Shown here: piece by piece, positions 1 to 32,107 of the stretch | Layout of the letters: every line of letters starts with the position of its first letter | Numbering within the stretch: the first letter of the stretch is position 1 | Source of the DNA: Candidatus Poribacteria bacterium | GTDB lineage: Bacteria > Poribacteria > WGA-4E > B28-G17 | DNA: 32,107 bases | Assembly (NCBI GenBank): GCA_021162805.1 | Contig: JAGGXZ010000015.1 | Coordinates: 1 to 32,107, forward strand | Direction of reading: 5' to 3' | The notes under the pieces: generated by a model | The model's database searches: none | What the model saw: only the letters and a program-made list of their open reading frames with translations | What the model was told of the DNA's origin: nothing | Made by a program: the position numbers and the translations under genes

Positions 1-378
1 CCTGGACAGAATATCTGGAAGACGATGGAGAACGCGTGGTTCGAGAGTACAGGGGATAACGAGCAATACCGTTGGCGTCGGGATCAGGAATGGTACTTCG
101 ACAACCCTCCGACTCCGATACCGGGCAACTATTGCTACATAACTCTCAATAGGCCGGGGGAGACTTACTCTCTGAATGGTCTCTGGACCGGCGTGGAGAT
201 AAAGGAGAGGATAGGGAACAGGGTGAAGCTCCAAACCAACTGGCTGCGTTGGGAGTGTGATTTCATAAACGGCTTTTATTACCGATGCCCCTATCAACGT
301 CAGTATGATGGATGGGATGAACCCCTTTACTTTGACTGTGAGAGGGGAAATACGTCGATGAAAATGGCCAAGTGGTAG
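1..378 (+). CDS. Secreted Cys/Tyr/Trp-rich protein, 5'-truncated by window edge
   Basis: Reading is open to the first base of the window, so the Met at base 25 is probably internal and the gene starts upstream. I do not recognise the family. The visible 125 residues are rich in Trp and Tyr and contain four Cys in contexts NYCY, WECD, YRCP and FDCE. They align with the full-length protein at 3880-4536: shared landmarks are RWRRDQEWYFDN against RWHREQQWYFEN, then NYCY, then YRCPxYRxYxG. The paralog has an N-terminal membrane/signal segment, so this product is presumably exported and disulfide-stabilised. It ends in a basic tail (MKMAKW) after an N-T-S sequon. A LamG-like gene follows after 111 bp, the same order as around the second copy, so the pair looks like a duplicated unit. 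Confidence 0.6.
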   Translation, partial: PGQNIWKTMENAWFESTGDNEQYRWRRDQEWYFDNPPTPIPGNYCYITLNRPGETYSLNGLWTGVEIKERIGNRVKLQTNWLRWECDFINGFYYRCPYQRQYDGWDEPLYFDCERGNTSMKMAKW

Positions 379-489
379 AAGGAGCTGTTTTCGGGGAGGA
401 TCTCCTCTACGTTTCTCCTCTTGTAAGAGAAGGACAAAAGTCTCATCTTCTGTTCTATTGCCAAAAGCTTGAATGAGGGGTGGTAAAAG

Positions 490-1164
490 TTGAAAGCGGT
501 TTATCTTCTGCTCATACTGTCGCTGTTTTCCTCCTTGCTTCCTCCTTCATCCTACGGGGGAAGTTGGAGGGATGATTTCAGCGGGGAGAGGCTCAAAAGC
601 TGCTGGAGACGATTGGGACCCGTGGTGAAGTGGGAAGTTAAAAACGGGTTCCTGCATGCAAGACAGGAATCCTTCCTCCCGGACCCCAAGCGGCTTTCAT
701 CCCTTGAATTTCTGGAGCTCACTGCCTTCCCCGGTCCTCATCGTCAGCTTACCATCATTGTCACCGACATGAAAAGGGTCGGCATCGGTCTGGGGAAGTC
801 ATTTCCCGATCTATGTCCTGGTCCTGACTGTGGCTTCTTTTATCTCTTCTATCCGAGCAGCATTGTGATGACTTGGACTCCAAGGAATCCTGAAGTTAGG
901 CTTTTAGCCACCGACAGGGTGAAGAAGATAAGGATAAAGTTCGACTCCGGCGGGTTTCAGGTGAAAGCCGATGGGAAGGAGGTGGAATTTGAAGACCCTC
1001 ACTTCGATGTGATAGATTACGTCGTCTTCTCCATCACCGCTCAGCAGTCCCCGTGGGTGGAAGGGTGGGCTGATTCGTTCGAGATATCCGGCCCCTCCAT
1101 CACGGAGTATAAGGTTGAACCCAAAGGGAAACTTGCCACGACGTGGGGGGAGATGAGAAAATGA
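490..1164 (+). CDS. Secreted LamG/DUF1080-like protein with WG C-terminal tail (copy A)
   Basis: TTG start behind a purine-rich GAGGGG-type site; it gives a signal peptide (hydrophobic residues about 4-20, then SSYGG). The body begins WRDDFSGERL and KWEVKNGFLHAR, the usual opening of concanavalin-A-like/DUF1080 (3-keto-disaccharide hydrolase-like) beta-sandwich domains. It ends with a GWADSFEISGPSI strand. Such folds bind or cleave glycans outside the cell, but no catalytic residues can be assigned here. The last 16 residues form a tail, VEPKGKLATTWGEMRK, shared with the copies at 1161, 4553 and 5218. The stop overlaps the next start (ATGA), so the first two copies are translationally coupled. 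Function beyond the fold is unknown; the tail could be a surface-targeting or processing signal. Confidence 0.7.
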   Translation: MKAVYLLLILSLFSSLLPPSSYGGSWRDDFSGERLKSCWRRLGPVVKWEVKNGFLHARQESFLPDPKRLSSLEFLELTAFPGPHRQLTIIVTDMKRVGIGLGKSFPDLCPGPDCGFFYLFYPSSIVMTWTPRNPEVRLLATDRVKKIRIKFDSGGFQVKADGKEVEFEDPHFDVIDYVVFSITAQQSPWVEGWADSFEISGPSITEYKVEPKGKLATTWGEMRK

Positions 1165-1877
1165 AAACCTTTCGGCTTTTCACCATACTCTTGCTCTTCA
1201 TACCGTTGCATGCCGGTGGGACGATATGGAGGGATAACTTCGAAGGGGAGAAACTGAAAAGCTGCTGGAAACCCAGGGGATCATTCTTCAAATGGGAAGT
1301 CAAGGATGGATTTCTGTATGCTAAGCAGGTGGTCTCGAGCAACTTATTACTTACTCCTCTCCAACTTACCGCTTTCCCAGGCTCCCACCGTCATCTGTCA
1401 ATTATAGTGCTTGATATAAAAGCCTCTTTGACAGGGAGGGTAGGATTCGGCATCGGCCTTGGCAAGACATTCCCGGAGGTGTGCCCGGTTTCCAACTGCC
1501 GGCTTTTGTATATATTCGCGCTACACAGGATTCAAGGCATTTGGGCCATGGGGGGAGGGAGGTTTGCTCCATTTCCCACCTGGGACCCCAGATGTCCTGG
1601 AAAGATCTGGCGTACTAAGGAGTTGAAGGAGATAAGGGTGGAATTTGATTCTGGGCGGTTTCAGATGATAGCCGATGGAGAGGTGAGAGCTGATTTTAAA
1701 GATCCACATTTCAACGAGATAGATTACATCGTTTTCTCGATATCAGGGATCGATCCCCCTGGAGGGGCGCAAGGATGGGCTGGTTCGTTTGAGATATCCG
1801 GCCCCTCCATCACAGGTTATGACGTCAAACCGGAGGACAAACTCGCCACAACGTGGGGGAGTATAAAGGGACGATGA
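1161..1877 (+). CDS. Secreted LamG/DUF1080-like protein with WG C-terminal tail (copy B)
   Basis: The start is taken at the ATG that overlaps the previous stop by 4 bp; it gives a clean signal peptide (MKTFRLFTILLLFIPLHAGG). The product repeats copy A: WRDNFEGEKLKSCW, KWEVKDGFLYAKQ, a FGIGLGKTFPEVCP loop, VEFDSGRFQM and a final GSFEISGPSI strand. A Gly-rich insertion around residues 120-140 (MGGGRFAPF) is absent from copy A. The tail is VKPEDKLATTWGSIKGR. About 26 bp coding for the FEISGPSIT strand are almost identical to copy A, showing fairly recent tandem duplication. The stop again overlaps the next start, here the rhodanese, so copies A and B belong to the same transcript as the redox trio. 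Confidence 0.7.
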   Translation: MKTFRLFTILLLFIPLHAGGTIWRDNFEGEKLKSCWKPRGSFFKWEVKDGFLYAKQVVSSNLLLTPLQLTAFPGSHRHLSIIVLDIKASLTGRVGFGIGLGKTFPEVCPVSNCRLLYIFALHRIQGIWAMGGGRFAPFPTWDPRCPGKIWRTKELKEIRVEFDSGRFQMIADGEVRADFKDPHFNEIDYIVFSISGIDPPGGAQGWAGSFEISGPSITGYDVKPEDKLATTWGSIKGR

Positions 1878-2341
1878 TTCTCAAGGAGACAGCGATCATC
1901 GGCATCTGGATCATAATAGGGGCTGTTGCCCTGTGGGGGTTCGACGCTCTCGGCCTATTATCACCTCATGAGGCCGGCCTCGCCTCAGCCATCGAGGTGG
2001 ATCTGCCGGAGGTGTACAGGATCTGGCGCGAGAAGGAGGCGATCTTCGTGGATTCACGTCCACCAGCCGCTTTCAAAAGAGCCCATATCCCGGGGGCTGT
2101 GAACGTCCCGCTTGGAACCTTAAAACAGGTCGCGGACACTCTCTCCAGACTCTCAATCGGCCGTGATGAGAGCGTCATCCTCTACTGCAGCGGCGCTCAT
2201 TGTCCCAACGCCCATCAACTTATGTTTCTTTTTCTGAGACTAGGGTATCGAAACGTGCGGGTTTTCTCGAGAGGTTTGGAGATATGGAAGGTCTTGGGAT
2301 ATCCGCTGGAAAAAGATGGCCGAAATGGAAGGCGAAGCTGA
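1874..2341 (+). CDS. Membrane-anchored rhodanese-like protein
   Basis: The start is the ATG overlapping the preceding stop (ATGA); an upstream in-frame GTG would lie inside the previous gene. Residues about 8-28 form one N-terminal membrane segment. The rest is a single rhodanese domain: EAIFVDSR (Asp60), FKRAHIPGAVNVP, and a catalytic-loop LYCSGAHCPNA with the active-site Cys near residue 105 and a second Cys near 110, then the GLEIW strand before the C terminus. Rhodanese domains carry sulfane sulfur or handle persulfides; this one would face the periplasm. The gene overlaps a MauE-like gene, which is followed by a DUF1573 gene, suggesting a shared envelope sulfur or disulfide function. Confidence 0.85.
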   Translation: MILKETAIIGIWIIIGAVALWGFDALGLLSPHEAGLASAIEVDLPEVYRIWREKEAIFVDSRPPAAFKRAHIPGAVNVPLGTLKQVADTLSRLSIGRDESVILYCSGAHCPNAHQLMFLFLRLGYRNVRVFSRGLEIWKVLGYPLEKDGRNGRRS

Positions 2342-2832
2342 GATCCCCGTTTATCACGGTTCTGAGGGTGTTCCTGGGGAGTGTACTGTTCTCGGCGGGT
2401 GTGGCGAAGATCGCGAATTTCCCACTGTTCCTCAGATATATCTCGCTCTATGATCTCCTTCCGCCGTCGTTGGTGACCCCGACGGGATATCTTCTCCTTT
2501 CGGCTGAGATAAGTATTGGGGCGCTGCTCATCATAGGGTATTTCTCTCGTGGGGCGGCGTTGCTCGGTGGAATTCTGTTCCTCACCTTTTCAATGGCCCT
2601 CTCATCGGTGATATGGCGGGGGTTACCCCTGGAGGACTGCGGATGTGAGAACGTACTTTTCAAGCTGTTCGGAGCACGCCTGGACTGGAAGGCCGTCTCG
2701 CTCGACATGGTTATGTTCTTCTGCAGCCTCGCCCTCGTCAGATCATCTGATCTCGGTTATGGGATCGATCTGTTAAGGAGGATAGGAGTATGGCGATCAG
2801 AAAGATCATCAATCTCCTCATCTTCCCTCTGA
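2284..2832 (+). CDS. MauE/DoxX-like integral membrane protein
   Basis: The ATG at 2284 has a GGAGAT site just upstream and lies inside the rhodanese gene; the open frame extends further upstream but that part would only be rhodanese shadow. The 182-residue product has four hydrophobic segments (about 23-45, 65-85, 90-110 and 140-153) and a Cys-Gly-Cys at 119-121 in the LEDCGC context after the third one. This matches the MauE methylamine-utilisation family (DoxX-like superfamily), whose members are thought to help disulfide formation in periplasmic proteins. No methylamine dehydrogenase subunit genes are visible, so a general role in disulfide formation, perhaps for the Cys-rich secreted proteins on either side, is more likely than amine oxidation. 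Confidence 0.8.
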   Translation: MEGLGISAGKRWPKWKAKLRSPFITVLRVFLGSVLFSAGVAKIANFPLFLRYISLYDLLPPSLVTPTGYLLLSAEISIGALLIIGYFSRGAALLGGILFLTFSMALSSVIWRGLPLEDCGCENVLFKLFGARLDWKAVSLDMVMFFCSLALVRSSDLGYGIDLLRRIGVWRSERSSISSSSL

Positions 2833-3791
2833 CCCTGATTTCCTTCACCTTCCTGATGCTCGTGAACAATCAGAAAGAACTTCCAGGGTACCTGGTGTTG
2901 GAGAGAGATATCGTGGAGTTCGGCGAGGTGCCGGAATGGGAGGGGAAGACAACAAGGTCGGTCAGGGTGTGGAACAAGGGGGAGAAGAAGGTGAAGATCG
3001 AACGGATAGAATCCGACTGCGGATATGTCAGGGTCGAGGGGCCAAAGGAGATCAAACCGGGAGATGAGGCGGAGTTCAAGGTCATCCTCGATCCGAAATC
3101 CGTTCGGTCAGACAGAAGCGCCGGCGCTGTGATCTTCACGGATAGTCCCAGGACGCCCTATATATACCTGACGGTGGATGCTAAGGTCAGGAGGTTTGCG
3201 GAACTCTCGGCTGAGGTATGCGATTTCGGAGAGGTTCTGCCCGGATCAATCCATGAGAAGAAGGTTCTGCTGTGGGTGAACATACCGATGGAGATAGAGG
3301 AGATAAAACTTGCTCCGCCGAGCTCTGATGTTCTGAGCTGGCGGATGGAGGAGAGAGGTCGATCTGAGTGCATCTTGAGGGTAAAGCTCGGGCCGCTGAG
3401 GAAAAAGGGGAGGTTTTCATCGGCACTCACGATCCTCTTCCCTGACGGTCGGACGATGATGATGCCAGTGATCGCCAAGGTTATAAGCCCCGTTAGGGTT
3501 AAACCCAGACATATCTTCTTCGGCGAAGTGTTCCGGGGGGATAATCCGACGGCCGAGATCTCCTTCGAATCCGACTCTCCCTTCAGAATACGTGATCTCC
3601 TCGTTCCCCAACACCTGAAGATTGAAGGTGAGTGGGAAGGGAAAAGACAAACCCGATTTGTCCTGAAGGTTAGATGGCTTACGAAGAGCTCCCCTGACTT
3701 CCTGAGGGAGAGGATAAAGATGATGACGGATGTGGACCCTGAACCTATTCAGGTTCCGGTTTACGGTTTGATCGGGAAACGATCCCCTTGA
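2790..3791 (+). CDS. DUF1573 (ASH-like beta-sandwich) exported protein
   Basis: The ATG follows a GGAG site and overlaps the MauE-like gene by 43 bp. An N-terminal hydrophobic segment (residues about 5-26) anchors or exports the protein. Residues about 38-135 form a DUF1573 domain: VEFGEVPEWEGK, SVRVWNKGEKKVKI, ESDCGYVRVEGP, IKPGDEAEFKVILDP. A second related domain starts near ELSAEVCDFGEV and a third near VKPRHIFFGEV, giving three Ig-like modules. DUF1573 genes commonly neighbour MauE/DoxX and thioredoxin-like genes. Function is unproven. The reading frame closes at a CCCC run; a one-base shift there would extend the product into the WG tail described in the next entry. Confidence 0.8.
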   Translation: MAIRKIINLLIFPLTLISFTFLMLVNNQKELPGYLVLERDIVEFGEVPEWEGKTTRSVRVWNKGEKKVKIERIESDCGYVRVEGPKEIKPGDEAEFKVILDPKSVRSDRSAGAVIFTDSPRTPYIYLTVDAKVRRFAELSAEVCDFGEVLPGSIHEKKVLLWVNIPMEIEEIKLAPPSSDVLSWRMEERGRSECILRVKLGPLRKKGRFSSALTILFPDGRTMMMPVIAKVISPVRVKPRHIFFGEVFRGDNPTAEISFESDSPFRIRDLLVPQHLKIEGEWEGKRQTRFVLKVRWLTKSSPDFLRERIKMMTDVDPEPIQVPVYGLIGKRSP

Positions 3792-3864
3792 AAGTGTTTT
3801 TCCGAAAGGACGAGCTTTGACAGAAAAACCTCCCATGGTGTGGGGGAGAATGAAAACCAAATAG
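3784..3864 (+). pseudogene. Orphan WG-tail remnant in the +1 frame behind the DUF1573 gene
   Basis: Read from base 3784, the DNA encodes a stretch beginning PLESVFPKGRAL and ending EKPPMVWGRMKTK plus stop. It parallels the tails of the LamG-like paralogs, most closely EKLPTVWGGVKK of the copy ending at 5649; the underlying bases are also very similar. There is no signal peptide or domain of its own. Either this is the 3' end of a decayed LamG-like copy, or it is the natural C terminus of the DUF1573 protein separated by a one-base change in the four-C run at 3784-3787. Confidence 0.5.
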
Positions 3865-3879
3865 AGGGAGGTAAAAGAG

Positions 3880-4536
3880 ATGTTCCGAAAACAATTGGGC
3901 TTGATCGTGGCATCACTGATGCCGGTGTGTGTCTTGACTTTGAGCTTTCTACTGTCCAGATCGATGGGAGGAGAACCTGTTATAACAACTGATCCGGAAG
4001 CATGCAAAGATTTCTACGGAGATCTTTTCGGTCGCGAAGTCTACACCACCGACTTATGCCCAGATGGGATCGTCACCTATACCAGAGAAGATGCGGAGTT
4101 CCAATCGTTAGGTGTGACGGATAGCGTACGGTGGCATAGGGAACAACAGTGGTATTTCGAAAACACTCAGCCGTGGGGCGCCAACTACTGCTACACGTTT
4201 CTCGATCAGGATCAATATAAGACATGGATGGACGGGTATTGGAACGGATACGAGGTTCATTGGAGAGATGGGGAGCAGGTGAAATCCTACACGGACACGT
4301 ATTACTGGGAGTATCATGAGAGCCCACCCGACTCTGGTATAGGCTACCGATGCCCGTCCTATAGAAAATATGGTGGTTTTAACGAGTATGATCGATACTA
4401 TTACAATTGTTCGACGAGAGAACTCCATTACCCCGCTGACTGGTTTGAGGAGGATATAAATTACGTTCCCGATCCTGAACCTCATGGAATAGGAGAAAGT
4501 ACAGGTTCATGGTATAACTGCACTAAGATTGAATGA
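3880..4536 (+). CDS. Secreted Cys/Tyr-rich protein of unknown family
   Basis: The ATG follows GGGAGG about 9 bases upstream. Residues about 5-30 form a signal/anchor segment (LGLIVASLMPVCVLTLSFLL), followed by a mature domain of about 185 residues very rich in Tyr, Trp, Asp and Glu. Six Cys lie outside the signal segment (EACKD, DLCPD, NYCYT, YRCPS, YNCST, YNCTK), an even number compatible with three disulfides. Two of them fall within N-C-S and N-C-T sequons. I do not recognise the family; the only relative visible is the truncated protein at the left edge. A gene for a LamG-like protein follows after 16 bp, the same order as for the first copy. Neighbouring MauE-like and rhodanese genes make an oxidative-folding client plausible. 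Confidence 0.7.
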   Translation: MFRKQLGLIVASLMPVCVLTLSFLLSRSMGGEPVITTDPEACKDFYGDLFGREVYTTDLCPDGIVTYTREDAEFQSLGVTDSVRWHREQQWYFENTQPWGANYCYTFLDQDQYKTWMDGYWNGYEVHWRDGEQVKSYTDTYYWEYHESPPDSGIGYRCPSYRKYGGFNEYDRYYYNCSTRELHYPADWFEEDINYVPDPEPHGIGESTGSWYNCTKIE

Positions 4537-4552
4537 ACCTTAGGAGCTGAAG

Positions 4553-5242
4553 ATGAAGCCTAGCATTTTCGAAATCGTCGTGATATCTTCGGTTATGTTC
4601 GATCTCGTTCTAACCGCCCATGCATGGGTATGGCATGATGATTTCCATGGAGGAGATCTCAAAGGGTGGACGGTGAAGGGGAAGTTCTCCAGATGGGAGG
4701 CGGAGGACGGAATGTTGAAGGTGGAGATTGTAGTGGAGCCACCTCATGAGATAGTGTTCGAGCTGCTTCAACTGAAAGCGATACTTGGTCCTTACGATGA
4801 TTTTACTATCATCGTCAAAAACATCGGATGTAAATTATCGAATATCGGTATAGGACTGGGCAAGACCTTCCCGGAAGCGCCGGGAATTAACAAGGATTTT
4901 TTCTACATCTTTCTCACCAACAGGATCGATTTCGTGCCGCATCTCCTGGTTCCTTTCAAAGCCAACAGAGCTCCTCGCACTCTATGGCACACCTATGATC
5001 TGAAGGAGATGAAGGTGAGCTTCAGATCAGGTCGGTTTCGGATGTATGTTGATGGCAAGAAAAGGGCCGACTTCGAAGATCCGGATTTCAACAGGGTGGA
5101 GATCGTAGGGTTCGAGGTAGTGGGGTTCAAGGGGTTCAGAGGTGAGGGGTGGGTTGACTCTTTCACAATTATCTCTCCGGCTATGGGCGTTGAGCCAAAA
5201 GGGAAATTGGCTACAACATGGGGGAGAATGAAGAGGTGGTAG
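4553..5242 (+). CDS. Secreted LamG/DUF1080-like protein with WG C-terminal tail (copy C)
   Basis: The ATG follows TAGGAG. The signal peptide covers residues about 1-24 (ending TAHAWVWHD). Domain landmarks match the earlier copies: WHDDFHGGDLKGW, SRWEAEDGMLKVE, a GIGLGKTFPEAPG loop, VSFRSGRFRMYVDGKK, a DFEDPDFNRVE strand and GEGWVDSFTIISP. It lacks the CW Cys pair of copies A and B. The tail is VEPKGKLATTWGRMKRW. The order Cys-rich protein then LamG-like protein repeats the arrangement at the left edge. The product is probably an exported glycan-binding or glycan-acting protein, but no active-site residues can be named from the sequence. Confidence 0.7.
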   Translation: MKPSIFEIVVISSVMFDLVLTAHAWVWHDDFHGGDLKGWTVKGKFSRWEAEDGMLKVEIVVEPPHEIVFELLQLKAILGPYDDFTIIVKNIGCKLSNIGIGLGKTFPEAPGINKDFFYIFLTNRIDFVPHLLVPFKANRAPRTLWHTYDLKEMKVSFRSGRFRMYVDGKKRADFEDPDFNRVEIVGFEVVGFKGFRGEGWVDSFTIISPAMGVEPKGKLATTWGRMKRW

Positions 5243-5649
5243 TTATCCTGGGCAAGTCGGCATCAGTTCCGGATTATGCCGAGGGGTATTTCGTGGGAGG
5301 GAGCGTCTGGAAGGCTAGGATAGACAAGAAGGGTCGGTTCAAGGAGATCATACAGAGGGCGGGAGGTGGTTCATGGCCTTTGCTGAGGTTGAGCTTTCAT
5401 GAGGAGAGGTTTCGGATGACGACGAGGGACAAGTGGGGAGAGTTGGAGCTGAGGGAGTTTAAGGATGAGGATCACATCTGGGTGGATGTGATAGGATTGA
5501 TGGCATTCACCGGGCCGGGTTTGAGGGGTGAGTGTAGCATGGAAGCGATCTCGATATCTGGTCCTGGGATACCGGATCACAACGCCGATGTTGAGCCTAA
5601 GGAGAAACTTCCCACGGTGTGGGGAGGAGTGAAGAAGAATGCGGTCTGA
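5218..5649 (+). pseudogene. Truncated LamG/DUF1080-like copy D lacking signal peptide and N-terminal half
   Basis: This open frame begins within the tail-coding part of copy C and has no signal peptide. Its sequence corresponds only to the second half of the paralogs: LRLSFHEERFRMTT against VSFRSGRFRMYV, a LREFKDEDHIWVDVIG strand, GLRGECSMEAISISGP, and the tail VEPKEKLPTVWGGVKKNAV. The first half (WxDDF and WEVxDG) is missing. It therefore looks like a copy whose 5' half was lost by deletion or recombination with copy C. It might still be translated as a cytosolic fragment, but the missing export signal argues for decay. Its 3' end overlaps the next gene by 11 bp and supplies that gene's ribosome binding site. 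Confidence 0.55.
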
Positions 5650-6661
5650 AAGTAAGGTACATAGATTCACATGGCATGGGAGACGATGCCTCATAACGGG
5701 TGTGGGAGGGTTCGTGAGGTCACATCTTGCTGAAAGATTGATAGAGGAGGAAGCTCATGTTTTCGGCGTGATCCGGTCGCCGAGGGATCTCTTCCAACTG
5801 AAGACGCTCTCAATAAACGAGCGGATGAAGGTATATATTGGGGATGTTCGAGATTATGAGTTCCTCGAACCGATTTTCAAGTTTCAGGATATCGATACCT
5901 GTTTCCATCTCGCAGCTACAAGTATCGTAGCGGAGGCTAAAAGATCGCCGATCCACGCATTTCAAACGAACGTCATGGGTACATGGAACGTTCTGGAGGC
6001 GGCTCGCAACTGCGGGGTCGAACGGGTGGTAGTGGCTTCCAGCGATAAGGCGTACGGGGAATATCCTGAAGAAGTTCTGCCTTATCGCGAGGAGTATGAG
6101 TTGCGGGGGACGGGTATATATAGCTGCTCGAAAGCCTGCGCCGATATGATCGCTCACGCATATTTTCTGGATTACAAGTTGCCTGTCACCGTTACCCGAT
6201 GTTCCAACATCTATGGCCCTGCCGATCCCAACCTCTCCAGGATTATCCCCGGCACGGTTATACGCATTTTCAGAGGAATTCCCCCTTCAGTTTTCGAAAC
6301 TTCCCAACATCATATTCGCGAATATACCTATATCACTGACATCATAAATGCTTATCTGCTTCTTGCTGAACGCATAGATGAGACGCAGGGCAAAGCTTAT
6401 AATGTCGGAGCCGGCCATATCTTGAGCACCCTTGAACTGATGAGGAAGATAGCTTCGATGATGGGGGCGAAGATGCCGATCCAGGTGATCAAACGCGAAT
6501 TTCCAGTTGTGGAGGTTCGATCTCAGTTTTTGTCAAGTGAGCGAATTCGTAAGCTTGGATGGAAACCACAATTCTCATTAGAAGAGGGTTTAAAGCGGAC
6601 TGTGAAATGGTACGTTTCGGAGGAAGGTCGAAAATTCTGGAGGTATCTAAAAAATTTGTGA
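5639..6661 (+). CDS. NAD-dependent sugar-nucleotide 4,6-dehydratase/epimerase (extended SDR)
   Basis: The ATG follows GGGGAGGAG at a 9-base distance. The 340-residue length and motifs are those of the extended short-chain dehydrogenase family: nucleotide-binding LITGVGGFVRSHLAERL near residue 20, DVRDYE, DTCFHLAA, the SSDKAYGEY segment, the catalytic YSCSK (Tyr-x-x-x-Lys), and CSNIYGPADPN. The Lys in SSDKAYG resembles CDP-glucose 4,6-dehydratase-like proteins rather than RmlB (usually S/T-T-D-E). The third Gly of the GxxGxxG loop is Arg here, which is unusual. It precedes an oligosaccharyltransferase gene and overlaps it, so it probably makes a deoxy or epimerised sugar for the glycan transferred by that enzyme. 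The exact substrate cannot be read from sequence. Confidence 0.85.
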   Translation: MRSESKVHRFTWHGRRCLITGVGGFVRSHLAERLIEEEAHVFGVIRSPRDLFQLKTLSINERMKVYIGDVRDYEFLEPIFKFQDIDTCFHLAATSIVAEAKRSPIHAFQTNVMGTWNVLEAARNCGVERVVVASSDKAYGEYPEEVLPYREEYELRGTGIYSCSKACADMIAHAYFLDYKLPVTVTRCSNIYGPADPNLSRIIPGTVIRIFRGIPPSVFETSQHHIREYTYITDIINAYLLLAERIDETQGKAYNVGAGHILSTLELMRKIASMMGAKMPIQVIKREFPVVEVRSQFLSSERIRKLGWKPQFSLEEGLKRTVKWYVSEEGRKFWRYLKNL

Positions 6662-9321
6662 TCTTGCTCGTCCTTGCCTGGTCCCTGTTTCTGTCCTTTT
6701 CGATTCGAATCCAAAACTTGCCACTGCTGCAGGACAGATACCTTCTCGGGACGGACGCATATCGTTTTCTGCGCCAGGCTTCCATAATAACCTCCGAGAG
6801 GAAGTTGCCTCGAGTTGATAAAATGCGGTGGTATCCGGTGGGGAGGGATCTATCAACCCACCTGAACCTGTTCTCTTATGCCATGGCTTACGCTTATCGC
6901 ATTTTGAGAACAATACATCGCAACCTGACTATATATAAGGTGGCAGTTTATTCATCGGTTACGTGCTATATGCTGACGCTGATGCTTTTCCACCTGATGT
7001 GGAGGAGGATCTTTAATGCTTCCGTATCCCTCCTGGCAGTGAATCTACTATCTGTTCTTCCCTCCTTAAACCTGAACCGCTCAGCTGCCGGCTTCGCGGA
7101 TCGTGACGCTTTCTGCCTGATGCTCTGGACAGCGATGATCCTCCTCTACCTGAAGGCCTTCGAGGATAAACACCCGATTAGGATGACCAGTTATGCCATT
7201 GCCTCAGGGATTATGGCCGGGATGTTGTCTCTTTCCTGGGAAGGTCACGGCCTGGCAACGGCGATCATCTCCCTCTGGATGTGGTTTAGGGTTTTTCGTG
7301 GGAAAATCGAAACACGTGACGTATTGGTGTACTGGGCGTGGTATATTTGCCTCATGTCTATCTCCCTTTCCCTAACACACGCCTACAGGAATTGGGCGTT
7401 ACCATATGCCTTCCTCGCTATCATGGCACCTACGGCAACTTCGATAACCCTTCTTCTCTGGTTTGTTTCACGTAAGATGCGAAGATTCGATCGATTCTCG
7501 AAAGGTGCGATCATATCTGTAATCGGATGGATTGGTGCTATTTCTCTGCTTCTACTCGTGATCTCACTGAAAAACGCATACATCGGAGAGACCTTCCGAT
7601 CTATCCTGGATAACTTTCTCACACCTTTAGGTAGAAGCCGTCTGATGCGCTCGGTGATAGAACTGACAGGTATAAGCGGTGAAAGCTTTGTCAGGAGATA
7701 CTCCGTTATCCTTCTTTTGGCTTCCGCCAGCAGCACTGTCTTAGCCTACCGTTTCTTTAGCGGTGAGCCTGTGAATTTCCCTTTAGCCGTTATAGGATTT
7801 GAAGCGGTGTTGTGCGGAACTCTGGTTTCGCTGTTCTTGCATTCCCGGAAGATATCCGACACAGTATATATCATCTCTACCCTTGCCGGTCTGACGATGA
7901 TCTTTACCGCTTATCTGATATATAAAAAAGACGAGGAAATGTCTTCCGAATATGACGAACGTGAGAGGTATTTTCCAATTTTGATATGGTTCTTCATCGG
8001 GCTCTTCACTACGAGAGGAGCGGGACGATATGGCTTTTTCCTCGATCCCTTAATCGCCCTTATGTGTAGCTTTATACTTATCGAATCTCTGCGTTTCATC
8101 GCCCAAAGAAGGACCGGCTTGATATCCGAACTCGGTATGATTGGAATCCTGATAGCCTCAGAGCTTTATGCCGGCATTCGACTTTCGCTTTGGAACGGTC
8201 TGTTTCAGTGGACGCTGCTTCCCCTTACGGCTCTGATTTCCACTTTTGCCCTTGTGTATGGTCTGAGTCAGATTAAGATTTCGAATTACAGAAGGGCGTG
8301 TTATCTCACTATCGTTCTAATTCTCATCCTCTTTATCGGCTCGGATACCTTTCACAGGGGATTTATCCGCTCCAACGTTGAGGTCACCAGACAACGCTTT
8401 ATGCCCATCTTTCGCGAAACCCAGCGGAGTCTAGCTGAGATAGGCTCCGGACCTTTAGGAGAAGGCTCAGTTGTAGCAGCATGGTGGGATTACGGCAGCG
8501 TTCTAAACTGGTTCGCAAAGTGCACGACTATAGTCGACGAAGATCACTATATCCCATACTGGATTTTCCTGATCGCCCGTCATGTTTTCTCCGCCGCTTC
8601 GCCGAAAGAAGCGCTTGAGTTCCTCTACACACATCGAGCAACTCACCTAATGATCACCACAAGGGAGATATTGGCGCTTACCGGGATTACTTATACCGGA
8701 TCGGATACCTCATTTGATCGATTGGCCTCTGTTTACTCCTTGATTCCCATTGGGACAAGGAAGATGGGGGGCTCAAACGAGGTGACCGATTTTGCTATCA
8801 GAGGCTTCACCTCAACGGATGAGATGGAACTTGAGGGAGAGAGATTTCCCCCCGGTAGTTGGCGGATACGAAAGATCTCTATCTCCCGCGATAAAAACAA
8901 TAACTCATGGAGCGCTGTAATTCATGGCCAAGTAAATGGAAGGTCGTTTTCAAAACCTCCCAGGGAGTTTCAGTTCAAGGAGAACAGGATTCAAAACGAG
9001 AATGGTCTCCCCGGGTTAATCGCGGTCTTTCCATCCGAAGCAGGTGGAATTCTCCAAGCGTTCTATGTTTCCGAAAAAGCGAAGCACCTCCTGGCAGTGA
9101 GGCTTTACCTGTTTAAGGAGAAAATACCCGGTTTCAAACTCATCTACGACACCAATACGTCGGTGCGATGTGATCGAAACGGCATACGAATCTGGAAATT
9201 AGATTATCCGCCTGATATTCGGGAGAAAAATGAATATTTAGCCAGGGATTTTCCACTTGGTGAGAAAAAGCTGAGGAAAGCCTGGCGACATGGCGATTTC
9301 ATAAAGGAGGATCTGAGATGA
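6607..9321 (+). CDS. STT3/PglB/AglB-type oligosaccharyltransferase
   Basis: Family membership is shown by the WWDYG signature (AWWDYGSVLNW, about residues 626-630), an early acidic loop motif GTDAYRF (Asp near 50), and SAAGFADRDAF with a D-x-D near 165-167. A multi-pass N-terminal half of roughly a dozen hydrophobic segments precedes a soluble C-terminal domain. Such enzymes move lipid-linked oligosaccharide to Asn in N-x-S/T sequons on the periplasmic face. The start is uncertain. The chosen ATG keeps the basic SKILEVSKK stretch before TM1. A GTG at 6658 overlaps the previous stop (GTGA) with GGAGGT 13 bases upstream and is a real alternative. The open frame also extends to an ATG at 6559. 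About 900 residues is in the range of archaeal AglB and longer than Campylobacter PglB. The gene lies between a sugar dehydratase and a large surface protein. Confidence 0.88.
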   Translation: MVRFGGRSKILEVSKKFVILLVLAWSLFLSFSIRIQNLPLLQDRYLLGTDAYRFLRQASIITSERKLPRVDKMRWYPVGRDLSTHLNLFSYAMAYAYRILRTIHRNLTIYKVAVYSSVTCYMLTLMLFHLMWRRIFNASVSLLAVNLLSVLPSLNLNRSAAGFADRDAFCLMLWTAMILLYLKAFEDKHPIRMTSYAIASGIMAGMLSLSWEGHGLATAIISLWMWFRVFRGKIETRDVLVYWAWYICLMSISLSLTHAYRNWALPYAFLAIMAPTATSITLLLWFVSRKMRRFDRFSKGAIISVIGWIGAISLLLLVISLKNAYIGETFRSILDNFLTPLGRSRLMRSVIELTGISGESFVRRYSVILLLASASSTVLAYRFFSGEPVNFPLAVIGFEAVLCGTLVSLFLHSRKISDTVYIISTLAGLTMIFTAYLIYKKDEEMSSEYDERERYFPILIWFFIGLFTTRGAGRYGFFLDPLIALMCSFILIESLRFIAQRRTGLISELGMIGILIASELYAGIRLSLWNGLFQWTLLPLTALISTFALVYGLSQIKISNYRRACYLTIVLILILFIGSDTFHRGFIRSNVEVTRQRFMPIFRETQRSLAEIGSGPLGEGSVVAAWWDYGSVLNWFAKCTTIVDEDHYIPYWIFLIARHVFSAASPKEALEFLYTHRATHLMITTREILALTGITYTGSDTSFDRLASVYSLIPIGTRKMGGSNEVTDFAIRGFTSTDEMELEGERFPPGSWRIRKISISRDKNNNSWSAVIHGQVNGRSFSKPPREFQFKENRIQNENGLPGLIAVFPSEAGGILQAFYVSEKAKHLLAVRLYLFKEKIPGFKLIYDTNTSVRCDRNGIRIWKLDYPPDIREKNEYLARDFPLGEKKLRKAWRHGDFIKEDLR

Positions 9322-11426
9322 AAACTATGAATTTTACCTTCATCTTGGTGCTTATAGGAACATGGATTTGGGGACAAGCAAGCGTCATAGCGGTGAAATC
9401 AGATTGTAGTGTAAAAGGCCGAATTACAGACGAAAACGGCAATCCATTACCTGACTATGTGGTTGAACTTCGCTTAGATGATGGCACCAGCTATTCGGTG
9501 AAAACAGATCAAGATGGAAAGTTTATGCTCCGCAACCTTCAGGAAGGTGATTGGAACTTACATGTGAGATTTTCAGGGATGACCGTTCAGGAGCGAAAAC
9601 TCAAGCTCGTTAAAGCCGAAGAAACAGAGCTTGATCTTAAGGTCAAGGCTAGAGGAAGCATATCAGGTTTTCTGCTCGATCCGGTGAAGCGTTCTCTTAT
9701 CCCGATAGATGGGGAGATTCTTCTGGGGCTCTTGTCGAAGTGGGAAACAGTAGAGAGATACTTCAAAGGCAAGGTGTCAAAAGGGAAATTTGAAGTCAAC
9801 GGGTTGCTTCCGGGGCGGTATGTTGTCATAGAACGATTCTCAGGATACGTTTTTGATGGCGATGAAGCTCCCAAGGTAGAGGTATCACCCGATGCAAATA
9901 TTGGCGGAGTTGAGATCTTCCTGAGGAAAGGTGTGTTGATAAGGGGAAAAGTGATAGACGAGGAAGGGAAGCCGATTCCCGAGGCAAAGGTGAAACTTGG
10001 TTCCTCAGAACTTAGAAGTGTTCGTCCAGTTCTCCGCTTCAGGCGGGAAACGTCAACCGGTGAAAACGGTGAATTCTTGATAACTGTACCGGGCGATCCG
10101 GAAAAATTCAACTCCTTTGCGGTTATGGTAAGCAGACCAGGCTATCAGGGAGAGCTGATAAAAAGGAAACTGGAGCGAGGGAAAAACGAGTATCATGTTG
10201 ATATTACGCTCAAGAGGACTCTAATAATGACCGGCAGGGTAATCGGATTGAAAGGGAAATCCGCCCTGGGTCTCAAAGTTGTCCTGAAGATGCATATCAA
10301 ACCGGTGAAGTTCTTTCGATATGCCGCTCAAACGGAGTTAACAGCTTACACCGACAGCAATGGTGAATTTGTATTCGCCGAGCTTTACCCGACCGAGTAC
10401 ACCCTGATCGTATACCGTGATAACACCGCAATCGCCTTCTTGGAATCTCTGAATCCCAAAGACCAACCCCACATCGAGGTTAAGCTTGGAAAATCCCAAC
10501 TCCTGAAGGGGCAGGTGATAGATGACTCGGGTCATCCTTTACCCGATGCTAAAGTCGCAGCTACCATGAGACCCCGGACTCCTGAAGCACATGGAGCTCA
10601 ACTTGCAACCTGTCAGACCGATTCCGATGGAACCTTCTCGGTGGAGATCCTGAGAGTTGATCCCTCGCTTTTGACGGTTACAGTCTTTAAAAAAGGATAT
10701 CTAAGCAAAGTCTATCGAGGTATGGCGATAAAGCATAAAGATTTAAAGGTCGTTCTGCAAAAAGGGAGGACCATAACCGGCCATGTCTTCATGCCGCCAG
10801 ATATTTCGATAAAAGGGAGTTACATCGTGAAACTGTTCCCTGAGAACACGCCGATGAAACCGATTATCAATCCGTTTTCGCTTTACAAACCTATCCTTTC
10901 AACCAGACTCGACATTGAGAAAGGGGCATTCAGAATTGATGGGATTCCAGCGGGCGGGTATCAAATTTACGTTCTCGGTGAGGGGATAAGCGCGACAGGA
11001 ATTGATCTCGAGGTTACCTCTGAGAACCAGAGTGTGGATATATTCGTTGAGCGGAAATCAGCAAAATTAAGAGGACATGTTCTGTGGGCGAATACGCGAA
11101 AGCCGGTGTCGGGGGCTTTAGTTTCAAGATCATGGTACCCCTGGGAGCTTGAGCCATATGATCTATCATCAATGGTTATGAGCCGGTTTGAGACCAAGAC
11201 GGACGAAAGCGGATATTTCGAATTTTCGGATCTTACTCAGGGTAGATATATCATCCAGATCAGTTACGTTAAGCTTTTACCTAAAACCGGTTCCTATGAA
11301 AGAGAGATGATTCACAAACGGTTTGATGTTCCAGAATGCGGAGAATACGTATTTTATCTGAGTTCAAAAGACGATAAATCTCTTTTAGCTGCGCAATCCC
11401 CTTCTCTAAGATCAACCAAGCCGTAA
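9318..11426 (+). CDS. Exported multi-repeat carboxypeptidase-regulatory-like (Cna-B/CarboxypepD_reg) protein
   Basis: The ATG overlaps the previous stop (ATGA) and follows AAAGGAGG. A signal peptide covers residues about 1-26. The rest reads as about seven transthyretin-like beta-sandwich repeats. Each opens with a pattern like VKGRITDENGNPLPD, RGKVIDEEGKPIPEAKV, LKGQVIDDSGHPLPDAKV or LRGHVLWANTRKPVSGA, and closes with T(D)xxGxF followed by LxxGxYxL. No membrane anchor, protease or sortase motif is seen. These domains act as extracellular stalks or adhesion and folding modules. Coupling to the oligosaccharyltransferase gene suggests a glycosylated surface protein, but that is inference. The C terminus (SLLAAQSPSLRSTKP) does not carry the WG tail found in region 1. 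Confidence 0.85.
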   Translation: MKTMNFTFILVLIGTWIWGQASVIAVKSDCSVKGRITDENGNPLPDYVVELRLDDGTSYSVKTDQDGKFMLRNLQEGDWNLHVRFSGMTVQERKLKLVKAEETELDLKVKARGSISGFLLDPVKRSLIPIDGEILLGLLSKWETVERYFKGKVSKGKFEVNGLLPGRYVVIERFSGYVFDGDEAPKVEVSPDANIGGVEIFLRKGVLIRGKVIDEEGKPIPEAKVKLGSSELRSVRPVLRFRRETSTGENGEFLITVPGDPEKFNSFAVMVSRPGYQGELIKRKLERGKNEYHVDITLKRTLIMTGRVIGLKGKSALGLKVVLKMHIKPVKFFRYAAQTELTAYTDSNGEFVFAELYPTEYTLIVYRDNTAIAFLESLNPKDQPHIEVKLGKSQLLKGQVIDDSGHPLPDAKVAATMRPRTPEAHGAQLATCQTDSDGTFSVEILRVDPSLLTVTVFKKGYLSKVYRGMAIKHKDLKVVLQKGRTITGHVFMPPDISIKGSYIVKLFPENTPMKPIINPFSLYKPILSTRLDIEKGAFRIDGIPAGGYQIYVLGEGISATGIDLEVTSENQSVDIFVERKSAKLRGHVLWANTRKPVSGALVSRSWYPWELEPYDLSSMVMSRFETKTDESGYFEFSDLTQGRYIIQISYVKLLPKTGSYEREMIHKRFDVPECGEYVFYLSSKDDKSLLAAQSPSLRSTKP

Positions 11427-11499
11427 AACCAAGGCAATGATCAGTAACCCGAAGGGTAGTCCTCTGATGATCCCATTGAAGGGCGCAATGAGAGGTCAA

Positions 11500-11709
11500 T
11501 TTGAAGCCGCTCAGTCCACCTGAGCAGGATAGCCTCGAAGCCGCCCTAGATTATCTACGATAAAGGATGTGGATGACATCTTCGTGTTAAACAATGGCAG
11601 GATAGTAGAGAAGGGAAGTCATGAGGAACTCTACAAAGCGGCGGGGTTCTATAGACGATTATACGATCATCAATCAAAAAGAGAATCTCTCGCTAGGAGC
11701 CGTGATTGA
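11500..11709 (+). pseudogene. 3' fragment of an ABC exporter ATP-binding domain
   Basis: In one frame the DNA encodes RLSTIKDVDDIFVLNNGRI, VEKGSHEELYKAAGFYRRL and YDHQ before a stop at 11709. That is the standard C-terminal end of type I ABC exporter ATPases (after the H-loop: DxIxVLxxGRIVExGxHEEL). In another frame just upstream, LSPPEQDSLEAALDYL resembles the D-loop region that follows Walker B. The two pieces meet at 11548-11560 with the intervening strand and the H-loop His missing, so the gene is broken by deletion and frameshift. There are no Walker A or membrane segments. I see nothing recognisable in the preceding 11427-11499. Confidence 0.65.
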
Positions 11710-11818
11710 GGTTGCAGATATCAGCAAGGCGGAGCGGATGTTGAGGTACTCCCCCAAGGTGGAGATAGCCACGGGCATTCGAGAATTTGTAAGGTGGTTC
11801 AAGCGTCATCGTCAGTAG
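11693..11818 (+). pseudogene. 3' fragment of a sugar-nucleotide epimerase (SDR)
   Basis: The reading frame encodes IEVADISKAERMLRYSPKVE and GIREFVRWFKRHRQ before the stop. This is the typical C-terminal end of UDP-glucuronate 4-epimerase-like SDR enzymes (ADISKAxxxLGYxPKVxxxxGIxxFVxWY). Nothing of the nucleotide-binding or catalytic region is present. The frame continues upstream to a Met at 11621, but that part overlaps the ABC fragment in another frame and is not epimerase-like. The two fragments overlap by a few bases, so they were probably joined by a deletion. Confidence 0.65.
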
Positions 11819-11828
11819 TCGGATCTCC

Positions 11829-11863
11829 TTCCTGTTTCCTGCCTCCTGTTTCCTGCTTCCCTG
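11829..11863. repeat. Degenerate heptamer array (TTCCTGY x5)
   Basis: Five consecutive 7-base units can be read: TTCCTGT, TTCCTGC, CTCCTGT, TTCCTGC, TTCCCTG. It sits directly behind the epimerase fragment and ends four bases before a promoter -35 box. Similar but differently sequenced 7-base arrays occur at 19507, 25059 and 25128. Confidence 0.6.
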
Positions 11864-11866
11864 TCA

Positions 11867-11895
11867 TTGACATCATCCCCCAACCGTGATATATT
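11867..11895 (+). promoter_or_regulatory. Sigma70-type promoter for the first lipoprotein gene
   Basis: TTGACA at 11867-11872 and TATATT at 11890-11895 are separated by 17 bases, a near-consensus housekeeping promoter. Transcription would start near 11902, leaving a leader of about 90 bases before the lipoprotein ATG at 11993. Confidence 0.6.
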
Positions 11896-11992
11896 TTATA
11901 CCGAAAGATTGCGGATTGAGGTGAGAGGGATGAAATATGTTCTCATCGGAGGGAGTGAAGTTCCCCCCAAGTCAGTTTCTGAAGGAGGTTTA

Positions 11993-12694
11993 ATGCGGAA
12001 AAGCTTGGAGAGAGTGTTAATCATATCACTACTTTTCATCGTCATCTGGGCAACAGGATGTGGTGAAGAAGAAGTTTTGGAGCCGGTCTATCTGATAGAT
12101 CATACTCGTTACCTAACTTCACCTGAGATATGGGCGGTGTTCTCAGGTGAGGTGACCTCAGCTACCCTTGGTTCACGCCCCGCCTCGAAAATCTTCCACG
12201 ATGAACAGGGAAAATGTTGGTGGGCGGTGTGGAAATTTGAAAACGAGCAGGAGATCATCGATCGGGGATTGAAGAAAGATAATTTTTTAATCTTTCAAGT
12301 TGGATGGACAGATATCAAAGGCAGGAAAAGCCAAACTAGAATTGTCCTTAGTTTTTCATGCTCTCTCCCGCCGGAGATAAAAAGGGTAATTCCATCTGAC
12401 GCGAGTATAGTTGATGCGAATGAATATAATAGAAACGGCATCTTCATCGAGTTCAGCAAGCCGATAGATGTTCGAAAAGGCGTTACATTCATCCTGAAAA
12501 GCTCTGAAGGAAGGATGTTAAATTGGGATGTTACATGGTTCTATGCCAACTGTGTAGCTGTCTTAAAGCCAAAAGAAGGAATGGAACTCGAACCAGGAGA
12601 GCTTTACACCTTGATAGTTAAGAATTACTTCGATATCTCAGGTCTTAAAGGGGAAGAAACAACCGTTATTTTTGCCACGAAATGCAGAGATTAA
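11993..12694 (+). CDS. Lipoprotein with Big_5-like (SbsA Ig-like) C-terminal domain (copy 1)
   Basis: The ATG at 11993 is chosen over an earlier in-frame Met because AAGGAGGT lies just upstream and it directly gives a lipoprotein signal: MRKSLERVLIISLLFIVIW then ATGC. The mature N-terminal part (GEEEVLEPVYLIDHT) leads into an unrecognised domain. The C-terminal third, with IPSDASIVDANEYNRNGIFI, EFSKPIDV, AVLKPKEGMELEPGE and YTLIVKNYFD, has the form of a bacterial Ig-like Big_5 domain. Two paralogs follow. Residues about 53-92 are encoded by a 122-bp segment nearly identical to copy 2 although flanking sequence is diverged. Likely an outer- or inner-membrane surface lipoprotein; role unknown. 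Confidence 0.75.
   Translation: MRKSLERVLIISLLFIVIWATGCGEEEVLEPVYLIDHTRYLTSPEIWAVFSGEVTSATLGSRPASKIFHDEQGKCWWAVWKFENEQEIIDRGLKKDNFLIFQVGWTDIKGRKSQTRIVLSFSCSLPPEIKRVIPSDASIVDANEYNRNGIFIEFSKPIDVRKGVTFILKSSEGRMLNWDVTWFYANCVAVLKPKEGMELEPGELYTLIVKNYFDISGLKGEETTVIFATKCRD
12149..12270 (+). repeat. 122-bp block shared with lipoprotein copy 2 (first copy)
   Basis: This segment matches 12988-13109 with only three differences that I can count by eye (GTG/GTA, GGT/GGC, CGG/CAG). The lipoprotein genes are clearly diverged on both sides. It encodes EVTSATLGSRPASKIFHDEQ through to EQEIIDRGL. Confidence 0.85.
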
Positions 12695-12747
12695 ATCATG
12701 GACTGATACTTACCTTATTCTTGCTCTTTTCCGTGGGGTGTTTCTGA
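12682..12747 (+). pseudogene. Orphan lipoprotein signal peptide, 21 codons
   Basis: The ATG overlaps the end of the preceding gene in another frame. The frame encodes MQRLNHGLILTLFLLFSVGC followed by Phe and a stop: a basic/polar start, a hydrophobic stretch and a lipobox-like SVGC. Only one residue follows the Cys. It is most simply the 5' remnant of another lipoprotein paralog that lost its body. A functional micro-lipoprotein is possible but less likely; no clear ribosome binding site is visible. Confidence 0.35.
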
Positions 12748-12840
12748 AGAATTCAGATAGGATAATGGCGATACTGTATGGTTATGGGTTAGCGGGAGAG
12801 GAGAAAGGAAGATGCTATTTCTCAGGAAGGCAGGTATGGA

Positions 12841-13545
12841 ATGTGGAGAATTTTTATACCTCTGATTTTCATCGTGATAACGGCGATAGGATGTGGTGAA
12901 GGTGAAAGAGCAGTTTCAGAACCAGCTTATCTGATTTATTACCCGCCATATTTATACCCTGATAGGCTATGGATAGCGTTTTCAGATGAGGTAACCTCAG
13001 CTACCCTTGGCTCACGCCCCGCCTCGAAAATCTTCCACGATGAACAGGGAAAATGTTGGTGGGCGGTGTGGAAATTTGAAAACGAGCAGGAGATCATCGA
13101 TCAGGGATTAAGAAAGGATTGGTTGCTGATCCTTTGGGTTGAATGGACAGATGCTGAGGGTAGAAAAGGTGAAAGAGGGATTGTGCTTAGTATTCCGTGT
13201 TGTACTCCGAGGGTGGAGAGGACAGATCCACCCAATATGAGTGTGGTGGATGCAGATAAATATAACAAAAATGGTATCGTTATCGAGTTCAGCGATCTGG
13301 ATATTCAGAAAGGAATTACATTCATCCTGAGGAATTCTAAAGGGGAAATATTGAATTGGGGCATCACGTGGCTTAGCAGAACCAAAGCTGTCTTAAAACC
13401 CAAAAAGGGGATGGAACTTGAGCCGGGGGAGCTTTACACCTTGACGGTTAAGAATTTCTGCAGTACAGGGCTCGTGGGTGAAGAAACGAGAATTACCTTC
13501 GCTACAAAAACTCTACACCATGAAAGCTGGGTATCTGTACCCTGA
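12841..13545 (+). CDS. Lipoprotein with Big_5-like C-terminal domain (copy 2)
   Basis: The ATG at 12841 follows an AGGAAGG-type site and gives a short lipoprotein signal (MWRIFIPLIFIVITAIGC). The domain layout equals copy 1: SEPAYLIYYPP, the shared EVTSATLGSRPAS block, VEWTDAEGRKGERGIVL, CCTPRVERTDPPNMSVVDAD, IEFSDLDIQKG and AVLKPKKGMELEPGELYTL. The last residues (TKTLHHESWVSVP) differ from both other copies. The underlying bases CTACACCATGAAAGC also occur at 13791-13805 in the FlgD-like remnant, so the original 3' end may have been replaced by recombination with such a sequence. Role unknown; presumably displayed on the same surface as copies 1 and 3. Confidence 0.75.
   Translation: MWRIFIPLIFIVITAIGCGEGERAVSEPAYLIYYPPYLYPDRLWIAFSDEVTSATLGSRPASKIFHDEQGKCWWAVWKFENEQEIIDQGLRKDWLLILWVEWTDAEGRKGERGIVLSIPCCTPRVERTDPPNMSVVDADKYNKNGIVIEFSDLDIQKGITFILRNSKGEILNWGITWLSRTKAVLKPKKGMELEPGELYTLTVKNFCSTGLVGEETRITFATKTLHHESWVSVP
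12988..13109 (+). repeat. 122-bp block shared with lipoprotein copy 1 (second copy)
   Basis: Counterpart of 12149-12270, in the same reading frame and the same place in the protein. Sharp identity edges at both ends suggest gene conversion rather than uniform purifying selection. Confidence 0.85.
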
Positions 13546-13565
13546 AGGGAACAGGAGGTCAGGTC

Positions 13566-13730
13566 GTGAGGGGAATTGGAGAGAATTTCAGGGTTCTATA
13601 TGAGGAGCCGTATGATCCGAAAAGACCGGTGATCTGCTTTGATGAGAAGCTTGTTCAGTTGATAGAAGATGTGATGGCTCCCATTGAGATGAAGAGCGGG
13701 AATGTTAAGAAGGAAGATTACCAAAGATAA
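13566..13730 (+). pseudogene. IS630-family transposase fragment
   Basis: The frame from a GTG encodes LYEEPYDPKRPVICFDEKLV, QLIEDV and then KKEDYQR with a stop. The YxxPYDPxxPVxCFDEKxxQL segment is characteristic of IS630-type transposases, covering the region of a catalytic Asp. The helix-turn-helix N terminus and the distal Asp/Glu region are absent, and no terminal inverted repeats or TA duplication are apparent. This is a dead internal fragment of about 54 codons. Confidence 0.65.
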
Positions 13731-13848
13731 AGCGGCGTACTGGGACGGGAGGAATGAGAAAGGTGAGAGGGTAAGCAGCGGCATATACTTCTACACCATG
13801 AAAGCCGGAGATTTCATATCAACCCGTAAGATGGTGATACTGAGGTAA
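13702..13848 (+). pseudogene. 3' fragment encoding a FlgD-like / type IX-like C-terminal domain
   Basis: In a different frame from the transposase fragment, the DNA encodes YWDGRNEKGERVSSGIYFYT, then MKAGDFISTRKMVILR and a stop. This is the standard C-terminal beta strand pair of FlgD-Ig-like/T9SS type A domains (WDGxxxxGxxVxSGIYFYxLxAGxFxxTKKMxLL). Only about 40 residues remain and no upstream gene body is present; the junction with the transposase fragment falls near 13693-13730. Confidence 0.65.
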
Positions 13849-13857
13849 TAGCAGTTA

Positions 13858-13896
13858 TAGCTGACCAGAGGAATATGGGAATCCTCTGGTCAGCTA
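13858..13896. terminator. 15-bp perfect hairpin between gene remnants and lipoprotein copy 3
   Basis: AGCTGACCAGAGGA at 13859-13872 pairs exactly with TCCTCTGGTCAGCT at 13882-13895, extended by one T-A pair, with a 9-base loop. No T-run follows, so it may be a rho-independent-like stop without U tract, an RNA-processing hairpin, or a mobile-element relic. Confidence 0.5.
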
Positions 13897-13919
13897 ATGA
13901 CTAAGCTGGGGAGGAAATT

Positions 13920-14639
13920 ATGAGAGGAAGGATCTCGATCCTACACTTGGAGAGAGCACTGATCTTATTCCCGCTCCTCGTCATCGTATGGATGACGGGC
14001 TGTGGTGAAGAAGAAAAAACAGAACCGGTCTACTTGATAGATTACACCTCCGAAGGAATCCCCGGCTCCAGCTTAAAGGTGTGGTTTTCTGGTGAGGTTA
14101 TCTCTGTTAGGTTCAACGGTCAGCCCGCCAGGAGGATCTACTATGATGAGGAGAAAGGGCTGTGGACGGCAGAGTGGAAATTACCAGATAAAGATGAACT
14201 CGCCAGATCGGGAATGAGGATAAACGGTTATATCTCCGTATACGTTGAGTGGACCGATGAGATGGGTGGAACACGTCATGAGTGGATTATCCTGCCTTGT
14301 GGATGTTGCTCCTGGCCGGAGGTTTTGAGGACGATCCCTATGGATAGAGCTGAAGTAGATGCTGAAGAGATCAATCGGAAGGGTATCATCGTGGTCTTCA
14401 GCGAGCCGATATCGCTCAAGATTAGCGGGGATGTTTTCGTCTTGAGGAATTCGTCCGGCAAGAGATTGAAGTGGGAGGTGTGGTGGTCTTCCGATAACAG
14501 CATAGCGATCCTGAAACCTAAAGAGGGTATGGAGCTTAAGCCCGGGGAGAAATATACGCTGACGATCAAGGATTACTTTGATCCGGCGGGTAATGAGGGC
14601 GTGGAGGTGAAGGTAGCCTTCACAACGAAACCAATCTAA
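13920..14639 (+). CDS. Lipoprotein with Big_5-like C-terminal domain (copy 3)
   Basis: The ATG follows GGGGAGG. The signal peptide is MRGRISILHLERALILFPLL through VWMTGC, with a GEEEKTEPVYLIDYT start to the mature protein matching copy 1. The central domain is diverged from copies 1 and 2 (FNGQPARRIYYDEEKG, AEWKLPDKDELARSG), and the shared 122-bp block is absent. A CGCC Cys cluster (LPCGCCSWPEV) sits at the domain boundary where copies 1 and 2 have FSCSLP and IPCCTP. The C-terminal Big_5-like domain is well kept: VVFSEPISLKI, LKWEVWW, AILKPKEGMELKPGEKYTLT. Its distinct sequence suggests it is the older paralog not involved in the recent conversion. Confidence 0.75.
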   Translation: MRGRISILHLERALILFPLLVIVWMTGCGEEEKTEPVYLIDYTSEGIPGSSLKVWFSGEVISVRFNGQPARRIYYDEEKGLWTAEWKLPDKDELARSGMRINGYISVYVEWTDEMGGTRHEWIILPCGCCSWPEVLRTIPMDRAEVDAEEINRKGIIVVFSEPISLKISGDVFVLRNSSGKRLKWEVWWSSDNSIAILKPKEGMELKPGEKYTLTIKDYFDPAGNEGVEVKVAFTTKPI

Positions 14640-14755
14640 AGTTTTATTCCACCGAAGTGGGAGAGGAAGGTATGTGAGCTAGGGGAACTCATGATTCATC
14701 GAGGTGGATTATAACTATCCTGAACCACCTACCGTTCGCTGGGATTAGAGGTGTG

Positions 14756-14893
14756 ATGCGTTGGACGCCGAAGAGGGGATGGGAACTGGTAGGGTTGGAG
14801 GATTACGATATCTCATCGCTTTCAGCCTCCGACAACTACCTCTATGCTGCCACGTGGAGCGGAAAGGTGTTCCGGGCAAGATTGTCACGATGA
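14756..14893 (+). pseudogene. 3' fragment of a beta-propeller (YCF48/sortilin-like) protein
   Basis: The frame encodes WELVGLEDYDISSLSASDNY, then LYAATWSGKVFRARLSR and a stop. W-x-x-x-G-L followed by I-x-x-L-x-A-S-x-x-x-L-Y-A-A-T-W-x-G-x-V-F-R is the repeat pattern of extracellular photosystem-stability/VPS10-like propellers. Only one repeat remains; about 100 bases between the previous gene and this one (14640-14740) carry no recognisable coding sequence. Confidence 0.45.
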
Positions 14894-14929
14894 AGGGGCT
14901 AGGCATTCTTCTTTGAATGCCTAGCCCCT
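14894..14929. repeat. Perfect palindrome, dispersed repeat copy 1
   Basis: AGGGGCTAGGCATTC, a 6-base loop TTCTTT, then GAATGCCTAGCCCCT: a 15-bp perfect stem. It lies between a gene remnant on the plus strand and the converging end of the oxidoreductase gene, where it could stop transcription from both sides. A second copy in the opposite orientation is at 21086-21125, with the T-A pair replaced by G-C. Confidence 0.85.
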
Positions 14930-14936
14930 ACAACTT

Positions 14937-16118
14937 TCAGGATAGAAATGGCGCCTCCAGGGTTGTGGATTCGTCCGTGACGATCGCCTCGAGATCCCGG
15001 ATCAACCTGCCGCCCCGCCAGTCCTGCTCCTGCGCATCTTCGGGCATTATCGGGCCTCCCTGCCGTGACGGTTTGGGGAGATCATCGGCGTAATTATCGT
15101 AAACCCAGTCGCGGAAGGCTGAGGCGAACCGCCATCCGTGCCAGTGTATCCCGTTTATCATCTTGAGCGACTCCATAGCCGAGACCCCGTTCACATATGG
15201 TTCCCTGTCCTCCCTGATGGCGTCCATCAGGTCTTTGACCTGCATGGTGTGTCCCGTGAGCATCGGTCTCTCGACGTACCTTCGCATCTCCTCCTTGAGC
15301 TCGGCCTCCAGCGATTTATCGGTCAGGGTGAAGCTCGTGTCCCTCACCTCCCCCTTCTCGCCCCGGATATATATCCCCGCTAATCCGTCGGGCGACTTGC
15401 AGATGCTGGTCGTCAGCAGTTTTCCGTGGGACCCGTTTTTGAATCTGATCAGTCCGTATCCCAGATCCTCGACCTCTATCGTGGGATGCATGATGTTGGT
15501 CCAATATCCGTAGGCGTAATCCACGCCTCCCAGCAACCACTGATACAGATCCCAGCCGTGCACGGCCTGGTTGATGAAGACGCCGCCACCCTCATATTTC
15601 CATGTTCCCCGCCAAGCACCGCTGGCATAGTAATCCGTGCCCCGCCAGTGGAAGCCGTTGAGATAGCTGAAGCGTATCTCGCCGAGCAGCGGTATCACCC
15701 TCTCCTTGATGAATCGGTTGGCGGGCTGGGTTCTCCTGCCGAAGATGACGGCGAGCTTGACCCCGTGCTTCCTGGCCGTCTCGATCATCTCGTGAGCCTC
15801 GCCGACGGTCATGGCCATCGGCTTTTCGACCAGTATATGCTTTCCGGCCTTAGCGGCCGCGATCGTCATCGGGGCGTGAAGGTAGTGTGGGGTGGGGATG
15901 CTGACGATGTCTATGCTTCTATCCTGAAGCGCCTCGCGGTAATCGAGGTATATCTTAGCACCGCCGCACTCCTCAGACCGCCTTTTCGCCGCGGCCTCGT
16001 TCACGTCACATACTGCCCTTATCTCGCATTCATCCGGGAACTGCTGATATGCCCTGATGTGCGCCCCGGATATCCCTCCACATCCCAGTATCGCCACACC
16101 GAATTTCCCCTTAGACAT
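14937..16118 (-). CDS. Gfo/Idh/MocA-family NAD(P)-dependent oxidoreductase
   Basis: The 393-residue product opens with a Rossmann motif (GVAILGCGGISGAHIRAYQ). It continues with RAVCDVNEAAAKRR, DIVSIPTPHYLHAPM and HILVEKPMAMTVGEA, where the Lys of EKP is the family's conserved catalytic/cofactor residue. The C-terminal alpha/beta domain includes GGVFINQAVHGWDLYQWLLG, with the His expected in the substrate site. Family members oxidise or reduce sugars and cyclitols; the substrate here cannot be read. It ends a five-gene minus-strand run and overlaps the ATP-grasp gene by 8 bp, so it is probably co-transcribed with it. Confidence 0.9.
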   Translation of the reverse strand: MSKGKFGVAILGCGGISGAHIRAYQQFPDECEIRAVCDVNEAAAKRRSEECGGAKIYLDYREALQDRSIDIVSIPTPHYLHAPMTIAAAKAGKHILVEKPMAMTVGEAHEMIETARKHGVKLAVIFGRRTQPANRFIKERVIPLLGEIRFSYLNGFHWRGTDYYASGAWRGTWKYEGGGVFINQAVHGWDLYQWLLGGVDYAYGYWTNIMHPTIEVEDLGYGLIRFKNGSHGKLLTTSICKSPDGLAGIYIRGEKGEVRDTSFTLTDKSLEAELKEEMRRYVERPMLTGHTMQVKDLMDAIREDREPYVNGVSAMESLKMINGIHWHGWRFASAFRDWVYDNYADDLPKPSRQGGPIMPEDAQEQDWRGGRLIRDLEAIVTDESTTLEAPFLS

Positions 16119-17007
16119 CGCTGGACCTCCCTTTTTCAGCCATCTTTATGGCATAGTCCACCATGGCGCCGGCCACGTCCATGCCGGTCGCCCTCTCGAG
16201 CCCCTCGAAGCCGGGTGAGGGATTGACCTCTATGACCATAATCCCTCTCCTCGTCCGGATCATATCCACGCCCGCTATACCCAGACCGAGGGCCTTGGCC
16301 GATCTGACGGCTATCTCCTCCTCATCATCCGTCAGATAGGTCAGGAAACCCATCCCTCCCCGATGTATGTTCGCCCTGAACTCGCCCTCCTGAGCCACCC
16401 TTCTCATGGCACATAGCACCCTATCGCCTATCACCAGGGCCCTCAGATCTCTGCCGGCCGCCTCCTCATAGAAGGGCTGGACGATATAATCCTCGCTCTG
16501 ACTCCACATGGCGTCCAGAATGGAATAAAGGACGATGGGGTTATCGGTGACGATTATTCCCTTCCCCTGCGTTCCCTCGAACGGCTTGAGTATAAACGGA
16601 TAATCCCCTGCGCGTCTGAGAGCTCTGTCGAGAAATCGAAGCGATCCGGCGGCAAAGGTGGGTGGGACGGGTATGCCGTTTCGATGAAGTATGGCAAGAG
16701 AGCGGAACTTATTGCGGGCGTCATCTATCGATTGGGCCGGGTTGACGGACGGGACGCCTGCAAGCTCGAAATGGCGTAGAACTTCAAGGCCGTACCTTGC
16801 CGTGACCTTGCTGAGCCGCGGGAGGATGACATCCAGCCTCTCGGCCGATCTCCATCCGAAATATATCGAGTCTCCCCTACATCCGATATGGATGTATATC
16901 TCGAAAGGGTCCATCACCCAGACTTTACATCCCCGTTCCCTTGCAGCTCTCGCCAGCCTTCGCGTGGCATATGCCCTTTTCTGTCTTGAGATTATGCCTA
17001 TCCTCAC
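16111..17007 (-). CDS. RimK-like ATP-grasp ligase
   Basis: A 298-residue ATP-grasp protein in the RimK/LysX/MptN group. Landmarks are PSVNPAQSIDDARNKFRSLA, PFILKPFEGTQGKGI (ATP-binding Lys and Gly loop), SEDYIVQPFYEEAAGRDLRA, and GVDMIRTRRGIMVIEVNPSP with the metal-binding Glu/Asn and the GFEGLE end. These enzymes form amide bonds, usually adding Glu or another amino acid to a carboxylate of a protein, cofactor or carrier. The N-terminal part (MRIGIISRQKRAYATRRLA) is the expected RimK-type pre-ATP-grasp domain. It overlaps RimI by 4 bp. Adjacency to RimI fits ribosomal-protein modification, but an unrelated small-molecule role is equally possible. Confidence 0.85.
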   Translation of the reverse strand: MRIGIISRQKRAYATRRLARAARERGCKVWVMDPFEIYIHIGCRGDSIYFGWRSAERLDVILPRLSKVTARYGLEVLRHFELAGVPSVNPAQSIDDARNKFRSLAILHRNGIPVPPTFAAGSLRFLDRALRRAGDYPFILKPFEGTQGKGIIVTDNPIVLYSILDAMWSQSEDYIVQPFYEEAAGRDLRALVIGDRVLCAMRRVAQEGEFRANIHRGGMGFLTYLTDDEEEIAVRSAKALGLGIAGVDMIRTRRGIMVIEVNPSPGFEGLERATGMDVAGAMVDYAIKMAEKGRSSDV

Positions 17008-17468
17008 CGCTCGATCTCCATCGATTGAAGATCGGTTATCCCCATCACAAGGGCGTCTTCGCCGGTATCGGTGTAATATCCCTCTCGGATGCCGAGGGGT
17101 CTGAAACCGAACTTCCTGTAGAGGTTTTGAGCCGGTATGTTGTTCTCCCTGACCTCCAGTGTGACCTTGCGCACCCCTTTGGATTTGGCCATCTCAAGTG
17201 CATATCTCATCAGCCTCTCGCCTATTCCCTTTCGCCTGTGTTCGGGTGCGACGGCGATGTTGGTTATATGGGCCTCATCGAAGACGATCCATATGTCCAG
17301 GTATCCCACGACCTCCCTGCCGATCTTGGCGACCAGGAAATGGGCGTTTTTGCTCTTAAGCTCCCGTCTGAAAGCCCACTCGCTCCAAGGGGTTGGAAAG
17401 GAGCGGCGTTCTATCTCCACTATGTGGGGTATATCCCGTCTCCTGGCACGGCCTATGCGAACCTCCAT
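17004..17468 (-). CDS. rimI: Ribosomal protein S18 alanine N-acetyltransferase
   Basis: A compact 154-residue GNAT. It has ERRSFPTPWSEWAFRRELKS at the start, GYLDIWIVFDEAHITNIAV, the acetyl-CoA loop PEHRRKGIGERLM, and the RimI-type C terminus TLEVRENNIPAQNLYRKFGF followed by REGYYTDTGEDALVM. RimI acetylates the N-terminal Ala of ribosomal protein S18. The gene overlaps the PfkB gene upstream by 16 bp and the ATP-grasp gene downstream by 4 bp, so it is translated as part of that operon. Some RimI-like proteins have broader N-terminal acetylation activity, so specificity for S18 is by family assignment only. Confidence 0.88.
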   Translation of the reverse strand: MEVRIGRARRRDIPHIVEIERRSFPTPWSEWAFRRELKSKNAHFLVAKIGREVVGYLDIWIVFDEAHITNIAVAPEHRRKGIGERLMRYALEMAKSKGVRKVTLEVRENNIPAQNLYRKFGFRPLGIREGYYTDTGEDALVMGITDLQSMEIER

Positions 17469-18277
17469 CTCTTCATGACCCTTTCAAGCGTCGGTATGCC
17501 CAGGGTTCCCTCGTCCTCCACGGCAAAGGAGGCGACGCAATTTGCGAAATCGGCTGAGATGAAGGGATCGTTCGTCTCGGCATACTTTATCAGAAACGCC
17601 GCCGCGAAGACGTCCCCCGCTCCTGTCGGATCGACCTCAACGGTCCGGTAGGCCGGGAAATCCCTGGATATCCCGTCCAGGTAGAGCGTGCAACCCTTTT
17701 TGCCGCGGGTGAGGATCACAATCTTCGTCGCACGTATGAACCTTTCGAGCTCCTCTGGAAACGGGGCTATATCCTCCTCGCTGAAGACCAGCACGTCGCA
17801 GCGGGCGAGTATCTCCTCGGCGTTATGCCATCTCTTCGGATATACCCTGCCGTCCTCCTCCCACCTGCGGAACCATCCCTGCGGCGTCACGCCTATCAGC
17901 GATGACCTGAACCGCTCCGGCACGTCCGACATCACCTCATCCGCCACGGGACATAGATAGACGATCGGCGCGCGGGTCCATTCCTCCGGTATATCCTTCC
18001 CCTGGATCTTCTCCGCCACGCCGAGCAGGTATTGCGTCCTATGACCCTCGCGGTAGATGTTTCTGAACGTGGTGGTCTTATCTGCGGGCTTAATCCGAAC
18101 CTCGATCCCCTCGATGAGAGGATCGCTCAGGTTGAAATCGGGGCCGACTGAGGTGAGGGCGGCCGGCTTGAATCCCAGATTCCGAACGGTTATGGTGGAA
18201 TATGCGGCTGCGCCGCCGATGATCAATCCTTCGGGCACGACGTCATGTGTGAAATGACCTATAGCCAGAAAATCCAT
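17453..18277 (-). CDS. PfkB-family sugar/nucleoside kinase
   Basis: A 274-residue kinase with the PfkB signature VDPTGAGDVFAAAFLIKYAE near the C terminus, containing the catalytic Asp and anion-hole Gly-Ala-Gly. An N-terminal GHFTHDVVPEGLIIGGAAAYS supplies the substrate-binding GG motif. ILTRGKKGCTLYL is the expected strand before the nucleotide site. It is shorter than typical ribokinases (about 300), missing part of the lid, which is seen in some PfkB subgroups. The substrate is not apparent. A GAGGG site precedes the ATG, 10 bases after the GNAT gene ends, so the two are probably co-transcribed. Confidence 0.88.
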   Translation of the reverse strand: MDFLAIGHFTHDVVPEGLIIGGAAAYSTITVRNLGFKPAALTSVGPDFNLSDPLIEGIEVRIKPADKTTTFRNIYREGHRTQYLLGVAEKIQGKDIPEEWTRAPIVYLCPVADEVMSDVPERFRSSLIGVTPQGWFRRWEEDGRVYPKRWHNAEEILARCDVLVFSEEDIAPFPEELERFIRATKIVILTRGKKGCTLYLDGISRDFPAYRTVEVDPTGAGDVFAAAFLIKYAETNDPFISADFANCVASFAVEDEGTLGIPTLERVMKRWRFA

Positions 18278-18287
18278 CCCTCACGCC

Positions 18288-19421
18288 TCAGATGAAATTC
18301 AGCCCGTAATCGACGAGGGGCATGGGAAAGAGCTTGTCCAGTATCCGCGATAGCTTCGGACCTTTCGGGGTAGGCCTCTCGCGCTCGAGCGAGCCGAACA
18401 CGAACGCCGTTATATCCTGGATCGTCTCCAGCCTGAACTCCTCATCCTCATATCTGAAGATCAGGTCGGGCTCGAATTCGATCTCAAGCCCCCACAGCTC
18501 ATCCTCCTCCAGTCTCTCCGAAACATAGGGTTCGATGGCGGCGAAAAAGCCCTTCAGGTCTATGATCCTCAGCGTGCCGTGAAAACCGCGAGGGACATAC
18601 GGCACACCTATGAGCTTCCCAAGCGACCTCATCTCACCGTCTGCCGCCGTCGTGTTGAGGTTTATCCTGTCCACGTTATAGAGATCGAAGAGCTTGGTCA
18701 GAGCGGCCAGAACCGCCGTTCTCGATCCGGCCATCTCCTCGACGTTCAACACCCTCACGCCGTCTTTCTCCTCTCTCGGTTTCTGGGCGCAGATGTAGGC
18801 GACCATCTCGCCGTCGACGCCGACCAACCAGGTATCGGAGGGATGGTTCACCACAACCCTGGCCTCGAGCAGGGTGAGGAACTCGTCGATGTCCCGAACA
18901 TATCTGATGGGCTCGGATTGATGTATCCTCACCAGATCGGGCGTGTCCTCCCTCTCCCATCTTTTCACCTCGACAGGGAGATCGGGCAGTCTGGCATCCT
19001 TTGGGATCGGGTATACATGATAGATCCCCGCGTTTATGCATCCCGCCCTCCTGTAAAGCCCTCTGCCGCCGGAGATCAACATTACCTCGACCCCATCGCG
19101 GAGGGATTTGAGTATGGTATCCTCCAGCAGTCTTGTCGCCAACCCCTGTCCGCGGTAGTTCGGATCGGTGCAGACGGAGCCGACGTTACACACCCTGATC
19201 GATGCGCCCATGATGAAGATGTCCCTGACAGTGAAGCCGATCAGGGAGACCGGTTTTCCGTCGTCGAGGAATATCCTCAGGTTCTCGCAGTTCTCCTCGC
19301 AGAAGAGGGTTGGAAACTCCCTGCCCATATCGCCGTCCCTCCTCGATCGGAAGACGGAGTTGGACAGGGCGATAACGGCTTCCAGCTCATCCTTTCTGGC
19401 GGCTCTTGGCCCTTCAATCAT
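18288..19421 (-). CDS. Eis-like GNAT acetyltransferase
   Basis: A 377-residue protein with an N-terminal GNAT domain: RKDELEAVIALSNSVFR, VCNVGSVCTDPNYRGQGLAT (acetyl-CoA loop R-x-x-G-x-A), then SGGRGLYRRAGC. A second, degenerate GNAT-like half follows (TWLVGVDGEMVAYICAQ), then a C-terminal region beginning GTLRIIDLKGFFAAIEPYV that resembles the SCP2-like domain of the Eis group. A GGAGGTGAAGG site sits directly upstream of the ATG. Eis-like enzymes acetylate amines on aminoglycosides or peptides; the natural substrate here is unknown. About 230 bases of repeats separate it from panB upstream, so a promoter of its own is plausible though I could not place one convincingly. Confidence 0.8.
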   Translation of the reverse strand: MIEGPRAARKDELEAVIALSNSVFRSRRDGDMGREFPTLFCEENCENLRIFLDDGKPVSLIGFTVRDIFIMGASIRVCNVGSVCTDPNYRGQGLATRLLEDTILKSLRDGVEVMLISGGRGLYRRAGCINAGIYHVYPIPKDARLPDLPVEVKRWEREDTPDLVRIHQSEPIRYVRDIDEFLTLLEARVVVNHPSDTWLVGVDGEMVAYICAQKPREEKDGVRVLNVEEMAGSRTAVLAALTKLFDLYNVDRINLNTTAADGEMRSLGKLIGVPYVPRGFHGTLRIIDLKGFFAAIEPYVSERLEEDELWGLEIEFEPDLIFRYEDEEFRLETIQDITAFVFGSLERERPTPKGPKLSRILDKLFPMPLVDYGLNFI

Positions 19422-19506
19422 CCTTCACCTCCGATGGTTCAACGTGCTGGCGTTAAACGCTATCGCTCTTATTTCCCTTAAGCGTAGTATCTATCTATGG
19501 CTAATT

Positions 19507-19572
19507 GTCCGCCGTCCACCGTCCGCGGTCCGCAGCGGAATAACGGCGGACGGCGGACTGCCGACTGCGGAC
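19507..19572. repeat. Heptamer arrays in inverted arrangement (GTCCGCN / NGCGGAC)
   Basis: Four left units (GTCCGCC, GTCCACC, GTCCGCG, GTCCGCA), a 10-base spacer, and four right units (GGCGGAC, GGCGGAC, TGCCGAC, TGCGGAC). The right units are approximate reverse complements of the left units, so the whole can fold into a long imperfect hairpin. It lies upstream of the GNAT gene and downstream of panB. Confidence 0.75.
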
Positions 19573-19581
19573 ACTTCAATG

Positions 19582-19653
19582 ACGGCGAAGCCAAATGACC
19601 TAATGGCTATAAATGACCACATTTAACGTTCCAACGTTCAACGAGCCAACGTT
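19582..19653. repeat. Decamer-like and AACG short repeats
   Basis: The stretch holds CAAATGACCT and TAAATGACCA, relatives of the decamers near the RiPP genes. It then has four AACG cores spaced 8, 7 and 8 bases apart (TTAACG, TCCAACG, TTCAACG, CCAACG). The last repeat touches the stop codon of panB, so the array has formed right at the gene end. Together with the heptamers it explains most of the non-coding interval 19422-19651. Confidence 0.5.
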
Positions 19654-20428
19654 ATCTATATGAATGTTCCTCGTCCGGGAAGATCCCCTCCTTAACCTCC
19701 CGGACGTACTCCCTGAAAGCCCGTTCCATCTCGCCCGACAGATGGGCATATCGTTTGACGAACTTCGGCTTGAACCTCTCGAACAGCCCCAACATGTCGT
19801 GACTGACCAACACCTGGCCGTCGCAATGGGGCCCCGCGCCGATCCCTATGGTGGGTATCTCAAGCGACGATGTTATCCGGGAGGCCAGATCCATAGGGAT
19901 ACATTCCAGGACGATCGAGAAGCAGCCAGCCCTCTCGAGGGCGAGGGCGTCTTCGAGCAACCTCTGAGCCGATTCCTCATCCCTCCCCTGAACCCTGAAT
20001 CGTGTTATCGTCTGAGGCGTCAGACCGATATGTCCCATGACCGGTATCCCCTCGCCGACGAGTTTTTCGACCACATCGGTCACCTTCCCCTCGACCTTCA
20101 CGGCATCGGCGCCCGCCTGGATGAACCTTCGGGCGTTCTCCAGCGCCAGATCGGGCGTATCGTAGGATCGATACGGCATATCGCCGACGACGAGAGGCCC
20201 CTCGCTCCCGTTCGCCACGGCGCGGGTGTGATGGAGCATATCCTCCATCGTGACCTTCCTCGTGGTGTCATACCCGAAGAAGACCATGGCGAGGGAGTCG
20301 CCGACGAGGATCATGTCCACCCCGCACCCGCTCATGATCTTAGCCGTTATGTAATCGTAGGCGGTGAGCATGGCGATCCTCTCGCCCCGCCGTTTCATCT
20401 CGATTATATCCTCCACGCGCCTCTTCAA
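19652..20428 (-). CDS. panB: 3-methyl-2-oxobutanoate (ketopantoate) hydroxymethyltransferase
   Basis: Catalyses the first committed step to pantothenate, adding a hydroxymethyl group from methylenetetrahydrofolate to ketoisovalerate. The 258-residue length is normal for PanB. Motifs are MLTAYDYITAKIMSGCGVDM, ILVGDSLAMVFFGYDTTRKV (metal-binding Asp), PLVVGDMPYRSYD, DAVKVEGK, PVMGHIGLTPQ, and PTIGIGAGPHCDGQVLVSHD followed by DMLGLF. All are expected active-site segments. It overlaps bioY upstream by 4 bp (ATGA), so the two vitamin-related genes form a unit driven by the bioY promoter. No panC or panD is visible in the window. Confidence 0.95.
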   Translation of the reverse strand: MKRRVEDIIEMKRRGERIAMLTAYDYITAKIMSGCGVDMILVGDSLAMVFFGYDTTRKVTMEDMLHHTRAVANGSEGPLVVGDMPYRSYDTPDLALENARRFIQAGADAVKVEGKVTDVVEKLVGEGIPVMGHIGLTPQTITRFRVQGRDEESAQRLLEDALALERAGCFSIVLECIPMDLASRITSSLEIPTIGIGAGPHCDGQVLVSHDMLGLFERFKPKFVKRYAHLSGEMERAFREYVREVKEGIFPDEEHSYR

Positions 20429-21018
20429 CTCCGATCACCTCGCCCCATCAGGTATTCTCTAAGCCTCCATCCGGACGGCAGACAGATCGATATGAGGCCG
20501 ATCTTGATGAGATCTCCCGGGATAAAAGGCCACAGTCCCATCTTGAAGAGGGCGTTTAGGGGGATGAACCTGGATAGCCACAGGAGTCCCGGAAGATATA
20601 TCGCCAGCTCACCCGCTAGCATGGCGGCCAGACATCGCCTGTAGCTTCTATCCCAGCCTCTCTCCGCCAGATATCCGACGAGATAAGCTGCCAGGAGGAA
20701 TCCGATCAGATATCCCCCCGTCGGCCCGGCGAGATACGAGAGGCCGCCTCCTAAGCTGAAGAGGGGCAATCCCGCAACTCCCAGCATCAGATATAGCGCC
20801 ATGCTTGCCGATCCGAGACTCCGTCCCAGAAGCAGCCCCGCCGAAAGCACGGCGAAGGTCTGCATTGTTATCGGGACGGGCGTGAACGGGAGGGATATCC
20901 TCACCTTAGCACATAAAGCGGTGAAGATGGCGAATCCCACGACAGCCGCCGATCTGCTCAGAACCCCCTCCAAGAGGAAAAATGCCCGCAATATGGTCGT
21001 GCCTCGAGCTTTAGCCAT
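20425..21018 (-). CDS. bioY: Biotin transporter substrate-binding (S) component
   Basis: The chosen start (MAKARGTTILRAFFLLEG) follows a GAGGG site. A more upstream in-frame ATG at 21063 would fall within the proposed promoter, so it is unlikely. The 197-residue product matches BioY: SLPFTPVPITMQTFAVLSAG is the hallmark N-terminal segment, followed by LGRSLGSASMALYLMLGVAG, PLFSLGGGLSYLAGPTGGYL (substrate-binding loop) and six hydrophobic helices. BioY imports biotin alone or with the ECF ATPases; those are not in this window. Divergent from paaK across a 115-bp region with two promoters. Confidence 0.93.
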   Translation of the reverse strand: MAKARGTTILRAFFLLEGVLSRSAAVVGFAIFTALCAKVRISLPFTPVPITMQTFAVLSAGLLLGRSLGSASMALYLMLGVAGLPLFSLGGGLSYLAGPTGGYLIGFLLAAYLVGYLAERGWDRSYRRCLAAMLAGELAIYLPGLLWLSRFIPLNALFKMGLWPFIPGDLIKIGLISICLPSGWRLREYLMGRGDRS

Positions 21019-21053
21019 GTGATCATCCCTCGAAACCCTGAGTTTTGCCTTTA

Positions 21054-21082
21054 ATTTTAGCACCTGCGACCCTCAAAAGCAA
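21054..21082 (-). promoter_or_regulatory. Promoter for bioY-panB
   Basis: On the minus strand TTGCTT (21082-21077) and TAAAAT (21059-21054) are separated by 17 bases, with an upstream TGC giving an extended -10. Transcription would start just before the chosen bioY ATG region, leaving a leader of about 30 bases. Confidence 0.5.
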
Positions 21083-21085
21083 GCG

Positions 21086-21125
21086 GTAGGGGCGAGGCAT
21101 TCAAAGAAGAATGCCTCGCCCCTAC
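21086..21125. repeat. Perfect palindrome, dispersed repeat copy 2, between divergent promoters
   Basis: GTAGGGGCGAGGCATTC, loop AAAGAA, then GAATGCCTCGCCCCTAC: a 17-bp perfect stem. It is the copy at 14894-14929 in opposite orientation (its loop is the reverse complement) with one compensatory base-pair change. It fills almost exactly the space between the -35 boxes of bioY and the paaK-like gene. Confidence 0.88.
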
Positions 21126-21129
21126 TACC

Positions 21130-21158
21130 TTGACACGATCCCCCGAAAGGGTTATAAT
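21130..21158 (+). promoter_or_regulatory. Consensus sigma70 promoter for the paaK-like gene
   Basis: TTGACA at 21130-21135 and TATAAT at 21153-21158 with a 17-base spacer: an exact match to the housekeeping consensus. Start of transcription would be near 21165, about 25 bases before the chosen ATG. Confidence 0.75.
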
Positions 21159-21190
21159 CACCTCACGATATCGTCAAGGTGAAGGGGAAA

Positions 21191-22492
21191 ATGTTCTGGG
21201 AGAAAGAGATAGAGACCCTACCCAGGGAGGAACTTGAGAGGTTACAGGTTCGGCGTCTACGCCAGACACTTCTGAGAGCCCGAAACTCCCCCTTTTATGG
21301 AAGGCTTTTTAAAAGGATCGGCCTCGATCCTGAGAGGGTGAACTCGCTCGACGTGCTCAAGGACATCCCGTTCACGACCAAGGAGGATCTGCGGGCCAAC
21401 GCGCCATATGGATTCCTGGCCGTCCCGAAAGAGGAGATCGTCAGGCTCCACTCCTCATCCGGCACGACAGGTATCGCCACGCCTATCTTTCATACGGCAT
21501 CTGACATCGAGAGCTGGGCCAACCTCGTCGCCAGATGTATGTATATGGTCGGCGTCAGGAGGGAGGACGTATTTCAGAACACGATGGGGTATGGGCTTTT
21601 TACGGGCGGACTGGGCTTCCACTACGGGGCGGAGAAATTGGGCGTGATGGTCATTCCCTCCGGCCCGGGAAACAGCCGCAGGCAGATCTATCTGATGCAG
21701 ACCTTCGGCACAACCGTCGTCCACATCCTGCCCAGCTATGCCATGAGGCTGCTCTCGGTTTTCCAGGAGATGGGGCTCGATCCGAGGTATGACACCCGGC
21801 TGAGGATAGCCTTCATCGGTGCTGAACCCCATTCGGAGGAGATGCGAAAGAGGATCGAGGACGCCTACGGGATGGACGCCTACAACTCATACGGCCTTTC
21901 GGAGATGAACGGGCCGGGCGTGGCGTTTGAATGTCCACACAAAAACGGCCTGCACGTCTGGGAGGACAGCTTCATACTGGAGGTGATCGATCCCGAAACC
22001 CTCGAGCCTCTGCCCGACGGCGAGGAGGGCGAATTGGTGTTCACTACCCTGACCAGGGAGGGAATGCCGATCATAAGGTATAGATCCAGGGATCTGGCCG
22101 CCGTCTATCCCGAACCATGCCCCTGCGGCAGAACTCACAGACGTATCTCGCGCATCAAGGGGCGAACCGACGACATGCTCATCGTCAAGGGCGTCAACAT
22201 CTTCCCGATTCAGATCGAGCGGGTGCTCATGAACATCCCCGAGGTCGGAACGGATTACCAGATCATACTCGACAGGAAAAACTATCTGGACGCCATGACC
22301 GTCCGTGTGGAGATAAACGCCAAGTTCTTCGACGGCGATATAAGACATCTGGAGCGGCTGCAGAAGAAGATCGTCGAGGAGCTCCGCTCGGAGATAATCA
22401 TCGAGCCTGAGGTCGAGCTGGTCGAGCCGGGAAGCATCCCCAAAAGCGAAGGCAAGGCGGTCAGGGTGATAGATAAAAGGGGAGGTGGATGA
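21191..22492 (+). CDS. paaK: Phenylacetate-CoA ligase family protein
   Basis: The ATG at 21191 is preferred over a GTG 12 bases upstream because AAGGGG sits between them and the product then begins MFWEKEIETLPREELERLQ, the normal PaaK start. The 433-residue adenylate-forming enzyme has the P-loop LHSSSGTTGIATPIFHTA, YGLFTGGLGFHYGAEKLG, AYNSYGLSEMNGPGVAFEC (adenylate binding), IIRYRSRDLA, and the C-terminal hinge GRTDDMLIVKGVNIFPIQIE. It activates an aryl- or short-chain acid as the CoA thioester. No other phenylacetate-degradation genes are nearby; pairing with an ACT-domain gene is common for PaaK paralogs in anaerobes, where they may serve aromatic amino-acid-derived acids such as indole- or phenylacetate. 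Confidence 0.92.
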   Translation: MFWEKEIETLPREELERLQVRRLRQTLLRARNSPFYGRLFKRIGLDPERVNSLDVLKDIPFTTKEDLRANAPYGFLAVPKEEIVRLHSSSGTTGIATPIFHTASDIESWANLVARCMYMVGVRREDVFQNTMGYGLFTGGLGFHYGAEKLGVMVIPSGPGNSRRQIYLMQTFGTTVVHILPSYAMRLLSVFQEMGLDPRYDTRLRIAFIGAEPHSEEMRKRIEDAYGMDAYNSYGLSEMNGPGVAFECPHKNGLHVWEDSFILEVIDPETLEPLPDGEEGELVFTTLTREGMPIIRYRSRDLAAVYPEPCPCGRTHRRISRIKGRTDDMLIVKGVNIFPIQIERVLMNIPEVGTDYQIILDRKNYLDAMTVRVEINAKFFDGDIRHLERLQKKIVEELRSEIIIEPEVELVEPGSIPKSEGKAVRVIDKRGGG

Positions 22493-22495
22493 GGA

Positions 22496-22924
22496 ATGGC
22501 GTATCAGGTCTCCGTCTTCGCCGAAAATAAGCCCGGAAGGCTCGGCAGGATCACCGAGGTTTTGGCGAGGGCGAACGTCAACCTCCGCGCCATAACCATA
22601 ACGGGGACGGAGCGGTATGGGGTCGTGAAGCTCCTCGTGGATAAACCCGATCTGGCCTATGACGTCCTGATGGAGGCGGGGTTCTCGGTCAGAAAGCAGG
22701 AGATCATAGCCATCCTGATAGATGACGCGCCCGGAAGCCTCAACTCCGTCCTTAAGGTGTTGGCCGAGAAGGGGGTGAACATCGAGAACGCATACGGCTT
22801 CCTGACGCATGAGTCCGACAGGGCAGTCTTCGTCTTCGAGGTCGAAGACCTGCGAAGGACGAGGGAGTTGCTTCAGGAGGCCGGGCTACAGCCTCTGAGC
22901 GACGCCGAGATAGCGGCGCTCTAG
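22496..22924 (+). CDS. Tandem ACT-domain regulatory protein
   Basis: Starts 3 bp after the ligase gene stops. The 142 residues hold two ACT domains: YQVSVFAENKPGRLGRITEV through AITITGTERYGVVKLLVDKP, and IAILIDDAPGSLNSVLKVLA through NIENAYGFLTHESDRAVFVF. The D/N-x-P-G-x-L loop that usually binds an amino acid at the domain interface is present in both (NKPGRL, DAPGSL). No catalytic domain is attached. Such stand-alone double-ACT proteins are frequent partners of PaaK-like ligases and probably sense an amino acid or its derivative to tune that enzyme. Tight spacing indicates the same transcript. Confidence 0.88.
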   Translation: MAYQVSVFAENKPGRLGRITEVLARANVNLRAITITGTERYGVVKLLVDKPDLAYDVLMEAGFSVRKQEIIAILIDDAPGSLNSVLKVLAEKGVNIENAYGFLTHESDRAVFVFEVEDLRRTRELLQEAGLQPLSDAEIAAL

Positions 22925-22936
22925 GAGGAGCGTGGA

Positions 22937-23155
22937 ATGAGGCCCAAACGATATATCGTCTGGTCTAAAAGGGAGATAGATCTGAACGATCCGTGGCAGA
23001 GGCGATGGTATATCCGGCAGGTTCTCTGTCACGGGCGGGCTGAGGATGTGGCCGAGCTGGATTGGGATGAGGTGAGGGCGCTTCTGGATGAGCTGGATCT
23101 GCCCCCTGAGATCAAAAGGCTATGGGAGAATTACTTCCGTCATGTTGATGGGTAA
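22937..23155 (+). CDS. Small protein upstream of AbiEii-type nucleotidyltransferase
   Basis: Clear GGAGGAG site, 72 residues, no signal or membrane segment. The sequence (MRPKRYIVWSKREIDLNDPW, then QVLCHGRAEDVAELDWDEV and LPPEIKRLWENYFRHV) is charged and probably all-alpha. I do not recognise a named domain with confidence. It overlaps the following nucleotidyltransferase gene by about 14 bp, the usual arrangement of toxin-antitoxin and MNT/HEPN-like pairs. It may therefore be the antitoxin or regulatory partner; this rests on position and size only. It follows the ACT gene by 12 bp, so transcription may continue from the paaK promoter. Confidence 0.7.
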   Translation: MRPKRYIVWSKREIDLNDPWQRRWYIRQVLCHGRAEDVAELDWDEVRALLDELDLPPEIKRLWENYFRHVDG

Positions 23156-23813
23156 GGGTATCATCACCGATCTTCAGAGAGAGATATTGGAGGCCTTCGC
23201 CCAGCTTCCCGATTCCCCTACCTTCTATCTGACAGGCGGCACGGCGTTGGCGGAGTTCTATCTCGGACACAGAAGATCTTACGATCTGGACCTTTTCACA
23301 TCGGAGATGGACGTTATATCTCCCTTCTCCAGATCGTTTGAGCGGGAGCTCAGCAATCGGTTTCAGTTAAACGTGATAAGACGGTTCCAATCCTTTGTCG
23401 AGTTTGAGGTGATTCGTCGAGAGGATGCGGTACGGCTTCAGTTGGCTCTGGATACCCCTTACAGATTCAATCCCCCTTTAAAGAGCTATCTCGGCGTTAT
23501 GGTGAACGATTACAAAGACCTCATAGTGGATAAGCTGCTGGCTTTTTTCGGCCGAGCTGAGCCCAGGGATGCCGTAGATCTGTTCTTCATCCTGAAGGAT
23601 GAATCCGTGGATGAGCTCCTCTCACTCGCTAAGAAGAAGGATCCGGGTTTCGATCTATACTGGTTCGCTGTGTCATTAAACAGGGTTATGGATTTTCCGG
23701 ATGAAATCGACCGTTGGCCCGTTGAGATGATCCTGAAAGTTGAGGCCTCAGAGATAAAGAGGAGATTTTCATCTTTAGCTCGTGAGATCATGAGTATGAT
23801 AGGGGAATCATAG
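23142..23813 (+). CDS. AbiEii/AbiGii-family nucleotidyltransferase (toxin-like)
   Basis: The ATG at 23142 (or 23148) overlaps the preceding small gene; a longer frame upstream is merely shadow. The protein begins with ITDLQREILEAFAQLPDSPT and contains the nucleotidyltransferase signature YLTGGTALAEFYLGHRRSYD followed by LDLF, with GG-T near 32-34 and the metal-binding Asp pair near 48 and 50. A downstream VNDYKDLIVDKLLAFFGRAE and PRDAVDLFFIL match the second conserved block of the family. AbiEii-type enzymes transfer nucleotides to tRNA or other targets and act in toxin-antitoxin or abortive-infection systems, but many chromosomal members are uncharacterised. Intact length of about 220 residues and conserved motifs suggest activity. 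Confidence 0.85.
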   Translation: MLMGKGIITDLQREILEAFAQLPDSPTFYLTGGTALAEFYLGHRRSYDLDLFTSEMDVISPFSRSFERELSNRFQLNVIRRFQSFVEFEVIRREDAVRLQLALDTPYRFNPPLKSYLGVMVNDYKDLIVDKLLAFFGRAEPRDAVDLFFILKDESVDELLSLAKKKDPGFDLYWFAVSLNRVMDFPDEIDRWPVEMILKVEASEIKRRFSSLAREIMSMIGES

Positions 23814-23855
23814 GCGCGATCGATATGTCGTGCCAAATCCGAAAAGGAGGGAGTG

Positions 23856-24998
23856 ATGAAAGGGAAGACGATTCTGATGATCCTGCTGTTCGTCCTGGCG
23901 GCCATGCTCACCGCCGAGGCGAAACTGACCAACGTCGCCCTCTTCAGGTTCTACGTGCCGCTCAAAGAGGGGGATATCTCCCAGTTCCGCGCCGAGCGGC
24001 TCATAACCATGGCCACGGGGGAGTTGAAGGATGTGGCTAACTTCAACGTCTCCATCTATTTCCACCCCTGGGTGCCGGTTATGCCGGGACAGATATACGT
24101 GGAAAGCGTATACTTCACCCTCAAAAAGCTGCCCGGCATCGGCAAGTTGCCTCTCAACGGCTCCATATTGATCGGTCAGGGGAGAAACCGAAACTTCGGC
24201 GTGATGCCTTCCTACTCCAACAGAAAGACCAGCGAATACGGGATCGTCTCCGACATGTTCACACATGATAGGATCCAGGGGATACAACTGAACTTCTCCC
24301 AAAAGCCCATCTTCTTCGGCATCTCGCTCCACAACGGCTATAAACTCGGAGCCCGATCCATGGGAGGGGTGAAGTTCCTCGCCGATAGGGGACTGGATCT
24401 GGTCAATCACGCCAACGACGTTGATAACGGCAAGGAGATAAGCATCAGGGCGGGTATCAAATGCCCCAAAGGCCCGTCCGATGCCGCCATCTCATTCTCA
24501 TACGCTAAGCTCTACGACGACGGAAAACCGATCGACGATCCGAAGAAGAACGACGATATATCCTTCCTGAAGGGTATCATCGGAAAGGAGACGGAAAAAC
24601 GGGATAAAATCAGGATTGGCTTCGATTCAACCGCCGTGTTCAAGAAGAGAGACCTGCCCGTATACCCCTCCATGCTCCGCGGCGAGGTTTACTACGGCAT
24701 GACGGGAGACCTGAACCATATCGGATTATGCGGCCTGCTCGGCGTGAAGGTTAAACCCCTCAAGCTCGATCTGTATACCAGAGTCGGCCGGATTCAGCTC
24801 GATCTGGAGGATAACCAGCGCAGCCCCAAGAACAGCCTCACCTGGAACCTCACCCAGATCTGCGTCTCAGGCGTCTTCGCCATCCAAAAGGGGATAACGC
24901 TCAGGGTGGAGTATGAGAAGAACATCGAGGACGTGCCCGGAGGCGGCGAGGCGCCCGATAACGATAGGCTCTTCTTCGAAACCCTCATGGCCTTCTGA
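23856..24998 (+). CDS. Porin-like outer-membrane beta-barrel protein
   Basis: The ATG at 23856 follows AAGGAGG by 5 bases. A typical signal peptide covers residues 1-22 (MKGKTILMILLFVLAAMLTA ending AEA). The mature protein of about 358 residues shows alternating hydrophobic/polar strands, for example NVSIYFHPWVPVMPG, GIQLNFSQKPIFFGISLHNG, LDLYTRVGRIQLDLED and ITLRVEYEKN. It ends in Phe (FFETLMAF), the usual terminal residue recognised by the BAM machinery. No family can be named from sequence alone. It would be an outer-membrane channel or receptor and supports a diderm cell envelope. A G+C-rich hairpin follows 16 bases after the stop. Confidence 0.75.
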   Translation: MKGKTILMILLFVLAAMLTAEAKLTNVALFRFYVPLKEGDISQFRAERLITMATGELKDVANFNVSIYFHPWVPVMPGQIYVESVYFTLKKLPGIGKLPLNGSILIGQGRNRNFGVMPSYSNRKTSEYGIVSDMFTHDRIQGIQLNFSQKPIFFGISLHNGYKLGARSMGGVKFLADRGLDLVNHANDVDNGKEISIRAGIKCPKGPSDAAISFSYAKLYDDGKPIDDPKKNDDISFLKGIIGKETEKRDKIRIGFDSTAVFKKRDLPVYPSMLRGEVYYGMTGDLNHIGLCGLLGVKVKPLKLDLYTRVGRIQLDLEDNQRSPKNSLTWNLTQICVSGVFAIQKGITLRVEYEKNIEDVPGGGEAPDNDRLFFETLMAF

Positions 24999-25014
24999 AA
25001 TCCCAAACGAGGTG

Positions 25015-25045
25015 AGGGGCGAGGAGCTTATCTCCCCTCGCCCCT
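25015..25045. terminator. Hairpin after the porin-like gene
   Basis: AGGGGCGAGG (25015-25024) pairs with CCTCGCCCCT (25036-25045) around an 11-base loop. The stem resembles the outer half of the dispersed palindromes at 14894 and 21086 but has a different loop. There is no strong T-run, so termination strength is uncertain. Confidence 0.5.
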
Positions 25046-25127
25046 ATCCCCTCTCCGGCCTCCCGTTTCCCGTCTCCTTCCAGAGGAAGAGCCGGAAGAT
25101 GAAATCATCGCTTCTTCCCCCGACAGA

Positions 25128-25162
25128 GAACGTTATAACGTTAAACGTCGAACGTGTAACGG
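25128..25162. repeat. Degenerate heptamer array (NNAACGT x5)
   Basis: Five consecutive 7-base units: GAACGTT, ATAACGT, TAAACGT, CGAACGT, GTAACGG. A shorter run of three heptamers (CCTCCCG, TTTCCCG, TCTCCTT) lies upstream at 25059-25079. Together with the hairpin these occupy most of the intergenic stretch before the sigma-factor promoter. Confidence 0.7.
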
Positions 25163-25178
25163 GTCGGATCTCCGCCTG

Positions 25179-25235
25179 AAACTCGCGCTGAAGGTCGCGC
25201 GCGAGTTTTGACCCCTAAATCGCGTCTTATATAAT
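25179..25235 (+). promoter_or_regulatory. Promoter of the ECF sigma-factor gene with adjoining inverted repeat
   Basis: TTGACC (25208-25213) and TATAAT (25230-25235) are separated by 16 bases. A 10-bp inverted repeat, AAACTCGCGC at 25179-25188 and GCGCGAGTTT at 25199-25208, ends exactly in the -35 box, so it is a candidate operator. The leader to the ATG is about 25 bases and includes GGAGGA at 25255-25260. Confidence 0.6.
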
Positions 25236-25266
25236 AGAAGGAGTTTTTACTTTTGGAGGAAAAAGT

Positions 25267-27063
25267 ATGTCCGATCTCAGGACCCTGATCGATAGATCCA
25301 TAGGCGGCGATATGGATGCCTTCAGCGAGCTGATGCTCAGATACCAGAACGCCGTCTACAGCATAGCGCTTAGCGCCCTTGGCGATTTCATGCTGGCCGA
25401 AGATGTGACCCAGGAGGTCTTCATCTCGGTCTACCAGAACCTATTCGCCCTCGGCGACGTCGATAATTTCCCCAGATGGCTGAGGGCTATAACGATGAAC
25501 ATGTGCAGGGCATTTATCAGAGAACGTCAGAAAGGCGTTGAGATCCCCACCTCGCCCTCCTCGTTTCCCATCAGATACTGTCCCCCGTCGGCCGAGCGGG
25601 AGATTGAGGAGAAGGAGAGACACGCCCAACTCAACTCGGCGCTCAAGGCGCTGCCCGAGGAGCAGAGGAGGATACTGCTGCTGAGATATATGGAGGAGAT
25701 GAGCTACGACGAGATGGCCCAGTTCCTGGGGATAAGCAGATCGGCCGTCGAGTCGAAGCTATACAGGGCCAGAAAGGCCCTCCAGGATGAGATGCTCAGA
25801 AACGCCGAAAGACAGCTCCGTAGCAGCAGGCTCTCGGAGGGGTTCACCGAAAGAGTCCGGAGGGAGATCACCGAGAGGTTCCTGCTGATGGAGGAGAGCG
25901 AGATCGATATATCGCCGGACGACACCCTGGTCATCTATCATGACCTCGGCGCGCCCGATACTGTCTCGTGGGCGCCGCTGAAGATCATCGGCTCAGATGA
26001 GGGCATGTTCATCCTCCGCAGATCCTTCCTCGGCCGATCGACCGACGAGGCCAGGGGGATGATCGGCAACCTGAACCTCATACTCGAAAGGCGATCCGGA
26101 AACCTCGTCGATGAGATCACAAGGGGGAACATATGGAGCGAGGCGGTGAAGGACAGGGGCGAGATAATCGCCAGATATAAATCCAGGCTGCGTTTCATCC
26201 AGGAGCTGGGCGAGATCTTCGAGCGGAGCTTCGAGGAGGCCAACGACGCTCTGAGGGAGGTGCTGAGCGGCGAGGCGGTGCTTCTCTCCCTCAGAACCGA
26301 TCTCCCCTCGGCGATATCCGTCCATCCCGATGACGCCGGCAGGTTCTTCAGGCCCTTCATACTCAACGATCGACGCGGCATCGGCCCGCCGATGAACGTC
26401 GAGATGACCCTGCGCCTGCCCCCCTGCAGAAGGGTCGTCGTCATCGGAAACGGCATCGTGGGGATAAGAGAAGTGAAGGCCGATCTGCTGCTCGTGGGCA
26501 ACGGCGCCCTTCAGTTCATCGCCGATGATGTGACGGGATCAATCGAAGCTTACGGCGCCATTCCCATCAGGATAAAGGGCATAAGGGGCGACGTGACCGT
26601 CAGAAATCCCTTCTACAGGCACGGCGTCGTCGTCAGGAAAGGGACCATCTCGCGCGTCAGGGCGCCCGTCGTGACGTCCAGGATAGGGGATATCAGGGGC
26701 GATCTGAGGATGACGCTCATGGACGTGGACCTTGCCATACGGGATGTCCGCGGCGAGGTGGAGGTCGAAAACCCGTTCGGATCGACCGAGATGACGATAC
26801 CGCGGGATCCGCCGAAGAGGGGCGAGATCAGATCCGTCTCCGGCCTCATATCCATCCGAATCTCGAAGGAGGCCGACGAGAGGATCTCCGTCGGGATGTG
26901 GTCCGAATGCGGAGCCATCCATTTGGGCGAATGGGGGAAATCGGTATATAGACATAACGACGCCTTCGTCATGTACGTCGGCTCGGCCCTCTGGGAGGAG
27001 GCCGAGGGGGCCGACCTGAAGGCCAGGACGGTCGCGGGGGAGATAAAGATTAGTCATTTGTAG
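25267..27063 (+). CDS. ECF sigma factor fused to a long C-terminal DUF4097-like domain
   Basis: The first 175 residues are a complete ECF sigma factor: region 2 with DFMLAEDVTQEVFISVYQNL (core and -10 recognition) and region 4 with ALPEEQRRILLLRYMEEMSY, DEMAQFLGISRSAVESKLYR (helix-turn-helix) and ARKAL. About 420 further residues follow, where ordinary ECF factors stop near 180-200. A charged helical part lies around 175-340. The end is beta-rich with repeated GDV/GEV turns (RIKGIRGDVTVRNPF, SRIGDIRGDLRMTLMDVDLA, RDVRGEVEVENPFGS, GEIRSVSGLISIRISKEADE), resembling DUF4097/bactofilin-like beta-helices. No membrane segment or anti-sigma gene is seen, so the extension may itself control the sigma part. 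The last residues (ISHL) are encoded by the first unit of a decamer repeat array. Confidence 0.85.
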   Translation: MSDLRTLIDRSIGGDMDAFSELMLRYQNAVYSIALSALGDFMLAEDVTQEVFISVYQNLFALGDVDNFPRWLRAITMNMCRAFIRERQKGVEIPTSPSSFPIRYCPPSAEREIEEKERHAQLNSALKALPEEQRRILLLRYMEEMSYDEMAQFLGISRSAVESKLYRARKALQDEMLRNAERQLRSSRLSEGFTERVRREITERFLLMEESEIDISPDDTLVIYHDLGAPDTVSWAPLKIIGSDEGMFILRRSFLGRSTDEARGMIGNLNLILERRSGNLVDEITRGNIWSEAVKDRGEIIARYKSRLRFIQELGEIFERSFEEANDALREVLSGEAVLLSLRTDLPSAISVHPDDAGRFFRPFILNDRRGIGPPMNVEMTLRLPPCRRVVVIGNGIVGIREVKADLLLVGNGALQFIADDVTGSIEAYGAIPIRIKGIRGDVTVRNPFYRHGVVVRKGTISRVRAPVVTSRIGDIRGDLRMTLMDVDLAIRDVRGEVEVENPFGSTEMTIPRDPPKRGEIRSVSGLISIRISKEADERISVGMWSECGAIHLGEWGKSVYRHNDAFVMYVGSALWEEAEGADLKARTVAGEIKISHL

Positions 27064-27100
27064 TCATTTGTGGTCATTGATAGTCATTGATCGTCGTTAG
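27051..27100 (+). repeat. Decamer array upstream of the RiPP genes (TAGTCATTTG x5)
   Basis: Five consecutive 10-base units: TAGTCATTTG, TAGTCATTTG, TGGTCATTGA, TAGTCATTGA, TCGTCGTTAG. The first unit codes for the end of the sigma-factor fusion and the second supplies its stop codon. The last unit runs into the ribosome binding site of the next gene. Confidence 0.85.
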
Positions 27101-27115
27101 GGAGGTTTGAGAGAT

Positions 27116-28240
27116 ATGGGTAAAAAGGTGCTTTTCTTCACGAGAGGTGATGGGACCAACCACGCCAGGAGGGATCTGGCCATAGCCAAGAGGATCGAAC
27201 AGGAGGGAGAGGGCGTGGAGGTGATATTCGGGTCGTGGGGCGAGGGATGGAGGTGCATCCGCGGCGCCGGATGGAGATGCGAGAAGATCGGAAGGAAATC
27301 AGGCGACGATCACGAAAGGCTGGTCTACATCGGCAAAACCATCGGAGAGCAAAAACCCGACCTGATCGTCACGGACGAGGAGCTTCTGGCCCTTCCCATG
27401 GCGAAGGTCTTCGATATCCCCTCCGTCCTCATAACCAACTGGTTTCCGCCTAACGAGAGACACCCCCTCATGGGCTACTTTATCGATCCGGACCTCATCC
27501 TCGTCCCGCTCCCGGAGGACATATACGCCAAGCCGGTGGACCTCCTGACTCCGGTCAAATGCGTCGGCCCGATCGCGTTTCTGAACGAGACGGCGTCCAG
27601 GGTGAGGGGGAAGATCAGACAGAAGCTGGGCCTTGCCATGGACGAAAAGCTCATCCTGGTCGAGCCCTGCGGCGTGGAGCTGGAGGACGAGGGTTTCCTC
27701 AAATGCTGCGCCGAGGCGTTCGGGAACCTGGGGCTGCCGGTGAGGATGATCATGGTGGTCGGCAAGCTGAAGGCCGAGATCGAGAGCATCACCTGGTCGG
27801 ACGCCAGGATACAACTGAGGGATCACCTCCTCCAGCCCGAACCGTACATGATGGCCAGCGACCTTGTCATCCACAGGGGAGGCTTCTTCACCATATGGAA
27901 GCTGATAGAGATGGGCGTGCCGGCCATATACGTGCCCAGGATGGAGGAGGAGTTCCGACCTCAGATCATCCAGATGGCCAAAAACCTCGAAAAGAGGGAC
28001 GTGATGATCCTCATGAAGGAGGAGGATCTGTCCGGGGACACGCTGGCGACCGCTATGAGGGAGATATTACGGAGCTATGAGAGGTGGAGGAGGATGTCCA
28101 GGGCGGCGGCCGAGCTCACGTTCGTGGACGGGGCCACTGGCGCCGCCCTGGAGATACTGAAAAAACTCCAGGAGGGAAAGGAGGTGAACGGGGATGATAG
28201 AGTCGATGAACGAGGAGCTGTGGACGGACCTCAGCACTGA
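27116..28240 (+). CDS. GT-B glycosyltransferase (UGT/MurG/GT28-like) of the RiPP cluster
   Basis: The ATG at 27116 has GGGAGG upstream. The 374 residues have the two-domain layout of nucleotide-sugar GT-B enzymes. The N-terminal part has KKVLFFTRGDGTNHARRDLA (acceptor-side Gly/His loop) and PDLIVTDEELLALPMAKVFD. The C-terminal donor-binding part has YMMASDLVIHRGGFFTIWKL and EMGVPAIYVPRMEEEFRPQI, the H-x-G-G-x-x-T/S and E-x-x-x-x-G-V-P pattern seen in MurG and UGTs. It lacks membrane helices. The gene's 3' end overlaps the start of a Cys-rich peptide gene by 47 bp, and a radical-SAM maturase lies downstream, so I infer that it glycosylates the matured peptide or a carrier; a separate cell-envelope role cannot be excluded. 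Confidence 0.82.
   Translation: MGKKVLFFTRGDGTNHARRDLAIAKRIEQEGEGVEVIFGSWGEGWRCIRGAGWRCEKIGRKSGDDHERLVYIGKTIGEQKPDLIVTDEELLALPMAKVFDIPSVLITNWFPPNERHPLMGYFIDPDLILVPLPEDIYAKPVDLLTPVKCVGPIAFLNETASRVRGKIRQKLGLAMDEKLILVEPCGVELEDEGFLKCCAEAFGNLGLPVRMIMVVGKLKAEIESITWSDARIQLRDHLLQPEPYMMASDLVIHRGGFFTIWKLIEMGVPAIYVPRMEEEFRPQIIQMAKNLEKRDVMILMKEEDLSGDTLATAMREILRSYERWRRMSRAAAELTFVDGATGAALEILKKLQEGKEVNGDDRVDERGAVDGPQH
28178..28187 (+). promoter_or_regulatory. Full-consensus ribosome binding site of the precursor peptide
   Basis: AAGGAGGTGA, complementary to the whole anti-Shine-Dalgarno core, six bases before the ATG at 28194. It lies inside the end of the glycosyltransferase gene and decides the start of the small gene, predicting high translation. 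Confidence 0.8.
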
Positions 28241-28355
28241 GGAGCTCGAAGCCGGCATCTTCATCGAACCCCTCTGTATAGTCGAGTGCGACTGCTACGG
28301 TATTGCCTTCACTTGCAACCTGGATTGCGCGACTGACGGCAACAACATGAACTGA
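28194..28355 (+). CDS. Candidate RiPP precursor peptide, 53 residues, five Cys in core
   Basis: The acidic N-terminal half, MIESMNEELWTDLSTEELEA, looks like a leader: helical, Glu-rich, ending in a Gly. The C-terminal half reads IFIEPLCIVECDCYGIAF then TCNLDCATDGNNMN. Its five Cys lie at 28, 32, 34, 41 and 45 (C-x3-C-x-C-x6-C-x3-C), with Asp, Thr, Asn and Tyr as possible cross-link acceptors. There is no signal peptide or membrane segment. The start is fixed by a consensus ribosome binding site. A radical-SAM/SPASM enzyme with the N-terminal SRYxVxxxL motif of thioether-forming maturases lies downstream, and glycosyltransferases are on both sides. This fits a sactipeptide/ranthipeptide-like precursor, but no known precursor family is recognisable. 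The leader cleavage site, perhaps after Gly21, is a guess. Confidence 0.72.
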   Translation: MIESMNEELWTDLSTEELEAGIFIEPLCIVECDCYGIAFTCNLDCATDGNNMN

Positions 28356-28406
28356 GGGGGCGAGAGAGGGGGTGAGGGGTGAGAGGCCCTTTGCCCCCTA
28401 TGATGA

Positions 28407-28446
28407 AAGTCATTTGTAGTCATTTGTGGTCATTTATAGTCATCGG
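28407..28446 (+). repeat. Decamer array, left boundary of four-helix-bundle insert
   Basis: Four units AAGTCATTTG, TAGTCATTTG, TGGTCATTTA, TAGTCATCGG, the same motif and direction as at 27051-27100. The region between the precursor stop and this array (28356-28406) is purine-rich and has no gene. Confidence 0.85.
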
Positions 28447-28456
28447 GGTTATAGGA

Positions 28457-28837
28457 ATGAAGCTGGAGGAGTTACAGGTATATCAGATGACGATGGATAT
28501 CGCTGAGAGGATATGGAGGATCGTCATTCGGTGGAATCATTTCGCGAGGGATACGATCGGGAAGCAATTGATGAGAGCCGTGGATTCCGTCGGGGCGAAT
28601 TTAAGCGAAGGGTTCGGGAGATTCCACTACGGCGAGAACAAGCAGTTTTGCTATTACGCGCGTGGTTCTCTCTACGAGACGAGAACCTGGCTGATAAAGG
28701 CGTACAACCGCGGCCTGATAGACGAGGAGGTGTTTCAATCGTTGCACTCCGAGATCGAAAAGATTGGTGTAAAGCTGAATAACTACATCAGATCTATCGG
28801 CAGAAAACAACAAATGACTACAAATGACGATCAATGA
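28457..28837 (+). CDS. Four-helix-bundle protein (S23/23S rRNA intervening-sequence-protein family)
   Basis: The start is the ATG giving MKLEELQVYQMTMDIAERIW; a longer upstream frame reads through the repeat array and is not believable. The 126 residues are helical, with the family signature LMRAVDSVGANLSEGFGRFH, YYARGSLYETRTWLIKAYNR and a final EIEKIGVKLNNYIRSIG helix. Proteins of this fold are encoded in 23S rRNA intervening sequences and are scattered as stand-alone genes of unknown function; Avd of diversity-generating retroelements is a relative. Its last codons and stop lie inside an inverted decamer array. It separates the precursor gene from its presumed maturase and probably arrived as a small mobile cassette. 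It is unlikely to take part in peptide maturation. Confidence 0.88.
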   Translation: MKLEELQVYQMTMDIAERIWRIVIRWNHFARDTIGKQLMRAVDSVGANLSEGFGRFHYGENKQFCYYARGSLYETRTWLIKAYNRGLIDEEVFQSLHSEIEKIGVKLNNYIRSIGRKQQMTTNDDQ

Positions 28838-28860
28838 CTACAAATGACCATAAATGACCC
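28811..28860 (-). repeat. Inverted decamer array, right boundary of four-helix-bundle insert
   Basis: Five units CAAATGACTA, CAAATGACGA, TCAATGACTA, CAAATGACCA, TAAATGACCC. The first is the exact reverse complement of TAGTCATTTG in the left array, so the two arrays form long imperfect terminal inverted repeats around 28407-28860. Confidence 0.85.
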
Positions 28861-28880
28861 TCAACGGGAGGTGCGAAAGG

Positions 28881-30401
28881 ATGAGACTCAGCAGATATAC
28901 CGTCATGATAAAATTGAGCGATGAGGAGTATATGCTCTTCCACGGGGTGAGCGGAGCCGTGGACATAGTGGATGGGAGGATAGCCGACGGGATCCTCAGG
29001 GTGGCGACGGGCGAGCCCCCGGAGAGGGCCTTCGACGAGGAGAGGATAGAGGTGCTCCTCAAACGGGGATATCTCACCGAAAAGAGCCACGAGGAGGAGA
29101 GGAAGAGGGCTCGTGAGATGATCCTCGCCATGCATAAGGGCCATCTCAAGAAATCCCCCGGATTCCTCATCGTCCCCTCCTACAGGTGTAACCTCAGATG
29201 CCCATACTGCTATGAGGGAAGGAGATATCTCTGGAGGCAGGACAGGATCATGGACAGGGAGACGGCGGATATGGCCTTCGAGGCCATGCTGAAGCTCATG
29301 GAGGGCAGGGAATACCCGCGGAATCACATATTGTTCTACGGCGGCGAACCCTTCCTCGAGGAACATATGGAGATCGTGGCATATATCATCGAAAAAGGCG
29401 TAAAGCTCGGCTTCACCTTCGGCGCCGTGACAAACGGCACCAACGTGGAGAAATTCCTGCCCCTCTTCGGCGGTCCCGGAAGGTTCGTCTTCTTCCAGAT
29501 AACCCTGGACGGCCCCCCAGAGGTGCACGATAAAAGACGCAGGTACGCCGACGGAAAGGGCTCATTCGACCGCATCGCACGTAACATCTCACTCCTGCTT
29601 CAGGACGGATACAGGGTCTCGCTGAGGATGAACGTGGATCAGTCGAACGTAAAACAGGCGGGACGGATGATGGATCTGGTGGAGAGGATGGGGTGGCGTA
29701 AATACTCCACCTTCAACGCCTATTTCGCCCCCGTGCACAGGGAGGGAGGCAGGCCGTGCATCGAGGAGCCCTTCTTCTCGTATCAACTGATAAAGGCCCT
29801 CGGCGACAAATACGCCTACATGGGCGAGACGAGAGGAGGGGTCTTCAGGACTTTCGACCGCGTCTTCAGGGTGGGCAGAAGGGTCGAATTCAAAACGGCC
29901 ATCTGTGGGGCGACCGGGACGCAATACATCTTCGATCCCTACGGCGACATCTACACCTGCTGGGACGCCGTCGGGATTCAGGAGGAGAAGGTCGGAAGAT
30001 TCATTCCGAAACTCCAGCTCAACGAGATGCATGATAGGTGGAGCTGGAGGACAGTCGCCATGATAGATGAGTGCATGGACTGTCCCTACCTCTTCGTCTG
30101 CATGGGGGGATGCCCCCACTACGCCTTCGAACGGACGGGAAAACTCGAAAGCCCCTTCTGCAATAACTTCCCCGCCTTCTTCGAACACCAGGTCAAAATG
30201 GCCTACAGGCTCTATAAGATATCAAAGAACCGAAAGATCGGATCGGTCGAACGGGGCCTGGCCCTTCCGAGACTATCCCCACGTCTCCCATCAGATCCCA
30301 GACGAGGGAGAGAGGCGGAAAGGGAGGAAAAGGGGGACGTTATAGCCATCGAAGTGCCGAAGAAGACTGAAAGGATGCATCTCATCGAGGTGCCGGCATG
30401 A
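28881..30401 (+). CDS. Radical SAM/SPASM peptide maturase
   Basis: The ATG follows GGGAGGTG by seven bases. The N terminus, MRLSRYTVMIKLSDEEYMLF then HGVSGA, matches the region found before the radical-SAM barrel of thioether-forming maturases. The SAM cluster is C103-x3-C107-x2-C110 (YRCNLRCPYCYEG), followed by FYGGEPF near 152-158 and TNGTNVEKF. The SPASM part has the complete seven-Cys set: C342, then GDIYTC with C360 (G-x4-C), C398-x2-C401-x5-C407-x3-C411, and C427. That is enough for two auxiliary 4Fe-4S clusters. The basic tail after about 445 is extra. By family it would form C-S, C-C or similar cross-links in the peptide encoded just upstream. The product stops within the start of the GT4 gene (ATGA). 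Confidence 0.92.
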   Translation: MRLSRYTVMIKLSDEEYMLFHGVSGAVDIVDGRIADGILRVATGEPPERAFDEERIEVLLKRGYLTEKSHEEERKRAREMILAMHKGHLKKSPGFLIVPSYRCNLRCPYCYEGRRYLWRQDRIMDRETADMAFEAMLKLMEGREYPRNHILFYGGEPFLEEHMEIVAYIIEKGVKLGFTFGAVTNGTNVEKFLPLFGGPGRFVFFQITLDGPPEVHDKRRRYADGKGSFDRIARNISLLLQDGYRVSLRMNVDQSNVKQAGRMMDLVERMGWRKYSTFNAYFAPVHREGGRPCIEEPFFSYQLIKALGDKYAYMGETRGGVFRTFDRVFRVGRRVEFKTAICGATGTQYIFDPYGDIYTCWDAVGIQEEKVGRFIPKLQLNEMHDRWSWRTVAMIDECMDCPYLFVCMGGCPHYAFERTGKLESPFCNNFPAFFEHQVKMAYRLYKISKNRKIGSVERGLALPRLSPRLPSDPRRGREAEREEKGDVIAIEVPKKTERMHLIEVPA

Positions 30402-32068
30402 TCTTCGGGACGATTACGGGTTTCCCCCCCGAACCGCTGGCCGGAACGACTAGGGGGATATACGGGGCGAACGTGGCGATGTTCACCTTCCTCAAATCCC
30501 TCATCCGATTCGGCTCCTTCGACGAGTATCATCTGTTTATCTCGGCACACGATCCCGAGAAAGCTATAGAGAGCTGGAACAAACTCCTGAAACCCTTCGA
30601 TGAGGGGGGAAGGCTCAGGCTGAACGATCTGTTTCAGCTGAGGAGGTTTATCAGGGAGAAGCGGTTCACTGTCTTCCACGGCAAACACGATCTCGGCGAT
30701 CTGGCATACCTCAGGGCGCAGCTCTCGCCCGACAGACCCTTCCCCGTAACCGGAAGGATCGACTCCATAAGCTATCAGTTCCTCCTGCCCGATCTGCTGC
30801 TGATGATGCTCAGGGGTAACCTATACCCCTTCGATGCCGTGATCTGCACCAGCAGTCAGGCCATGAAGGCATACGAGACGCTGCTGAGACAGGCGGCAGG
30901 GGATTTCGAGGAGAGATACGGCGTAAAACTCCCATTTCACCCCAAACTCGTCCATATCCCGCTAGGCGTGGATGCGGATCAGTTCGCTCCGCGCGATAGG
31001 GCGGAGGCGCGGGCGCTGCTATCATTGCCTCAAAAAGGACTTATAATCCTATGCTTCGGAAGGCTCTCGGCACATGAGAAGATGGATCTGCTGCCCGTGT
31101 TGAGGGCGTTTAAGAGATTGACCGAGGATCATCCCCAACAGATGAGGGATGCGCTGCTGCTTTTGGCGGGGGATGACGCAAGATATGGATACGGGGAGAA
31201 GGTGGAGGGCTTCGCCAGAGAGATGGGGATATCCGAGCGGGTCAAAGTTATGCGAAATCCATCCTTCGCCGAAACACCCCTCATCTACTCAGCCTCCGAT
31301 ATCTTCATATCCTTCCCTGACAACCTCCAGGAGAGCTTCGGGATAACGGTCCTGGAGGCGATGGCCTCGGGACTGCCCGTGGTTGTCTCCGATTGGGACG
31401 GATACAGGGATACGGTCGTGCACGGCGAGGTGGGCTTCAGGGTGCCGACATACTGGGCGGATTGCGAGGGGAGGATCTCGCTCTACTCGCCGGTATGCGA
31501 TTGGAGGCAGGAACATCTCTATTTAGCCCAGTCGGTATGCGTGGATCAGGGGGAGATGGTCAGGTTCTTAGGCGAGCTCATCCGAAACCCCTCACTGCGC
31601 CATGATATGGGGGATAAGGCCAGGAGACATGTGCTGGAGAGATACGACTGGCGGGTTGTGATCAAAAGATATGATGAGCTATGGAGGGAGCTATGGAGGG
31701 AGGCGGAGTCGTATGGGGAACTTGAAAGACAAAAGCCTATGTTTGTTCCGAATAGATTTGAGAGCTTCGGCGGGTATCCGACGCTGATACTGAGCGACCA
31801 GGAGGTGATCATAACGGAATATGGCCGTCAGGTTCTGTCCAGGCGTCAGCCGCTTAAGTTCTACAAGGGCATGAGATCTGTTCTGCTCCTCCCCGTGATC
31901 CAGGAGGGGCTCAAACTCGCCTCCCAGCCCATCCCGTTCGAGAACCTCGTTGAAAAGCTCATAGAGAGGTTCAAAAGATACTCCCCCTCCAAGGAGGACA
32001 TAAGATATCAGTTGCTATGGATGCTGAAACATGATATGATAAAAGCGTGTGACGGAGGTGAGACCTAG
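30398..32068 (+). CDS. GT4-family glycosyltransferase with C-terminal winged-helix-like extension
   Basis: The start overlaps the maturase stop by 4 bp. Residues about 1-210 are the N-terminal GT-B half (ETTRGIYGANVAMF-like acceptor loop, actually GTTRGIYGANVAMFTFLKSL). Residues about 210-420 are the donor half: LCFGRLSAHEKMDLLPVLRA, LLLAGDDARYGYG, AETPLIYSASDIFISFPDNL and ESFGITVLEAMASGLPVVVS, the E-x7-E motif of retaining GT4 enzymes. About 100 further residues follow (PTLILSDQEVIITEYGRQVL to RYSPSKEDIRYQLLWMLKHD then MIKA). These read as beta strands plus a winged helix, reminiscent of PqqD-type peptide-recognition domains. If that is right, the enzyme would bind a leader peptide and glycosylate the peptide; this is inference. 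Confidence 0.87.
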   Translation: MIFGTITGFPPEPLAGTTRGIYGANVAMFTFLKSLIRFGSFDEYHLFISAHDPEKAIESWNKLLKPFDEGGRLRLNDLFQLRRFIREKRFTVFHGKHDLGDLAYLRAQLSPDRPFPVTGRIDSISYQFLLPDLLLMMLRGNLYPFDAVICTSSQAMKAYETLLRQAAGDFEERYGVKLPFHPKLVHIPLGVDADQFAPRDRAEARALLSLPQKGLIILCFGRLSAHEKMDLLPVLRAFKRLTEDHPQQMRDALLLLAGDDARYGYGEKVEGFAREMGISERVKVMRNPSFAETPLIYSASDIFISFPDNLQESFGITVLEAMASGLPVVVSDWDGYRDTVVHGEVGFRVPTYWADCEGRISLYSPVCDWRQEHLYLAQSVCVDQGEMVRFLGELIRNPSLRHDMGDKARRHVLERYDWRVVIKRYDELWRELWREAESYGELERQKPMFVPNRFESFGGYPTLILSDQEVIITEYGRQVLSRRQPLKFYKGMRSVLLLPVIQEGLKLASQPIPFENLVEKLIERFKRYSPSKEDIRYQLLWMLKHDMIKACDGGET

Positions 32069-32107
32069 GTGAGGGGATATCCATGGAAGCGAGAGCCCAT
32101 ATTGATC
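32069..32107 (+). CDS. Start of a further gene, cut by the window edge
   Basis: GGAGGTG at 32054-32060 lies 8 bases before a GTG that directly follows the GT4 stop. The frame is open to the edge (MRGYPWKREPILI). An alternative ATG at 32084 in another phase has no comparable site. Too little remains to name a product, but the spacing indicates that it belongs to the same operon. Confidence 0.4.
   Translation, partial: MRGYPWKREPILI

Follow-up and report, generated by a model that had tools for sequence, protein, structure and literature searches.

A RiPP cluster of an undescribed subfamily in Candidatus Poribacteria that probably makes a cross-linked, possibly sugar-bearing peptide

The window analyzed here is an entire contig of an uncultured Candidatus Poribacteria bacterium, 32,107 nt long, and toward its right end a short Cys-rich peptide and a radical SAM/SPASM enzyme are encoded between two glycosyltransferases, all on the plus strand. 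The first of these genes (27116..28240, +) encodes a GT28/MurG-like glycosyltransferase (PF04101, 45 bits; cut-off, 22) and shares 47 bp with the next frame, a 53-amino-acid RiPP precursor (28194..28355, +) composed of a leader (approximately residues 1 to 27) and a Cys core (approximately residues 28 to 53). Further along lies the maturase (28881..30401, +), whose stop is overlapped by 4 bp by the start of a GT4 glycosyltransferase (30398..32068, +; PF00534, 77 bits) with a C-terminal domain of ~110 residues. The domain matches and overlaps agree with the initial annotation, which had described a GT28-like plus GT4 pair and glycosyltransferase genes overlapping both ends of the cassette; it had overlooked the gene for a 23S rRNA-intervening-sequence (23S-IVP) protein that sits between precursor and maturase. 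A possible further gene starts with GTG immediately after the GT4 gene (32069..32107, +) and is cut off by the contig end. Just upstream of the cluster are a gene for an ECF sigma-70 factor that carries a long extension at its C terminus (25267..27063, +; PF08281/PF04542) and an array of the 10-bp-period repeat AGTCATTTGT (27052..27097, +). The sigma factor is a possible regulator of the cluster, but the association is weak, since the genome holds 26 ECF matches and adjacency therefore proves little; on the same count, we rejected as evidence an ECF regulator in common with the same-genome locus that carries a paralogue of the GT28-like enzyme (see below).

The precursor had been described as having an acidic leader-like half and a C-x3-C-x-C-x6-C-x3-C core behind a full-consensus ribosome binding site, and each of these features was found: residues 1 to 27 have a net charge of -8, the five Cys are at positions 28, 32, 34, 41, and 45, and the Shine-Dalgarno sequence AAGGAGGTGA (28178..28187, +) precedes the ATG. 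Five or more Cys occur in 5 of the 223 short ORFs (30 to 110 aa) in the window, and only the 53-residue ORF has a strong ribosome binding site. The peptide matched no NCBIfam or Pfam model, and none of the NCBIfam peptide families was hit at E values up to 10. We built a leader profile solely from the precursors of distant maturase relatives, without the window peptide; this blind profile ranked the 53-residue ORF first among 919 pieces of reading frame in the window, at an E value of 2e-5 against 0.08 for the runner-up, and after iteration the match reached an E value of 1.6e-7. The 47 bp held in common with the GT28-like frame could mean that the ORF is a chance reading across the end of that gene, but the blind match, leader homology across phyla, the strong ribosome binding site, and a GC3 of 0.74 outside the overlap make this extremely improbable. 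The 53-residue ORF is the RiPP precursor of the cluster.

The maturase matches PF04055 and TIGR04085 (SPASM; 60 bits, cut-off 27). Its frame is open from ATG 28854, but that codon sits in a repeat and a GGGAGG precedes ATG 28881, so the latter is the likely start (MRLSRYT..). The radical SAM motif is CNLRCPYC at residue 112 (CX3CX2C), and the full set of seven SPASM Cys is present (residues 351, 369, 407, 410, 416, 420, and 436), giving the ten cluster Cys reported earlier. The structural model (pLDDT 83) has a CteB-like overall fold with a beta3-alpha3 unit at the N terminus (residues 16 to 71, pLDDT about 95), and this domain is predicted to be RRE-like and putatively leader binding. CteB is the nearest solved enzyme (5WGG; profile E 4e-44, fold E 2e-18). 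No NCBIfam model reached its cut-off with the maturase; the best near-full-length matches were to NF038107 of the CefA/CefB system (151 bits; cut-off, 600), the geopeptide model TIGR04280 (143; cut-off, 400), and TIGR04463 (139; cut-off, 525), and matches to DynA, YhhB, PapB, Clo7bot, and sactipeptide maturases were all far below threshold. The window precursor also does not show the Cys at every fifth residue that marks the CefA/CefB system. NCBIfam and Pfam thus name neither the maturase nor the peptide, in keeping with the earlier statement that the family is undescribed.

Scanning genomes with the single maturase sequence recovered no relatives, and an alignment query was needed to find them. 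Beside one SPASM maturase group, precursors share a leader of the type E-[ILM]-x-S-[LM]-N ... LSxEELExxx, which was found in Bacteroidota, Balneolota, Ignavibacteriota, Cyanobacteriota, Acidobacteriota, and Chloroflexota; judged by sequence, this unnamed peptide and maturase family spans at least seven bacterial phyla. The initial annotation had proposed looking for co-conservation of peptide and maturase and had regarded homologous maturase loci devoid of such a peptide as counting against it, and a precursor of the same leader type lies near the maturase in all 12 other members of the group. On the maturase tree, the leader type requires 2 changes, versus 12.3 for shuffled labels (0 of 500 as low). 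A short precursor with a conserved leader and a variable core, adjoining a modifying enzyme, is therefore found at 13 loci, as is typical of a RiPP family, and the proposal of a RiPP precursor beside a SPASM maturase is borne out by the blind leader profile and the maturase architecture. Conservation in the leader is usual for RiPPs, and here the leader is the only conserved part of the precursor. The expectation that Cys positions would be conserved in relatives failed in the letter, with conservation residing in the leader instead; since Cys number and spacing differ between members, we rejected the Cys pattern of the window peptide as a family signature. The only maturase relative within the phylum (26%) is on a distant branch of the tree and beside a GT2; no leader-type peptide was found at that locus, and so it was not used as support.

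The 23S-IVP gene (28457..28837, +; PF05635, 100 bits) encodes a four-helix bundle, with a frame open from GTG 28379. It is flanked by a left repeat array (28408..28443, +) that is inverted relative to a right array (28807..28864, -), the latter extending over the last part of the IVP frame and over ATG 28854, the alternative maturase start. The repeat is dispersed: the genome has 73 exact copies of its 16-mer, against none for the reversed control. Because the IVP gene is single copy in the genome, has a lower GC3 than its neighbors (0.62 versus 0.70 to 0.80), and is flanked by repeat arrays, we rejected it as a pathway member; it is probably an insertion and could lower the expression of the genes that follow it. 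The locus might even be decaying, with an IVP element having split the precursor from the maturase and put the cluster out of use, as the IVP gene and the arrays lie between the two here, whereas in relatives the peptide is 30 to 670 bp from the maturase; this is improbable, however, given that all frames are intact, every catalytic Cys and the strong ribosome binding site are kept, and GC3 is normal in the peptide, maturase, and glycosyltransferase genes.

For an active cluster, we propose that the acidic precursor leader would be bound by the RRE-like N terminus of the SPASM enzyme, which would use SAM radical chemistry to form cross-links at the core Cys. The product is very probably a small Cys-rich peptide cross-linked by this enzyme. 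CteB forms Cys thioethers, and the links would most likely be thioethers in which each acceptor is only a few residues from its Cys, with C28-E31, C41-D44, and C45-D48 as candidates. C-x2-[ND] is enriched in the cores of the family (0.37 versus 0.17 in shuffled cores, 0 of 2,000); C-x2-[N/D/E] fits 3 of the 5 window Cys and is missing from several relatives. It is less likely, though worth serious consideration, that the maturase makes sactionines (Cys to alpha-carbon), carbon-carbon cyclophanes, or chiefly some other modification rather than beta or gamma thioethers: the carbon-carbon enzymes DynA and YhhB are among its sub-threshold matches and an Acidobacteria locus has two leader-type precursors without Cys, but cores are Cys rich in 11 of the 12 related loci and the closest solved enzyme is CteB. 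With the SCIFF/ranthipeptide systems (CteB and PapB), the window system has in common a radical SAM domain, a seven-Cys SPASM domain, an RRE-like N terminus, and a small Cys-rich substrate. It differs in its leader and its glycosyltransferase neighbors, and the maturase is below the family cut-offs for both PapB (NF047865; 118 of 340 bits) and SCIFF (TIGR03974; 81 of 425 bits). In PapB substrates, Cys is joined to the Asp/Glu of a Cys-X3-Asp/Glu motif (PMC9413430), whereas the window core has Cys-x2-[DE].

The GT28-like and GT4 enzymes would then put sugar on the core or on its cross-linked form. A paralogue of the GT28-like enzyme (35%) is encoded in the same genome at a locus with a Cys peptide and a CcpM-like radical SAM enzyme, and a further relative lies in a lasso cluster of another genome. 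Relatives of the GT4 enzyme occur in the same genome beside three Tat-leader CNxG-type precursors and a PqqD-radical SAM/SPASM enzyme, in a lasso cluster that also encodes B1, B2, and cyclase, at two loci pairing a CcpM-like radical SAM enzyme with CxCxCxC precursors, and beside a macrolactam-cyclase-like frame; two of these RiPP loci are thus in the same genome. The CcpM-like and lasso clusters of the phylum (L121, L130, L136, L120, and L137) differ from the window in core enzymes and precursors and have only the GT4 or GT28-like families in common with it. Both families are tied to RiPP clusters and, from these neighborhoods, look dedicated to RiPPs in the phylum, which sustains the earlier view that the glycosyltransferases belong to the system. 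Among the related leader-group loci, 10 of 12 have no glycosyltransferase and 2 have a different, UGT-like one, so glycosylation is not an inherent trait of the family. That absence, the fact that the two enzymes match broad families (MurG-like and GT4) with scores under the specific cut-offs, and the presence of other glycan genes on the contig (5639-9321; GDP-mannose-dehydratase-like and weakly STT3-like) would fit a cross-linked RiPP made by precursor and maturase alone, with glycosyltransferases of a polysaccharide or glycolipid pathway placed nearby by chance or shared regulation. We consider this unlikely because the maturase and GT4 genes overlap by 4 bp and because GT4 or GT28 relatives recur across the phylum in at least five further RiPP clusters, which belong to several classes and include two in the same genome.

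The C-terminal domain of the GT4 enzyme (model pLDDT 80) gave weak matches to LanB-type proteins (MadB, TbtB, and MibB; E 0.7 to 2) and to Pfam Lant_dehydr_N (E 0.3) and none to PqqD profiles; the names are suggestive, but the matches are not significant, and the domain is at most a candidate RRE. One tentative reading, somewhat short of an even chance, is that the GT4 family, whose C-terminal domain would recognize peptides, makes up with the GT28-like family a phylum-wide kit shared by unrelated RiPP classes (leader-SLN SPASM, Tat-exported CNxG, CcpM-type CxCxCxC, and lasso peptides), glycosylating their products. If true, this would mean sugar-bearing cross-linked peptides as well as sugar-bearing lasso peptides.

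Taken as a whole, the precursor, the SPASM maturase, and the two glycosyltransferases are best read, with a probability of about 0.7, as a RiPP cluster making a cross-linked, sugar-bearing peptide, in which the two enzymes may add sugars to the Cys-rich core. As in glycosylated RiPPs, the glycosyltransferase genes lie inside the cluster. Mycofactocin is a redox cofactor derived from the Val-Tyr at the C terminus of its precursor. In the literature, its system (MftA/MftC/MftF) is the one case we found of a radical SAM/SPASM-modified peptide product with a dedicated glycosyltransferase (PMC7491314); the window system differs in its Cys-rich core and GT28-like plus GT4 pair, and no mft gene set was seen on the contig. 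In glycocins, too, a small peptide containing Cys has its own glycosyltransferase, and these systems are not known to include a radical SAM enzyme. Glycocins contain disulfides, and their sugars are attached to Ser/Thr/Cys (PMC9266682). Leader removal and export would fall to proteins encoded elsewhere or past the contig end. The initial annotation suggested that an exporter and a protease might lie beyond the right edge; none is visible here either. The contig ends just past the GT4 gene, and as the window spans all of it, there is no sequence farther right to read; no contig joining on beyond position 32107 was found.

The cluster represents an undescribed subfamily of RiPPs with recruited glycosyltransferases, and its product would most likely act as a secreted antimicrobial or signaling peptide. 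It brings to light a family of precursors and maturases that can be traced by its leader through at least seven phyla and has no name in current family models. With variable Cys cores and the C-x2-[N/D/E] motif, the maturase group makes acceptor choice directly testable. Glycosyltransferases appear to have been drawn into RiPP biosynthesis of several classes within a single little-studied phylum; should their substrates prove to be peptides, these enzymes would offer new means of glycosylating cross-linked and lasso peptides.

All elements proposed in the initial annotation (a Cys-rich precursor, a radical SAM/SPASM maturase, and GT28-like and GT4 glycosyltransferases) were found again in the window. 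The GT28-like gene (27116..28240, +) has 47 bp in common with the precursor open reading frame (ORF; 28194-28355), which follows AAGGAGGTGA at 28178-28187 and encodes 53 residues with a leader half of charge -8 and Cys at residues 28, 32, 34, 41, and 45; the maturase stop (gene 28881..30401, +) shares 4 bp with the GT4 gene (30398..32068, +). Two corrections are needed: a 23S-IVP gene (28457..28837, +; PF05635, 100 bits) separates precursor from maturase, and the window spans an entire contig (32,107 bp; draft genome, 4.35 Mb), so the missing exporter and protease, suspected to lie beyond its right edge, carry no meaning.

The IVP gene is the sole copy in the genome, has a GC3 of 0.62 versus 0.70-0.80 for its neighbors, and sits between inverted arrays of a 10-bp repeat; the best reading is that it was inserted here and has no part in the pathway. 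In Coxiella, a selfish element has been described that includes an S23 protein within a 23S rRNA intervening sequence (PMC4990558). The dispersed repeat (10-bp units AGTCATTTGT; window 27052-27097, 28408-28443, and 28807-28864; 73 genome sites) often forms close inverted pairs (~24 bp apart), sometimes on both sides of a gene, and a genome search for the exact 16-mer GTCATTTGTRGTCATT gives 73 hits, whereas its reversed control gives 0. Elsewhere in the window, an AbiEii-type nucleotidyltransferase gene (PF08843; 23088-23813) behind a small 72-aa ORF (22937-23155) probably forms a type IV toxin-antitoxin-like pair with it, and a large membrane protein (6559-9321) that has a WWDYG motif, matches STT3/PglB weakly (20 bits against a cut-off of 23), and is encoded next to a GDP-mannose-dehydratase-like gene is a possible oligosaccharyltransferase.

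A genome scan with aligned maturases as query gave 80 loci, the closest of which (maturases 29-36% identical) have nearby short ORFs with a common leader, ESLN..LFxDLSxEELExRLE, ahead of a core that contains Cys. When a profile of eight such leaders, the window peptide left out, was run against all 919 stop-to-stop window pieces of at least 20 residues, the 53-residue ORF ranked first (E 2e-5; runner-up, 0.08), which identifies the peptide as a RiPP precursor. Run iteratively on every locus, the profile retrieved 13 precursors (E < 1e-3) from 11 loci, one of them the window; at L040 and L044 the leader is weaker yet recognizable. At L044 (7499-9057; Chloroflexota), six precursors stand in tandem, their leaders nearly identical and their cores short (WDCGCDxDC), and a squalene-hopene-cyclase-like protein (PF13243) comes next.

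The window maturase carries CNLRCPYC and a complete SPASM Cys set, and its start, corrected here, is probably ATG 28881, because relatives begin MRLSSYT or MRTSSYT. No NCBIfam model reached its cut-off for this enzyme or the nine relatives searched, the best-scoring being CefB, geopeptide, TIGR04463, and PapB; the nearest solved protein is CteB (profile E 4e-44; predicted fold E 2e-18). In the structural model (mean pLDDT 83), residues 16-71 form an N-terminal beta3-alpha3 unit as in RRE domains, and the tail past residue 461 is disordered. In a maximum-likelihood phylogeny of 83 maturases, 13 with the leader type, the leader label changes twice versus a mean of 12.3 for shuffled labels (0/500 shuffles that low); the window maturase appears to branch within the leader-type part, a placement that is not firm.

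The number of Cys per core starts at zero, in two precursors at L043, and reaches eleven or more at L042. In 12 loci taken together, the third residue after Cys is Asn/Asp in 37% of cases versus 17% when shuffled (0/2,000 shuffles as high), an enrichment found with many offsets tested and driven in part by tandem repeats, e.g., at L042 and L046; the position preceding Cys is likewise enriched. The window core fits a Cys-x2-acid pattern at C28-IVE, C41-NLD, and C45-ATD. PapB, which links Cys to Asp/Glu within Cys-X3-Asp/Glu motifs, also accepts spacings of X0-X6 (PMC9413430); by analogy, thioethers from the window Cys to these acids can reasonably be guessed, though only guessed. The Cys-free leader-type precursors (L043:7788-8262) lie next to two maturase-like frames; the family may act on Cys-free cores too.

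GT4 relatives (E <= 1e-40) occur in 5 of 85 genomes of the phylum, and all strong relatives examined lie in RiPP-type loci. G038:C11 is a lasso cluster (PqqD-type B1, B2 above cut-off, cyclase-like protein, ABC transporter), and G076:C256 is nearly identical to it; G038:C79 and G040:C82 combine a CcpM-like rSAM with CxCxCxC precursors; at G024:C72, the relative adjoins a macrolactam-cyclase-like frame and ABC transporters. In G076:C58 (L132:1381-3642), a single 753-aa frame runs from a CcpM-like rSAM part into a C-terminal GT4 part, through deletion, assembly error, or true fusion. Another contig of the window's genome, G000:C51 (L119:10438-17156), has a GT4 paralogue, a TatA protein, an MFS transporter, a PqqD-rSAM/SPASM enzyme (best NCBIfam model ScmF, below cut-off), and three paralogous precursors whose C-N-x-G cores follow a twin-arginine-like leader, RR[DE]FLKK; a Tat-routed RiPP, if that is what it is, would be unusual. 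L119 also has an anaerobic ribonucleotide reductase frame with an intein-like LAGLIDADG domain (605-3979). The modeled GT4 C-terminal domain has weak fold matches to the LanB-type RiPP enzymes MadB, TbtB, and MibB (E 0.7-2) and does not match PqqD profiles; that it is an RRE is plausible because RRE fusions with PF00535 glycosyltransferases have been reported (PMC12710340).

The GT28-like enzyme has two relatives. One is in the lasso cluster G050:C61 (B1, B2, cyclase), the other in a RiPP-type locus of the window's genome, G000:C8 (L136:65-7185), with GT2, an ABC transporter, an ECF sigma factor, a CcpM-like rSAM, and a 69-aa Cys-rich peptide. Lasso-type clusters of the phylum with tandem GT4s or a GT28-like enzyme (L120:6047-14004 and L137:8967-16745), both with a methyltransferase-like protein and L137 with several tandem precursors, are candidates for sugar-bearing lasso peptides. 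Outside the phylum, 2 of 12 leader-group loci have a UGT-like enzyme (L040 of Calothrix and L042 of Acidobacteriota, which are sisters in the maturase tree) versus 0 of 69 other maturase loci; the glycosyltransferase-RiPP association is thus a repeated one with differing enzymes, in a handful of loci with no matched random-GT control.

Membership in CefB, geopeptide, TIGR04463, PapB, and SCIFF was tested and found for none, and a search of open-access papers gave no match to the leader-type family. The SPASM product already known to receive sugar from a dedicated enzyme is mycofactocin (PMC7491314), which differs from the window cluster in peptide and chemistry. Judged from its genes, the cluster appears to operate as SPASM cross-linking RiPP systems do, but with glycosyltransferases added.
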